In this document: piece by piece, positions 1-41,890 of the stretch | Layout of the letters: each line of letters opens with the position of its first letter | Numbering within the stretch: position 1 is the stretch's first letter | Assembly: GCA_014859105.1 (NCBI GenBank) | Contig: JACUUX010000022.1 | Location: 1-41,890 of the forward strand | Reading direction: 5' to 3' | Length of the DNA stretch: 41,890 bases | Origin: Nitrospirota bacterium | GTDB lineage: Bacteria; Nitrospirota; Thermodesulfovibrionia; Thermodesulfovibrionales; SM23-35 | Notes under the pieces: model-generated | The model's database searches: none | What the model saw: the letters and a program-made list of their open reading frames with translations, nothing else | What the model was told of the DNA's origin: nothing | Position numbers and translations under genes: made by a program

Positions 1-100
1 CAGCCGGTTGAGTTAAAAAAAGTTCTTCAGAAGCTTTTACGATGCTCCCTTTCTCGATTACCGAACAGAAAACATTTAATGTAAAAATATGTGTAAACAT
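1..100 (-). CDS. LysR-family transcriptional regulator, N-terminal fragment
   Basis: A reading frame on the minus strand starts with ATG at 98-100 and runs off the left edge of the window. The 33 visible residues begin MFTHIFTLNVFCSVIEKGS and end in ELFLTQPA. This is the typical start of the LysR winged helix-turn-helix, in which a conserved phenylalanine helix is followed by A-x-x-L-x-x-TQPA. The effector-binding domain lies outside the window, so the regulated pathway cannot be named. No clear Shine-Dalgarno sequence precedes the ATG. It lies 106 bases downstream of hemB on the same strand. Confidence 0.72.
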   Translation of the reverse strand, partial: MFTHIFTLNVFCSVIEKGSIVKASEELFLTQPA

Positions 101-206
101 AGTTTATTGTAGATTATACCACTTGATATTAGAGATTTTTAGAGGAAAAACGCAAGCTTCATCGGAAAAATGCAAAACACAGACCTGAAGGGAATATCGA
201 AAAAGG

Positions 207-1178
207 TTACTTATTCAGAATTTTTGCTGCTTCTTTCGCAAAATAGGTGAGAATTAAATCAGCGCCAGCACGTTTTATAGATGTAAGTATCTCCATCATA
301 ACACGTTTTTCGTCGATCCAACCAAGCCTACCTGCAGCTTTTACGAGCGAATATTCTCCGCTTACATTATAAGCCGCAACAGGAATATCAAATGCATCCT
401 TTATATCGGATATTATATCCAAGTATGCAAGTGCAGGCTTAACCATTACAATGTCCGCACCTTCTTCGATATCAAGGGCTATTTCCCTTAGAGCCTCTCT
501 TCTGTTTGCCGGATCCATCTGGTATGAACGTCTGTCGCCGAATTGTGGCGAAGACTCAGCTGCTTCCCTGAATGGCCCGTAGAATGAGGATGCATATTTT
601 GCCGCATACGACATAATCGGGATTTCTGAAAAGCCTTCTTCATCAAGTGCAAGGCGAATTGCTTCAACACGGCCGTCCATCATATCTGATGGCGCAACCA
701 TGTCTGCACCTGCCTTCGCATGGGACACAGCCTCCTTTGCAAGGAGTTCAAGGGTCGGATCGTTCTGGACATCACCATCTTTTATGATGCCGCAATGGCC
801 ATGGTTTGTGTATTCACACATGCAGACATCTGTAGTTACAAACAATTCAGGCACAGCATCCTTGATAGCTCTTATCGCATTCTGGACAACACCGTGTTCA
901 TCATACGCGCTCGAACCGATTTCGTCCTTATGTTCGGGAATTCCGAAGATCAATATAGAAGGGATGCCTAATGAATAAACCTCTTTAACGGATTTGATAA
1001 CCTCATCAACAGATTCCTGAAAACAGCCCGGCATTGATGGGATTTCTTTTTTTACACCACTTCCGAAAGTAACAAACAGGGGATAAATAAATTTATCAGG
1101 AGAAAGGGAAGTCTCCCTCACCATTCTCCTGATTGTTTCGTTTTTTCTTAATCTTCTCGGACGATGAATTGGAAACAT
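207..1178 (-). CDS. hemB: delta-aminolevulinic acid dehydratase (porphobilinogen synthase)
   Basis: This cytoplasmic enzyme joins two 5-aminolevulinate molecules into porphobilinogen in haem and corrinoid synthesis. The 323 residues match the usual family length. Cys119, Cys121 and Cys129 in [14 protein letters not shown] form the zinc site of the zinc-dependent class. The two Schiff-base lysines are Lys194 ([15 protein letters not shown]) and Lys247 ([10 protein letters not shown]). The gene follows a HesB/IscA-like gene on the same strand with an 18-base gap, so the two may be co-transcribed. Haem supply fits the 17-haem cytochrome encoded later in the window. Confidence 0.97.
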
Positions 1179-1196
1179 TGATTTGAGAATAAATTA

Positions 1197-1511
1197 TTAA
1201 CGACAGGAATCACATCCGGAGCCACAAGACGAAGCCCCACCGGTAAAAACAAAGCCCTCCCGCTCCTCATCAGTATGATAGTCAAGTTCCATTCCCGATA
1301 GGGTTTCAAATAATTGTCTGTCAACAAAGACTCTCAATCCATTTTTTTCAATAACCTCATCGTTTTGCATTTGTTTTTCCTGCATATTAAGACCGTAGGC
1401 TGGGCCACAGCAGCTTTCTCCTGCTATGAATATTCTTATACCCCAGTCAGCCTTGCCTTCGTCAGAGAGTATGGCCACAGCTTTGTCAGCTGCCCTGTCA
1501 GTTATAGTCAT
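1197..1511 (-). CDS. HesB/IscA-like iron-sulfur cluster protein
   Basis: This 104-residue protein resembles the A-type iron-sulfur carriers (IscA/ErpA/HesB). It has the expected small beta-rich fold pattern and a cysteine pair, Cys34-Cys35 in GESCCGPAYG, where the family has its first cluster ligand. The C terminus holds Cys96, Cys100 and Cys103 in a CGSGCDSC motif, comparable with but not identical to the classical CGCG ending. Its likely role is cluster carriage or assembly. It sits just upstream of hemB. The divergent cysteine spacing means it could be a separate HesB-like subfamily and not a true IscA. Confidence 0.8.
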   Translation of the reverse strand: MTITDRAADKAVAILSDEGKADWGIRIFIAGESCCGPAYGLNMQEKQMQNDEVIEKNGLRVFVDRQLFETLSGMELDYHTDEEREGFVFTGGASSCGSGCDSCR

Positions 1512-1625
1512 CCTTTATACCTCCCAAAAGTTTATATATTAAAATAAAAAAAAAATTATAAAAAAAGCAAACGAAAAATAGAAAAACAGCAATTCCCGGC
1601 GGAAAAGAGGCAAGAGTCCTCAGTC

Positions 1626-1696
1626 GTCCCGACTATTGTCGGGACTCCTTCGGAATGACAACGCGAACCTTATTCTTTGTCATTCCGAGCGAAGCG
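1626..1696. repeat. dispersed palindromic repeat (GTCATTCC family)
   Basis: A perfect 8-bp hairpin (GTCCCGAC, loop TATT, GTCGGGAC; 1626-1645) is followed by a 12-bp inverted repeat (TCGGAATGACAA at 1650-1661 and TTGTCATTCCGA at 1677-1688). The core GTCATTCCGAGCGAAGCGAGG resembles elements at 9087-9154 and 35129-35238. Non-coding repeats of this kind are common in Nitrospirota and related genomes. It lies between the HesB-like gene and rtcA. Confidence 0.7.
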
Positions 1697-1757
1697 AGGA
1701 ATCTTAAAGCTTTACAAATTAACCGAAAATTGCCAGGAAAAAAATAGTTGAGAGGGG

Positions 1758-2894
1758 TTAACGATTATTAATTTTAACCTTTCCAGCTTTTCCAACCTCT
1801 CCCTCAACTGTATAACGATAATCATGAAATAATCCTATTGCCCATAGATTTGTCATCAGGTGCTGTGTTATGCAGGAAGTAGTGAATACTGATTCCTCTC
1901 CTGATAATGAGAGATATAAAACTATCTGGTTGGCCATATGCGAATCAAGCGCAGCACCTGTAGAATAGTATTCCAGGAACTCTGTTGCTGCCTCTTCGCC
2001 GACAGTTTCAGCCCTTTTGCCCCTTTCACCGAGAGACGTAAAACCAGCGACAGAATTTTCTGACTCTGACCTCAGAAATATAAAAGTTCCTTGTCCTATG
2101 GTCGATACACTTATCACATTTATATCAAGGGGTTCCCTGTTGTCTGCTTTCTGTTCAGAGAGTAGTTCAGGCATATTCCCTGACATCTCAAATCCCGCCA
2201 TATTCATTTTTTCTAAACACCCCCTTCTCTGCCTTTCGGCTATTGATAGAGGTAAATTACCCACAGCAGAGTATCCTGCTAATTTCAATATAGTTCCTCT
2301 TTTCAGGATGTGTAAAGGTCTGATTTCTTTTGCAGGATATATTTCTGCTCTTACTTTCCCTCCTCCTTTAGGGTAAAACCCGTAAGATTCAACTGTAAGT
2401 TTTATCTTTATTCCTATTTTTTCTAAAAAAAAGGAGAATACCTCTGCGAGATAATCATATGATGGGCTGAAGGGGACATGTGTGCCACCCTTTAGAGTCA
2501 CAGTAGTCTTTCGCTGTTCAAATCCCTCCCTCCTCCCTTTAGTAAAGAAGGGTGTGGGGGGATTATTTAAAAAAGTAAGTGAAGGAATGAGCGTTTGAAG
2601 AACCAGAGAAGTAGAACCCGCAGTCCCTATATCAAAGAAAAAGTCGCCACATTTTACTTCTTTTGGTAAAAATATAAGCTCTGTAGAGCCTGTATGGTCT
2701 CCTTTTATTTCTGCGCTGGAAAGAAGTTGAGCAGCTCTTACAGCAGTTAGATGCTGGGGCATGAGTCCGGGTTTTTTCCTGCCTTTTCTGATGTTGAAGA
2801 TTCTGAAGGGTTTTTTGAAAAGGCACGAAAGCCCCAGCGCAGTCCGAAGTATCTGCCCTCCACCTTCACCGTAACTGCCATCGATTTCTATCAT
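1758..2894 (-). CDS. rtcA: RNA 3'-terminal phosphate cyclase
   Basis: RtcA turns RNA 3'-phosphates into 2',3'-cyclic phosphates using ATP through an enzyme-AMP intermediate. The 378-residue protein starts with the family hallmark [19 protein letters not shown] and has the conserved [19 protein letters not shown] segment. The C-terminal QHLMTN motif carries the histidine expected to be adenylylated. It is about 40 residues longer than E. coli RtcA. Part of the excess is a Pro/Lys/Gly-rich stretch near residues 110-125 encoded by a palindromic DNA repeat (2521-2563). No rtcB or rtcR is adjacent, so it is not in the classical operon. Confidence 0.93.
2521..2563. repeat. palindromic repeat inserted in frame in rtcA
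   Basis: An imperfect palindrome, pyrimidine-rich on the left (AATCCCTCCC...) and purine-rich on the right (...GTGGGGGGATT), lies inside rtcA. On the coding strand it gives [16 protein letters not shown], which is unlike the surrounding RtcA sequence. A related CCCCCTCTTAA/TTAAGAGGGGG hairpin lies at 38618-38641. It keeps the frame open, so the protein probably tolerates it as a surface loop. Confidence 0.7.
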
Positions 2895-3260
2895 AAGTAT
2901 TGTTTAAACTATTTTAGCCCGTTTAATTCATATCACAAATACATAATAAATAATTTTCGGGTCAATGACAGACAATGAATTTTTAAATATTTTATCGACA
3001 TTACTGAAAAAAAGATAGAATCAAATCAAAAATGCTGCTAAAATGTAAAAAGTATTCTACAATTACTGTCTTAATAACGCGGGACAGGAATTTCCCGGCT
3101 ACCAAAAAGAGAGACAGCAAAAGTTAAACGGTCATAGAGAATTGAGGCTTTCCAGGCAAGCTCGGAGAGCTTCCATGAAAGGGGAAAATTATTTTTAGAA
3201 TGTAAACATTTGAATTTTAAATAATGATTCAAAAATATTCAAAAGGGAGGTAAATAACCA
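2895..3260 (+). promoter_or_regulatory. 366-bp divergent intergenic region with two hairpins
   Basis: This gap between rtcA (minus) and the aldolase gene (plus) must hold promoters for both. I see no coding frame. Two hairpins are visible: CGGGA/TCCCG at 3080-3097, and a larger one at 3148-3181 made of CTTTC/GAAAG enclosing AAGCTC-GGA-GAGCTT. The aldolase Shine-Dalgarno GGGAGG is at 3245-3250. The hairpin stretch could be a structured leader RNA, but it matches no riboswitch class I recognise. Confidence 0.35.
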
Positions 3261-4607
3261 GTGGAACTTAAAGATGTTATTTCTATAGTTAAGGACAGAC
3301 TGGAAATAAAAGATATAAATGGTCTAAGGACCGTGATAGATGGGCTTGTTTATGAGGCTGTGTTTTCAGAAGGTGACAAGAAGAATGCACTTTTAATCCT
3401 CATAAAAGAAATTGCGAAGGCAGCAGGTGCGATTCCTTCATCCATACAGGGACTTTATGAAGAGATGGGAAGGGCCTATCCTGGTTTTACCGTTCCTGCA
3501 ATCAATATAAGAGGGCTAACATACGGTGTGGCAGGCGTCATATTTAAAAAGGCTATAGAGATGAACGTGGGTGCCCTTATATTCGAGATAGCACGCTCGG
3601 AGATAGGCTATACAAAACAGAGACCTCTTGAATATGCTGCGGTAGTGCTGGGTGCAGCGGTTAAAGAAGGTTTTCATGGACCTGTGTTTATACAGGGAGA
3701 CCATTTCCAGCTCGTAAGAAAAAATTATTTATCTGACCCAAAGCCTGAAACTGACTATGTAAGAGGATTAATTAAGGAAGCGATAGAAGCTGAGTTTTAC
3801 AATATTGACATTGACGCGTCTACACTCGTAGACATCGAAAAGGAGACGATAAAAGAACAACAGAGACCTAATTTCGAGGAAACAGCAGAACTTGCATCTT
3901 ATATAAGGGAAATACAGCCCCACGGGGTTGAAACATCGATCGGTGGAGAAATAGGAGAAATAGGAGGTAAGAACAGCACACCTGAAGAAGCAAAGGCTTA
4001 TCTTGACGGTTTCAATGAGATTTTTAAGTCAGGCAAGGGTTTGAGCAAACTAAGTGTCCAGACCGGCACCAGCCACGGCGGAGTTGTGCTTCCTGACGGG
4101 ACACTTGCAAAGGTGAAAATAGATTTTGATACACTCAGGGTACTTTCAGAACTCGTAAGAAAGGAATACGGTCTTTCTGGATGTGTCCAGCACGGGGCAT
4201 CAACACTTCCTGAGGAAGCTTTCCATATGTTCCCGGAAACAGGGACATCAGAAGTCCATCTTGCAACAGGATTCCAGAATATAATTTATGATAGCGAAGC
4301 CCTGCCAACCGGATTCAGAGAAGAGGTTTACAGTTTTATAAGGCAGGAGTATCCAAAAGAAAGAAAGGAAGGTCAGACGGAAGAGCAATTTATCTACAGC
4401 ACCAGAAAGAAAGGGTTTGGACCATTGAAGAAAAAGTGGTGGGATTTGCCTTTGTCTGTGAAAGAGCCCATTATGAAAGAATTGGAAGCCAAGTTTGCGC
4501 TGTTATTTGATAGATTGAAAGTTATCGACACTACTGATATCGTGAAAAGGACTGTTGAACCTGTAATAATAAAGAAACAGGTTAATGCAAGTTTAGCAGG
4601 TTTATAG
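3261..4607 (+). CDS. class II fructose-bisphosphate aldolase family protein (long form)
   Basis: This 448-residue protein belongs to the zinc-dependent class II aldolases, which split fructose- or tagatose-bisphosphate into two trioses. FIQGDHFQLV (Asp147, His148) gives the catalytic aspartate and a metal histidine. VQTGTSHGGVV and VQHGAST supply further metal- and phosphate-binding elements. It is much longer than E. coli FbaA (about 360 residues), with extra N-terminal and C-terminal helices, so it belongs to a long subfamily and the exact sugar substrate is uncertain. Translation starts at GTG, 10 bases after a strong GGGAGG. The stop is TAG, showing that TAG is used as a normal stop here. 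Confidence 0.85.
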   Translation: MELKDVISIVKDRLEIKDINGLRTVIDGLVYEAVFSEGDKKNALLILIKEIAKAAGAIPSSIQGLYEEMGRAYPGFTVPAINIRGLTYGVAGVIFKKAIEMNVGALIFEIARSEIGYTKQRPLEYAAVVLGAAVKEGFHGPVFIQGDHFQLVRKNYLSDPKPETDYVRGLIKEAIEAEFYNIDIDASTLVDIEKETIKEQQRPNFEETAELASYIREIQPHGVETSIGGEIGEIGGKNSTPEEAKAYLDGFNEIFKSGKGLSKLSVQTGTSHGGVVLPDGTLAKVKIDFDTLRVLSELVRKEYGLSGCVQHGASTLPEEAFHMFPETGTSEVHLATGFQNIIYDSEALPTGFREEVYSFIRQEYPKERKEGQTEEQFIYSTRKKGFGPLKKKWWDLPLSVKEPIMKELEAKFALLFDRLKVIDTTDIVKRTVEPVIIKKQVNASLAGL

Positions 4608-4633
4608 AATTAAATATTTTTTATTTTATAAAA

Positions 4634-5338
4634 CTACGGGACTTTACCTTCTTCCCATGTAATTTCTTTGATGCCGTGCAGTGCCGAAAGTTTACCCACA
4701 AGTTCTTTCCATGGTATGATTTCCTTGCTTTGTAACCGTAACCGATAGGTCACCTGTGGAGGAGAAAAGCTCTGGTGGAAGTTTATAAACTGTATTGTCA
4801 GTTCAGTATGTTCGGTAAATATTTTTTTGATATGTTCAAGTGGTCTCCCAAGGCCGTCAAATTTTAAAACAAGTATGGTATATATATCTCTTGAAAAGAA
4901 TATCTTCAGGCGTCGAATTCCATAAAGAATCAGAAGGCTTAATAATGTGCTAGCGATGGCAGGGAAAAGATAACCTGCACCGACCGCCAGTCCTATGCCT
5001 GTTACAAGCCAGAGACCAGCAGCAGTTGTAAGTCCACGGACAGAACCCTTCCCCTTGATAATTGCTCCGGCTCCGAGAAAACCCATACTAGCAATTGCAT
5101 AAGAAGCTATACGTCCGGGGTCAAGACGTACTACTGAATCGATATCAAGATGGCGGAATATTTCTTCCATATGGAGTGAAAGCATCATCATTAGACAGGC
5201 CCCTACACCGACTAAAATATTTGTGCGGATACCTGCAGCCTGACCGTGGGCCTCCCGCTCGAAACCAATTGCACCACCTAGCAATGCTGCAACTATCAAT
5301 TTCCCGAATTGTATTGAGGCTTCATAAAAATCAAACAT
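4634..5338 (-). CDS. MgtC/SapB family membrane protein
   Basis: The 234-residue protein starts with the MgtC/SapB hallmark: a hydrophobic helix, then GGAIGFEREAHGQAAGIRTNILVGVGA, which includes the conserved GxExE/R-x(5)-AGIRT block. About four transmembrane helices cover residues 10-150. The soluble C-terminal domain (about 150-234) resembles the ACT-like domain of MgtC. In other bacteria MgtC is linked to low-magnesium survival and F1Fo-ATPase control, while SapB-type members are poorly understood, so the role here is open. It converges with the aldolase gene. Confidence 0.9.
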   Translation of the reverse strand: MFDFYEASIQFGKLIVAALLGGAIGFEREAHGQAAGIRTNILVGVGACLMMMLSLHMEEIFRHLDIDSVVRLDPGRIASYAIASMGFLGAGAIIKGKGSVRGLTTAAGLWLVTGIGLAVGAGYLFPAIASTLLSLLILYGIRRLKIFFSRDIYTILVLKFDGLGRPLEHIKKIFTEHTELTIQFINFHQSFSPPQVTYRLRLQSKEIIPWKELVGKLSALHGIKEITWEEGKVP

Positions 5339-5382
5339 TTATATCCTCTTACGAAATATATCATATTTTCAACAGTAATATT

Positions 5383-6795
5383 TTATCTTTCCCTTCTTGC
5401 CACACCTGTTCTGTATGCAGCATCTGAAACAGATGCTGCCACTGTTATTACAACCTTTCTGTCAAAAATGCTTGGTACAATATAATCTTCGCTCAGATCT
5501 TTTTCATCAACTATTGATGCTATCGCTCTGGCTGCAGACAGCTTTATTTCTTCATTAATTGTTTTTGCCCTTGAATCAAGAAGACCCCTGAATAGACCGG
5601 GAAAACAGAGCATATTATTAATCTGGTTTGGATAGTCAGATCTGCCAGTGGCAAGTATTCTCACATAAGGATATGCGTCTTCGGGTGGAATTTCAGGTTC
5701 AGGATTTGCAAGCGTGAAGACTATCGGATCAGAGGCCATCTTTTTTATATCATTGACTGTTAAGATATTGGGTGCAGAGACTCCAATGAAAATATCCGCT
5801 CCGGTCATCGAATCTGAAAGATTTCCTTTAATCATTTCAGGATTGGTATTTTGAGAGAGCCATTGTTTTACCGGATTCATATTCTTTTTTCTTCCACTAT
5901 AAATAATCCCTGCCCTGTCACAGACTACTATATGCTTGATACCTACTTCTTTTAGAATTTTACAGCAAGCAGTTCCTGCAGCACCAGCACCTGAAATAAC
6001 AACCTTCAGCCTTTTTAACTCCTTTCCCAAAATTTTTACTGAATTGATCAGGGCAGCTAAAATTACAACTGCGGTTCCGTGCTGATCATCGTGGAAAACA
6101 GGGGTGTCAAGCTCTTGTTTAAGCCTGTCCTCTATCTCAAAGCATCTTGGAGAGGAAATATCCTCAAGGTTTATACCTCCAAAAGCAGGTGAAATATATT
6201 TTATGGTTTTTATTATTTCGTCGGTGTCTTTAGTGGACAGACATATTGGAAAGGCATCAATGTTAGCGAACTCCTTAAATATCATGGCCTTTCCTTCCAT
6301 TACGGGCATTGCAGCCTCGGCTCCGATATCACCTAATCCGAGCACGGCACTCCCATCTGTAGCTATTAATACAGAATTCCTTTTTATCGTATATCTATAG
6401 GCCTTATCCCTGTCGTGATATATTGCCATGCATACACGAGCAACTCCGGGAGTATAAACCCTTGCAAGGTCAGAACGGTTTTTGACAGGTACTTTGTTAT
6501 GTATTTCTATCTTGCCGCCATGGTGGAGGGAAAAAGTCCTGTCAATGACATGAATAACCCTCACGCCCCCGATGTTTTTAACTGCATTAACAATTTCTTT
6601 TTCGTGTATCTCGTCCCGTGCATTGACACTAAAATCTCTTATTATTACACCTTTATTAACCCTGACAATATCCAGAGCAATGATATCGCCGCCTTTGTTA
6701 CCAATAGTGGTGGCTATTTTTCCAACCATGCCCACCTGATTTACTATCTCAAGTCTGAGTGTTATACTGTAACCCGGGCTTGGAGTTGTTCTCAT
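5383..6795 (-). CDS. malic enzyme with N-terminal ACT domain
   Basis: This enzyme oxidatively decarboxylates malate to pyruvate with NAD(P). An ACT domain (about the first 80 residues, including LRLEIVNQVGMVGKIATTIG) precedes the catalytic part. YTPGVARVC, the Lys-containing GKAMIFKEFANIDAFPI region and FHDDQHGTAVV are hallmarks of bacterial malic enzymes. VVISGAGAAGTA is the nucleotide-binding loop. An ACT domain suggests allosteric control by a small metabolite. I place the start at the ATG at 6795 (MRTTPSPGYS). An upstream ATG at 6831 would add 12 unlike residues and abut the divergent nuclease gene. Confidence 0.9.
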   Translation of the reverse strand: MRTTPSPGYSITLRLEIVNQVGMVGKIATTIGNKGGDIIALDIVRVNKGVIIRDFSVNARDEIHEKEIVNAVKNIGGVRVIHVIDRTFSLHHGGKIEIHNKVPVKNRSDLARVYTPGVARVCMAIYHDRDKAYRYTIKRNSVLIATDGSAVLGLGDIGAEAAMPVMEGKAMIFKEFANIDAFPICLSTKDTDEIIKTIKYISPAFGGINLEDISSPRCFEIEDRLKQELDTPVFHDDQHGTAVVILAALINSVKILGKELKRLKVVISGAGAAGTACCKILKEVGIKHIVVCDRAGIIYSGRKKNMNPVKQWLSQNTNPEMIKGNLSDSMTGADIFIGVSAPNILTVNDIKKMASDPIVFTLANPEPEIPPEDAYPYVRILATGRSDYPNQINNMLCFPGLFRGLLDSRAKTINEEIKLSAARAIASIVDEKDLSEDYIVPSIFDRKVVITVAASVSDAAYRTGVARRER

Positions 6796-6833
6796 AGAGT
6801 AATTATACTGCCAATACTTGATGATTAACAATC

Positions 6834-7394
6834 ATGCAGAATAGAAAAAGATTAAAACTTATTTTTCTGATATTGTTCTTAACGGCATTTATCTTTTATA
6901 TTGTTTATGAAGATTCTCCGGTTTCTTCCCAGCCTGAGAGCAATACACTGTTAGCTGTCGCTGAGGTACATGACGGAGATACAGTAAGTGTGATGCTCAA
7001 CAATAAAAAGGAGAAAGTGAGACTGATAGGAATAGATGCACCTGAAATAGGACAGAGACCCTGGGGTAAACGTGCAAAAAAATATCTGGAGAATATATTG
7101 AGTTCTTCAGGATGGAGAGTAAGACTGGAATTTGATGTTGAGCAAAGAGATAAATATGGTCGGGTCCTTGCTTATATGTGGACAAAAGATGGTAAAATGG
7201 CCAATCTCTTAATGGTTGAAAACGGATATGCAATGCTTTTTACAGTACCGCCAAATGTGAAATATACTAATGAGTTGAGGGTTGCACAGAACGAGGCAAG
7301 GAAAAAAGAGCTTGGAATATGGAGTAGAAAAGGTTTGAAGGAAAGGCCGAGTGATTATAGAAGAGAACACGAGAGACAAAATCTGATATACTAA
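6834..7394 (+). CDS. staphylococcal nuclease-like (thermonuclease) protein, membrane-anchored or secreted
   Basis: The 186-residue protein has an N-terminal hydrophobic segment (residues 8-24) after several lysines and arginines, which fits a signal peptide or anchor. The SNase OB-fold domain follows: VHDGDTVSV, then VRLIGIDAPEIGQRPWGKRA with catalytic Arg63 and Glu71, then DKYGRVLAYMW with the third catalytic arginine. It should cut DNA or RNA outside the cytoplasm in a calcium-dependent way. It is 5 bases upstream of the RNase J gene and is probably co-transcribed with it. Confidence 0.9.
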   Translation: MQNRKRLKLIFLILFLTAFIFYIVYEDSPVSSQPESNTLLAVAEVHDGDTVSVMLNNKKEKVRLIGIDAPEIGQRPWGKRAKKYLENILSSSGWRVRLEFDVEQRDKYGRVLAYMWTKDGKMANLLMVENGYAMLFTVPPNVKYTNELRVAQNEARKKELGIWSRKGLKERPSDYRREHERQNLIY

Positions 7395-7399
7395 AAACA

Positions 7400-9055
7400 G
7401 TGGAAAATACGTTATCTGTGATCCCCCTCGGTGGTGTTGAGGAGATAGGCCTCAACATGACAGTCGTTGAATACAATAATGATATTATCGTCATTGATGC
7501 AGGGCTGATGTTTCCGGAAGAAGACATGCTCGGAGTAGATTTTGTCATTCCTGACTTTTCTTATTTACTCGATAACAGAGAGAAAATAAAGGGTATAGTT
7601 CTTACCCATGGACATGAAGACCATACAGGCGCCCTCCCGTTTCTGCTCAGGGAGATGAATGCACCTGTGTATGGTACTCCACTGACTCTTGGACTCGTTA
7701 AGGAGAAACTACGCGAACATAATCTCGAACATACCGAACTTGTTTCTATCAAGCCCAGGGGAACCATAAATCTTGGAGTTTTCTCTGTAGAGTTTATAAG
7801 GGTGACTCACAGTATAGTTGATGGGGTAGGGTTAGGGATAACGACTCCCCTGGGTTTGGTAGTACATACAGGGGATTTCAAGCTTGACCCGACACCTGTT
7901 GACGGCCAGCTTATGGATTTTCTCAAGTTTTCAGAATATGGAGAAAGGGGTACACTTCTCCTTTTATCAGACAGTACAAATGCTGAAAAGGGCGGTTACA
8001 CTTTTTCAGAAAAAGAGGTAAGACGTGCTTTTGAGGATATATTCTCCAGGACGCAGGGGAGAATTATTATTGCAACATTTGCATCAAACATACACAGAAT
8101 CCAGCAGGCGATCGATGTAGCATTGAAATACGGTAGAAAGGTGATTTTATGCGGAAAGAGCATCGTATCGAATGCACAGATTGCACTTGATCTGGGATAT
8201 CTCAGAATACCTTATGATACCTGGCTCAGGTTAGAAGACATCGATAAACTTAAAGATAATGAGGTTGTAATCATAACAACCGGCAGTCAGGGCGAGCCGA
8301 TGAGTGTACTTTCAAGGATTGCAGCAGATGAACACAAACATATAAAGATTAAGGACGGAGATACTGTCATACTCTCGGCGAAAATGATACCCGGAAATGA
8401 ACGCTCAATAGGAAAGATTGTTAACCATCTCTTCAGGAGAGGTGCAAATGTAATATATGAAAAGGTATCCGAGGTTCACGTATCAGGGCATGCCTCAAAA
8501 GAAGAGCTCAAGCTAATGCTCAGTCTGGTCAAACCAAAATATTTTATGCCGGTTCACGGTGAATACAGGCACCTTGTTTATCATTCAATGCTTGCGAAGA
8601 AACTCGATATACCTCTGGAAAACATATTCATTCTTAGAAATGGCGAAATTCTCGAAATAACCGACAACGGGGCCAGAAAGAACGGGAGGGTAATTTCAGG
8701 ACGTATATATATAGACGGCAAGGGCATAGGAGATGTTGAAGAAATGGTTCTTCGTGACAGACTTAGGCTTGCACATGATGGAATCGTTTTGATAATTCTT
8801 GCAGTGGAGAAACTGACAGGGAATATTATATCAGGCCCAGAGATAATATCGAGGGGATTTGTTTTTGAAGATGCATCTCAGGAAGTAATTAATAATGTGA
8901 GAGACTTGTTGGCAGCCACAATAAATGAACTCGATAAAGATCTTATATCAGATACGTCATTGCTCAAAGCAAAGCTCAGAAGTACCTTAAAGAAATACCT
9001 CAGAAATACAATGGACAGAAAGCCCATGATCATGCCGATAGTCTTCGAGGTATGA
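7400..9055 (+). CDS. rnj: ribonuclease J
   Basis: RNase J is a metallo-beta-lactamase/beta-CASP nuclease with 5'-exonuclease and endonuclease activity in mRNA decay and rRNA maturation. The 551 residues match the family length. The metal motif HGHEDH spans residues 70-75. HTGDFKLDPTP, SDSTNAEKGGYT and PVHGEYRHL are the later conserved blocks, and the C-terminal domain is complete. The start codon is GTG. It follows the nuclease gene by 5 bases. Confidence 0.96.
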   Translation: MENTLSVIPLGGVEEIGLNMTVVEYNNDIIVIDAGLMFPEEDMLGVDFVIPDFSYLLDNREKIKGIVLTHGHEDHTGALPFLLREMNAPVYGTPLTLGLVKEKLREHNLEHTELVSIKPRGTINLGVFSVEFIRVTHSIVDGVGLGITTPLGLVVHTGDFKLDPTPVDGQLMDFLKFSEYGERGTLLLLSDSTNAEKGGYTFSEKEVRRAFEDIFSRTQGRIIIATFASNIHRIQQAIDVALKYGRKVILCGKSIVSNAQIALDLGYLRIPYDTWLRLEDIDKLKDNEVVIITTGSQGEPMSVLSRIAADEHKHIKIKDGDTVILSAKMIPGNERSIGKIVNHLFRRGANVIYEKVSEVHVSGHASKEELKLMLSLVKPKYFMPVHGEYRHLVYHSMLAKKLDIPLENIFILRNGEILEITDNGARKNGRVISGRIYIDGKGIGDVEEMVLRDRLRLAHDGIVLIILAVEKLTGNIISGPEIISRGFVFEDASQEVINNVRDLLAATINELDKDLISDTSLLKAKLRSTLKKYLRNTMDRKPMIMPIVFEV

Positions 9056-9086
9056 TTGAAATTCATTTGCGGCTGGTTTTTTTCTT

Positions 9087-9154
9087 GTCATTCCGCACTT
9101 GATGCGGAATCCAGTCTTTTTGCCTTTCTGGATTCCTGCTTTCGCAGGAATGAC
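9087..9154. repeat. dispersed palindromic repeat with three internal hairpins
   Basis: GTCATTCC at 9087-9094 pairs with GGAATGAC at 9147-9154. Inside are TTCCGCA-CTTGA-TGCGGAA, a longer GAATCCAG/CTGGATTC arm, and TTCCTGC-TTTC-GCAGGAA, giving a cloverleaf-like potential. It belongs to the same GTCATTCC family as the elements near 1626 and 35129, and a half copy lies at 39106. It lies downstream of rnj. Confidence 0.75.
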
Positions 9155-9183
9155 GAAATCCATGATATTTATAAATTTAGATA

Positions 9184-9210
9184 CCCTGCGGTCTTGCCGC
9201 AGGGTTCTTC
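9184..9210 (+). terminator. strong hairpin, possible terminator after rnj
   Basis: CCCTGCGG at 9184-9191 pairs perfectly with CCGCAGGG at 9197-9204 around a TCTTG loop, followed by TTCTTC, a weak T tract. It could end the nuclease-rnj transcript. The weak T tract means it may instead be another small dispersed hairpin. Confidence 0.5.
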
Positions 9211-9273
9211 ATTGATTGTCAAATAGTGTGCCAGGTATTATATAATTGTAATTAAATTGAGGCAGAGGGGAAT

Positions 9274-9757
<484 letters not shown>

Positions 9758-9866
9758 TTCAAAAGCTTTTACTGCTTCCCCCGGCTGCTCTCCTAACTTA
9801 GTTATGCAGCTGGTGGTTTTAGTTAACACACTTATTACTATTTTATTTCTGATATAATTATTATCA

Positions 9867-10634
9867 ATGTTAGAGGCGATAATACTTGGTATTGTGCAGG
9901 GTGTTACGGAATTCCTGCCTATCAGCAGCACAGCACATTTAATATTATTCCCGTGGTTTTTCAACTGGAACGGGGTACTGGATACACTTACATTTAATAT
10001 TGCTCTTCATACAGGTACGCTGATAGCACTCATTATATTTTTCCGGAGGGATTGGATTGACCTGATATTTAAAAAACACACTCTTTTTGGGCTGATTGTC
10101 TTGGCATCGGTTCCTGGCGGATTGGCAGGTTTTTTTCTTAACGATTTTGTGGAAAATAACCTTAGAGACCCTCTGATAATAAGCCTGATGCTTGTTTCAG
10201 TTGGCTTCTTAATGCTGATCTCGGAAAAGTCGAATAAACACAGGGATGTCGAAAGCACGGGCTTAAAAGATGCACTTATCATAGGCATTGCACAGGCTTT
10301 TGCCATTATACCCGGAGTTTCCCGTTCGGGAATCACTATCTCAGCCGGATTGTTCAGGGGATTGGAAAGAGAGGCAGCCGCAAGATTTTCATTCCTTTTA
10401 TCAACTCCGATTATCGCAGGTGCAACTCTGCTTCACTTTAAAGAAGCATTAGATTATTCAATAAATTATGACTTCAAGCTCTTTTTAATGGGAATTGTCA
10501 CTTCTTTCATCACAGGTTATTTTGCCATCAAGTTTTTATTGAGCTTTCTTAAGAGATATCCTTTAAACATCTTCGTTTATTACAGGTTTATACTTTCTGC
10601 TGTTATATTAGCAGGGCTATGGCTAAAAGAATAG
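9867..10634 (+). CDS. uppP: undecaprenyl-diphosphatase
   Basis: UppP removes a phosphate from undecaprenyl diphosphate in the cytoplasmic membrane to recycle the lipid carrier of peptidoglycan synthesis, and confers bacitracin tolerance. The 255 residues form a multi-helix membrane protein. The two conserved blocks are visible: GVTEFLPISSTAHLIL near residue 12 and PGVSRSGITIS near residue 150. The gene overlaps ftsK by 16 bases, so the two are in one operon with coupled translation. Confidence 0.95.
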   Translation: MLEAIILGIVQGVTEFLPISSTAHLILFPWFFNWNGVLDTLTFNIALHTGTLIALIIFFRRDWIDLIFKKHTLFGLIVLASVPGGLAGFFLNDFVENNLRDPLIISLMLVSVGFLMLISEKSNKHRDVESTGLKDALIIGIAQAFAIIPGVSRSGITISAGLFRGLEREAAARFSFLLSTPIIAGATLLHFKEALDYSINYDFKLFLMGIVTSFITGYFAIKFLLSFLKRYPLNIFVYYRFILSAVILAGLWLKE

Positions 10635-12688
10635 AGCGCACAAGAGAAGAAATACTCGGCATTGCTTCCATAATGGGAAGCCTCTATCTTTTAATGAGCA
10701 TGGTCACCCATTATATTAGAGACCCTGTTCTTTTTTTCAGAACTACACAGCCTTCAGAACAAGTACGTAATCTCGGTGGTATAATCGGGGCACATCTTTC
10801 AGGATGGCTGTTTATCTTCTTTGGGCTCTCTGCATACATTATCCAACTTTTATTGCTTGCCTTTGGAATCAGACGCTTGTTAGGAAAAGAGAGTCACAGG
10901 ATATACATGCTTGGCAGCTTTTTATTCGTAATATCTTCCTCATTGTTGTTATCTCTAATGTCAGGTACTCTCAATATAACCGTGGAAGGATATCCTGACG
11001 GTATCGGCGGGCTCACCGGGAGAGGGATTGCTTATCTTGCCAACAGGCTCCTATCTGTCCCCGGTGCTTTTATGTTTTCTCTTTCATTATTCTTATCTTC
11101 AATCATACTGCTGAGCCCCGTGTCGGTAACAGCAATTGCCTACAGAAGAAAAAAGCAAAAAACAAAAACCAAGGAGCAGATCGATGAAACAAGTCAGAAA
11201 GAACAGGAGATATTGATAAGGGAAACCGGACCGGCAGCTGTTCAACAAGCTGTGACCAGGACAGAACCTGAAAGTCCCGGACCAAGAAAAATCGGAGGGT
11301 ATGAACTACCGTCTCTGGAGTTACTGGGCCTTCCAGAGTCCATAACAAGCAGGCCGTCAAAAGACGATCTCCTTTCAGATTCATCATTGATAGAAAAGAA
11401 ACTCGAGGATTTCGGCATTGACGGAAAGATTATTCAGGTACATCCCGGACCTGTTGTCACAATGTATGAATTCGAACCAGCACCCGGGGTAAAGATAAAC
11501 AGGATAGTCTCGCTTTCGGATGACTTAGCGCTTGCACTTAAGGCTCAGAGTGTCAGGGTTTCTCCGATCCCCGGAAGGGCAGTTATAGGAATAGAAGTTC
11601 CCAATAAACACAGAGAGACTGTCTCATTAAGGGAAATTTTATATTCAGAGGGGTTTAAAAAGAGCAGATCAAAATTAACCCTTGGCCTTGGTAAAGATAT
11701 ATACGGAAATCCTGTGGTTGCCGACCTGTCGAAGATGCCACATCTTCTTGTTGCAGGTGCGACAGGATCGGGCAAAAGTGTATCAATAAACTCGATGGTT
11801 ATGAGCATACTCTATAAGGCCACTCCTTCAGAAGTGAAAATGTTAATGGTGGATCCTAAATTGCTTGAACTTTCAGCATATGAAGACATTCTGCATCTTA
11901 TTTCACCTGTGATAACGATCCCTAAAGAGGCTGCAGAGGCATTAAAGAAGATGGTGGTTGAGATGGAACACAGGTACAGAGTTCTCGCAGAAAAGGCCTC
12001 AAGAAATATAGAAAGCTTTAATATGCAGGTAAATGAAGAAGAAAAGCTCCCGTATATTGTTATTATAATTGATGAACTCGCTGACCTTATGTTTACAGCA
12101 CCAAATGACGTTGAAGATTCAATAGCAAGACTCGCCCAGATGGGGAGAGCATCAGGCATTCATCTTATACTTGCAACGCAGAGACCTTCTGTTGATGTTA
12201 TTACAGGCATAATAAAGGCAAACTTTTCTGCAAGGATATCATTTCAGGTTTCCTCGAAAGTCGATTCAAGAACTGTCCTGGATACACACGGGGCAGAACA
12301 ACTTCTTGGCAAGGGTGATATGCTCCTTACGTTGCCCGGTGCAAGAATTATAAGGGTTCACGGAGCTTTTATAACTGAACAGGAAATAAGGGCTGTCAGT
12401 GAATTTGTAAAGTCTCAGGGCAGGCCTGACTATACAATCCTTGAAAGCATACAAGATGCCGGGGCAATGCAAGAAGATGAGAGGGCAGGTGAAAGGGACG
12501 AGATGTATCTGAGAGCGGTCGAACTTGGAGAGATAACCGGAGAAGTATCTATTTCCTCTATTCAGAGGCGGTTAAAGGTAGGGTATAACAGGGCAGCGAG
12601 AATAATGGAATTGATGGAGGAAGACGGCCTCGTCGGCCCCCCAAAAAGCGCCGGTAAACCGAGGGATTTTTTGAGAAGAAGGAAGTGA
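10619..12688 (+). CDS. ftsK: DNA translocase FtsK/SpoIIIE
   Basis: FtsK pumps DNA through the closing septum and helps resolve chromosome dimers. The 689-residue protein has four N-terminal membrane helices (about residues 15-185), a charged linker, the alpha/beta motor with Walker A GATGSGKS (about residue 382) and Walker B IVIIIDELADL, and a C-terminal gamma winged helix (about 620-685) that reads DNA polarity sequences. The linker is short compared with E. coli, which is usual outside the gammaproteobacteria. It overlaps uppP and converges with hisF. Confidence 0.96.
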   Translation: MAKRIERTREEILGIASIMGSLYLLMSMVTHYIRDPVLFFRTTQPSEQVRNLGGIIGAHLSGWLFIFFGLSAYIIQLLLLAFGIRRLLGKESHRIYMLGSFLFVISSSLLLSLMSGTLNITVEGYPDGIGGLTGRGIAYLANRLLSVPGAFMFSLSLFLSSIILLSPVSVTAIAYRRKKQKTKTKEQIDETSQKEQEILIRETGPAAVQQAVTRTEPESPGPRKIGGYELPSLELLGLPESITSRPSKDDLLSDSSLIEKKLEDFGIDGKIIQVHPGPVVTMYEFEPAPGVKINRIVSLSDDLALALKAQSVRVSPIPGRAVIGIEVPNKHRETVSLREILYSEGFKKSRSKLTLGLGKDIYGNPVVADLSKMPHLLVAGATGSGKSVSINSMVMSILYKATPSEVKMLMVDPKLLELSAYEDILHLISPVITIPKEAAEALKKMVVEMEHRYRVLAEKASRNIESFNMQVNEEEKLPYIVIIIDELADLMFTAPNDVEDSIARLAQMGRASGIHLILATQRPSVDVITGIIKANFSARISFQVSSKVDSRTVLDTHGAEQLLGKGDMLLTLPGARIIRVHGAFITEQEIRAVSEFVKSQGRPDYTILESIQDAGAMQEDERAGERDEMYLRAVELGEITGEVSISSIQRRLKVGYNRAARIMELMEEDGLVGPPKSAGKPRDFLRRRK

Positions 12689-12759
12689 TTGAAGCTTTTT
12701 CTGCACATATGCCTTCTCTTTTTATTTTTAACTGCATTTTCCGGGTTAATTTAAGTGCA

Positions 12760-13524
12760 TTATAAATTGACCTGTAATCCTTTTCCCCTTAAATACTCTT
12801 TAACCTCCCCGATGCTTAAAATACGATAGTGAAACACTGAGGCAGCTAACAAAATTCTTGCACCCCCTTGTATAACCGCTTCATAAAAATGCTCTATTTT
12901 TCCGGCACCACCTGAGGCTACAACCGGCACGTCGACAACATCAGAAATCGCCCTTGTGAACTCTATATCATATCCACTCTGTGTTCCATCTCCGTCCATG
13001 CTTGTCGGAAGAACCACTCCTGCTCCCATGTCTTGACATTGTTTTGCCCAGTCAACAGCATCCTTGCCTGCGGATTTGGTTCCTCCTGAGACTACTAATT
13101 CAAACCCGGAAGGCATCGCCTTGTTCCTTCTGGCATCAATAGCTATCGTTATCTTATCCGAACCGAATGTTTTTGCCGCCTGCCTGACCAGGTCAGGGTT
13201 TTTCACAGCAGCACTGTTCATTGAAATCTTATCTGCTCCAGCCTTGAGTACGAGTTCAATATCCTCAAGAGTTGAGATACCCCCACCTACCGTCAAAGGA
13301 ATATCTATAACAGATGACACACTCTTAATCCATTCCAATCTCGTCTTACGATTTTCTACTGTTGCTGCGATATCCAGCATTGCTAATTCATCAGCACCTT
13401 CTTTTTGATAAAATGCTGCATTTTCTACCGGGTCGCCGGCATCTCGTAAGTTTACAAAATGTACACCCTTAACAACTCTACCATGCTTCATATCAAGACA
13501 GGGCATGATTTTTATGATGCTCAT
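12760..13524 (-). CDS. hisF: imidazole glycerol phosphate synthase subunit HisF
   Basis: HisF is the TIM-barrel cyclase that, with the glutaminase HisH, makes imidazole glycerol phosphate and AICAR in histidine synthesis. The 254 residues are the normal length. The two catalytic aspartates are in MPCLDMKHGRVVKG (near residue 10) and AIDARRNKA (near residue 130). VGGGIST and VASGGAG are the phosphate-binding loops. No other his gene is adjacent. The upstream neighbour on this strand is the broken HD-GYP gene, 83 bases away. Confidence 0.96.
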   Translation of the reverse strand: MSIIKIMPCLDMKHGRVVKGVHFVNLRDAGDPVENAAFYQKEGADELAMLDIAATVENRKTRLEWIKSVSSVIDIPLTVGGGISTLEDIELVLKAGADKISMNSAAVKNPDLVRQAAKTFGSDKITIAIDARRNKAMPSGFELVVSGGTKSAGKDAVDWAKQCQDMGAGVVLPTSMDGDGTQSGYDIEFTRAISDVVDVPVVASGGAGKIEHFYEAVIQGGARILLAASVFHYRILSIGEVKEYLRGKGLQVNL

Positions 13525-13607
13525 AATAACTCCTTTGCTATTTGTAATCTACAATCTTTAGAATTATAGTATGACTTAACCCAAATAATGCAATTGGAAT
13601 AATGCAG

Positions 13608-14726
13608 TTATTGCTGCGATAAGGCTCTATACATGCGGCGGAAGAAATTTTCCAGCAGAAATGGATTAAATGCTTTTGCTTCATCGTTGCGCATAAAGGT
13701 TATAATTTCCATGATCTCGAATCCCTTTTTATATGGTCTTGTGCTCCTCAAGACATCAAAGCAATCTGATATTGCAACGACCTGGGCTATAATATGCTGT
13801 TTCATATGACCCATGCGTAGTTCGGGATATCCCTGGTTATCGTACCTCATATGATGCTGAAATGCTACTACAGTAACAAGACTGGGGAGTCCATCTATAG
13901 AAGAGACAAACCGCGCTCCGTATAATGGATGGAGTTTGATCGATTCCTAGTCTTTTTCTTCAAGCAGCTCCCTTTTAACGAGCGTATCTTCCGAAATAAA
14001 CAACTTCCCGACGTCATGGAAAAGTCCTGCTATGCCAATATCACGCAATAAAAGCCTCTCTCTTATACCGAGCGTTTCCATCTGGAAGATGGATAGTACC
14101 GAAACATTTGTCGCGTGAATATAGGAATATTCCTCACGGGATTTGGCATAAGTCAATAATTTGAGGATGTTTATTTGCTTTTTGCAAGCAGATACAAAAT
14201 TTCCAATGACCTCATTAATTTTTATAATGTTTACCTGTCCGCTCTGTGAAATGTCTCTATATACCTCTTTCACATTTTCTATCTGTTTCAAGACAAAGCC
14301 GGACACATCCGTGTCATCAAAATCGTCTTCGATCCTTGATTCATCCAGCTGTATATCAAGTACCCCTGTTTTAATGTGAGGAAAAGAAGGCATTGCCTTG
14401 CCGATTTGCTGTATTTCAGAAATAAATTGCTTGAATTCTGTAAAAGTTACGCCTGACAAAAATTGAATTCTCGAAAGGCCCTTTCTCTTAAGACGTTTTT
14501 TCAGATTATTTGCCTGGAGTCCCATGCCTTTGAACGATACCTTATTAATAATCAAATCGTCCTCGATGAGCATTATCTCCAGGCTGCCCGATTGTGCCAG
14601 CAGCCGATCCAGTATCATAAGGGACTTCCGTGTTAATTCATCAACCGCAATATGATCCATGGAATAAAGCGAACAATTTGAAACAGTCGCCATGAGCGTA
14701 GATATGAAGTTTTTTACTGTGTCCAT
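13608..14726 (-). pseudogene. HD-GYP domain phosphodiesterase, broken by one in-frame TAG
   Basis: The frame from ATG at 14724-14726 is open to a TAG at 13947-13949 and continues in the same frame to 13608. The full span is 1119 bases, the same length as the intact paralogue at 20813-21931. The N-terminal part holds a domain shared with the HEAT proteins, then HATNVS and HDVGKLF. After the stop come LHPLYGARF and the GYP signature HHMRYDNQGYP. HD-GYP enzymes hydrolyse cyclic di-GMP, and here the stop separates the metal site from the GYP loop. No other damage is seen, so the mutation is recent or the stop is read through. It abuts the upstream HEAT gene with no gap. Confidence 0.85.
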
Positions 14727-16898
14727 TTACTGTGTCCTCATCCTGCTTAACCTCAATGATTCGCCTTTGATGTAAGCATTTCTGGATTTAAGACCTGCCT
14801 GAACAATATCTTCGATGTATTCATACGGATAATTTCTTAAATTTCTGTATATCTCCTCCTTGAGTTTCTCCCGTCCGCCACCGAGAAAGGGGATACTTCG
14901 GCTGAATATTATCTCTCTGAAAGCTTCAAGTGAGGCTGGGTCCGCGATATTGCCGAGAGCCTGGATGACAGCGATCTTCTGTGACACATCGGTTTTACTC
15001 ATTCCTCCTCTCCTGATTATTTGCACAAGATCATGAACCACTTCTCTGACTCTGTAATCGCCGGATAACGTTATGCCCCGCTCGATTTCCTCCTCAGACC
15101 CGGAACGTAGATTTTCCCTGATAATATCAAGACCGTATTGGTCTTCGAGGCTTAAGAGGCATTTGACTGCTTCAAGACTAACCTTATTGTTTTCATGGTG
15201 GCAATAGTTTTTCACATATGGAATGATTTCCTTTTTTTTGCAGCCGCTAAGAAGGTAAAGCATGTTCCTTTTCACAAACCATCTCGAATCATCGAGGCGA
15301 TTTAAAGCTTCCGGAACCAATAGATCGCCATACTGTTTGATCAAGCTCATTAGCAGACTTCTGAAGGTTTGTGAATCCTCATTGATGAGTGCATCCATCA
15401 GGAACGGAATGAACAGATCACCAAAATATTCACAGAGTTTCCATGCTTCGTCCCTTGCCTGTCTTCCCATGATTTTGAGTGAATCTAAAAAGGTTGAAAA
15501 AAATTCCTGTGTATGGTAATGTCGCAGCGCATCCGACGTTATTTCAGAGAACCTGTTCTTTTCTATATTCAATTGAAGCAGTTTTATTATTTCCAAAATC
15601 TGTTTGTACTGGCCGGTCCATAAAAACTGTGCTGTCTGTTCCTTGAGATTTTCTATGAACTGAATGTATTCCTTTTCCGAGACGATATCTGATGACATAA
15701 GTTCGAGAATCACACGGTTAAATGTCTTTGCGATAACATCATCATCAATTTCATTTTTTAGATCAGGTAATCTTATGGAAACCGTTTCAGGTGTACCAAA
15801 TTCCATAATTTTCTTGATTTCCTCCTGGTATTTTTCACTCACGGAGGTTTCAAAAGAATCGGCGAACGCTTCTTTTACTTTCGAATTCGAGAGCTTATCC
15901 ATCACATTTAATGGCAGGGAAATATCATCTACAATACAATGTCCTTGAACTGTCATACATCCCAGAGCTTCATGGTCGATATGCAATAACTTGTTAAAAA
16001 GATTTTTGAGATTGTCCGGTATCGCTATTTTTTGTGATATGGTAGCCTCAAATAATTCCATGACCAAATCTGCTGATATGTCCCCGAGTGCAACCGAGGC
16101 TGAAGGGATATCTTTTGAGAGTGTTTCAACTACCGTAGAAAGAAATTGTTCCGCGAGATCTGGCGGCATCTCACTGATGTATGAAAGGAACTTTTTTATT
16201 TCTTTATTCGAAAGCGGTCTCTGGAAAAACTTTCTAATATATATGGCGATAATCTTTTTAGAAGGTGCTCGGTCAACGCTGTCCTTATACAATCTGCTCA
16301 AAATGTTGAAAAAAGCGTCAAGAGGCATTTCTTTGATTTCTTCGGAAACCTCTTCGGTCTTAATTGTTCCGGTAAGAATGCCCTTAATATATAATTCCCA
16401 AAGATCATTCTGCGGTATTTGATTTGCGGTTTTACCCTCTTGAAAAGAAAATACTTCGTAATCAACAAATCCTACCCCGATATGAGATAAATCATAGCTA
16501 CCAATGATTTCAGGAATATCTTCCTGAGATATATCTTTGGCCTGTGTATGTATAATCCGGCTGAATCTATACAGTTCATCTGACGACAGACCATGAGAAA
16601 AGGTTATATAAGCAATGTTCAGCCCTTTGAGTTGCTGTGAGAATTGCTTATATGCGGGGTTTTTCTTGTCAAGCGTGTAGTTATCGACTATAAGTGCATC
16701 TATTCCAACGGCAAATGTAATAACCGGTCTGAGTTCAAATATGTTGTTGAACACATTTAAAACCTGATTCATGGATTTTTGAACGGCTGGATGCTCTCCG
16801 GGATATATTGATATATTACGGCTTGCGATCATAAACTCTTTGATCAGGCCTTCTATCAATTTTATATCAGGAGGAGTATTGTTGATTGCCCCGGTCAT
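14727..16898 (-). CDS. HEAT-repeat protein, copy A of a paired module
   Basis: This 723-residue protein has no signal peptide or membrane segment. Residues about 20-120 form a domain (NISIYPGEHPAV, ALIVDNYTL, FSHGLSSDELYRF) that also resembles the N terminus of the adjacent HD-GYP protein. Residues about 490-715 contain HEAT or PBS-lyase-like helical repeats (for example IPFLMDALINEDSQTFRSLL and RRGGMSKTDVSQKIAVIQAL). The middle is helical and unassigned. Its paralogue at 18654 has the same order and size. Placement next to HD-GYP and GGDEF genes suggests it is a scaffold in cyclic di-GMP signalling. This is inference; no catalytic motif is seen. Confidence 0.8.
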   Translation of the reverse strand: MTGAINNTPPDIKLIEGLIKEFMIASRNISIYPGEHPAVQKSMNQVLNVFNNIFELRPVITFAVGIDALIVDNYTLDKKNPAYKQFSQQLKGLNIAYITFSHGLSSDELYRFSRIIHTQAKDISQEDIPEIIGSYDLSHIGVGFVDYEVFSFQEGKTANQIPQNDLWELYIKGILTGTIKTEEVSEEIKEMPLDAFFNILSRLYKDSVDRAPSKKIIAIYIRKFFQRPLSNKEIKKFLSYISEMPPDLAEQFLSTVVETLSKDIPSASVALGDISADLVMELFEATISQKIAIPDNLKNLFNKLLHIDHEALGCMTVQGHCIVDDISLPLNVMDKLSNSKVKEAFADSFETSVSEKYQEEIKKIMEFGTPETVSIRLPDLKNEIDDDVIAKTFNRVILELMSSDIVSEKEYIQFIENLKEQTAQFLWTGQYKQILEIIKLLQLNIEKNRFSEITSDALRHYHTQEFFSTFLDSLKIMGRQARDEAWKLCEYFGDLFIPFLMDALINEDSQTFRSLLMSLIKQYGDLLVPEALNRLDDSRWFVKRNMLYLLSGCKKKEIIPYVKNYCHHENNKVSLEAVKCLLSLEDQYGLDIIRENLRSGSEEEIERGITLSGDYRVREVVHDLVQIIRRGGMSKTDVSQKIAVIQALGNIADPASLEAFREIIFSRSIPFLGGGREKLKEEIYRNLRNYPYEYIEDIVQAGLKSRNAYIKGESLRLSRMRTQ

Positions 16899-17103
16899 CT
16901 TGCTATTTCTTGCTCACAGCTAATCTGTTTTTTCAGTTCAATGCTGACGATAAGATCTTCAGGCCAAGCTTTGCATTTACCGGCCTTTAGATTGTGCATA
17001 AAAAACTCGATGTAACTTTAACATACTCATGGCTAAAATTAATACTTTCTCACGGGAATTACGACCTGTGCCAACGGTATGACAGGAGAATCCACACAGA
17101 ATC

Positions 17104-18333
17104 TTATCTCTGACAAAGATAAGGTTTATGAAGTAAAACCCGGTTTTTCCCCGCGGATTTTGCCTGATAGAGGGCCATATCTGCCGCTTCAATGACTTTG
17201 TATATTGTATCCCCATCTTCCGGAAAACTTGCAACTCCTCCACTTATTGATACGAAACCAATAGGCTGCTTTTCCCTGTATTGGAAAGGATGCTGTGAAA
17301 TCTTTTCCCTGAACCTCTCTGCAAATATAAAGGCATCTTCTTTTGTAATGCCGGGTAACATGACAATAAACTCCTCCCCTCCATATCGAACTATAGTAGA
17401 ATCTTTTCGGGTAGCCTCACGTAAAAGCTGGCCAAGTTCTATTAAAAGTTTGTCACCTGCAGTATGACCGTTTGAATCATTGTAGTGTTTAAAATTATCA
17501 ATATCAAAGAGAAAGATAGATGTCGCAGCTCCATCCCGGACTGATGTCTCGATACAATATTGTGCCATTTTAAAAAAATAATTCCGGTTATTCAAACCTG
17601 TCAATGGGTCTGTGTTGGCCTTATGTTGTGCTTCATTGAGCATTGTTTGGTTAATAAGAGCTACACCTGCTATATCTGCAATCATCCTCAATAAGTCACT
17701 TTCATTTCCTGCCGGGTTGTCAATTTCTCCTATGCCAATGACACCAAGGAGCCTGTCTTTGAAGATAATCGGGACTGCCATCCAGATTTGCGACAACGAA
17801 TTATTATCGGTATTCTGTTGGGAGTAGAGTTTGTTGAAATGCTCTCTCACCATTACAAAACGGTGCTTGGCGGCAGCTCCTATAAGACCTTCTCCTATGG
17901 CATATGAAACCTCTTCCTGTTGCGTACTACCATTTATAGATTGCCTTTTAAGCAGATTATTCGATGAATCAAAAAGATAGATTTCTACTTTATCAGTTAA
18001 CGTGACGTCGTTCACCATTTCTGTGATAGTCAGCATTATCGTTTGCAATTTCGATGTTGAATTCAAACGCTGAACAATAGTCGGGACTTTTAAAATAAAA
18101 GATAGATAATGACTGTTAAGCTCAACCAGTTTATTAATTTCGACATTAAGTTTTTGGAGCTGACGATCTCTGTAAAGTATTTCCTTCAGATATGCTTTAT
18201 CCTGCCCGTTATCGTTTCCTCCAGATTTTCCCATCCCCCGAGAAGATCGAAAAATAAAAAACGAAGGGACACCGATGGCGATTATTATAGCTATGCCTAT
18301 GAGTATATAATGTTCAAACACTTTCAACCTCAA
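17104..18333 (-). CDS. membrane-anchored GAF-GGDEF diguanylate cyclase
   Basis: The enzyme should make cyclic di-GMP from two GTP. The 409-residue protein has one N-terminal transmembrane helix (about residues 8-28), a short coiled segment, a GAF-like domain (about 75-225, IGEGLIGAAAKHRFV and AVPIIFKDRLLGVIGIGE), and a C-terminal GGDEF domain (about 235-405). The active-site loop reads RYGGEEF, a functional variant. No RxxD inhibitory site is seen at the usual position five residues before it, so product feedback may be absent. It lies between the two HEAT/HD-GYP modules, 205 bases upstream of copy A. Confidence 0.93.
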   Translation of the reverse strand: MRLKVFEHYILIGIAIIIAIGVPSFFIFRSSRGMGKSGGNDNGQDKAYLKEILYRDRQLQKLNVEINKLVELNSHYLSFILKVPTIVQRLNSTSKLQTIMLTITEMVNDVTLTDKVEIYLFDSSNNLLKRQSINGSTQQEEVSYAIGEGLIGAAAKHRFVMVREHFNKLYSQQNTDNNSLSQIWMAVPIIFKDRLLGVIGIGEIDNPAGNESDLLRMIADIAGVALINQTMLNEAQHKANTDPLTGLNNRNYFFKMAQYCIETSVRDGAATSIFLFDIDNFKHYNDSNGHTAGDKLLIELGQLLREATRKDSTIVRYGGEEFIVMLPGITKEDAFIFAERFREKISQHPFQYREKQPIGFVSISGGVASFPEDGDTIYKVIEAADMALYQAKSAGKNRVLLHKPYLCQR

Positions 18334-18400
18334 CCGGTTTTTATCAAAAGATAAATAGATATCCTTATTCTATCCTGCTTGATTCATAAATTTAACATTC

Positions 18401-18512
18401 ATCGGCAGATACAGTATTGTCGCTCATTCTCAGCCCCTATAAGACCGGGGCTTCCGAGGTAAATTCTTTCTTCGAAAGAATTTAAACCCGCTCAAATACT
18501 GTATCTGCCGAT
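18401..18512. repeat. three-stem structured repeat, copy 1
   Basis: A perfect 18-bp outer inverted repeat (18401-18418 with 18495-18512, core CGGCAGATACAGTATT) encloses two hairpins: AGCCCC/GGGGCT (18432-18452) and AAATTCTTTC-TTC-GAAAGAATTT (18461-18483). The unpaired boxes CGCTCATTCTC and CCGCTC flank the hairpins. A second copy at 25325-25434 has the same layout with different stem sequences. The outer arms extend weakly through TTCATAAA and TTTATGAA. It fills most of the 320-bp gap between the divergent GGDEF and HEAT genes. Confidence 0.85.
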
Positions 18513-18653
18513 AATTTTATGAATTTTCCATGCTATATATCTCTATAATAATTATTAAGCCATATGATCAAATGGTCAATCCTACCCAGGTAGTATTTAA
18601 AAATAAAACAATTACTTATAATATTAATAAAGGATTAGAATTGAGGAGCAGCC

Positions 18654-20807
18654 ATGGCTGATGATCTTGAAAAAATGCCGCTCGATGCCCGGCTTTTGAG
18701 TTATGCGATTATTGAGTTGAATATTTCACGCCGTAATGTAGCAATATACCCAAGAGAGCACCCTTCGGTAGAAAGATCATTAAATCAGGCATTCAAATTT
18801 TTTAAAAGACTTTTTGAGATCAGATCTGAAATCACTCTTGCAATAGCAAAAGATATAATTATCATAGATAACTATCAGCTTGATAAAAAAAATCCCGTCT
18901 TCAGGGAGTTTGCTCTCAACCTCAGCAAAATAAATATCGCATATGTGACATTCAAAAGTGGTGTCACAAAAGATGAACTGTATAAATTTCATAGCTTTCT
19001 TTTACAAAAGGCAGATGATTGGACCGTTGACAGTATAAAGGAAGTCTTCAAAAAATATAGCCTGATTCATATTAGTGTCGGTTTTGTCGATTATGGGACA
19101 TTCTCATTTGGAGAAGGCAATGCTGTTCAGAAAACCAATAATATACCTCTCTGGGAGCGTTATATATATGGCTTACTTAAAGGCACGCTGCAGACCGAGG
19201 AAATATCTGAAGAAGTTAGAGACATACCCCCTGAAATACTTGCAAGGCTTTTAAACAAGGTTTCGTTTCATGACCTTAAGGCGGAAACCTATGATAAAGT
19301 GATTACTACTTACATGAAAAGTTCTTCAGACAGGGTTTTTTCAGATCAGGATCTGCAGAGAACGCTGGAATTTATAAATCATCTAAGACCCGATCTTAAA
19401 AAGCAGTTTCTCTCTTCCGCGGTGAAAACTTTTTCACAAGATATTGACTCAGCCTATCTGGCATTTAAGAAAATATCGGTTGATGAAGTTCTATCATTTC
19501 TTGATGTAATCAATGAACAGAGAATCGCTATACCACAAAACCTTATGGGTCTCATCGACAGGTTGTCTTATACCGATCAGAATGATGCTGATACTATTTA
19601 CCTTGAAGATGACCTTACTGGAGATGAATTATCCATTCCCCCTGAAATTGCCTGCCTTTTTAATGAAGACAACCCTGAGACACAGATACCCCTTGAGACA
19701 CCGATAACCGAAGAATATCCACAGGAAATTCAGAGCATTTTGGATTTTGATGCCTCGGAACTAAAAACTTCCCATATCATGGAGTTTGAAAATGAATTCA
19801 AAGATGATCTTATTGAAAAGAGATTTTATCAGATCATTCTTGAACTTATGTTATCTGAAACAGTGTCAGAGGCAGAATATAGATCATTTGCGAATATTAT
19901 AAAAAAACAGACTGAACAGTTATTATGGATCGGACAATACGGACAGATTCTTGACGCACTGAAAATTATTGAATCAAATAAAACACAGAATAGATTTCCT
20001 GATATCAATGCAGAGGCTATTCAATATTATTATTCTCCAGAATTTATCTCGCCGCTGACTGAGTCTTTAAGAATTTTAGGGAGACAAAGGAGAAGAGAAG
20101 TATCGATGATATGCTTGTATTATGATGCGAAAATCATTCCTTTCTTAATGGATGCACTCATTGAAGAAGAGTCTCAAGTAGTCCGAAGATTCCTGATGGA
20201 TCTGCTAAAACAATATGGCGATAAGGTAATTCCTGAAGCAGTAAAGCGCCTTGCTGATGAGAGATGGTTTGTAAAAAGAAATATGCTGTACATCCTTAGC
20301 GAAACAGATAGCAAGGAAGTAACTGACTATATAAGACCCCACTGCAAGCATGAGAATCTTAAAGTGAGTGTTGCAGCCATAAAATGTTTGCTGAATGCCG
20401 GAGACATATATGCCATTGAGGCAATTAAGGAGCACCTGGGCTCGAAAATAAAAGATAAGGTTGATCAGGCCGCCGCTCTTTCAGGTTCTTTCAGAATAAA
20501 AGAAGTCGTTGGAGATTTAATCCTGCTGCTCAATAAAACGGAGCGGACAGGATCTGATCTCGACAAGATTCCGATAATAAGGGCGATTGGGGAAATAGGC
20601 GACCTGCAAGCGGTTGATGCTTTTCGGTCACTGCTTTCAAGCAGGAGATTCTTCTTTAAGAGAATTACGGATCTGCTAAAAGAAGAAATATATAAGACAC
20701 TCAAAAACTATCCATATGAGTCGGTTAAAGACTTGATAGAAGCTGGATTAAAATCTAAGAACGAATTTATAAGAGAGGAGTCATTACGTCTAAGCAAGGG
20801 AAAATAG
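18654..20807 (+). CDS. HEAT-repeat protein, copy B of a paired module
   Basis: This is a 717-residue paralogue of the protein at 14727-16898, with matching N-terminal domain (NVAIYPREHPSVERSLNQAF, DNYQLDKKNPVFREF), middle region and C-terminal helical repeats (IIPFLMDALIEEESQVVRRF, RLADERWFVKRNMLYILS). There is no signal peptide. It precedes an intact HD-GYP gene by 5 bases, repeating the gene order of copy A. The ATG at 18654 has GAGGAG nearby. The role is probably regulatory or scaffolding for the HD-GYP partner. That rests on conserved pairing and not on any known activity. Confidence 0.82.
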   Translation: MADDLEKMPLDARLLSYAIIELNISRRNVAIYPREHPSVERSLNQAFKFFKRLFEIRSEITLAIAKDIIIIDNYQLDKKNPVFREFALNLSKINIAYVTFKSGVTKDELYKFHSFLLQKADDWTVDSIKEVFKKYSLIHISVGFVDYGTFSFGEGNAVQKTNNIPLWERYIYGLLKGTLQTEEISEEVRDIPPEILARLLNKVSFHDLKAETYDKVITTYMKSSSDRVFSDQDLQRTLEFINHLRPDLKKQFLSSAVKTFSQDIDSAYLAFKKISVDEVLSFLDVINEQRIAIPQNLMGLIDRLSYTDQNDADTIYLEDDLTGDELSIPPEIACLFNEDNPETQIPLETPITEEYPQEIQSILDFDASELKTSHIMEFENEFKDDLIEKRFYQIILELMLSETVSEAEYRSFANIIKKQTEQLLWIGQYGQILDALKIIESNKTQNRFPDINAEAIQYYYSPEFISPLTESLRILGRQRRREVSMICLYYDAKIIPFLMDALIEEESQVVRRFLMDLLKQYGDKVIPEAVKRLADERWFVKRNMLYILSETDSKEVTDYIRPHCKHENLKVSVAAIKCLLNAGDIYAIEAIKEHLGSKIKDKVDQAAALSGSFRIKEVVGDLILLLNKTERTGSDLDKIPIIRAIGEIGDLQAVDAFRSLLSSRRFFFKRITDLLKEEIYKTLKNYPYESVKDLIEAGLKSKNEFIREESLRLSKGK

Positions 20808-20812
20808 AATAA

Positions 20813-21931
20813 ATGGAAACTTTAAAAAGATTCATATCAATATTCATGTCTGCTGTTTCAAATTGCTCTCTTTATTCAAAAGAGCATGCTTTTGTTGATG
20901 AATTAAGCCGGAAGGCATTATCCATACTCGGTGAACTGTATAAAGAAGCGGATAGTCTTGAGATAATGATATTGGAAGATGACCTCATAGCTAATAAAAT
21001 GGCTGTCAGAGATATAGGGATTCAGGGTTTAAATTTAATAAAAAGACTCAAAAGAAAGGGTATTTCCCGGATTGATTTTTTAAAAGGAATTACCCTTTCA
21101 GAATTGAAACAACTTGTTGCCGATATCTCAACGACAGAAAAAGGGGCAAAGCCCCATCAGCATATTAAGGTTGGAGTTGTGGATATCCGGATTGGCAGAT
21201 TTGAAATTGATAAAGATTTTGATATTGACAGCTTATCGAATTTCACATCAGAACAGGTTGAAAAAGTTAAGAGGGAATATAACAGTATCTCACCTTTCAA
21301 AAAGCTTAAGATTGCAGGATTGGAAGAAATAGTGGTTCAATTCAGCCTGATGGTGAAAAAAGAAATCAATATCCTTAAGCTGTTGTGCCCTGCCCGGTCA
21401 TACAGTGAAAATGATTATACACACGCAACAAATGTTTCAGTGCTTACCATGTTTCAAGCCCAGACTATCGGTGTTCGGGAGGAATTTCTCCGTGATATAG
21501 GGATAGCCGCACTTCTCCATGATACAGGAAAATTATTGATTCCCGGGGGCGGTGGATTTCTTAAAAGACAGGATTCCTCTGAAGCGGAAGAAAATGAGGA
21601 AACAGAGATTCACCCGTTATACGGCGCACAATATCTTGCAAAAATAAATGGTCTCACGCGACTTGCACCCATAGTAGCTTTTGAACACCATCTGAGATAT
21701 GACGGCAGGGGATATCCAAAACTTAAAGGAGGCAATATAAAACAGCATATTTGCAGTCAGATGACAGCAATTTCTGATTATTTTGACAATTTAAGGAGTA
21801 GAAAACCTTACAAGGGAGCTTTAGAAATAAAGGAGGCGCTCTCTTTAATGAAAACAAAAGACGAAGGATTATTTAATCCTTTCTTAATAGACAATTTTAT
21901 AAGGTCAATACATTTAGCACTATCCGGATAG
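20813..21931 (+). CDS. HD-GYP domain cyclic di-GMP phosphodiesterase, intact copy
   Basis: The 372-residue protein has an N-terminal domain (about residues 15-110: NCSLYSKEHAFV, DDLIANK, FLKGITLSELKQL) shared with the HEAT proteins, and a C-terminal HD-GYP domain. HATNVS, LLHDTGKLLIP, IHPLYGAQYL and the GYP signature HHLRYDGRGYP carry the expected metal ligands, so hydrolysis of cyclic di-GMP is plausible. The linker after HDTGK is glycine- and acid-rich and differs from the broken paralogue. It lies 5 bases downstream of HEAT copy B and is surely co-transcribed. Confidence 0.88.
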   Translation: METLKRFISIFMSAVSNCSLYSKEHAFVDELSRKALSILGELYKEADSLEIMILEDDLIANKMAVRDIGIQGLNLIKRLKRKGISRIDFLKGITLSELKQLVADISTTEKGAKPHQHIKVGVVDIRIGRFEIDKDFDIDSLSNFTSEQVEKVKREYNSISPFKKLKIAGLEEIVVQFSLMVKKEINILKLLCPARSYSENDYTHATNVSVLTMFQAQTIGVREEFLRDIGIAALLHDTGKLLIPGGGGFLKRQDSSEAEENEETEIHPLYGAQYLAKINGLTRLAPIVAFEHHLRYDGRGYPKLKGGNIKQHICSQMTAISDYFDNLRSRKPYKGALEIKEALSLMKTKDEGLFNPFLIDNFIRSIHLALSG

Positions 21932-21949
21932 CCCTCAGCACGCGAGGCT

Positions 21950-22510
21950 CTACAATTGCGAGCCGAATTGATTGTCGGGGGAATATATGAGTTTGCGCAT
22001 AATCGCCATTCTATTCTCGGTACCGGTCTTTGAATAAATATTGCTGAGATGGTCCTTTACTGTCTGCTCGGATATCTCAAGCTCTACTGCAATTTCAGTG
22101 TTTTTGTAACCATCAAGCACTAGCCTGAGTATATCCGTCTCCCGCCTGGTCAATTTAAATTCTTGTCTTATGCCATTCATATCCAGCTTATTAGAAACAG
22201 TTTCCTCAAAAATAAGAACATAGACAAGCGGATCTGTTTTTTCATATATGTAGATTCTGAATAACCAGTTACTTGCTGAGCCGTTAAGTTTTTTTCTAAA
22301 ATAAATCTCCCCCGGAAAGAGTTCACCGAGTTTTCGTGCTCTAATAGCATCGAATATTCTCCTGCTGATGGTTTTTATCTCCTCGGGTAACTCAAAGCAT
22401 TTGAGAAAGCTCGATGCTTTTCTGTTACAGTAAATTATATCCATTTTATGTTTGAAAATAATTAAACCTGTAGGGCATTTATTGATAATAAATTCTATCT
22501 CTTCAACCAT
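21950..22510 (-). CDS. PAS-like/LuxR-type HTH transcriptional regulator
   Basis: The protein (186 residues from ATG at 22510, which has GAGGAGTGGGG upstream) has an N-terminal sensor-like region resembling a PAS fold (IINKCPTGLIIFKHKMDIIYCN). The C-terminal LuxR/FixJ helix-turn-helix reads LTRRETDILRLVLDGYKNTEIA then ISEQTVKDHLSNIYSKTG. There is no receiver domain. A TTG start 6 codons upstream is possible but would overlap the Shine-Dalgarno. It converges on the HD-GYP gene with an 18-base gap. It may control the signalling genes or the acetate genes; nothing in the sequence decides. Confidence 0.85.
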   Translation of the reverse strand: MVEEIEFIINKCPTGLIIFKHKMDIIYCNRKASSFLKCFELPEEIKTISRRIFDAIRARKLGELFPGEIYFRKKLNGSASNWLFRIYIYEKTDPLVYVLIFEETVSNKLDMNGIRQEFKLTRRETDILRLVLDGYKNTEIAVELEISEQTVKDHLSNIYSKTGTENRMAIMRKLIYSPDNQFGSQL

Positions 22511-22571
22511 TCCATCCCCACTCCTCAACTGCGGATTTTAAAGATTTAATACATAATAACATTTGTAACTA

Positions 22572-25265
22572 TTATTTGGCCTGCAATTCTAATGCGACTC
22601 TTACCGAATCCTCATCAGATGAAACCTTTTTGAATCCTAATTTCTCAGCTCTTTTCAGCATCCTGTTATTGACCTGTAAAATCTCCATCCACATTTTCTT
22701 TATCCCAAGCTCTCTGGCTATCTTCAAACAATGTTCACACAGTGTATTGCCAACTCCCTGTCCCTGCCACTGGTCCCCGACAATTACTGCCATTTCAGCA
22801 TTCTCAAGATCCGGCTGCCTGCTCATTCGGACGTCTCCGATTATCCTCTCATGTGAACCGTCTCTTATAACTGCGACAAAGGCAAGCTCTCTGTCATAGT
22901 CAACATGACAATATTTCACCAGCTGCTCGTGTGGCAGATCAGGAGTTTTCCTGAAAAATCTCAACATAAGTGTTTGTTCAGAAGAACTCTTTAAAAGTTT
23001 ATCTATTAAGGGTTCGTCTTCCGGGCGGATAGGTCTTATGACAACAGGTATTCCATTTTTTAATTTAAATATATCAATGTACTGATCCGGATATGGACAG
23101 ATGGAAAGGTGAGGTGGACAGAAATCTCCTTTTACAGGCTGAAACCCTTCAAGTATATCAGCTTCGAGTAAAATACCTGCATCCAGGGCAAAGCCTCCAT
23201 CCTGTGTTACAAAGAACGGGTTTATATCGAGTTCTTTAATGTGAGGAAAATGGATAATCAGATGAGAAAATCTCACCAGGATCTCTTCTATGTATCTCAA
23301 TGTTTTTTCATAGGCCTTCTGATTTCTCAGATATTTGTAGATTTTAGTCTCGCTCATCATACGTATTGCCAGAGTCTGATTCAGAGGAGGAAGTCCTATT
23401 GAATAGTCCTCTACAGTCTCGAGCATTTCACCACCTGTACCAAAAACAATTACTGAACCAAAGGTAGGATCTTTTTTTGTACCTATTACGAGTTCATAAC
23501 CTTGTTTTGCCACCATGGGCTGTATCAAAACATTTGCATGCGTGTCCTTTAAAGAGATTGCGAGCTCTTTGAGCTTCCTGAATGCTTCTCCTACAGAATC
23601 CCGATTCCTGAGATTTAAAATAACGCCTTCGTGTTCAAACTTATGGAAAAGTTTCTGTGAATCAATCTTTAAAACCACAGGATACCCTATAGATTCAGAG
23701 ACCCTGACAGCTTCTTCCTCATCTTGAGCTTTTTGTGTGGTGACCACCGGTATGCCATATGACTGAAGCAACTCTTTTACTTCATTGAAGCTCAAGATTA
23801 ATCTCTTTTCTTCAGATGCCGTCCTGATTATATCTTCTGCCTTGTCTTCATTTGGCTCAAAGTCCTTAAGGATTACCTCCGGTGTTTCATGGAGGAGTCT
23901 GAGATTATAGTCATAACGATGCATGTAGATGAAGCTTCGTACTGCCTGTTCGGGAGAAACAAAGGTTGGTATCCCTTGTTCATTGAGAAATTCTCTTGCT
24001 GAAGTTACGTGTTCATCTCCCATCCATGTTGTAAATGTTGGCTTATAAGGATACAATCTTGCTGCTGATACCACTGCTTCAGCAATCTTTTCTGAATTGG
24101 AGGCATATGACGGGGTATGAATAACGAGAACCCCGTCAATTTCCTTATCCATTAAGCAGCTTTTAGCAGCAGTATAGTAGTCCTGCTCTGTTGATTCAAA
24201 AAGGAGGTCAACCGGGTTCTGAAAATGTTTTACAGAAGGAAACTGCCTCCTGAGGTTTCCTAAAGTTTCCTGGCTCAGGTTTGCCAGTTCACCGTCTAAT
24301 TTCAGCAGGGTATCAACAGCTATTACTGCAGGGCCACCCGAGTTTGTTATAATAGCCAAACGGTTCCCCTTTGGTCTCGGCTGTTTTGCCAGTGATTCTG
24401 CTAAATAGAAAAGATCAACTATCTCATCTACCCTTATCGCTCCCGCCCTTTTGAAAGCTGCATCATAAACCCTATCCTCACCGGCCATAAATCCTGAATG
24501 TGTTAATGCTATATGAGCTGAAACATCAAATTTCCCGGATTTTATTACCATAATCGGTTTACTTGAAGCAAAGCTGCGTACAGCGGTCATGAATCTTCTT
24601 CCATTTTTTATGGATTCAATATAGAGGATAATAGCCCTTGTCTCCGGGTCTACACCCAGGAAATCGATAAGATCAGCAAATTTAATGTCTATTTTTGTGC
24701 CAACAGAAATAAAATAACTGAACCCGATTTTTTTACTTAGTGTCAGGTCTAAAAGGGCGATAGAAAGTGTGACACTCTGAACTATAAAAGCAATGTTGCC
24801 CTTTGGCGGTATAAGAGGAAAAAGACTTGCATTAAGGTTTATTCCCGGTCTGATGAAACCAAGGGAATCAGGTCCTAAAAGTCTGAATCCATACCTCTCA
24901 GAGGCTTGTTTCATCTTTCTCTGGAAGAAATGAACATCTTCTACCCTTTCTTTGAAGTCAGGACATAAAATGATTGTGCCTTTAACTTTCTTGTTTCCGC
25001 ATTCTTCAAGTGTATCAAGTATTTCTGCAGGAGGGACGGCTAAGATTGCCAGGTCAATGTCCCGGGGTATAGATGTAATTTTTGGATATGCTTCCACTCC
25101 CTGTACAGCTTCACATTTTGGATTAACAGGGTACACAGAGCCTTTAAAACCGTGACCCAGAAGATTTTTAAAAATAGAATATCCAATAGTATTCTTATCT
25201 TCGTTTGCACCAATAACTGCAATTCTTTGAGGGTTAAAAAAGAAATCAAGATTTTTTACAGACAT
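22572..25265 (-). CDS. acyl-CoA synthetase-like/GNAT protein acetyltransferase (PatZ-like)
   Basis: The 897-residue protein combines an ADP-forming acyl-CoA synthetase-like core with a C-terminal GNAT acetyltransferase. From the N terminus: CoA-binding domain (IAVIGANEDKNTIGYSI), succinyl-CoA ligase-like domains (GFSYFISVGTKIDIKFADLI), an ATP-grasp part (about residues 480-700, GYPVVLKIDSQKLFHKFEHEG), and GNAT (about 735-890) with the acetyl-CoA loop QWQGQGVGNTL. The same architecture in E. coli PatZ and Salmonella Pat acetylates and shuts down acetyl-CoA synthetase. Here it lies 230 bases from acs on the same strand, which supports that role. Confidence 0.9.
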   Translation of the reverse strand: MSVKNLDFFFNPQRIAVIGANEDKNTIGYSIFKNLLGHGFKGSVYPVNPKCEAVQGVEAYPKITSIPRDIDLAILAVPPAEILDTLEECGNKKVKGTIILCPDFKERVEDVHFFQRKMKQASERYGFRLLGPDSLGFIRPGINLNASLFPLIPPKGNIAFIVQSVTLSIALLDLTLSKKIGFSYFISVGTKIDIKFADLIDFLGVDPETRAIILYIESIKNGRRFMTAVRSFASSKPIMVIKSGKFDVSAHIALTHSGFMAGEDRVYDAAFKRAGAIRVDEIVDLFYLAESLAKQPRPKGNRLAIITNSGGPAVIAVDTLLKLDGELANLSQETLGNLRRQFPSVKHFQNPVDLLFESTEQDYYTAAKSCLMDKEIDGVLVIHTPSYASNSEKIAEAVVSAARLYPYKPTFTTWMGDEHVTSAREFLNEQGIPTFVSPEQAVRSFIYMHRYDYNLRLLHETPEVILKDFEPNEDKAEDIIRTASEEKRLILSFNEVKELLQSYGIPVVTTQKAQDEEEAVRVSESIGYPVVLKIDSQKLFHKFEHEGVILNLRNRDSVGEAFRKLKELAISLKDTHANVLIQPMVAKQGYELVIGTKKDPTFGSVIVFGTGGEMLETVEDYSIGLPPLNQTLAIRMMSETKIYKYLRNQKAYEKTLRYIEEILVRFSHLIIHFPHIKELDINPFFVTQDGGFALDAGILLEADILEGFQPVKGDFCPPHLSICPYPDQYIDIFKLKNGIPVVIRPIRPEDEPLIDKLLKSSSEQTLMLRFFRKTPDLPHEQLVKYCHVDYDRELAFVAVIRDGSHERIIGDVRMSRQPDLENAEMAVIVGDQWQGQGVGNTLCEHCLKIARELGIKKMWMEILQVNNRMLKRAEKLGFKKVSSDEDSVRVALELQAK

Positions 25266-25324
25266 TATTTGATTCCTTTACAAATATATTTCTGCCCAGT
25301 TAATTCACAAAATATTAATAAACG

Positions 25325-25434
25325 ACAGAGGATATGGTATTTTCGCTCATTCTCGGCTGCCGATACATCGGCAGCCTGCGAGGCAATTCTTTCTTCAAAA
25401 GAATTGAAATCCGCTCTGATACTATATCCTCCGT
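25325..25434. repeat. three-stem structured repeat, copy 2
   Basis: The outer arms at 25325-25340 and 25418-25434 (GAGGATATGGTAT against ATACTATATCCTC) pair with one mismatch and one G-T wobble. Inside are a perfect GGCTGCCGAT-AC-ATCGGCAGCC hairpin (25355-25376) and CAATTCTTT/AAAGAATTG (25384-25406). It shares CGCTCATTCTC and CCGCTC boxes with copy 1 but has different stem sequences. It lies between acs and the PatZ-like gene. Confidence 0.85.
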
Positions 25435-25495
25435 CCACCACAGAAAATTTATTAATTAACTGGGTTAGGTCAAAAAATATAATAAATGATGATTT

Positions 25496-27466
25496 TTAAA
25501 GTTTCCCCTGAAGGATTTGATTCACAACAGAAGGGTCGGCAAGGGTTGATGTATCTCCCAGATCTTCGGTATCACCTCTTGCTATCCTTCTGAGAATTCT
25601 TCTCATAATCTTGCCGCTTCTGGTCTTAGGTAACCCCGGAGTGAACTGTATTTTGTCGGGAGTTGCAATTGGTCCGATTACCTGGCGAACATGACCTATC
25701 AGCATCTTGGTGAGTTCCGGTGTAGGTTCATAGCGATCTTTCAGTGTGATGAAAACATATATACCTTCGCCTTTAATTTCGTGCGGGAACCCGACGGTTG
25801 CAGCTTCTACAACCGCTTGATGACTCACCAACGCTGATTCGATCTCAGCAGTTCCAAGCCTGTGCCCTGAAACATTAATAACATCATCTATTCTTCCCAT
25901 CAACCAGTAATCGCCATCCTCATCCATCCTGGCACCGTCACCAGTGAAATATTTTCCGGGGAATCTTGTAAAGTAGATTTCTTTTACACGCTTATTTTCG
26001 GGATCTCCATATGTTCCACGGAGCATAGCCGGCCATGGTTTTTCAATAACAAGATATCCGCCTTCGTTGACAGAGGCTGGTGAGCCATCTTCTTTTAATA
26101 TATTTGGAACTACACCAAAGAAGGGTTTACTGGCCGAACCCGGTTTGGTAGCCATTACACCTGGGAGTGGAGTTATAAGAATTGCACCTGTTTCGGTCTG
26201 CCACCATGTATCCACAACAGGCAATCTTGACTTTCCTACATGGGTATGGTACCACATCCAGGCCTCAGGATTGATCGGTTCTCCCACAGTGCCGAGCAAT
26301 CTCAGCGAAGAGAGGTCATGTTTTTTAACCCATTCGGCGCCTTCTCTCATTAGAGCCCTGATCGCAGTAGGTGCTGTATAGAAAATATTCACCTTAAATT
26401 TGTCTACAATCTTCCAGAACCTGCCCGGGTCAGGATATGTAGGGACCCCTTCAAACATGAAGCTTGTTGCACCATTGCTCAGCGGTCCGTATACAATATA
26501 ACTATGACCGGTAACCCAACCTATATCTGCAGTGCAGAAGTGGATATCTTCGTCATGATAATCGAAGATCAAATTAAACGTCAGGTTGGTAAAGAGTAAA
26601 TATCCACCTGTTGTATGCAGGACTCCTTTTGGCTTGCCTGTAGAGCCCGAGGTATACAGTATAAAGAGAGGGTCTTCTGCATCCATCCATTCCGGCTCAC
26701 AGTAATCTTTTATTTCTGGATCATTCATCTCGTCATGCCACCAGAAATCCCTTTTTGGTTCCATGTCAACATATATACTTCTCTTCACGACTATCATTTT
26801 TTCTATAGTAGGACATTCCTGCAATGCCAGATCAGCATTCGATTTAAGCGGTACATACCTTCCGCCCCTTATGCCCCTGTCCGCAGTGATGACTAATTTT
26901 GACTTGCAGTCCTGGATTCTTTCCTTTAATGCCTGTGCACTGAAACCGCCGAAGACCACACTATGAATAGCTCCTATACGGGCACAGGCGAGCATGGCTA
27001 TGGGAAGCTCAGGAATCATCGATAGATAGATTGTTACCCTGTCGCCCCTTTGTATACCGTGCCTTTTAAGTACATTGGCAAATTTATTCACTTCATAATA
27101 AAGCTGCTGGTAAGTGTACGTTTTATATTCACCATCATCAGACTCCCAGATAATAGCAGCCTTGTTTCTGATAGGGGTATTAATAAACCTGTCCAGACAG
27201 TTATATGATGCGTTGAGTTTGCCGCCGATAAACCATTTAATGTCCGGTTTCTCGAAGTTCCATTGGAGCACTTTGTCCCATTTCTTAAACCATGTCAGCT
27301 GCTTTTCCGCCATTTCTGCCCAGAAACCTTCGGGGTCTTCAACAGACCACTTATAGAGCATTTCATACTCCTCCATACTCTTGATGTGAGCCTTCTCGCT
27401 GAATTCCTTTGAAGGTGGGAATGTCCTCTTTTCTTTTAATAATACGTCGATGCTTTCCTTAGACAT
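25496..27466 (-). CDS. acs: acetyl-CoA synthetase (AMP-forming)
   Basis: Acs makes acetyl-CoA from acetate, ATP and CoA through acetyl-AMP. The 656 residues are the usual length. [15 protein letters not shown] is the P-loop-like AMP-binding motif, DTWWQTETG the adenine-binding motif, and [16 protein letters not shown] and [18 protein letters not shown] the hinge region. Near the C terminus, [11 protein letters not shown] holds the catalytic lysine that Pat/PatZ enzymes acetylate. The gene encoding such an enzyme lies directly downstream on the same strand. Confidence 0.97.
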
Positions 27467-27571
27467 CCTTTTACCTCCTCTTTATCAAAATTTTAGTGCA
27501 TGAAGGCCTGTGCATATTTCCTGAGAAGCTGTTATGACTTCATTAATTACACATTTTTTATTTTACTTGAT

Positions 27572-28054
27572 TCATAAATTTTTGCATCTATTGTTTTTTT
27601 GTTTTATTGCGGTGAGCAGGATATCTATATCTGCCCTGTCCTGTTTTCGTTTCGAGACACGCTTATTTTTTATGAGATCTTCAATGCCTATAAAATATAC
27701 AGCTTCATTACCATAGTACCCTTTTGTCTTATTTTTCCAGACTTCTGTGAATGTGCATCCGTCAATGGAAGAGAGAATATCTATCCTTACCGGTTCGTAT
27801 CCTAATTGTATAATCCTCCCTTCATGAGCAAAATCATCAGCAGACAAATTCAGCATCCCGAACCCGAATTCTTTGAGAGCACGGAGTATTCTCCTGCCAT
27901 TCGCCCTCGTGGGTTCTATCAGAATATCCAAATCCTTTGTATACCGCGGTATTGCATAAAAAGCAACCGCAAACGCCCCGACAATACAATATTTCACTTT
28001 ATGCTTATTGAATAACTCTAATAACTCTCTGTAGTCTTTTTCTACCTTTTCCAC
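27572..28054 (-). CDS. nucleotidyltransferase-fold protein (DUF6036-like)
   Basis: The 160-residue protein has a nucleotidyltransferase-like start: VKYCIVGAFAVAFYAIPRYTKDLDILIEPT, with the G-A/G motif and a D-x-D/I pair typical of minimal nucleotidyltransferase folds. VRIDILSSIDG provides a third acidic position. Such proteins often occur with a small partner in toxin-antitoxin-like pairs, and a 70-residue partner overlaps its start here by 50 bases. It starts with GTG. Whether it is active as an AMPylating toxin or as an antitoxin cannot be told. Confidence 0.75.
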   Translation of the reverse strand: MEKVEKDYRELLELFNKHKVKYCIVGAFAVAFYAIPRYTKDLDILIEPTRANGRRILRALKEFGFGMLNLSADDFAHEGRIIQLGYEPVRIDILSSIDGCTFTEVWKNKTKGYYGNEAVYFIGIEDLIKNKRVSKRKQDRADIDILLTAIKQKNNRCKNL

Positions 28055-28217
28055 GTTTTAAATCCTTTTTGATATTGAATGCTATACTCCTTAAAAACTG
28101 CATTGTATCAATTCTTTGTTGAGGATGCATCGAGAGATAGTAAGCAATATTAAATTCATCGGCAGATTTAAATGAATTAGATTTTTTAACCCAAATATCT
28201 TTTTTAGACTTTTCCAT
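28005..28217 (-). CDS. small partner protein of the nucleotidyltransferase gene
   Basis: This 70-residue basic protein contains KSNSFKSADEFNIAYYLSMHPQQRIDTMQFLRSI, which resembles short proteins often encoded just before DUF6036-type nucleotidyltransferases (F-K-x-A-D-E-x-D...S/T-P-x-x-R). The rest is lysine- and arginine-rich. It overlaps the next gene by 50 bases, which suggests coupled expression. Its function is unknown; a toxin-antitoxin pair is the likeliest reading. Confidence 0.65.
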   Translation of the reverse strand: MEKSKKDIWVKKSNSFKSADEFNIAYYLSMHPQQRIDTMQFLRSIAFNIKKDLKRGKGRKRLQRVIRVIQ

Positions 28218-28300
28218 ATTGAAAGTATATCACAGATATTAAGGGATAGCGTAACCCAAGAAAGTTTACATTGTGGTAAATAGATTTATAAATACAGATA

Positions 28301-28338
28301 AAAAGAGGGGCAAGATTTAAATCCTGCCCCTCTTTTTT
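28301..28338 (-). terminator. bidirectional-looking intrinsic terminator
   Basis: AAAAGAGGGGCA and TGCCCCTCTTTTTT flank a GATTTAAATC core. The long GC-rich stem with A and T runs on both sides gives a T run on either strand. It lies 24 bases after the end of the cytochrome operon, which runs on the minus strand. Confidence 0.85.
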
Positions 28339-28362
28339 CACTTTTAGAATATGTTTTGTACT

Positions 28363-29070
28363 TTAGCTGTGTGCGTGTTCCTCTTCTCCGTGCCCACCAT
28401 GTCCCGGGCCCTCACCACCATGCGCGTGGCCCTCCTCATGACCATGTTCTTCATGTTCTTCTTCATAACCTGTAAACATTGCAATAATGTGGGCCATGGG
28501 TGTATGTCCTAAAGTGGCGAGATAGAAATGAACGATGATAAATGCACTGAAGAATATCCATAGAAGTACATGTATTAAAGAAACTATCTGTATCCCACCA
28601 ATAAAATTAATTACTGGAGAGAAAAGCTTCGGATCCCACAGGAAAAGCCCCGTTATGATTTGAACTGGGATAAGAAGTGCCATAATCATAAGATAGGATA
28701 CCTGCTGCATCGGGTTGAATTTGTGTTCGGGTGTGGAGTGATGGGGATTTTCATCTCCCACCATTATACCAAGTCCATAAAACTTGGCCTGGCGCAAGGC
28801 CTTTTTTGCAAATTCTACCGGATGGTGTAACGGGGGAATATATATTTTAATATTTAAAGTCACGAGATAATAGACCACCCATATGAAGTAGTTTGCAAGA
28901 AGAATAAACCCCGTCCAGCTGTGGATTGTAACCGCAGTCTCAAAAGAGAAAAGGCCGATTATGTTACTGTATCTGATCTGAACTCCGGTAAGAATCAGGA
29001 GGATAAAACCTGTTGCATTAACCCAGTGCCAGATCCTTATCGGTAAAGGATGAAGGTATATCTTTTTCAT
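28363..29070 (-). CDS. cytochrome b561-type membrane subunit with histidine-rich tail
   Basis: The 235-residue protein has four or five transmembrane helices and the di-haem cytochrome b pattern found in hydrogenase or formate dehydrogenase gamma subunits: RIWHWVNATGFILLILTG, TIHSWTGFILLANYFIWVVYY and IHVLLWIFFSAFIIVHFYLA carry likely haem histidines. The last 35 residues are rich in His, Glu and Gly and could bind metal. The gene directly abuts the 17-haem cytochrome gene. Together they probably pass electrons between the quinone pool and periplasmic haems. Confidence 0.87.
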   Translation of the reverse strand: MKKIYLHPLPIRIWHWVNATGFILLILTGVQIRYSNIIGLFSFETAVTIHSWTGFILLANYFIWVVYYLVTLNIKIYIPPLHHPVEFAKKALRQAKFYGLGIMVGDENPHHSTPEHKFNPMQQVSYLMIMALLIPVQIITGLFLWDPKLFSPVINFIGGIQIVSLIHVLLWIFFSAFIIVHFYLATLGHTPMAHIIAMFTGYEEEHEEHGHEEGHAHGGEGPGHGGHGEEEHAHS

Positions 29071-31116
29071 TTATTTTTTACCTCCTTTCCCCATCTTTCT
29101 CAATGACCTGAGGGGAGAAGCGATTATTCTTAATGTTATATGTCCTATCGGAACAGCTACCCCGCCGATTAAAGCTATAATGAACAGATAATCCAGGAGC
29201 CTTGCATTAGAACTTCCGAGTGCGTAAAACTTACTGACAGGTAATATGGAGTATACAGAGCCGATTACTTCCTGATTCGCATTAAAAACCGTCGGCTTTC
29301 CGTCAGCCTTTCTTATGACAACAAAGACATCCTTGAAGTATTCTGAATCAGGCCGGTGGCAAAGTACACATTCCCTTGATGCATGAGATTTTTCAGCAAG
29401 CCTGTGTGCCTCTTCACCACTCTGGACGTTCATATTTCCCATGAAGGTTACCCCTGCACCTTTCCTGTTTAACATTCTGTAAAAGTTCCATAACTCTGAT
29501 GAGTCAATTATTCCGTCACCGTTTATATCGATTTTTTCTTTCAATCCGGCTGCATCGGTCTCGAGAAGTTTCAGTACATCCTCCTGCGGGAAAGGTTTTC
29601 CCGTCTTTTTATCATAGAGGGTCAGATAAATTCCCCTTCTTGCATCAGGAGAATGGCAGGCTGCACAGGCAACACTATTAATGTGGAGTTCAGTAAAAGA
29701 AGACAATCTTATCGGGGGGTTATAGAGCCACTGATTATGTACAGGTATTCCGTCATCATGGCAAACCATACAGGCGTCTTTCATTGCTGTTGTCATTGCG
29801 GTAATCTCGACATCGTGTGCCTTATGGCAGGAAGCGCAAGTAGGGGTATTTTCCTTCCCTTTAATCCTTTCTTCTTCATGGATGCTTGCTTTATATGAAT
29901 TGTACATGTCGGCATGGCATTTATTACATGAAGTTAATCCAAGGGTTTTATCGGCTGTTGCTTTTGTTATTGAATGACTGCTACCGTGACATCCAGTACA
30001 CGAAGGTGCAGCAACATTTCCTTTTTCGAGTTCAGAATAGTGGATACTCCTTTCATATTGTGCACTTGCATCTGCATGGCATTTCCTGCATAACTCTGCA
30101 TAGGCGCGAGAATATTCCGCCCTGTTCCCGTAAGTCCTGACAGGATGAGCAGTTATTGAGAAATCCGAATGGCATTCCGTACATTGCAGTGTTCCATGCA
30201 CTGAACCTTTCAATGCTGATTCGTTTACATAAAGTGAAACGGTGTCGCCGTCCTTAAAGGTCATTGTCAACTTACTCCTATGGCATGAAAGGCAGTATTG
30301 TGATACTTTAGCCTCTTCTTTCATTGCTGCTATGGGCTGAATGTTGTGTGAGCCATGGCATTCAACACAGGAAATACTTGTTATCAAAGCACCATGTGCA
30401 GGGTTTTTTCTGAGCTGTTCTTCCGGATGGCACATCAAACAAGCCCTTGATGCCTTCATAGAATATTCTTGTCTGCTTTTAAAAGTCCTCACAGGGTGTT
30501 TGGTCTTGGAAAATTCCATATGACAGACACCGCATGTCAGATTTTTATGAACAGAAGCCTTCAGTGCTGATTCATTAACATAGAGGGGTAAAACTTCACC
30601 GCTTTCCAAAGTCTTACTAAAATAATGCCTGTGGCAGGTAAGGCAGTATTGAGGTTCGCTTATACCTGCCTTCCACTCCGATATTTTTTTGATATAGTGG
30701 GCGCCGTGACATTCAGAGCATACAACCTTCTTGACCTTTGTTATTATATAGCCGTGCACCGGATTTTTTTCCAGCAGTTCATCCGGATGGCACATTGAAC
30801 ACGTTTTGGATTGCATTGCAGAATATTCTTTTTTGCTGGAAATCTTTCTCATCTGGGGATGGGTTTCCATTGAAATGTCCATATGGCAGCCTGCACAGCT
30901 TATTATATTGTGGGCGGATTTTGCGAATTCATCTCCATTTATATATAAGGAAAGTGTTTCCCTGCTCTCGAGCTGTCTGGTCAGTTCCCTGGCAGAATGG
31001 CATCCAAGGCAGAGTTGTGCTTCCTGGGAAATGGCACTTTTTGAAACTGTAACATAAAAAGGGAAAATCATTAGAACTATAAATAAAGATATGACTATCT
31101 TTTTTCGCCTGTCCAT
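29071..31116 (-). CDS. 17-haem cytochrome c
   Basis: The 681-residue protein has a signal peptide (about residues 1-30) and 17 CxxCH haem motifs, from CLGCH near residue 36 to CVLCH near 590. Three consecutive modules of about 120 residues repeat the pattern CLxCH...LYVNESALK-SVH...CxxCH...THPVRTF-EYS...CxMCHP...NPxHG...CxECHG. An EF-hand-like loop, DINGDGIIDSSE, follows the haem array near residue 545. A C-terminal transmembrane helix (LLDYLFIIALIGGVAVPIG) anchors it, so the haems face the periplasm. It is the first gene of an operon with the cytochrome b. The electron donor or acceptor is not shown. Confidence 0.92.
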   Translation of the reverse strand: MDRRKKIVISLFIVLMIFPFYVTVSKSAISQEAQLCLGCHSARELTRQLESRETLSLYINGDEFAKSAHNIISCAGCHMDISMETHPQMRKISSKKEYSAMQSKTCSMCHPDELLEKNPVHGYIITKVKKVVCSECHGAHYIKKISEWKAGISEPQYCLTCHRHYFSKTLESGEVLPLYVNESALKASVHKNLTCGVCHMEFSKTKHPVRTFKSRQEYSMKASRACLMCHPEEQLRKNPAHGALITSISCVECHGSHNIQPIAAMKEEAKVSQYCLSCHRSKLTMTFKDGDTVSLYVNESALKGSVHGTLQCTECHSDFSITAHPVRTYGNRAEYSRAYAELCRKCHADASAQYERSIHYSELEKGNVAAPSCTGCHGSSHSITKATADKTLGLTSCNKCHADMYNSYKASIHEEERIKGKENTPTCASCHKAHDVEITAMTTAMKDACMVCHDDGIPVHNQWLYNPPIRLSSFTELHINSVACAACHSPDARRGIYLTLYDKKTGKPFPQEDVLKLLETDAAGLKEKIDINGDGIIDSSELWNFYRMLNRKGAGVTFMGNMNVQSGEEAHRLAEKSHASRECVLCHRPDSEYFKDVFVVIRKADGKPTVFNANQEVIGSVYSILPVSKFYALGSSNARLLDYLFIIALIGGVAVPIGHITLRIIASPLRSLRKMGKGGKK

Positions 31117-31279
31117 AAACCCCCCTTAAATTTAGCGATTTTATTGTCGTAGAAGTTATAGCATATCTAAATAACATAATGCAAGCAAGAATTAGCTATT
31201 TTTTTGACACTATAAACATATTGCCTTATAATGTGCTATGCCGATTTTAAGAGTAAATTTTTGGGTTTTATCCAGGTAA

Positions 31280-31954
31280 ATGATTCCTTACAAAGACGAT
31301 AATCCTACACGGATATTCCCGTTTATTACCATATTCTTCATTGCACTTAACATATTTGTATTTCTGTTACAGATCACTTATCCATCCGGTATGAAAGAGA
31401 CAGCTTACACATACGGTGCAATCCCTCGTTACATATTGACATTCGAAACAAATCAACCTGTCCATCCTGCCGTAACGGTCTTTACTTCAATGTTTATGCA
31501 TGGCGGACTATTCCACCTGGCTGGTAATATGCTTTATTTGTGGATATTCGGCAATAACATAGAAGACAGATTGGGTCATTTACGATTTATCATTTTTTAT
31601 TTTTTTTGCGGGGTGTTCGCAGCATATGCTCATGCGATTACAAATGCAGATTCTACAATTCCTATGATTGGGGCAAGTGGGGCTGTTTCAGGAATTTTAG
31701 GGGCATATTTAATACTTTTCCCAAGGGCGGGTGTATATACTATAATATTCCTGGGTTTTTTGATAACTACTGTGAAGATACCGGCATTGATAGTTATCGG
31801 GTTTTGGGCTATTATACAACTTATTAGTGGCTTAATAAGCACAAGGCTTCATGAGGCAGGTGGTGTTGCATGGTTTGCACATTTAGGAGGGTTCCTCATT
31901 GGCCTTGCGACTATAAAGTTATGGCTGCCGAGGAGGACTAAACTGTGGTTGTAG
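31280..31954 (+). CDS. rhomboid family intramembrane serine protease
   Basis: The 224-residue membrane protein has six hydrophobic segments. The catalytic serine lies in GASGAVSGILGAYL and the catalytic histidine in AHLGGFLIG. MHGGLFHLAGNMLYLWIFGNNIEDRLG is the conserved oxyanion/loop-1 block. It should cut membrane proteins within the bilayer, but the target is unknown. Its end overlaps the next gene by 10 bases, so the zinc-ribbon protein is probably expressed with it. Confidence 0.92.
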   Translation: MIPYKDDNPTRIFPFITIFFIALNIFVFLLQITYPSGMKETAYTYGAIPRYILTFETNQPVHPAVTVFTSMFMHGGLFHLAGNMLYLWIFGNNIEDRLGHLRFIIFYFFCGVFAAYAHAITNADSTIPMIGASGAVSGILGAYLILFPRAGVYTIIFLGFLITTVKIPALIVIGFWAIIQLISGLISTRLHEAGGVAWFAHLGGFLIGLATIKLWLPRRTKLWL

Positions 31955-32823
31955 TATGTCCGAAGTGCAAGACAAGGTTAAAGATTGACGAGGGAAAGAT
32001 AAAGCAAGAAGGCTCGAGGTTTAAATGTCCTAAGTGTGGAACGGTACTGTTTGTAAAGAAGCCTGTGCCCGTCTCAACAAAGGAAGTGGATAAAACTAAA
32101 ATCATTGTGGCACATTCAAATCCCGCCATTGTTAATGAAATTACTTCCTTGTTGAATAAAAATGGATATCAGACAATTACATCTTCTGACGGAATAGATG
32201 CCATGGTAAAGACAATCAAGGAACGCCCTTTTCTGGTAATAATCGAGGTAAGCCTCCCTAAGATTTATGGTTTTGAAGTGTGTAAAAGATTAAAGGCAAG
32301 GACAGAGGCGAAAGATACGAAATTTATACTTATTGGCTCGATATATGATAAAAATAGATACAAAAGAGAACCTCTGTCCCTTTACAGTGCCGATGATTAT
32401 ATCTACGACCACCAGTTATCAGAACTTCTCATGGAGAAGGTTAATGCTTTAAAAGGTACCAAACCCGTAGAGAAGAAAGCCGGTATAGAAGATAAGGCTG
32501 AAAAACCTGATTTGGAAGAAATTGAAAAGAAGGAAGAAACGCGGTTAAAGACCGGGACAGAGATCACAGAGACAGATCTCGAAGAAAAAATCGAGCGAGC
32601 CAGAAGACTCGCAAGAACTATACTATCAGACATATACCTTTATAATACTCCAAGGGCAGACAGGGCTATAAGAAATAACAGCTTTTATTCTGAGTTTGCA
32701 TCTGAAATAAAAGAAGGACTGAAACTATACGATAACAGGATTCCGCGGGATGTACGTGAAAAAGGTGATTTCTTCAAGGAAACCATACAATATTTTATAG
32801 AAAATAAAAAGAAGACCTTATAG
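31945..32823 (+). CDS. zinc-ribbon plus degenerate receiver-domain protein
   Basis: The 292-residue protein starts (GTG) with an MJ0042-type zinc ribbon: VVCPKCKTRLKIDEGKI then FKCPKCGTVLF, which supplies four cysteines. A response-regulator-like receiver follows (about residues 50-170). The acidic pair is replaced by AHSN, and the phospho-acceptor aspartate by Glu101 in LVIIEVSLPKIYGFEVCKRL. It therefore cannot be phosphorylated in the normal way and may act as a fixed or protein-binding domain. A charged linker and a C-terminal helical region (about 215-290) of unknown kind complete it. Confidence 0.83.
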   Translation: MVVVCPKCKTRLKIDEGKIKQEGSRFKCPKCGTVLFVKKPVPVSTKEVDKTKIIVAHSNPAIVNEITSLLNKNGYQTITSSDGIDAMVKTIKERPFLVIIEVSLPKIYGFEVCKRLKARTEAKDTKFILIGSIYDKNRYKREPLSLYSADDYIYDHQLSELLMEKVNALKGTKPVEKKAGIEDKAEKPDLEEIEKKEETRLKTGTEITETDLEEKIERARRLARTILSDIYLYNTPRADRAIRNNSFYSEFASEIKEGLKLYDNRIPRDVREKGDFFKETIQYFIENKKKTL

Positions 32824-32906
32824 TTAAAAAAATCGAAAAATTAATGATTTTCATAAAAAATAGAAAATAAATTGAGAATTTCAGCTATTTTTGCCGATAT
32901 AAATCC

Positions 32907-32935
32907 TTGCCTTCTTCCCCGCTTAAAATTATTAT
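32907..32935 (+). promoter_or_regulatory. sigma70-type promoter of groESL
   Basis: TTGCCT at 32907-32912 and TATTAT at 32930-32935 are separated by 17 bases, close to the -35/-10 consensus. The CIRCE operator starts 1 base later, so a bound repressor would cover the transcription start. Confidence 0.78.
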
Positions 32936-32936
32936 A

Positions 32937-32963
32937 TTAGCACTCACTGACATTGAGTGCTAA
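32937..32963 (+). promoter_or_regulatory. CIRCE operator
   Basis: TTAGCACTC, nine bases, then GAGTGCTAA: a perfect match to the CIRCE consensus bound by the heat-shock repressor HrcA. It sits between the promoter and groES. The hrcA gene itself is not in the window. Confidence 0.97.
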
Positions 32964-33001
32964 CAAAAATAAAAATTCATAAAAGAAAGGAGCAATGTGT
33001 T

Positions 33002-33295
33002 ATGAATTTCAAACCATTAAGAGACAGGGTCTTTGTCAAGTTTTCTACTGAGGAGGAAATGACACCCGGAGGAATTTACATTCCTGATGCCGCAAAAGAG
33101 AAACCCCAGAAAGGTACGGTTGTAGCAGTGGGCCCGGGAAGAATAACCGACGATGGTAAACGTCAGCCAATGGAAGTCAAAGTAGGTGATACAATACTTT
33201 TCGACAAGTATTCAGGCTCAAAAGTTAAAATCGATGACGAAGAGTACCTCATTATAAGAGAAGAAGACATCCTGGGAATTATTGAAAGCAAATAA
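33002..33295 (+). CDS. groES: co-chaperonin GroES
   Basis: GroES caps the GroEL folding chamber. From ATG at 33002 the protein is 97 residues, MNFKPLRDRVFVKF at the start, with GGIYIPDAAKEKPQKG (mobile loop region), VAVGPGR and DTILFDKYSG. Longer upstream reading is possible, but the AAAGGAGCAATG site and family length favour this ATG. It is under CIRCE control and 24 bases before groEL. Confidence 0.97.
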   Translation: MNFKPLRDRVFVKFSTEEEMTPGGIYIPDAAKEKPQKGTVVAVGPGRITDDGKRQPMEVKVGDTILFDKYSGSKVKIDDEEYLIIREEDILGIIESK

Positions 33296-33319
33296 AATTT
33301 TAAATAAGGAGGAGTTTAA

Positions 33320-34948
33320 ATGGCGGCTAAACAACTAATTTTTGATGTAGAAGCAAGAAACGCTATACTTAAAGGTGTAAGCATACTCACTGATGCAGTC
33401 AAGGCAACTTTAGGTCCGAAAGGCAGGAATGCAATACTTGACAAGAAATTTGGTGCACCCACGATAACCAAGGACGGGGTGACAGTTGCAAAAGAGATTG
33501 AGCTTAAAGACCCCTGGGAGAACATGGGTGCTCAGCTTGTAAGAGAAGTCGCGTCAAAGACATCAGACATAGCAGGTGATGGTACAACCACTGCTACATT
33601 ACTTGCACATGCAGTATACAGAGAGGGAATTAGAAATGTTGCTGCAGGTTCAAACCCTATGGACCTCAAGAGGGGGATCGAGAAAGCTGTAAATGTTGTT
33701 ACAGAAGAACTCAAGAAGCTCAGCAAGCCTGTTCAGGATAAAAAAGAAATAGCACAGGTTGGTACAATATCTGCGAATAATGACCCATCCGTTGGAGAGC
33801 TTATCGCAGAAGCAATGGACAAGGTTGGCAAAGACGGTGTTATCACCGTTGAAGAAGCTAAAAGTATGCAGACAACCCTCGATATTGTTGAAGGCATGCA
33901 GTTTGACAGAGGATACATTTCACCATATTTCATAACAGATCCCGAGAGGATGGAGGCTGTTATTGAGGATGTATTTATTCTTCTGCATGAAAAGAAAATA
34001 TCAAGCATGAAAGACCTGTTACCCATACTCGAGCAGATTGCCAAGATGGGTAAGCCCCTTTTAATCATAGCTGAAGAAGTAGAAGGGGAGGCCCTTGCAA
34101 CACTTGTCGTAAACAAGCTTCGTGGTACACTTCAGGTCTGCGCTGTTAAGGCACCTGGTTTTGGAGATAGAAGAAAGGCAATGCTTGAAGACATAGCGGT
34201 TCTGACGGGCGGCACTGTGATTTCAGAAGACCTCGGTATTAAGCTCGAAAACATAAAAATTACAGATCTTGGAAGGGCTAAAAAGATTACAGTGGATAAA
34301 GAGAACACAACGATTGTTGAAGGTGCCGGAGATTCTTCAAAAATTCAGGGAAGGGTTAAACAGATTAAAACCCAGATAGAAGAAACGACATCTGATTATG
34401 ACAGAGAAAAACTCCAGGAGAGGCTTGCGAAACTTGTGGGTGGTGTTGCTGTAATCAATGTGGGTGCAGCAACAGAGATAGAAATGAAGGAAAGGAAAGC
34501 AAGGGTTGAAGATGCCCTTAATGCAACAAGAGCAGCCGTTGAAGAAGGTATTGTCCCCGGTGGAGGCGTTGCGTTCATAAGATGCCTTCCCGCACTCAAA
34601 GCCCTCAAGGCAGAAGGTGATCAGCATATAGGCGTTAATATCATAAAGAGATCGCTTGAGGAGCCCATAAGGCAGATAGCAAACAATGCGGGAATAGAGG
34701 GTTCAGTTGTGGTCGAGAAGGTTAAACATTCAAAGGATATCAATTACGGTTTTGATGCAGACAAAGAGGAATATGCTGATATGATGAAGACCGGAATTAT
34801 TGACCCAACTAAAGTCGCAAGAATTGCCCTTCAGAATGCTGCATCTGTCGCAGCCCTGATGTTAACCACTTCTGTAATGGTAGCCGAGATTCCAGAAGAG
34901 GAGAAAGCTCCTAAGATGCCGGGTGGCATGGGCGGGGAGATGTACTAA
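33320..34948 (+). CDS. groEL: chaperonin GroEL
   Basis: GroEL is the 60-kDa ring chaperonin. The 542 residues are complete: [21 protein letters not shown], the ATP-binding [10 protein letters not shown] block, [11 protein letters not shown] and a GGM-containing tail ([10 protein letters not shown]). The GGAGG Shine-Dalgarno is 7 bases before the ATG. It is in one operon with groES, ending at the terminator at 34975. Confidence 0.98.
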
Positions 34949-34974
34949 AATAAAATTAAAGTTAAAAAATAAGA

Positions 34975-35006
34975 GGGGCAATCCTGAGGATTGCCCCATT
35001 GTTTTT
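34975..35006 (+). terminator. intrinsic terminator after groEL
   Basis: GGGGCAATCC at 34975-34984 pairs perfectly with GGATTGCCCC at 34988-34997 around a TGA loop. ATTGTTTTT follows. Confidence 0.92.
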
Positions 35007-35128
35007 AAGTATATTCCCTGACAGCCTGCCCCAAAGGTGTTTCATTATTTGACTATAAACCAATAATTCTGTCATCCTAATAAAATAAATAAACATGCTG
35101 ACAAATCGTCACAAGAGAGCATGAAAAT

Positions 35129-35238
35129 GTCATTGCGGGTCCCGGGTTTGTCGGGACGTGGCAATCTCAAAGACGAGATTTCTCGCGGAGTTTACCCTGA
35201 GCCAGGCGATAAGATTCTTCGCTACGCTCGGAATGACA
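35129..35238. repeat. dispersed palindromic repeat (GTCATTCC family)
   Basis: TGTCATT near 35129 pairs with AATGACA at 35232-35238. The right end, GATTCTTCGCTACGCTCGGAATGACA, is the reverse complement of the sequence type at 1677-1700. TCCCGGGTTTGTCGGGA forms an internal hairpin. It fills the gap between the groEL terminator and mltG. Confidence 0.7.
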
Positions 35239-35255
35239 GATAAGGGTATTTTCAG

Positions 35256-36311
35256 ATGAAAAAAATTTTTATTTTTTTAATAGCCGGTATTGTATTGACT
35301 TGCTGGGTCTATATTGCTGTGGGACTCCTGTTGCCTCTTCCTATAGGCAAGAGGAATATAGAAATTGAGATACCAAAAGGAGCCACTTTCAGGCAGGTTG
35401 TTGATATATTATCGAAAGAAAAGGTATTAAGAGATAAAAATCTTTTCCTCTTTATCGGTAGGATTACCGGTCTGGACAGAAAGGTAAGGGCTGGATACTA
35501 CTCAATATACAGCTCAATGAATCTCCTTGATGTTTTCAGGATATTCAAGAAGGGGCAGATTATAGAATATGAAGTAACATTTAGAGAAGGGGATTCGCTC
35601 AGGGAGATAGCGGACAAACTTTCGGAAAAAGGAATAGTCAGCAAAGAGAGATTCTGGAATTTGGCCTCAGATGAAAAATTTTTATTTTTATATGATATTG
35701 ATGCGCCGACTTTCGAGGGTTACCTTTTCCCGGATACCTACAGAATTCCAAAAGGAATGACCCCTGAAGATGCGATAGGCATGATGATAAACAGGATTAG
35801 AGAGATGTTCTCGGATGAAATGGCCGTAAGGGCTTCAGAGTTAGGTCTTTCTGAGAGGGAAGTACTCACCCTTGCATCTATAATCGAAAGAGAGGCTGTA
35901 ATAGATGCAGAAAGGCCTCTTATTTCTGCTGTGTATCATAACAGGTTGAAGAAAAAAATTCCCCTTCAGGCAGACCCGACTGCTGTTTATGGAGTTAAGA
36001 GCTACAGTGAAAAAATAACATTAAAAGATCTCAAAAGAAAAACTCCTTATAATACATATGTAATTGAAGGATTTCCACCAGGGCCTATAGCCTCTCCCGG
36101 CTTAAAGTCCATTGTTGCAGCACTCTATCCTGCGGATGTGCCGTATATGTTTTTTGTTTCAAATAATGATGGTACTCATCAATTTTCTGTTACAGCAGAG
36201 GAACATCAGGCGGCTGTAAGGGCATACAGGGAGAAGAAGATGATAGAAGCTATTGAAAATAAAGAGAAATCGGAAGATGCGGAAGTCTCGGAAGAAAATG
36301 AAAGTTCGTAG
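35256..36311 (+). CDS. mltG: endolytic transglycosylase MltG
   Basis: MltG cleaves nascent glycan strands at the membrane and helps set peptidoglycan chain length. The 351-residue protein has one N-terminal transmembrane helix (about residues 4-26), a LysM-like region (VTFREGDSLREIADKLSEKG), FEGYLFPDTYRIPKG, and the catalytic glutamate Glu211 in LASIIEREA. HNRLKKKIPLQADPT and GPIASPGLKSI are further family blocks. It overlaps ispG by 14 bases. Confidence 0.95.
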   Translation: MKKIFIFLIAGIVLTCWVYIAVGLLLPLPIGKRNIEIEIPKGATFRQVVDILSKEKVLRDKNLFLFIGRITGLDRKVRAGYYSIYSSMNLLDVFRIFKKGQIIEYEVTFREGDSLREIADKLSEKGIVSKERFWNLASDEKFLFLYDIDAPTFEGYLFPDTYRIPKGMTPEDAIGMMINRIREMFSDEMAVRASELGLSEREVLTLASIIEREAVIDAERPLISAVYHNRLKKKIPLQADPTAVYGVKSYSEKITLKDLKRKTPYNTYVIEGFPPGPIASPGLKSIVAALYPADVPYMFFVSNNDGTHQFSVTAEEHQAAVRAYREKKMIEAIENKEKSEDAEVSEENESS

Positions 36312-37347
36312 AAAGACAAGAACCATATATGTGGGCAGTGTGCCGATCGGAGGTGGGAATCGAATTGCCGTACAGTCCATGACTAAAACGGATACTGCAG
36401 ATATAGAATCAACTGTAAAACAGATTAAATCTCTTGAGTCATCAGGGTGTGAGATAATAAGGCTCGCAGTGCCTGACATGAATGCGGCAAAATCCCTTGC
36501 CAGAATAAAAAAATCAATAAATATTCCAATGATAGCAGATATCCATTTCGACTGGAGACTTGCACTTGAAGCTTTAACCCAGGGAGTCGACGGGCTCAGG
36601 ATAAACCCGGGTAACATAGGTGCAAAGTGGAAGATAGAGGAAGTTGTCACAGCTGCCAGAGACAGAAAAATACCCATCAGGATAGGTGTAAATGCCGGGT
36701 CGCTTGATAAAGATATACTTAAAAAATACGGACATCCGGAACCAGCGGCAATAGTTGAAAGTGCAGAAAAACATATACACATTCTCGAAGAAATGAAATT
36801 TACGGATATAAAGATATCACTAAAAGCATCGGATGTCCTGAGAACCGTAGAGGCTTACAGGTTATTTTCAGAAAGATACGATTACCCACTTCACGTGGGA
36901 ATATCGGAAGCAGGTCCTCCGCCTTATGGCATAGTAAAAAGTTCTGTGGGAATGGGGATACTGCTTTCAGAAGGAATAGGTGACACTGTAAGGGTCTCCC
37001 TTACAGCAAAACCAGAAGAGGAAGTAAAGGTTGCTTATGGAATACTCGGAGCACTTGGTCTCAGAAAAAGAGGGATTGATATCATTTCATGTCCCACATG
37101 CGGCAGATGCAGGATTGATCTCAGAGGACTTACAAGAAAGGTTGAATTTAGGTTCAAGAAGATTAATGAGCCATTAAAGATCGCGGTTATGGGCTGTGTT
37201 GTGAATGGCCCCGGAGAGGCAAGGGAAGCAGATTTCGGGATTGCAGGCGGTAAGGGGAGGGGTATAGTTTTTAAGAAAGGGAAGGTAGTTAAGTCGGTGA
37301 GAGAGGAAGACTTGCTCGATGCACTGCTTGAGGAGATGGGGAAATAA
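36298..37347 (+). CDS. ispG: 4-hydroxy-3-methylbut-2-enyl diphosphate synthase
   Basis: IspG (GcpE) is the 4Fe-4S enzyme of the MEP isoprenoid pathway that makes HMBPP. From ATG at 36298 the 349 residues start MKVRRKTRTIYVGSVPIGGG. The cluster cysteines are in SCPTCGRC and MGCVVNGPGEA. The frame could start 15 codons upstream, but those residues are charged, unlike the family, and lie deep in mltG. Isoprenoid supply connects to uppP, which recycles undecaprenyl phosphate. Confidence 0.95.
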   Translation: MKVRRKTRTIYVGSVPIGGGNRIAVQSMTKTDTADIESTVKQIKSLESSGCEIIRLAVPDMNAAKSLARIKKSINIPMIADIHFDWRLALEALTQGVDGLRINPGNIGAKWKIEEVVTAARDRKIPIRIGVNAGSLDKDILKKYGHPEPAAIVESAEKHIHILEEMKFTDIKISLKASDVLRTVEAYRLFSERYDYPLHVGISEAGPPPYGIVKSSVGMGILLSEGIGDTVRVSLTAKPEEEVKVAYGILGALGLRKRGIDIISCPTCGRCRIDLRGLTRKVEFRFKKINEPLKIAVMGCVVNGPGEAREADFGIAGGKGRGIVFKKGKVVKSVREEDLLDALLEEMGK

Positions 37348-37409
37348 TGCCAGTTAAGAAGATACCCAGGCCTACTTCCGGAGGACTGATACTGTCCTAT
37401 AAATGCTGA
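37347..37409 (+). pseudogene. 20-codon remnant of a radical SAM protein
   Basis: ATG at 37347 overlaps the ispG stop (TAATG) and reads MPVKKIPRPTSGGLILSYKC, then TGA. This resembles the start of radical SAM proteins, in which RPTSGGLILSYKC is followed by N-x-x-C-x-x-C and the rest of the cluster motif. No matching sequence continues in any frame after it, so this is what is left after a deletion. Recognition is from the pattern only; a short real peptide cannot be excluded. Confidence 0.5.
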
Positions 37410-37444
37410 AATGCATTGATAGACTCAAGATTCGGAGGATGATG

Positions 37445-38068
37445 ATGCAGGGAGTCAAAACGATGCCTTATAGTGAAAAGTATGCGATTGTACTGGATAA
37501 AATTAAGCCTAACGATGTTCTCATCTCGCCTTTCATACAGAAGCATTTGGGCGAACAAGCATTAGTTGAACTCCAAAACATTTGGAAAGAAGGAGTTAAG
37601 CCAATTCCTGAAGACGCTTCAGATGAGGAGAAATACGAGATAGCTTACGGTAATCTTATGTGGCGGGGAAAGAGTAATTTGAAATTTATTCGTATGCACT
37701 TGGGTGAAGATGGTATTGAACAATACAAACTTGCACAGGTTGAAGAATTAAAGCGAAAAAACGCTAGTCCATCTCTGATAATGTTGGGATTACTGAGAGC
37801 GGTATCCCCAGGTTTCGCATTCATTATGACAGCCAAGAAGATGGCATATAATCTTCAGTGGATAAATCCATCCTCTTTGGTCGAGTTAACACGAAATAAA
37901 GCGGTGTTTAACATACCACGCTGTAAGGTAATAGGTTTTCCAGATATGGAGGAATCATGTATTGTAGATTGCCAGGGTGCTTATCCTATGTGGGTTGCTG
38001 AACAGTTTAAGGTTGGATTAAAATTTGAGCGTCAAGGGGATAGCTGTAACGCTATATTAACATTATAG
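37445..38068 (+). CDS. protein resembling L-2-amino-thiazoline-4-carboxylic acid hydrolase family
   Basis: From the ATG at 37445, which has GGAGG 6 bases upstream, the protein is 207 residues; an ATG at 37463 with GGGAG is also possible. I do not recognise it with certainty. The C-terminal part, CIVDCQGAYPMWVAEQFKVGLKFERQGDSCNAILTL, resembles the Cys- and Gly-containing end of the ATC-hydrolase family. A hydrophobic stretch (SPSLIMLGLLRAVSPGFAFIMTA) lies mid-protein but is too polar to be a firm membrane helix. It lies after ispG and the radical SAM remnant, and no partner suggests its job. Confidence 0.45.
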   Translation: MQGVKTMPYSEKYAIVLDKIKPNDVLISPFIQKHLGEQALVELQNIWKEGVKPIPEDASDEEKYEIAYGNLMWRGKSNLKFIRMHLGEDGIEQYKLAQVEELKRKNASPSLIMLGLLRAVSPGFAFIMTAKKMAYNLQWINPSSLVELTRNKAVFNIPRCKVIGFPDMEESCIVDCQGAYPMWVAEQFKVGLKFERQGDSCNAILTL

Positions 38069-38299
38069 TCATCTATCTGTCTGTCCGGTATATACATCCG
38101 AGAGAGACGCAATAGTTCGACTGCAACTCATCATTTCTCCGCATGTTGGGCTATACTGTTTCGTGGATATACTCCTCGCTCGACGAACACCATTTGCGCT
38201 GCTGACTTGATGAAGGACTGTTGCTCTACCTTAAAGCTTTTTCAGTGTAGATTAAGGGTTGGAATATGCAATGCCAGGGAATATTTTCTTATATTAAAA
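38069..38299. other. intergenic stretch without a visible gene
   Basis: I see no open frame with codon use like the neighbours and no recognised RNA gene here. It ends in the terminator at 38300, so it may be the 3' part of the ispG-region transcript or hold a small RNA. Confidence 0.4.
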
Positions 38300-38333
38300 C
38301 CCGCTTACTGAAATGAGTAGGCGGGCTTTTTTT
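38300..38333 (+). terminator. intrinsic terminator before the DGR
   Basis: CCCGCTTACT pairs with AGTAGGCGGG (one G-T wobble) around GAAATG, followed by C and seven Ts. It separates the ispG-side transcript from the DGR promoter that begins two bases later. Confidence 0.88.
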
Positions 38334-38334
38334 C

Positions 38335-38363
38335 TTTACATGCTCGGTGGTTTCCGTTATAAT
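38335..38363 (+). promoter_or_regulatory. sigma70-type promoter of the DGR
   Basis: TTTACA at 38335-38340 and a perfect TATAAT at 38358-38363 are separated by 17 bases. Transcription would start near 38370 and run through a leader of about 300 bases into avd, the first target, the RT and the second target. Confidence 0.8.
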
Positions 38364-38397
38364 AGCAAAAAGCTACTGATTCTTCGCGGGGGAAGAA

Positions 38398-38556
38398 GTG
38401 GGGGAAAATACAAAAAAGACATTTCTTTATCGTCTCAATGGTTTTTCTGTTAGCGGGAGTAGAATGTTTGGCATAATGATTGCTCAGTCAGTCAGTCAGT
38501 CAGTCAGTCAGTCAGTTTTTATATTATATAGCAGAAAAAGAAATATCAGACTTTGA
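38398..38556 (+). other. possible leader ORF containing the CAGT tract
   Basis: GTG at 38398, preceded by a purine-rich GGGGGAAGAA, opens a 52-codon frame that passes through the CAGT repeats (AQSVSQSVSQ) and stops at TGA 38554-38556, one base before the terminator-like hairpin. Loss of one CAGT unit would join it to the frame open to TAA at 38660-38662, 8 bases before the avd ATG. The overlapping +2 frame reads KRHFFIVSMVFLLAGVECLA before a stop, like a signal-peptide relic. Translation of any of these is unproven. Confidence 0.3.
38485..38516. repeat. tetranucleotide repeat (CAGT)8
   Basis: Eight perfect tandem copies of CAGT, 32 bases, lie in the DGR leader between promoter and avd. Tetranucleotide tracts of this length change copy number by polymerase slippage in other bacteria and cause phase variation. 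Confidence 0.95.
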
Positions 38557-38557
38557 A

Positions 38558-38593
38558 GGCATGGCGTTTAATGTAAAGCGCTATGCCTTTTTT
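38558..38593 (+). terminator. terminator-like hairpin in the DGR leader (possible attenuator)
   Basis: GGCATGGCG at 38558-38566 pairs with CGCTATGCC at 38579-38587 (one G-T wobble), followed directly by six Ts. It sits after the promoter and before avd, so transcripts may end here unless the hairpin is prevented from forming. Confidence 0.65.
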
Positions 38594-38617
38594 GTTCCTG
38601 CTCATAACGCCTCACAA

Positions 38618-38641
38618 CCCCCTCTTAATCTTAAGAGGGGG
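38618..38641. repeat. perfect 11-bp palindrome before avd
   Basis: CCCCCTCTTAA, TC, TTAAGAGGGGG. It is related in composition to the palindromic element inserted in rtcA. In RNA it would make a very stable hairpin about 30 bases before the avd start. Confidence 0.85.
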
Positions 38642-38670
38642 CGAGTGGGGGTTAATGCCTAAGGTTGAGG

Positions 38671-39039
38671 ATGGCGCGATATGAGCATCTGCCAATATAC
38701 AAGAAGGCTATCGATCTTGCCGTTTATATTGAAAATGTGGTCAGAGGCTTCTCGCGGTATCATAAGTACACGATCGGTGCCGACCTGCGGAACCTCTCCC
38801 GTGAGGCCATCAGGCTCATCATATCGGCAAATTCAAGGGAAGAAAAACTTAATACGCTGAGGTCTCTGAGAGATACAATCGAACAATTGAAGGTGACGAT
38901 CAGAATATGCAAGGAGGTGAAGGCATTCAGGAGCTTCAATTCCTTCCAGCAGGCTGCCGAGTGGGTAGTTGACCTTGGCAGACAGAGCGAGGGGTGGATC
39001 AGAAGCGTAAAACAGAAGAAGAGAGCAACAGTGCAATAG
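38671..39039 (+). CDS. avd: DGR accessory variability determinant (Avd)
   Basis: The 122-residue protein starts MARYEHLPIYKKAIDLAVYIENVVRGF and is all helical, ending in a basic tail. This matches Avd, the four-helix protein that forms a pentamer, binds the DGR reverse transcriptase and template RNA, and is needed for cDNA synthesis. Avd is related to the 23S rRNA intervening-sequence protein family, and such proteins start in the same way, but the neighbouring RT and variable proteins make Avd the right call. ATG at 38671 has AAGG upstream; a TTG at 38665 is possible. It is 19 bases before target 1. Confidence 0.88.
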   Translation: MARYEHLPIYKKAIDLAVYIENVVRGFSRYHKYTIGADLRNLSREAIRLIISANSREEKLNTLRSLRDTIEQLKVTIRICKEVKAFRSFNSFQQAAEWVVDLGRQSEGWIRSVKQKKRATVQ

Positions 39040-39058
39040 TCAATGTAGGAGGTCATAT

Positions 39059-39784
39059 ATGAGAACAACAATGGCATCATCGAGAAAATGTGAGTCTATC
39101 TTGTATGTCATGCCGAACTTGATCCGGCATCCGTTGTTTTTTTGGTTTGCCCGATCAGCAGGTCGGCCAATAATGAATTGTATAAATGTAAGCTCACTAT
39201 GGAGCTTTTGCATTGCTGTGGCGTTGCTGTGCTTTTGTCTTGTTGCCCCCTCCGATGCCTTCAAGCTCCCCGACACCGGCCAGACGAAGTGCTATCAGGG
39301 CGTATATCCGTATGCCGAAATCCCCTGCGAGGGGACAGGGCAGGATGGGGAGTACAACATCAATCCTCTTTCCTATACTGACAACGGCAACGGCACGGTA
39401 ACTGACAACAACACCGGCCTTATGTGGCAGGAGCAGGATAATGGCAACACTTACAACTGGTACAAGGCTTCCGGTACTTATGACGCTACATATAACCCGT
39501 CGTCAGAAAGCGTCTGCGGCTCTCTTACGCTCGGCGGCTTTTCAGACTGGCGCTTGCCGACAAAAAAGGAACTCATTACAATTGTTGACTACGGTATTCC
39601 GTATCCGGGTCCAACAATCAAAACGACTTACTTCCCGAATACAAAATCGTCCAACTATTGGTCGTCTACCACGTACGCCTACTATCCGGACTACGCGTGG
39701 GGCGTGGGCTTCTACAATGGCAGCGTCTACTACGGCTATAAGGACTACTACCTCTATGTGCGGTGCGTGCGGGGCGGACAGTGA
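39059..39784 (+). CDS. DGR target protein 1 (DUF1566/Lcl domain variable protein)
   Basis: The 241-residue protein has a hydrophobic segment around residues 46-66 (LWSFCIAVALLCFCLV) that should act as a signal peptide after an unusually long N-terminal extension. The DUF1566 domain follows: YTDNGNGTVTDNNTGLMWQ, FSDWRLPTKKELITI and YWSSTTYA. Its last 43 codons are the variable region. DUF1566 proteins of this type are known DGR targets with a C-type-lectin-like ligand fold, displayed outside the cytoplasm. ATG at 39059 has a perfect AGGAGG. The extension includes NLIRHP, encoded by a dispersed DNA repeat. The stop overlaps the RT start (GTGA). Confidence 0.9.
   Translation: MRTTMASSRKCESILYVMPNLIRHPLFFWFARSAGRPIMNCINVSSLWSFCIAVALLCFCLVAPSDAFKLPDTGQTKCYQGVYPYAEIPCEGTGQDGEYNINPLSYTDNGNGTVTDNNTGLMWQEQDNGNTYNWYKASGTYDATYNPSSESVCGSLTLGGFSDWRLPTKKELITIVDYGIPYPGPTIKTTYFPNTKSSNYWSSTTYAYYPDYAWGVGFYNGSVYYGYKDYYLYVRCVRGGQ
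39106..39135. repeat. half copy of the GTCATTCC-family repeat in target 1
   Basis: GTCATGCCGAACTTGATCCGGCATCC resembles the left half of the element at 9087 and forms a small hairpin (GCCG/CGGC). It is in frame inside the N-terminal extension of target 1, giving VMPNLIRHP. Confidence 0.65.
39653..39781 (+). other. variable region VR1 of the DGR
   Basis: These 43 codons at the end of target 1 align with VR2 (41571-41702). Over the first 25 codons the two differ at 12 bases, all at codon positions 1 or 2 of codons ending in C or T, and none at position 3. The last 27 bases (from TATGTGCGG to GGACAG) are identical and GC-rich, as expected for the initiation-of-mutagenic-homing site. Variable codons fit an AAC/AAT template changed at adenines. 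Confidence 0.9.
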
Positions 39785-39927
39785 TAGATTTCTTTGACAA
39801 CTTGATGATTTTTCTGGTAAACAGACAGAGCGGGAAAAGGTCGAAGAGCCGTCCTTCGAACAGGCCGGAATTGTTGATGCACCATGCATTGGCGAGTGAG
39901 CCTATGATCACTGTGCGCCCCGCACGC
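39765..39927. repeat. 21-nt inverted repeat spanning the RT start
   Basis: The sequence at 39765-39785 (GCGTGCGGGGCGGACAGTGAT) matches the reverse complement of 39907-39927 at 20 of 21 positions. The 5' arm holds the end of VR1, the GGGGCGG that could serve as Shine-Dalgarno, and the GTG start of the RT. The 3' arm encodes ITVRPAR within the RT. Confidence 0.85.
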
Positions 39928-41265
39928 CCTGTCTGCTTTGTAGCCAAACAGCCGAAACCGAGGGAGATATTTGCAGCCGATTTCAGGGACAGGGTGGTGC
40001 ATCATCTCCTTGTCCCGCATATTGAAAAGATATTCGAGCCCCAATTCATCCATGACTCCTATGCCTGCAGAAAGGACAAGGGTACCCATGCTGCTGTGAA
40101 ACGACTGAAGTATTTCATGAACCGCGTTACGAAGGGCGGCCATGTGGCTGCATGGTTCATGCAGCTTGATATCAGAAGTTTCTTTATGAGCATAGACAGG
40201 GAGATCCTTCTTGACATCCTTTTTCGACATTTACGTGATGACAGGCTGACTGCCCTTGCAAAAAAGGTCGTATTGCAGGACTGCACAAAAAACTTTGTAT
40301 ACAAGGGCGATCGCCGCCTCCTTCAGGGGATACCTCAGCATAAGTCTCTTTTTCATATTCCCGCAGGCAAGGGGCTGCCTATCGGAAATCTCACATCCCA
40401 GTTCTTCGGCAATGTCTATCTCAATGAGATGGACCAGTTTGTGAAGCATACGTTGAAGGTGCGGTATTACCTCCGGTATGTGGATGACTTTATCCTCCTT
40501 GATCCGGACAGGCAGCGGCTTATCGAACTAAAGGAGAAGATAGGCGAATTCCTGGATAAGCGGCTGGCCCTTTCGCTGAAAGAGGAGGCGACGCTCAGAC
40601 GAGTCTCTGAGGGCGCGGATTTTCTCGGCTACATCGTGAGGCCGGATTATGTCCTTGTGCGCAACAGGGTGGTCGGAAACCTCGGGGCAAGGCTCAGGAG
40701 CTTTCATGAAGAGATGGTCCAATATCCGAAGGTGAAAGAACAGCAATTTATCCGTATCCATCTTCGTGAAGAAAAAGTCCGGAAGCTCAGACAGACGCTT
40801 GCATCATACCTGGGACATTTCAAGCACGCTAATGCATACAGGCTGATACGCAGCCAGTTTGAGAAATACCGGTATCTGAAATATATCTTTGCCGTAGATG
40901 ACAAAGAGCGGCTTCTACCGATGTACGAGCCGCCGTTTGAGCCTGCAACGCTGCGGGGACAGTATACGTGGGTGGCTAAACAATACGGCGACCACTGCAT
41001 CTTTTTTCAGGTTGGAAGCTTCTGTGAGTTTTATGGCGCACAGGCAGAGCGCTACGGCCGGTTCTTTGGGCTTAAACCGCTGGCGGAAACGAGGATGTGC
41101 GCTACTCAGTGCGGGTTTCCGGTGCGGTATCTGAAAGACTTCAAGACAAAGACCTTTAGTGAAGGGATGCCGTATGTAGTTGTTTCTGAACGGGGCTATT
41201 ACCCTTCGGGTTTAAAGAAAAGAGTGATCTCGGAGATATTCAGAATGGAAAGGAGAAGAATATGA
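39781..41265 (+). CDS. DGR reverse transcriptase with C-terminal MutS-like domain
   Basis: This enzyme copies template RNA into adenine-mutated cDNA that replaces the variable regions. Starting at GTG (overlapping the target 1 stop as GTGA) it has 494 residues. Numbered from that GTG: KPREIFAADFRDRVVHH near 60, HDSYACRKDKGTHAA near 92, catalytic Asp in QLDIRSFFMSID near 130, the DGR-type GLPIGNLTSQFFGN at 198-211, and YVDD at 233-236. A thumb and linker follow. Residues about 393-470 resemble MutS domain I, with Phe-Cys-Glu in QVGSFCEFYG where MutS has its Phe-X-Glu mismatch probe. An ATG at 39877 is an alternative start that would still keep the RT core. Confidence 0.93.
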   Translation: MIDFFDNLMIFLVNRQSGKRSKSRPSNRPELLMHHALASEPMITVRPARPVCFVAKQPKPREIFAADFRDRVVHHLLVPHIEKIFEPQFIHDSYACRKDKGTHAAVKRLKYFMNRVTKGGHVAAWFMQLDIRSFFMSIDREILLDILFRHLRDDRLTALAKKVVLQDCTKNFVYKGDRRLLQGIPQHKSLFHIPAGKGLPIGNLTSQFFGNVYLNEMDQFVKHTLKVRYYLRYVDDFILLDPDRQRLIELKEKIGEFLDKRLALSLKEEATLRRVSEGADFLGYIVRPDYVLVRNRVVGNLGARLRSFHEEMVQYPKVKEQQFIRIHLREEKVRKLRQTLASYLGHFKHANAYRLIRSQFEKYRYLKYIFAVDDKERLLPMYEPPFEPATLRGQYTWVAKQYGDHCIFFQVGSFCEFYGAQAERYGRFFGLKPLAETRMCATQCGFPVRYLKDFKTKTFSEGMPYVVVSERGYYPSGLKKRVISEIFRMERRRI

Positions 41266-41843
41266 AGAGGAGGTTTATCTTATTGTTTGTGATGTCGGCA
41301 GCATTATTGTGCTCAACGGTGACAATGGCTGCGCCGTTTACGGACAATAAAAATGGAACAGTTACGGACAACAGGACCGGCCTTATATGGCAGCAGGGGG
41401 AACCGGGTTGGATGATATGGCCGTCCGCACTGGATTATTGCAATGGGCTTACACTCGGGGGCCACTCAGACTGGCGCCTGCCGAACATCAAGGAGCTCGA
41501 GTCCTTAACGGATGATGAAAGATACCATCCTGCGATAGATACCAATTTCTTTCCGAATGCTTATGCGTCCTACTATTGGTCGTCTACCACGTACGCCAGC
41601 GATCCGGGCTACGCGTGGATCGTGGTCTTCAGCTATGGCTGCGTCTACGGCTACTATAAGTACGACTCCTACTACTATGTGCGGTGCGTGCGGGGCGGAC
41701 AGTCTGGGTTATTTGGGAATTTAGAAGTTTCTCCTTCATCCCATGATTTTGGAGAGGTAGAGGTAGGAACATGTTCGTTAAATCCGCAGGTATTTGCTTT
41801 AGGTAATTTTGGCGATGGCGAAATCAATGTTTCGATGATATAA
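41262..41843 (+). CDS. DGR target protein 2 (DUF1566 domain), probably 3'-truncated
   Basis: The 193-residue protein has a clear signal peptide (MKRRFILLFVMSAALLCSTVTMAA). Its DUF1566 domain (FTDNKNGTVTDNRTGLIWQ, HSDWRLPNIKELESL, YYWSSTTYA) ends in variable region VR2 at residues about 104-147. Unlike target 1, the chain continues with LEVSPSSHDFGEVEVGTCSLNPQVF, the start of an immunoglobulin-like ASPM/choice-of-anchor domain, and stops early at about 40 residues. Such domains are normally about 90-100 residues, so the gene looks cut. The ATG overlaps the RT stop (ATGA) and has GGAG upstream. Confidence 0.87.
   Translation: MKRRFILLFVMSAALLCSTVTMAAPFTDNKNGTVTDNRTGLIWQQGEPGWMIWPSALDYCNGLTLGGHSDWRLPNIKELESLTDDERYHPAIDTNFFPNAYASYYWSSTTYASDPGYAWIVVFSYGCVYGYYKYDSYYYVRCVRGGQSGLFGNLEVSPSSHDFGEVEVGTCSLNPQVFALGNFGDGEINVSMI
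41571..41702 (+). other. variable region VR2 of the DGR
   Basis: These 44 codons align with VR1 but have one extra codon in the Tyr-rich stretch before TATGTGCGG. Changes sit in NNC/NNT codons (AGC, GAT, GGC, ATC, GTC, TGC, TCC). The GC-rich 3' end is identical to VR1. Here the protein continues after the variable region. Confidence 0.88.
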
Positions 41844-41845
41844 GA

Positions 41846-41890
41846 TGGAAAAAGTGGACACCAAAGTCAGATAAAATAAACTAAAGACGG
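41846..41890. mobile_element. possible left end of an insertion sequence
   Basis: After the premature end of target 2 the composition changes to GGAAAAAGTGGACACCAAAG followed by AT-rich DNA. GTGGACACC followed by a short AT-rich leader is seen at the ends of some IS3-type elements. No transposase is within the window, so this rests on pattern and on the truncation of target 2. Confidence 0.3.

Follow-up and report, generated by a model that had tools for sequence, protein, structure and literature searches.

The HD-GYP protein PmGH, a c-di-GMP phosphodiesterase of Persephonella marina (4mcw), carries a GAF domain. In RpfG/RpfC-type signalling, an HD-GYP enzyme is combined with a dedicated partner protein. 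Bacteria often contain many enzymes acting on one diffusible signal. PMC4159591 defines an E/D-T-G subgroup of HD-GYP proteins, assigns an E-T-G signature to PmGH, and describes the unconventional HD-GYP protein Bd1817 of Bdellovibrio (3tm8/3tmb) as inactive and devoid of the GYP tyrosine. Here we analysed a window, namely the whole stretch of 41,890 nucleotides from a Nitrospirota bacterium (contig JACUUX010000022.1), in which two gene pairs encoding a HEAT-repeat protein and an HD-GYP protein, termed copies A and B, lie on the two sides of a GAF-GGDEF gene (Table 1).

The initial annotation described two similar HEAT genes, and both open reading frames are present, with 41% identity of their products over 719 aligned columns, far above chance. 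The two proteins score 34.9 and 49.9 bits with HEAT_2 against the Pfam cut-off of 27.7, copy B matching at 3.9e-13, above the cut-off. The predicted model of HEAT protein B (pLDDT 78) shows helix pairs in the C-terminal half. The WFVKRNM motif has no variation among 22 aligned HEAT proteins. HD-GYP protein B matches Pfam HD_5 (9.4e-15), and the GGDEF gene reported between the pairs was recovered with matches to GGDEF (1.6e-44) and GAF (3e-07). The HD-GYP gene starts at the next base after the HEAT stop codon in copy A, and after a gap of 5 bases in copy B. An Rfam search of positions 9000-27000 yielded no match.

Table 1. Coordinates of the genes, domains and motifs of the two pairs in the window
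Feature	Position	Strand	Remarks
HEAT-repeat protein, copy B	18654..20807	+	717 aa; shared N-domain, helical middle part, HEAT repeats
HEAT-repeat protein, copy A	14727..16898	-	723 aa
HD-GYP protein, copy B	20813..21931	+	372 aa; shared N-domain, linker helices, HD-GYP domain
GAF-GGDEF protein, probable diguanylate cyclase	17104..18333	-	409 aa; GGEEF motif in translation
Shared N-domain, HEAT protein B	18654..19133	+	
Shared N-domain, HD-GYP protein B	20813..21232	+	
Shared N-domain, HEAT protein A	16419..16898	-	
Shared N-domain, HD-GYP protein A	14307..14726	-	
WFVKRNM motif, HEAT protein B	20265..20285	+	residues 538-544
WFVKRNM motif, HEAT protein A	15261..15281	-	residues 540-546
In-frame TAG, HD-GYP gene copy A	13947..13949	-	
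HD-GYP gene copy A, open part	13947..14726	-	259 aa; N-domain, linker, HD motif; ends upstream of GYP motif
HD-GYP frame copy A, beyond stop	13608..13946	-	52% identical to copy B

Both HD-GYP genes had been taken as complete frames of 1119 bases. Copy B is indeed open throughout, but in copy A (13608-14726) the frame meets a TAG at codon 260, which leaves only its first part as an open reading frame. The catalytic domain of copy A is therefore not intact, as the frame stops ahead of the H250-equivalent ligand and the GYP motif. Comparison with copy B revealed 51% identity over 245 residues ahead of the TAG and 52% over 106 residues past it, both far above chance. The column of the TAG holds tryptophan in 21 of 37 aligned rows. 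Recoding of this codon was rejected, because TAG serves as an ordinary stop in 10 of the 26 window genes checked; most likely, the TAG stems from a nonsense mutation of young age or from a fault in the assembly. A TGA was found at a conserved cysteine column in one relative (G001/L003), whose genome encodes SelB above cut-off. However, the 44-54 bases from this TGA fold worse than shuffled sequences (z 0.85 and 1.16), making a nonsense mutation or an assembly error likelier than selenocysteine.

In a search across the Nitrospirota-type phylum, 99 of 103 HEAT places are followed directly by an HD-GYP gene of the same orientation, the other four being at a contig edge. This count comprises 93 listed HD-GYP matches and six genes found by reading seven of the remaining ten places, one of the six being broken. 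None of the 99 testable places has both genes intact yet far apart, and no single-chain fusion of the two was seen in the loci read. The gap between the genes lies between -20 and +10 bases in 15 of 20 cases. In a second phylum, Gemmatimonadota, the pair is present in 37 of the 38 regions read. Examination of the neighbourhoods of HEAT homologues, as proposed in the initial annotation, confirmed the linkage in two phyla but not in a third, where a distant homologue possessing the N-domain together with the WFVKRNM motif has an HD-GYP neighbour in none of nine readable loci (0/9). These lone homologues speak against strict linkage, are in part the counter-evidence that the initial annotation had named, and indicate that the HEAT protein can play a separate role of its own.

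Both proteins of the pair open with a homologous N-domain of about 130 residues that has no Pfam entry. Alignment of the HEAT and HD-GYP N-domains of type I by hhalign gave a score of 92.2 (E 3.7e-15), compared with a maximum of 20.9 over 100 column shuffles, and the other three HEAT-HD comparisons gave 33.5 to 36.2 against shuffles of at most 23.0. The N-domains of both predicted models follow the order helix-helix-strand-strand-helix-strand-helix plus a closing strand, with one additional helix ahead of the closing strand in the HEAT model. Against the sequences of solved structures, the N-domain showed only weak similarity to molecules of unrelated kinds, the best match being at 2.8e-05, and none of the matched stretches passed by itself. 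Fold searches returned no N-domain fold, because their matches were taken up by the HD-GYP and HEAT parts, and the domain possibly has an already known fold. Among 37 relatives examined, the N-domain occurs at 118 places in 29 genomes. Of these places, 112 combine into 56 pairs of neighbours on the same strand, and one genome can contain as many as four pairs in parallel.

The HEAT and HD-GYP trees also agree with each other. Their distances correlate with r of 0.904 over 35 pairs, a value reached by none of 2000 permutations, although the species phylogeny by itself lifts the correlation. Four genomes carry two pairs, and in each of them the cognate combination gives a better fit than the swap. 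A sister relationship of copies A and B is rejected by the HEAT tree (AU p 0.0008), though not by the HD-GYP tree alone (AU p 0.09), and copy B clusters with genes from other genomes. Therefore, copies A and B probably represent old paralogues rather than the outcome of a recent local duplication. The earlier view that the HEAT gene was kept with the HD-GYP gene through duplication stands only in this deep sense, and probably not for a recent local event.

The near-universal linkage in two phyla, the private N-domain and the agreement of the trees lend good support to the initial suggestion that the two proteins work together. We propose that the pair is probably a two-protein c-di-GMP unit, in which the HEAT partner binds and controls the phosphodiesterase via the shared domain; the binding between the proteins, c-di-GMP as the substrate and the scaffolding or regulatory role of the HEAT protein are what we infer here. 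The HD-GYP protein would be an active phosphodiesterase on c-di-GMP, and the HEAT protein would be its dedicated partner, contacting it through the homologous N-terminal domains. The HEAT superhelix would then tether the enzyme to a target or alter its activity. In copy B, the diguanylate cyclase would be a third member of the unit, so that the signal would be synthesised, degraded and scaffolded from a single locus, whereas copy A would represent the old paralogue with an enzyme now truncated.

Alternatively, the two proteins may act in the same pathway without binding each other. The N-domain would then be a sensor for a common ligand or form homodimers, and the HEAT protein would be a downstream effector or a c-di-GMP receptor. 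The predicted strands and helices would suit a ligand-binding domain, and the N-domain occurs without an HD-GYP neighbour in the third phylum and once joined to a different signalling-type region (locus L263). However, in the relatives of the window it is nearly always found in adjacent one-to-one pairs, a pattern more in keeping with a heteromer than with a free sensor, and we consider this alternative unlikely.

The catalytic residues bear on the choice of substrate. The 37 type I and nine type II Nitrospirota sequences, including copy B of the window, each preserve all seven PmGH metal ligands and the GYP motif, with the interrupted copy A counted as a row bearing X at its stop; one ligand is altered in five of the 37 Gemmatimonadota enzymes. 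At the position of PmGH E185, 30 of the 37 type I proteins and all nine of type II have Tyr, copy B has Asn, and the E/D-T-G signature of the trinuclear subgroup is absent from the HD-GYP proteins here. PMC4159591 expects a different metal centre for the Y/F group, to which Tyr at this position assigns the enzyme. The replacement leaves room for a two-metal centre and for other substrates. The enzyme might therefore act on another cyclic dinucleotide, such as 3'3'-cGAMP or pGpG, or be mainly a binding protein, with the GGDEF gene merely a frequent neighbour. Consistent with this, the cGAMP phosphodiesterase V-cGAP3 is the second-best solved match of HD-GYP protein B (4.3e-36), and the link to the GGDEF orthologue, found beside the pair in five of five genomes of the copy B clade, is limited to this clade. 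Nevertheless, PmGH, which acts on c-di-GMP, ranks first among the solved matches (6.6e-41) and the Nitrospirota enzymes retain the full set of ligands and GYP, so that we find another substrate rather improbable.

Inspection of translations by eye showed that the neighbours of type I and type II pairs vary by genome and are mostly housekeeping genes, such as Obg, TatA/TatC and Ffh-like genes, and no common pathway was found from these neighbours in different genomes. Such flanks would suit ordinary operon neighbours with no functional contact, but the pair, conserved in two phyla with a common domain, travels undivided between at least three settings (GGDEF-linked, beside Obg and beside TatAC), leaving this explanation hardly credible.

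Beyond the two-protein unit proposed above, we tentatively suggest that the pairs might form a widespread undescribed second-messenger class, in which a phosphodiesterase and a HEAT scaffold pair through a private homologous N-domain. Recognition by this private domain would allow up to four insulated one-to-one pairs per cell, some with their own cyclase, for local control of c-di-GMP. The pairs would provide a test bed for local signal specificity, by asking whether each HEAT protein binds solely its cognate enzyme. In addition, a function would be assigned to a domain without a Pfam entry, and a reading would be offered for many HEAT and HD-GYP genes at present annotated apart. In the text examined from open-access papers on HEAT repeats, HD-GYP and c-di-GMP phosphodiesterases, no published description of the pair was found; as a signalling unit it appears to be undescribed.

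PADLOC models of anti-phage defence proteins (E up to 0.01) matched neither of the window HEAT proteins nor the intact HD-GYP protein; weak matches were to HEAT and Cas3 (HD) for type II proteins and to Cas10 for the GGDEF protein. The HEAT proteins share HEAT repeats with PBS lyase/NblB-like proteins, but differ from NblB in the additional N-domain and the HD-GYP partner, and score 17.5 bits with the NCBIfam NblB model against a cut-off of 300. Superposition of HD-GYP protein B revealed the highest fold similarity to Bd1817 (Z 23.6, rmsd 3.0 over 221 aligned residues, the N-domain lying outside the aligned range); unlike Bd1817, it has a complete GYP motif. PmGH (Z 17.6) resembles the HD-GYP proteins here in the HD-GYP domain, seven of the eight metal ligands, the GYP motif and the fold, whereas the unnamed N-domain, the Tyr found in most of them at the E185 position and the HEAT partner gene set them apart. 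In contrast to RpfG/RpfC, the HD-GYP protein here has no Pfam receiver match (E up to 1) and the HEAT protein no kinase match, but as in RpfG/RpfC-type signalling, the HD-GYP enzyme is paired with a dedicated partner.

In both copy A and copy B of the window, an HD-GYP gene comes directly after the HEAT gene and shares its strand, and a GAF-GGDEF gene sits between the two units. The two HEAT proteins share 41% identity over their full length, and the HD-GYP frames share 51% over the 245 residues up to an in-frame TAG in copy A and 52% over the 106 residues beyond it. The arrangement of two similar units around a GGDEF gene, as described in the initial annotation, is retained, but the TAG had been overlooked there, and the copy A HD-GYP gene is not intact. 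Its frame is open between 14726 and 13947 only, and the predicted product stops short of the later metal ligands and of GYP. The TAG falls at an alignment column with Trp in 21 of 37 rows and the later ligands are still kept in the frame beyond it, suggesting a young break or an assembly error.

Paired HEAT and HD-GYP genes of the window, from reading of open frames
Feature	Position	Strand	Remark
HEAT gene, copy A	14727-16898	-	
HD-GYP frame, copy A	13608-14726	-	TAG at codon 260
HEAT gene, copy B	18654-20807	+	
HD-GYP gene, copy B	20813-21931	+	

In Pfam searches, each HEAT protein matched HEAT_2, and the intact copy B HD-GYP protein matched HD_5 and HD; the copy A piece beyond the stop gave HD_5 barely over the cut-off. 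The middle gene has GGDEF and GAF, and its protein carries GGEEF. Elsewhere in the window, a LuxR-type regulator gene with a weak PAS match (21950-22528) and the HD-GYP gene of copy B are convergent. The stretch 38665-41843 resembles a diversity-generating retroelement, with a bAvd-like gene (1e-14) and a reverse transcriptase having a MutS_I-like C-terminal part; two Lcl_C genes, one on each side of these, have stretches of 147 and 40 nt in common (76 and 93% identity).

The neighbourhood analysis proposed in the initial annotation found HD-GYP genes linked to HEAT homologues in searches of 61 relatives, a 198-genome draw of the phylum and Gemmatimonadota (a phylum named here after the title of record L025). 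In the relatives, read from search listings with contig-edge homologues left out, an HD-GYP match adjoins every HEAT homologue (E 1e-50 or better); for the homologue at G005:C40:142676 the HD-GYP gene is broken. In the phylum draw, HEAT matches occur in 68 genomes (E 1e-20) and HD-GYP matches in 137 (E 1e-42), and 93 of 103 HEAT places, counted after removing second pieces of already listed genes, are followed on their own strand by a listed HD-GYP match. Seven of the other ten were read: six have an HD-GYP gene (genomes G062, G088, G050, G171, G039 and G005, broken in the last) and the seventh, G101, runs out at a contig edge. The last three (G042:C4, G126:C218 and G103:C30) begin no more than 15 bases from the end of their contig. 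Gemmatimonadota have a HEAT match in 52 of 101 genomes (E 1e-8), and 37 of 38 regions, one each from 38 of the 52, carry a same-strand HD-GYP gene overlapping or adjoining the HEAT gene. The exception, L224, ends close to a contig edge; at L206 the HD-GYP gene alone passed the pair-search thresholds, the HEAT match coming from the E 1e-8 genome search. Among the 14 genomes outside this count, G218 also has pairs.

Single loci show disruptions. In L145 3524-4641, which belongs to an additional pair of relative G005 (G005:C40), the HEAT frame is open and the HD-GYP gene is split into two frames, a second case, besides copy A, of enzyme loss with the HEAT gene retained. In L096 10233-13727 (G017:C372), the HEAT gene is interrupted by an opposite-strand ORF (381 aa), perhaps an insertion.

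HEAT homologues without this linkage, named in the initial annotation as evidence against joint work of the two proteins, do exist in one phylum, that of records L026 and L027 (titled UBP2 and Candidatus Edwardsbacteria), whereas linkage holds in the window's own phylum and Gemmatimonadota. All 10 genomes of the phylum of L026 and L027 have a HEAT homologue; no HD-GYP gene lies beside it in the nine loci with a readable downstream side, the tenth being at a contig edge, and HD-GYP matches in two of the genomes cover the catalytic part only. Neighbours in seven of the nine were read by eye from translations as purH and guaA; such flanks, present in most genomes of this phylum (L238-L246), raise a possible link with guanine nucleotide synthesis. 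In a single genome, the N-domain lies in the C-terminal half of another protein (L263, G219:C23:23207-23584), whose start resembles what we take to be a DUF4388/PATAN-type domain. The unpaired loci indicate that, outside the two phyla with linkage, a HEAT protein may occur by itself.

The paired proteins share this N-domain of about 130 residues: HEAT residues about 15-150 are homologous to HD-GYP residues about 4-127 (hhalign 95.5%, E 1.5e-8, for the window proteins alone). For type I, the group of pairs including the window copies, 21 sequences per side gave a score of 92.2 (E 3.7e-15), whereas none of 100 column shuffles exceeded 20.9. The second group, type II, scored 34.5 versus 20.4 for shuffles, and the cross-type comparisons 36.2 versus 23.0 and 33.5 versus 18.0; seven reversed profiles scored 11.9 to 15.3. 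Both predicted models follow helix-helix-strand-strand-helix-strand-helix and end in a strand, ahead of which the HEAT model has one additional helix. No Pfam match under 0.06 was found among 18 members. The N-domain is present in 29 of 37 genomes (36 relatives and the window's own) at 118 places (E 1e-6), of which 112 group into 56 pairs on one strand, the two starts being separated by 1549 to 3280 bases. The own genome has six places in three pairs, the third besides A and B being of type II (contig C98). The six single places are G004:C201, G004:C158, G017:C136, G009:C141, where a separate search shows an adjoining HD-GYP gene, G008:C7 and G032:C27, where a full-length HD-GYP protein may stand alone. 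An HD-GYP relative, L003 (G001:C45), has a TGA at 2327-2329, at an N-domain column nearly invariant for Cys; SelB is present in this genome, and no SECIS-like hairpin was found after the TGA.

Among the 37 pairs used for tree building, copy B forms a clade with G005:C40, G002:C29, G017 and G008 (support 100% in the HEAT tree and 99% in the HD-GYP tree), whereas copy A has a long branch (0.84) and no firm position. The earlier claim that the pair was kept through duplication would hold only for an old duplication: the HEAT data reject a grouping of A and B as sisters (p 0.0008), though the HD-GYP data do not (p 0.09). Judged from these trees and constraint tests, A and B are probably old paralogues now side by side. 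HEAT and HD-GYP tree distances are correlated over 35 pairs, two long-branch rows being removed (r 0.904; maximum of 2000 permutations 0.465), as support and not proof, since common species history contributes to r; in each of the four genomes with two copies, r drops when the partners are swapped. Orthologues of the GGDEF gene occur in the other four copy B clade members (E 2e-176 to 3e-187). They lie directly upstream of the HEAT gene, sharing its strand in G005 and diverging from it in the other three, and are missing from the remaining HEAT/HD-GYP neighbourhoods compared. Therefore, the GGDEF gene is a third member of one subgroup.

We propose that the HD-GYP protein probably hydrolyses c-di-GMP and that the HEAT protein is probably its fixed partner through contact of the homologous N-domains, likely acting as scaffold or regulator. 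In the copy B subgroup, the cyclase would probably work at the same place as the phosphodiesterase. Of this proposal, the pairing, the common N-domain, the kept catalytic residues and the cyclase gene beside the pair are observed, while binding, substrate and local action are inferred. In the HEAT model (pLDDT 78.4, pTM 0.46), the N-domain at the start is followed by a low-confidence middle part (residues 306-351 below 50) and a well-predicted C-terminal half of helical repeats.

Taken singly, the HD-GYP enzyme, the HEAT protein and the GGDEF neighbour are of kinds already known; what seems new is the fixed HEAT/HD-GYP pairing with a private common N-domain, which the accessible portions of the papers found on HD-GYP and HEAT repeats do not describe. 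Among solved sequences, the HD-GYP family comes nearest to PmGH, the c-di-GMP phosphodiesterase of Persephonella marina (6.6e-41), onto which ligand positions were mapped after the available text of PMC4159591. The seven shared metal ligands and GYP are kept in 37/37 type I and 9/9 type II sequences, and all seven ligands in 32/37 Gemmatimonadota sequences. Unlike PmGH, most sequences have Tyr in place of the eighth ligand, E185, and thus fall in the Y/F group, expected to differ in metal binding (PMC4159591, as far as available). The likeness in fold covers the C-terminal part of the predicted HD-GYP model (pLDDT 79.6). Bd1817, the unconventional Bdellovibrio HD-GYP protein, matches it with Z 23.6 (221 residues, rmsd 3.0), ahead of PmGH with Z 17.6 (184 residues, rmsd 3.9).

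What the first reader, a model, noticed from the sequence alone, without database searches (positions are those of the whole stretch)
38335..41843. Diversity-generating retroelement with two target genes on either side of the RT
The order is promoter, avd, target 1, RT, target 2, with gene junctions of 19 bases or overlapping stops and starts (GTGA, ATGA). Two DUF1566 proteins carry variable regions with the same GC-rich 3' end, so one RT can diversify two secreted proteins. Target 1 ends at its variable region. Target 2 carries it internally before an Ig-like domain. The window therefore encodes a complete protein set for a hypermutation system in a bacterial chromosome.
Basis: partly seen in the sequence, partly recalled or inferred. 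Interest (0 to 1): 0.9.

Follow-up and report, generated by a model that had tools for sequence, protein, structure and literature searches.

The report
Broken two-target diversity-generating retroelement
The window holds the remains of a bacterial gene-diversifying machine that clearly worked in the past on two secreted proteins, but a small deletion has removed its template and the front of its copying enzyme, and a jumping gene has cut off the second target.

Summary
The described genes are real: avd, a DUF1566/Lcl_C target, a diversity-generating-retroelement (DGR) reverse transcriptase (RT), and a second Lcl_C target. The two variable regions (VRs) share an identical 3' end. They differ at 18 bases, all at codon positions 1 or 2, and only at codons that are Asn in a relative's template repeat (TR). 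One TR therefore wrote both VRs in the past.

The claim of a complete set fails. In 28 of 33 related loci the TR lies 0.24-0.57 kb upstream of the RT core. Here a ~0.54-kb deletion (junction 39925-39929) has removed the TR and about 51-54 N-terminal RT residues. No TR was found in the window or the assembled genome. Target 2 ends inside the terminal repeat of an IS3-like element, where the contig also ends.

The locus is most likely a recently inactivated DGR. The RT carries a C-terminal MutS domain I, a known DGR accessory type (MSL) common to this RT clade.

A possibly new lead: the leader carries (TCAG)8. Short tandem repeats lie upstream of 11 of 82 DGR RTs with enough flank and are rarer elsewhere, which suggests slippage-controlled expression. 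This is untested.

The parts
38300..38325 (+). intrinsic terminator-like hairpin upstream of the operon promoter
   Evidence: 10-pair stem plus T run
38335..38363 (+). sigma-70-like promoter TTTACA-17-TATAAT
   Evidence: 11 of 12 consensus matches; consensus match only
38484..38515 (+). (TCAG)8 tandem repeat in the leader
   Evidence: perfect repeat, only one in its genome
38555..38590 (+). terminator-like hairpin between the tandem repeat and avd (possible attenuator)
   Evidence: 15-pair stem plus T run; MFE z-score -6.0
38671..39039 (+). avd (accessory variability determinant)
   Evidence: Pfam bAvd 9.6e-15
39059..39784 (+). target 1, Lcl_C/DUF1566 protein
   Evidence: Pfam Lcl_C 9.8e-35
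39656..39781 (+). VR1, at the very end of target 1
   Evidence: A-directed difference pattern against VR2 and the G249 TR
39785..39924 (+). former non-coding spacer downstream of target 1, now read as the first part of the RT frame
   Evidence: aligns with the G249 post-VR1 spacer; pLDDT below 50 over most of residues 1-50
39925..39929 (+). deletion junction (TR and RT N-terminus lost, ~0.54 kb in G249 coordinates)
   Evidence: alignment switches from spacer to RT codons, 3-5 bases of microhomology
39763..41265 (+). RT open frame; true RT homology starts at about 39925
   Evidence: RVT_1 2.1e-16; top fold match 8ub7 DGR RT; N-terminus missing
40948..41247 (+). MutS_I (MSL) domain of the RT; Phe-x-Glu at 41020-41028
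   Evidence: PF01624 1.1e-5; MutS 1ewq 4.7e-6; motif conserved
41262..41843 (+). target 2, Lcl_C/DUF1566 protein, truncated
   Evidence: Lcl_C 1.1e-36; last codons in an IS end
41574..41702 (+). VR2, internal in target 2
41836..41890 (+). end of an IS3-like element, running into the contig end
   Evidence: 98% identical to C1:2973-3027, shorter terminal matches on C93 and C82

Best explanation
This is a chromosomal diversity-generating retroelement of the RT-MutS_I (MSL) clade that has been inactivated. In the ancestral layout (promoter, leader, avd, target 1 with VR1, TR, RT-MSL, target 2 with VR2), the RT with Avd copied the TR RNA into cDNA with errors at adenines, and that cDNA replaced VR1 and VR2, changing the binding face of two secreted C-type-lectin-like (DUF1566) proteins. 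That such mutagenesis happened here is shown by the VR1/VR2 pattern. In this genome a ~0.54-kb deletion between the sequence downstream of target 1 and codon ~52-55 of the RT gene removed the TR and the RT N-terminal segment, and an IS3-like insertion truncated target 2. As assembled, the locus cannot retrohome in cis: there is no template to copy, and the RT lacks a segment conserved from this clade to BPP-1. Shown: gene identities, VR mutation pattern, deletion relative to homologs, IS end. Inferred: loss of function, order of events, secretion of the targets.
For: Domain hits. VRs differ by 18 bases at codon positions 1/2/3 = 9/9/0 against 45/41/61 upstream (Fisher p 1.6e-4). All 12 differing codons are Asn in the G249 TR, none of 24 non-Asn codons differs (p 1.7e-6). 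G249 has avd-T1-TR-RT-T2 with the TR in place. The alignment switches at 39925-39929. The N-terminal block LFSFENLYxxYxKCRRNKR...YxPSR is present in seven clade relatives and aligns with BPP-1 bRT, but is absent here. TR 235-574 bp before the RT core in 28 of 33 MSL-RT loci, no TR/VR pair detected here. No TR, no RT N-terminus and no second DGR RT found elsewhere in the genome; the only other RT hit is an RT-Cas1. IS end.
Against: The RT frame is open for 500 codons with dN/dS 0.11 against G249, so the loss is recent or the protein still has some use. The genome is in 148 contigs, so absence of a TR is not proof, and the deletion has not been seen in reads. A TR could act in trans from sequence missing from the assembly.
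Confidence: 0.78

Rival explanations
1. The DGR is intact and active in the living population; the assembled contig joins or represents a minority deleted form, or is misassembled, and the TR lies in unassembled reads.
For: DGR loci hold near-repeats and are hard to assemble; RT frame open with dN/dS 0.11; VR1 and VR2 are identical at every third codon position, so the TR was present recently; the contig ends nearby in an IS copy.
Against: The junction lies at 3-5 bases of microhomology outside the VR/TR repeats, which simple repeat collapse does not produce; no TR, RT N-terminus or other leftover piece elsewhere in the assembly.
Confidence: 0.14
2. The locus works in trans: its VRs are still diversified by an RT and TR elsewhere, or the truncated RT uses a remote TR, as reported for incomplete DGR loci in Thiohalocapsa PB-PSB1.
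For: Trans diversification of incomplete loci is reported (PMC10907252); avd, VRs and most of the RT are kept.
Against: The RT search of the genome found no second DGR RT, only an RT-Cas1; no TR; the RT lacks its N-terminus.
Confidence: 0.05
3. The truncated RT has been put to another use, for example as a DNA-binding or repair-modulating protein through its MutS_I domain, with a new start built from spacer DNA.
For: Frame kept open from a GTG that overlaps the target 1 stop; MutS_I Phe-x-Glu motif intact.
Against: The new N-terminal part is predicted disordered; the dN/dS against G249 mostly reflects time before the deletion; nothing shows selection since.
Confidence: 0.03

Closest known systems
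DGR of relative G249, contig C53 (same class as the window's genome), and homologous loci in Candidatus Magnetobacterium casense MYR-1, Candidatus Magnetomicrobium cryptolimnococcus and a Nitrospinota MAG
   Same: avd, Lcl_C targets before and/or after the RT, RT fused to MutS_I; RT identity 75% (G249) and 62% in the best segment (Nitrospinota)
   Different: They keep the TR in front of the RT and the RT N-terminus; the window has lost both, and its target 2 is cut by an IS
BPP-1 DGR (Bordetella phage; mtd-avd-TR-brt)
   Same: RT fold (8ub7 is the top hit), avd, VR with GC-rich end, TR just before the RT in the ancestral layout
   Different: Phage tail target, one target, no MutS_I domain on the RT; intact TR and RT N-terminus
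MSL (MutS-like, PF01624) DGR accessory protein, attributed to reference 12 of PMC10053308
   Same: Same Pfam domain in a DGR context
   Different: Here and in its relatives it is the C-terminal domain of the RT itself; the primary source was not held, so I could not check whether fusion was described there

Membership tests
Diversity-generating retroelement | RT of the DGR class | tested here: met
   RVT_1; IGNLTSQ motif; best sequence and fold match 8ub7
Diversity-generating retroelement | RT complete, including the conserved N-terminal segment | tested here: not met
   about 51-54 residues missing against seven relatives and BPP-1
Diversity-generating retroelement | template repeat (TR) near the RT | tested here: not met
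   none in window or assembled genome; present in 28 of 33 related loci
Diversity-generating retroelement | variable repeat(s) differing from the TR only at adenines | tested here: met
   tested VR1 against VR2 and against a relative's TR: 18/18 differences at codon positions 1-2, 12/12 differing codons at TR Asn; the own TR is not available
Diversity-generating retroelement | Avd or other accessory protein | tested here: met
   bAvd 9.6e-15
Diversity-generating retroelement | short-loop hairpin/cruciform downstream of VR (required in BPP-1, PMC3240598) | tested here: not met
   no inverted repeat of 7 or more bases within 30 bases in the ~100 bases after either VR; I do not treat this as universal in the family
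Diversity-generating retroelement | observed VR variation in a population | not testable with these tools
   no reads, and no second genome of this genus among the relatives listed
MSL (MutS domain I) DGR accessory | MutS domain I with the Phe-x-Glu mismatch-recognition motif | tested here: met
   PF01624 1.1e-5, 1ewq 4.7e-6, motif aligned with MutS GDFYE; Glu in 25 of 26
Phase-variable (tandem-repeat-controlled) locus | repeat copy number varies and changes expression | tested here: inconclusive
   paralogous M. casense leaders carry GCAA x13, x3 and about x1; no strain comparison or expression data for this locus

The most novel reading that the evidence does not exclude
DGR operons in many environmental bacteria are under slippage control: short tandem repeats (4-8 base units, 4-20 copies) in the leader before the first gene switch or tune the diversifying machine and its surface targets, so that stochastic phase variation and templated hypermutation are stacked on the same genes.
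Probability: 0.3. Interest if true: 0.6.

Novelty: new member of a known kind. Interest (0 to 1): 0.35.

Why it matters
As a DGR it is a further, now disabled, member of a known kind and a clear case of DGR decay: TR and RT front lost in one event, second target cut by an IS. A second lineage (L086, Desulfobacteraceae) also lacks the same two parts. The comparison brought out two points a specialist may use. Fusion of the DGR RT to a MutS mismatch-binding domain is shared by a clade spread over many phyla, with the mismatch-recognition motif conserved. And short tandem repeats are over-represented upstream of DGR RTs, which, if they control expression, would make DGR activity itself a phase-variable trait.

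Tried and rejected
TR search by VR1 and by the G249 TR in the whole genome, by the shared 20-mer in the window (3 mismatches) and by the VR 3' 21-mer in IMG/VR (0 hits): none.

VR1 x TR homologous recombination as the cause of the deletion: rejected, because the sequence after VR1 matches the post-VR1 spacer of G249 and not the post-TR RT codons.

RT N-terminus elsewhere in the genome: none found. A second DGR RT in the genome: the only other RT hit is an RT-Cas1. Other Lcl_C genes (C51, C97) as remote targets: no match to the VR 3' end there.

Phages and plasmids: RTs below 60% identity only, no close copy. The genus search around M. casense gave no strain-level comparison of the same leader, only paralogs and weaker matches.

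RT-MutS_I fusion as a new discovery: rejected, since MSL (PF01624) is already named as a DGR accessory. One dN/dS value for the MutS_I region alone was computed out of frame and is discarded.
Full report
What is there. The window is the whole of contig C85 of a 148-contig, 3.16-Mb genome. Its order includes genomes that match Candidatus Magnetobacterium casense and Candidatus Magnetomicrobium (contig lengths agree), so it most likely belongs to the Nitrospirota. At its right end lie avd (38671-39039), an Lcl_C/DUF1566 target (39059-39784), an RT frame (39763-41265) and a second Lcl_C target (41262-41843). Pfam supports each: bAvd 9.6e-15, Lcl_C 9.8e-35 and 1.1e-36, RVT_1 2.1e-16. It also finds a MutS_I domain at the RT C-terminus, 1.1e-5.

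The variable regions record real DGR activity. Over 42 aligned VR codons (39656-39781, 41574-41702) the two targets differ at 18 bases: 9 at first, 9 at second and 0 at third codon positions. Over the 104 homologous codons upstream they differ at 45/41/61 (Fisher p 1.6e-4). The nearest relative (G249, same class, RT 75% identical) has a TR with runs of AAC/AAT codons. All 12 codons that differ between the window's VRs in that alignment are Asn in the TR, and none of the 24 non-Asn codons differs (p 1.7e-6). The VRs thus derive from one kind of TR by mutation at adenines. VR2 is one codon longer, inside an AAC run, perhaps from slippage during copying.

The template and the RT N-terminus are gone. 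I searched for TRs with a script that looks for near-repeats whose mismatches fall on A in one copy. It found the TR 235-574 bp upstream of the RT core in 28 of 33 distinct MSL-RT loci from many phyla (27 as the best hit, plus L111), with VRs on one or both sides of the RT. It found nothing in the window. The own genome has no TR either (queries VR1, and G249 TR). Aligning the window to G249 shows why. Window 39758-39929 matches the spacer downstream of target 1. From 39925 onwards it matches the RT gene at the codons for SVCFVAKQPK. About 0.54 kb (G249 coordinates) has been deleted, with 3-5 bases of microhomology. The lost piece contained the TR and about 51-54 RT residues, LFSFENLYxxYxKCRRNKR...YxPSR. 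These are present in seven clade relatives and align with the N-terminus of BPP-1 bRT. An HMM of this block finds it in most full-length relatives and not in the window. A search of the own genome with the G249 segment found nothing. The ~55 residues that now precede the RT core come from former non-coding DNA, and most of residues 1-50 have pLDDT below 50 while the rest of the model is confident.

Target 2 is also damaged. The last 55 bases of the contig are the end of an IS3-like element: 98% identical to C1:2973-3027, where a frame beginning MKGIPQGRYTKEFREEAVKMV follows, read here (by eye, not by a family search) as the start of an IS3-type transposase. Shorter terminal matches occur on C93 and C82. 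The element starts at about 41836, so the final codons and stop of target 2 belong to the IS. The 'Ig-like domain' is a 49-aa stub without a significant hit. In G249, target 2 continues into carboxypeptidase-regulatory-like and hydrolase-like domains.

Mechanism and state. Ancestrally this worked as other DGRs do (established for BPP-1; PMC3240598): TR RNA is copied by RT-Avd with errors at A, and the cDNA replaces the VR, here in two probably secreted lectin-like proteins. As assembled, the locus has neither template nor full RT, so it should be inactive in cis. The RT core has no stop codon and dN/dS 0.11 to G249, so the loss is recent or the protein retains some use. Trans supply is known in Thiohalocapsa (PMC10907252), but no TR or second DGR RT was found in this genome; the only other RT hit is an RT-Cas1. 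An assembly error cannot be excluded without reads. The microhomology junction outside the repeats makes a simple repeat collapse unlikely.

The MutS domain. The RT C-terminus matches T. aquaticus MutS domain I (4.7e-6). The mismatch-binding Phe-x-Glu is conserved (aromatic in 25 and Glu in 25 of 26 fused RTs). The fusion is common to this clade, from Nitrospirota and Nitrospinota to Desulfobacterota, Proteobacteria, Planctomycetota, Acidobacteria and others. PF01624 'MSL' is already listed as a DGR accessory (PMC10053308). What it does is not known to me; shielding mismatched cDNA/VR intermediates from host repair is a testable guess.

The leader. Between promoter and avd lie (TCAG)8 (38484-38515) and a strong terminator-like hairpin (38555-38590, z -6.0). 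Among 92 distinct DGR loci chosen only by RT similarity, 12 perfect tandem repeats (unit 4-9 searched, at least 4 copies) fall in the 4 kb upstream of the RT core (270 kb), and 3 in the other 568 kb (binomial p 2e-4). Eleven of the 82 loci with more than 0.9 kb upstream have one. Most sit about 70-240 bp before the first operon gene, and the units are largely unrelated. The window's repeat, which prompted the test, is one of the 92. A 400-kb control from the own genome gave three 7-mers of 4-5 copies, and the TCAG repeat is unique in its genome. In M. casense the same leader with a GCAA repeat (x13 at the DGR) recurs elsewhere, in part before genes for secreted proteins, with x3 or about x1 copies. 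The device is therefore not exclusive to DGRs, and its copy number varies among paralogs. I found no paper linking DGRs with phase variation beyond general reviews.

Verdict. It is a new member of a known kind. The leader repeats are the one lead that may be new.

Noticed in passing
window 38484-38515: (TCAG)8 repeat in the avd leader; mostly unrelated 4-8 base repeats lie upstream of the first gene in about a dozen other DGR operons (L057, L058, L059, L062, L078, L088, L099, L118, L133, L153, L156), which hints at slippage-controlled expression.
   Followed up: partly
window 38555-38590: Strong intrinsic-terminator-like hairpin between the tandem repeat and avd; G249 has a weaker hairpin in the same place. 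Possible attenuator coupled to the repeat.
   Followed up: partly
L059 12687-12738, L186 about 1604, L190, L193 about 1431 (M. casense): One leader with a GCAA repeat recurs with x13, x3 and about x1 copies; an ACTT x7 repeat takes its place in another copy.
   Followed up: partly
L086 1400-2750 (Desulfobacteraceae MAG): A second DGR that lacks a detectable TR and the RT N-terminus, with sequence resuming at about the same RT codons as in the window.
   Followed up: partly
L057 RT gene, minus strand, 7015-9006: The G249 RT carries in-frame insertions of a dispersed repeat (SLPKRG...PLNPLSRG, TPTLSPKGRG) inside the coding region, reminiscent of protein-coding palindromic elements.
   Followed up: no
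window 39765-39785 and 39907-39927: 21-base inverted repeat (95%) between the VR1 end and the sequence just left of the deletion junction; it may have favoured the deletion, or be chance.
   Followed up: no
L024 (G000:C115:12999-13592): RT-Cas1 fusion (709-aa open frame) in the same genome, presumably an RT-linked CRISPR system.
   Followed up: no
window 37403-38068: 221-aa protein just upstream of the operon with no Pfam match.
   Followed up: no

What the first reader, a model, noticed from the sequence alone, without database searches (positions are those of the whole stretch)
38398..38671. CAGT repeat tract plus terminator-like hairpin: possible phase-variable attenuation of the DGR
Between a strong promoter and avd lie a leader ORF, eight CAGT units and a hairpin with six Ts. 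In the present eight-unit state the GTG frame stops one base before the hairpin. Losing one unit joins it to the frame that runs through the hairpin and ends 8 bases before avd. Copy-number change could therefore switch whether ribosomes traverse the hairpin and couple to avd, turning a mutagenesis system on and off by slippage. I know of no described DGR with this control.
Basis: partly seen in the sequence, partly recalled or inferred. Interest (0 to 1): 0.75.

Follow-up and report, generated by a model that had tools for sequence, protein, structure and literature searches.

The report
Repeat-gated leader before a DNA mutator
A slippery four-base repeat sits in the short leader in front of a gene cassette that diversifies surface proteins, and comparison with relatives suggests that changes in repeat number set how far the leader is translated and so tune or switch the cassette, although no experiment has yet shown it.

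Summary
In detail: (CAGT)8.25 at 38484-38516, between an 11/12 sigma-70 promoter and avd, followed by a strong terminator-like hairpin (z about -6); the only such tract in the genome. In relatives from two orders the same layout stands before avd or avd remnants: array, one frame that stops early, one that stops at the hairpin foot, one that runs through the hairpin to the next start codon. Unit numbers vary (3, 7, 8.25), hairpin sequences differ, and one DGR has a 7-base array instead. Sister leaders show codon-level selection (SGVPP-stop). Similar leaders precede secreted proteins and sensor genes across the class. The mechanism is not new: Streptococcus gallolyticus pil1 works this way. Unresolved: a frame-independent GG-N10-GC (sigma-54-like) motif directly before the arrays; a start/SD signal no better than shuffled sequence overall; no within-population data. 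The window also lacks a template repeat, which an orthologous DGR retains. Verdict: new variant of a known kind, apparently the first on a DGR.

The parts
38300..38333 (+). intrinsic terminator of the preceding transcription unit
   Evidence: 10-pair hairpin followed by a T run
38335..38363 (+). sigma-70-type promoter TTTACA-N17-TATAAT
   Evidence: 11 of 12 matches, 0 of 100 shuffles as good
38388..38393 (+). SD-like GGGGGA before the leader start (GGGGGA also before the ATG in G005)
   Evidence: the scored SD test was not significant
38398..38556 (+). leader ORF in the present 8-unit state (52 aa, GTG start; an in-frame ATG at 38464)
   Evidence: a start codon at the corresponding place in G005 (L091)
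38469..38483 (+). TGGCATAATGATTGC, a GG-N10-GC motif like a sigma-54 -24/-12 element directly before the array
   Evidence: TTGC 17 of 17 and GG 14 of 17 in the set found without the motif
38484..38516 (+). (TCAG)8T array, free of stops in all three forward frames, read as Q-S-V-S in each
38529..38531 (+). stop used with 6 or 9 units (early stop, about 24 nt before the hairpin)
38554..38556 (+). stop used with 8 units (at the foot of the hairpin)
38555..38590 (+). terminator-like hairpin, six Ts at 38588-38593
38517..38662 (+). frame that runs through the hairpin (used with 7 or 10 units); stop 38660-38662, 8 nt before ATG 38671
38601..38656 (.). palindromic interspersed repeat found elsewhere in this genome and its family
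38671..39039 (+). avd
   Evidence: PF22296 bAvd, 55.4 bits against a cut-off of 40
39059..39784 (+). Lcl_C (DUF1566) target protein 1, VR1 about 39648-39782
39763..41265 (+). reverse transcriptase ORF (true start probably downstream of 39763), MutS_I-like C-terminus
   Evidence: RVT_1 and MutS_I
41262..41843 (+). Lcl_C (DUF1566) target protein 2, VR2 about 41566-41703

Best explanation
The region is the 5' leader of a DGR operon (avd, target 1, RT, target 2). It works as a slippage-tuned attenuator. A constitutive promoter makes a leader RNA carrying a short ORF. The (CAGT)n array lies inside that ORF and encodes Q-S-V-S in every frame, so n only selects which frame follows. One frame stops at once and leaves the hairpin free to form and terminate transcription. 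One frame stops at the foot of the hairpin, where the terminating ribosome can block it. One frame runs through the hairpin and stops beside the avd start, allowing read-through and translational coupling. Gain or loss of single units would move cells among low, high and high-plus-coupled output. Shown: array, promoter, hairpin, frame layout, and their recurrence in relatives. Inferred: that the leader is translated, that the hairpin terminates, that n varies within a population, and that output follows.
For: Three-frame layout in the window, L091, L148, L080, L081 and L047: early stop at +10 to +15 nt after the array, foot stop within 4 nt of the hairpin start, through-frame ending from 9 nt before to 13 nt after the next ATG. 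With the hairpin kept and the rest shuffled, all three features together have p 0.0065 (window), 0.037 (L148), 0.045 (L047); criteria set after seeing the data. Hairpin sequences differ between L148 and L080 of one genome, yet the position is kept. L149 (G113, avd and RT present) has (AGTCACA)10 instead, also free of stops, with one frame stopping at once and one reaching the avd start. Codon positions 1/2/3 vary in 6/2/10 columns of the last 12 codons of the SGVPP-stop leaders L040-L045 and L079. Leader stop overlaps the gene start in L049, L083 and L078 in their present state. Array length varies: G113 paralogs 10.5 and 7.5 units with flanks 93-94% identical; PAS-kinase leaders 12.25, 2.25, 7.25 units. 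Precedent: pil1.
Against: Differences between the window and L091 fall 11/11/11 over codon positions, so the through-frame shows no amino-acid selection. SD plus start beats shuffles at p <= 0.05 in only 5 of 29 sites, mean p 0.47. The same shuffle test is not significant for L080 (0.15) and L081 (0.10). The L149 hairpin is no better than chance, z 0.4. L150 lacks the foot stop; L148 and L080 lack an immediate T run. The GG-N10-GC motif is unexplained by this model. No read data were available, so variation of n in one population is untested.
Confidence: 0.6

Rival explanations
1. The array is the start region of a sigma-54 promoter. TGGCATAATGATTGC is the -24/-12 element, transcription starts inside the array near 38495, the transcript begins with CAGU repeats, and unit number tunes 5'UTR length or promoter escape. 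The leader ORF is then incidental.
For: In 17 arrays found by repeat alone, TTGC stands at the array in 17 of 17, G at -25 in 15, G at -24 in 16, A or C at -22 in 17, T or C at -21 in 17. The motif keeps its letters whatever the reading frame. Pattern GG-N8-TTGCTCAGTCAG: 14 sites in 8 of 176 genomes against 0 for the reversed control. Sigma-54 gene present, 193.7 bits. Of 28 further CAGT arrays in viral contigs none follows TTGC.
Against: The sister 7-base array (L149) has no such motif. The three-frame layout and the SGVPP codon signature would be unexplained. No activator sites were tested.
Confidence: 0.15
2. Both operate: a sigma-70 transcript carries the translated, phase-variable leader and a sigma-54 transcript starts inside the array and bypasses leader translation, so regulated and random control meet at one hairpin. 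(This contains the best explanation and overlaps with it.)
For: Both motif sets are present at the window and at several relatives.
Against: Either motif alone might be functional; no expression data.
Confidence: 0.3
3. A chance tract in a decaying leader without regulatory function; the hairpin is an ordinary terminator and avd is silent or has its own unseen promoter.
For: The window has no template repeat in the assembly and several relatives have broken avd.
Against: Layout kept across two orders and at DGRs with intact avd; class-wide recurrence of arrays before genes on the same strand.
Confidence: 0.15

Closest known systems
Streptococcus gallolyticus pil1 (and pil3) leader: GCAGA repeats in a leader-peptide ORF before a premature terminator (PMC3894217; abstract and passages read)
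   Same: promoter, leader ORF with a repeat unit not divisible by three, hairpin with T run, unit number sets the stop position relative to the hairpin, surface structures downstream
   Different: CAGT (or a 7-base unit) instead of GCAGA; the array is free of stops and reads QSVS in all frames; the downstream operon is a DGR; the through-frame ends at the avd start, suggesting coupling; shown here by sequence only
Haemophilus influenzae mod and lic tetranucleotide contingency loci (AGTC is a rotation of CAGT; recalled, not read here)
   Same: tetranucleotide slippage with frame switching
   Different: there the repeat lies in the coding gene itself; here in a leader before it
Diversity-generating retroelements of the Bordetella phage type (recalled)
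   Same: Avd, RT, variable repeats; adenine-specific changes against a template repeat in the ortholog L148
   Different: no repeat-gated leader found in the papers searched; targets are Lcl_C proteins; RT carries a MutS_I-like end; no template repeat in this window
Termination-stage arrest leaders such as E. coli tnaC (recalled)
   Same: the sister leaders L040-L045 and L079 end in Pro-Pro-TGA
   Different: no arrest shown; not the window's own leader

Membership tests
pil1-type phase-variable leader attenuator | promoter, then leader ORF, then hairpin with T run, then operon | tested here: met
pil1-type phase-variable leader attenuator | short repeat, unit not divisible by three, inside the leader ORF | tested here: met
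   4-base unit here, 7-base unit in L149
pil1-type phase-variable leader attenuator | unit number moves the stop relative to the hairpin | tested here: met
   stop ends at 38531, 38556 or 38662
pil1-type phase-variable leader attenuator | recognisable ribosome binding site for the leader | tested here: inconclusive
   GGGGGA before GTG 38398; not significant over 29 sites
pil1-type phase-variable leader attenuator | repeat number differs between cells or isolates | tested here: inconclusive
   differs between orthologs and paralogs; no strains or reads available
pil1-type phase-variable leader attenuator | expression depends on leader translation and on the hairpin | not testable with these tools
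   needs a bench test
Diversity-generating retroelement | RT and Avd | tested here: met
   RVT_1 60.7 bits, bAvd 55.4 bits, both over cut-off; NCBIfam Avd 52.4 is below its cut-off of 80
Diversity-generating retroelement | variable repeat in a target gene | tested here: met
   VR1 and VR2 84% identical, in Lcl_C genes
Diversity-generating retroelement | template repeat with adenine-specific differences | tested here: not met
   none in this genome assembly; present in ortholog L148, so deletion or assembly collapse here. The cassette is therefore called a DGR by descent, possibly disabled
Sigma-54 promoter | GG-N10-GC with TGGCAY-N5-TTGC | tested here: met
Sigma-54 promoter | sigma-54 gene in the genome | tested here: met
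Sigma-54 promoter | transcription start 12 nt after GC; activator dependence | not testable with these tools
   needs 5'-end mapping

The most novel reading that the evidence does not exclude
A targeted mutator (DGR) is itself a contingency locus. Its expression is set by repeat slippage in an attenuator leader that has been kept across two orders and also arose with another repeat unit, as one member of a class-wide set of QSVS leaders gating secreted or surface proteins and their sensors, possibly combined with a sigma-54 start inside the array.
Probability: 0.45. Interest if true: 0.85.

Novelty: new variant of a known kind. Interest (0 to 1): 0.72.

Why it matters
DGRs are mutators, and how bacteria limit them is little known. 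If the leader works as inferred, random slippage would decide which cells diversify their surface proteins, a second layer of bet-hedging on top of hypermutation. The conserved layout gives a simple reporter test, and the wider set of leaders would be a phase-variable regulon in bacteria that have hardly been studied for it.

Tried and rejected
Rfam over the leader and over 20 relative loci gave nothing above a gathering score. A sigma-54-only reading was favoured midway and demoted when the frame layout proved conserved at avd loci. A simple coding test of the through-frame failed (11/11/11). The leader start/SD test was weak. CAGT arrays in viral contigs (28 contigs; the 27 other than L078 read) proved to be another context. 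The 7-base pattern in G156 (L160) lies before an ATP-synthase-like gene set (my reading of the translations, no family search) and seems unrelated. RT search in genome contigs found only distant relatives. Paper searches showed no repeat-gated DGR leader; all were seen as listings, except PMC3894217 (outline, abstract and passages). Structure prediction was not used because no conclusion hung on a fold.

Full report
Observation. The tract is real, perfect and unique in its genome: (TCAG)8T at 38484-38516. It lies between a near-consensus promoter at 38335-38363, itself just after a terminator, and avd at 38671. The hairpin at 38555-38590 is strong. The frame claims hold with one small correction: with 8 units the stop 38554-38556 overlaps the first bases of the hairpin. 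With 7 or 10 units the frame ends at 38662, eight bases before avd; with 6 or 9 units at 38531.

Relatives of the leader. A search with avd found matches in 23 of 230 genomes of the class. Upstream sequence of the loci that local tblastn could place was read (19 loci). A CAGT array stands before avd or an avd remnant in the window, G005 (L091, L103), G335 (L148, L095) and G170 (L150, L114). G335 also has two leaders followed by an avd remnant (L080) or only its start-like GAGGATGG (L081), and G170 has another (L047); these three calls of a remnant are my reading. At the other loci avd follows another gene, mostly an Lcl_C gene, or too little upstream sequence is held, and no CAGT array is seen. 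L148 is an orthologous DGR with the order leader, avd, Lcl_C with VR, template repeat, RT in two blocks, Lcl_C with VR. Its template repeat carries A at most positions where the variable repeats differ from it.

Three frames. In the window, L091, L148, L080, L081 and L047 the frames after the array end early (+10 to +15), at the hairpin foot (+28 to +40), or beyond the hairpin beside the next start. L150 lacks the foot stop. With the hairpin kept and the rest shuffled, the triple has p 0.0065 (window), 0.011 (L091), 0.037 (L148), 0.15 (L080), 0.10 (L081) and 0.045 (L047). One locus per lineage gives a product of 1e-5, but the criteria were chosen after seeing the data and independence is assumed. 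Present states: foot stop in the window, L081 and L047; early stop in L091, L148, L080 and L149; through in L150.

A second repeat unit. L149 (G113, avd and RT present) carries (AGTCACA)10 in place of CAGT. It too is free of stops in three frames. The present frame stops at once; another runs to +172 and ends inside the avd start. Its hairpin is not better than chance, so only the coupling half of the model is supported there. The 7-base unit is otherwise seen elsewhere in G113 and once in G156, 2 of 230 genomes in all.

Class-wide leaders. (CAGT)5 occurs in 12 of 176 genomes of the order, which I count as 17 loci (one array split by an assembly gap counted once). Including pattern-found and homologous sites I compared about 30. 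Downstream genes include Lcl_C proteins, ShlB/FhaC, NHL, RCC1, PQQ and beta-helix proteins, PAS kinases, response regulators and dCache sensors; three scanned ones have no Pfam match (L039, L046, L078). In L049, L083 and L078 the leader stop overlaps the gene start in the present state. In L040-L045 and L079 one frame ends in S/T-G-V/I-P-P-TGA and columns vary 6/2/10 by codon position: evidence that such leaders are translated. L085 has a shifted relic and was left out of that count.

Length variation. G113 paralogs have 10.5 and 7.5 units with flanks 140/150 and 141/150 identical; PAS-kinase leaders have 12.25, 2.25 and 7.25; the DGR leaders of the window and G005 have 8.25 and 3. This is variation between loci and species, not within a population.

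Results against. Window and L091 differ 11/11/11 by codon position. The SD/start signal is weak: 5 of 29 at p <= 0.05, mean p 0.47. A sigma-70-like promoter reaches p <= 0.05 against shuffles at 9 of 29 sites. A motif GG-N10-GC directly before the array is nearly invariant: TTGC in 17 of 17 and GG in 14 of 17 arrays found without it, regardless of reading frame. It looks like a sigma-54 element (consensus recalled), and a sigma-54 gene exists. I cannot explain it within the leader-ORF model; it may be a second promoter whose transcript starts inside the array. Outside the class the pattern is near the level of its reversed control, apart from L065, L078 and perhaps a few more.

Comparison with the known. 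In S. gallolyticus pil1, GCAGA repeats in a leader ORF shift its stop relative to a premature terminator; mutants in the leader start and in the hairpin behave as predicted (PMC3894217). There a stop 4 bp before the hairpin or beyond it gave high expression, and isolates whose leader stops at least 28 nt before it the mostly-low profile. Applied here, 8 units is ON-like, 6 or 9 units (about 24 nt before the hairpin, a borderline distance) OFF-like, 7 or 10 ON and coupled. No repeat-gated DGR appeared in the listings; the library is open-access only, so absence from it is weak evidence.

Verdict. A real and conserved leader, most likely a slippage-tuned attenuator; the mechanism is of a known kind, its use on a DGR and its class-wide spread appear new.

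Noticed in passing
window 39785-39930, compared with L148 5360-6032: The template repeat expected between target 1 and RT is missing from the window although the ortholog L148 has it; deletion, or assembly collapse between near-identical repeats.
   Followed up: partly
window 40957-41166: The DGR reverse transcriptase ends in a MutS domain I-like stretch (PF01624, 26 bits, over its cut-off).
   Followed up: no
L040-L045, L079: Sister leaders end in a conserved SGVPP-TGA with codon-level selection; a possible ribosome-arrest peptide.
   Followed up: partly
window 38469-38483 and about 30 relatives: Frame-independent GG-N10-GC (sigma-54-like) motif abutting CAGT arrays.
   Followed up: partly
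L149 (7253-7322, minus) and L168: Heptanucleotide AGTCACA arrays in G113, one of them before a DGR avd.
   Followed up: partly
L078: A viral contig carries a perfect TGGCAC-N5-TTGC plus 8.75 CAGT units just before a gene start (ATGA overlap with the leader stop).
   Followed up: no
window 38601-38656, L002, L010-L013: Palindromic interspersed repeat (CCCCCTCTTAATCTTAAGAGGGGG core) shared by several genomes of the family and lodged just before avd.
   Followed up: no
L148 5043-4775: RT of the orthologous DGR matches in two blocks with a gap of about 270 bases, so it may be interrupted.
   Followed up: no

Follow-up and report, generated by a model that had tools for sequence, protein, structure and literature searches.

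A DGR reverse transcriptase with a C-terminal MutS domain I in a Nitrospirota bacterium

A truncated DGR cassette on a chromosomal contig

The window analysed here is one entire contig of 41,890 nucleotides (JACUUX010000022.1) from the 3.16 Mb genome of a Nitrospirota bacterium (GenBank assembly GCA_014859105.1). Genes for YceG, GcpE, a chaperonin and cytochromes lie in the neighbourhood, indicating a chromosomal setting. An open reading frame at 39763-41265 (on the forward strand, as are all genes and repeats below unless stated) matches both RVT_1 (E 2e-16) and PF01624 MutS_I above cut-off, with no other domain detected. Within it, positions 39930-41265 encode a DGR reverse transcriptase (RT) that is truncated at the N-terminus and ends in a MutS domain I. 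The RT catalytic core (RVT_1, 39955-40635) contains the sequence PIGNLTSQ (GNLTSQ near 40384) and a YVDD motif (approximately 40477-40488), which conform to the (I/V/L)GxxxSQ and YxDD motifs of DGR RTs. PHROG 1423 also matches the protein (E 1e-88), and a sequence comparison with solved structures places the RT body closest to PDB entry 8ub7 (E 4e-58), the DGR RT of Bordetella phage BPP-1.

The accessory gene expected of a DGR, avd (accessory variability determinant), is present at 38665-39039 (PF22296 bAvd, E 1e-14). Its product also matches PHROG 3206, 'Avd protein of DGR' (E 1e-23), while a match to NF033474 falls under the cut-off of that model. Two target proteins with an Lcl_C (DUF1566) domain were identified, the first at 39059-39784 (Lcl_C residues 112-238, PF07603 E 1e-34) and the second at 41262-41843 (Lcl_C residues 32-144, PF07603 E 1e-36). 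Variable repeats were located by comparison with the template repeats of related cassettes: VR1 (39648-39784) forms the 3' end of target 1, and VR2 spans 41563-41703. When VR1 is compared with the template repeats of loci L066, L067 and L068, 21-23 of 29-30 mismatches fall at a template adenine; for VR2 this applies to 24 of 30-31 base mismatches. The combination of avd, an RT with the DGR motif and two Lcl_C targets that contain variable repeats confirms the DGR setting proposed in a first-pass annotation of this DNA. A spacer follows VR1 (39785-39929, delimited by alignment to L041/L066 and L067), and an inverted, 95% identical 21-nt copy of the VR1 end (39765-39785) is found on the reverse strand at 39907-39927. 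The two arms of this inverted repeat are 121 nt apart, and the spacer arm is similar in the relatives.

Comparison with intact relatives reveals that approximately 540 bp, including the template repeat and the RT N-terminus, are absent at a junction located at 39926-39932. Spacer and RT are separated by 527 nt (L067) or 567 nt (L066) in the relatives as opposed to ~20 nt in the window, where the spacer runs directly into the RT. Alignment to the relatives identifies the first ~56 codons of the open reading frame as translated spacer rather than RT sequence, and RT sequence begins at codon ~57. The N-terminus is incomplete, missing ~50 residues that are conserved in relatives (ENLYxxYLxCRRNKR...). 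No template repeat for the window variable repeats was found in the window or in the rest of the assembly, so that the window provides two variable repeats and no template repeat with which to display an adenine-biased difference. We considered whether collapse during assembly could have produced the gap, but the two sides of the junction share just ~5 nt, too short for such an event, and a real deletion is therefore the likelier cause. With neither a template repeat nor the start of the RT, the window cassette is probably dead. It was probably once active, since both variable repeats differ from the templates of relatives mainly at adenines (21-24 of 29-31).

The RT tail is a MutS domain I

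The C-terminal tail extends from 40957 to 41232, with the Pfam-matched part covering 40957-41166 (residues 399-468). It scores 26-29.4 bits against PF01624, for which the curated cut-off is 20.6. A phmmer search of PDB sequences with the last 123 residues of the RT returned Taq MutS as the sole match (E 3.3e-6, residues 19-111), placing GSFCEFYG of the tail on GDFYECFG of Taq MutS. Phe420-Cys-Glu422 (41020-41028; codons starting at 41020 for Phe420 and 41026 for Glu422) thus aligns with the mismatch-reading Phe-X-Glu (FYE) of Taq MutS. When the whole host genome was searched with PF01624, only two places were found, the RT tail and, on a different contig, a full-length MutS.

A model of the tail was built from a nine-sequence tail alignment (pLDDT 80). 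All 21 Foldseek matches obtained with this model at E<=0.001 are MutS (best E 2.5e-5). VIA-align superposed the tail on MutS with Z 10-11 over 96-106 residues, the first unrelated fold appearing at Z 2.5. Chance as the origin of a 25-30 bit profile score is ruled out by the fold, the PDB match and the existence of homologues. Profile searches of the window open reading frame detected none of MutS domains II-V, including the ATPase; the protein ends at domain I, and the tailed relatives likewise terminate there with no further MutS domain. The C-terminal domain of the window DGR RT is thus a MutS domain I, and a complete one. The first-pass annotation had proposed this from the order of residues, together with a Phe-Cys-Glu at the position of the MutS Phe-X-Glu. 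Pfam, the Taq MutS sequence match and the fold agree on the former, while the Taq MutS alignment verifies the position of the latter; the coordinates given in that annotation (40960-41210) are correct as well. It had also named two observations that would count against the proposal, a lack of structural similarity to MutS domain I and a lack of Phe-X-Glu conservation among homologous RTs. The superposition provides the similarity, and the homologues described below provide the conservation.

Conservation and distribution of the tail

Related RTs were collected through searches with the RT body in two sets of 395 genomes, each from a different phylum, and in 369 genomes from one class. Together with a first phylum search using the RT-dominated full protein, these yielded 20 tailed RTs that were used for motif counts. 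Sequences obtained through a tail scan with the pattern FQVGxF[YCL]E were excluded from the counts, as the pattern itself presupposes the motif. Of these 20 tails, none of which was retrieved by querying with the tail alone, 17 retain Phe-X-Glu. The remaining three have YFE, CLE (L169) and RVL (L171), and the Glu is kept in 19/20. Ranked by conservation among the 148 tail columns, the Phe is 10th and the Glu 15th. A single-sequence tail query returned no match from genome contigs and an alignment query was required; with the latter, Nitrospirota were the closest named relatives. A FQVGxF.E stretch unlike ordinary MutS was also seen in a 2514-residue Flavonifractor/Pseudoflavonifractor protein (L085 and L087, 2673-10214).

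In an RT tree, the tailed RTs are located inside one fully supported clade (26 tailed and 4 tailless rows), with members from Nitrospirota, Thermodesulfobacteriota, Pseudomonadota, Acidobacteriota and one Myxococcota-labelled bin. Fusion of the tail is hence an inherited trait of one DGR-RT clade, and Phe-X-Glu is strongly conserved in its cellular members. In intact RT plus tail cassettes, the template repeat stands immediately 5' of the RT, and the mismatches between it and the 1-3 variable repeats are biased towards adenines; one such intact relative is L078, on contig 3 of Candidatus Magnetobacterium casense. Of the 26 tailed loci other than the window, 24 yielded TR/VR pairs. In genome G233 (L066), for example, 18/18 and 20/20 mismatches are at adenines. 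Judged by these sequence features, the intact tailed relatives are active-looking DGRs.

Several tailed copies look broken (L068 3711-5635, L067 982-2670, L072 4896-5480, L187 8141-9130 and L047 4135-5199), the defects comprising a tail in another frame, an early tail end, a remnant, a missing RT core and a missing RT start; cassette turnover therefore seems high. Short repeated elements, such as SLPKRG...NPLSRG and RHSRESGNPE, are inserted in frame within RT/tail genes (L066 3552-5621, L067 982-2670, L068 3711-5333 and L073 371-2455), and resemble palindromic repeats that enter genes.

Perfect short tandem arrays were observed 5' of tailed cassettes at no fewer than eight loci, at a distance of 1.4-2.6 kb from the RT SQ motif. 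The window array, (TCAG)8.2 at 38484-38516, lies ~150 bp 5' of avd and may affect expression of the cassette. The others are found at L041 5729-5756, L042 6250-6322, L043 6684-6738, L045 379-459, L068 2453-2476, L179 9861-9908 and, in L180, from -2264 to -2202 relative to the RT motif. Units differ between loci, with 4, 7 or 10 nt and 6-20 copies. Perfect arrays with 4-9 nt units were seen in 0/28 tailless cellular loci at that position and in 0/80 viral loci anywhere. The arrays look like phase-variation repeats and could switch the cassette.

Most of the tailless DGR RTs that the RT searches also retrieved end ~150-180 residues past the SQ motif. Related viral RTs were represented by 83 loci (80 contigs picked by RT body and 3 picked earlier by full protein), and the tail was found in none of these. 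A scan of viral contigs with the tail pattern gave no match. Among phage and plasmid records, a single weak match came from a phage record lacking annotation, and plasmids gave none. A separate gene for the MutS-like accessory protein MSL standing beside tailless RTs was considered and rejected, as no tail-like open reading frame was present at the 28 tailless cellular loci or the 83 viral ones. A later tree that includes viral representatives places viral tailless RTs within the tailed clade at approximately four positions, three of which are forced by well-supported branches. Repeated loss of the tail is therefore probable. Adjoining the main viral branch is the tailed row L169, with its CLE motif, and an earlier tree pairs L169 with the RVL-containing L171. 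Both DGRs with a spoilt motif, as well as those without a tail, still look active, which indicates that mutagenic homing can proceed without the tail.

These observations bear on whether the tail could be mainly a scaffold that fastens the RT to RNA or Avd, with Phe-X-Glu serving general DNA or RNA binding. Such a role would be compatible with the loss or change of the Phe in 3/20 tails, with working tailless relatives, and with the fact that the Asp of MutS GDFYE is not kept. However, the columns that are kept in the tails are the MutS-specific ones (Q, FQVG, F-x-E, G and R), and the mismatch-reading Phe is an exposed wedge residue in MutS with little structural duty. We consider a scaffold unlikely.

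Possible roles of the tail and comparison with known systems

DGRs raise the question of how mutated cDNA with many mismatches survives chromosomal mismatch repair. The tail may offer one answer by binding the mismatched cDNA/target duplex and shielding it from host MutS, a role to which, as the likeliest of those considered here, we assign a little less than an even chance. Annealing of the adenine-mutated cDNA with the variable repeat would most likely coincide with replication and would yield a duplex with some 10-25 mismatches. Insertion of the tail Phe into the kinked, mismatched DNA would follow the manner of MutS. Domain I on its own lacks the clamp, the ATPase and the MutL-signalling parts of MutS; without clamp and ATPase the tail would neither slide nor recruit MutL, and blocking or holding is consequently likelier than repair signalling. 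The tail would thereby retain the complex of RT and cDNA at the target site and conceal the mismatches from full-length host MutS, such that mutations could persist to the next replication. Against this role, MutS domain I is not known to bind mismatches in isolation from the rest of MutS.

Hosts of tailed RTs have a separate full MutS (1/1 for the window host, and 8/8 and 10/11 for further hosts). The tail is therefore no substitute for a missing host MutS, and a host MutS is available as a competitor. For a reconstituted DGR, retrohoming was reported to depend on the direction of replication, with targets co-directional with replication being favoured (PMC12875486). In that system mutS was deleted, which was expected to help preserve substitutions (PMC12875486). 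The same 2026 study found that mutS deletion left an 18-nt insertion in a kanamycin assay unaffected, which counts against protection from MutS (PMC12875486). The active appearance of DGRs with a spoilt motif or no tail weighs in the same direction.

We compared the fraction of template adenines that are changed, with the restriction that target type, template length and clade differ between the groups and confound the comparison: it is 0.425 for tailed DGRs (23 loci), 0.514 for tailless cellular (24) and 0.540 for tailless viral DGRs (76), with Mann-Whitney p-values of 0.003 and 2e-6 for the tailed group against the two tailless groups, respectively. More adenine change in the presence of a tail, as predicted from shielding, was thus not seen; since templates and targets differ, the comparison neither proves nor kills that model. 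Taken at face value, the lower fraction would fit a tail that limits mutation, with the RNP rejecting over-mutated duplexes or passing them to repair, leading to moderate change of surface proteins on the chromosome. Beyond the confounding, the changed bases per repeat are equal in tailed and tailless cellular DGRs (17.3 and 16.9; 13.8 in tailless viral DGRs), and an isolated domain I would have no MutL-signalling parts with which to pass duplexes on. A limiting role is very unlikely.

The same data relate to a possible function during cDNA synthesis, whereby the tail would sense RNA/cDNA mispairs behind the active site, steady the primer end and aid extension opposite adenine. As the tail joins the RT thumb directly, it could reach the nascent hybrid, and both the conservation of Phe-X-Glu and the association of tails with one RT clade are in keeping with this. 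However, the tailless viral RTs related to the tailed clade change a larger fraction of adenines, indicating that mispairs can be extended without it. MutS furthermore reads DNA duplexes, whereas an RNA/DNA hybrid would have to be recognised here, and the full-length RT model (pLDDT 65, pTM 0.44) is too poor for placement of the tail. A role in synthesis therefore appears quite unlikely. Returning to protection of the duplex, the distribution of tails could be explained by a shielding domain in chromosomal DGRs that arose once and was shed repeatedly upon transfer of the element into phages, with the motif decay to CLE and RVL occurring in the cellular lineage that adjoins the main viral branch; we regard this history as possible but doubtful.

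The clade with its tailless viral sisters provides a natural comparison, and permits a mutation test involving two residues. Knowledge of what the tail does would also help where DGRs serve as hypermutation tools in bacteria whose mismatch repair is active. In the literature searched, the coverage of which was limited and does not prove novelty, conservation of Phe-X-Glu, the clade-wide fusion and the viral loss were not found.

A link between MutS_I and DGRs is already known: the first-pass annotation had mentioned MutS-like domains near DGRs, and PMC10053308 lists HRDC and, citing its reference 12, MSL among the established DGR accessory proteins, with MSL placed in PF01624. Going by the description in that citing paper, MSL and the window tail are both PF01624 domains associated with a DGR, so the tail qualifies as an MSL; in the window, the domain forms the C-terminal end of the RT. 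With MutS1 domain I (E. coli, Taq) the tail has in common the fold, Phe-X-Glu and other domain I invariants. Unlike MutS1, it is fused to an RT, does not keep the Asp of GDFYE, and lacks domains II-V (connector, core, clamp and ATPase). The BPP-1 system follows the same logic of Avd, template repeat and variable repeat as the window cassette. In contrast, the BPP-1 RT, at 328 residues, has no room for a MutS domain, and its DGR targets a phage tail-fibre protein, whereas the window targets are Lcl_C proteins.
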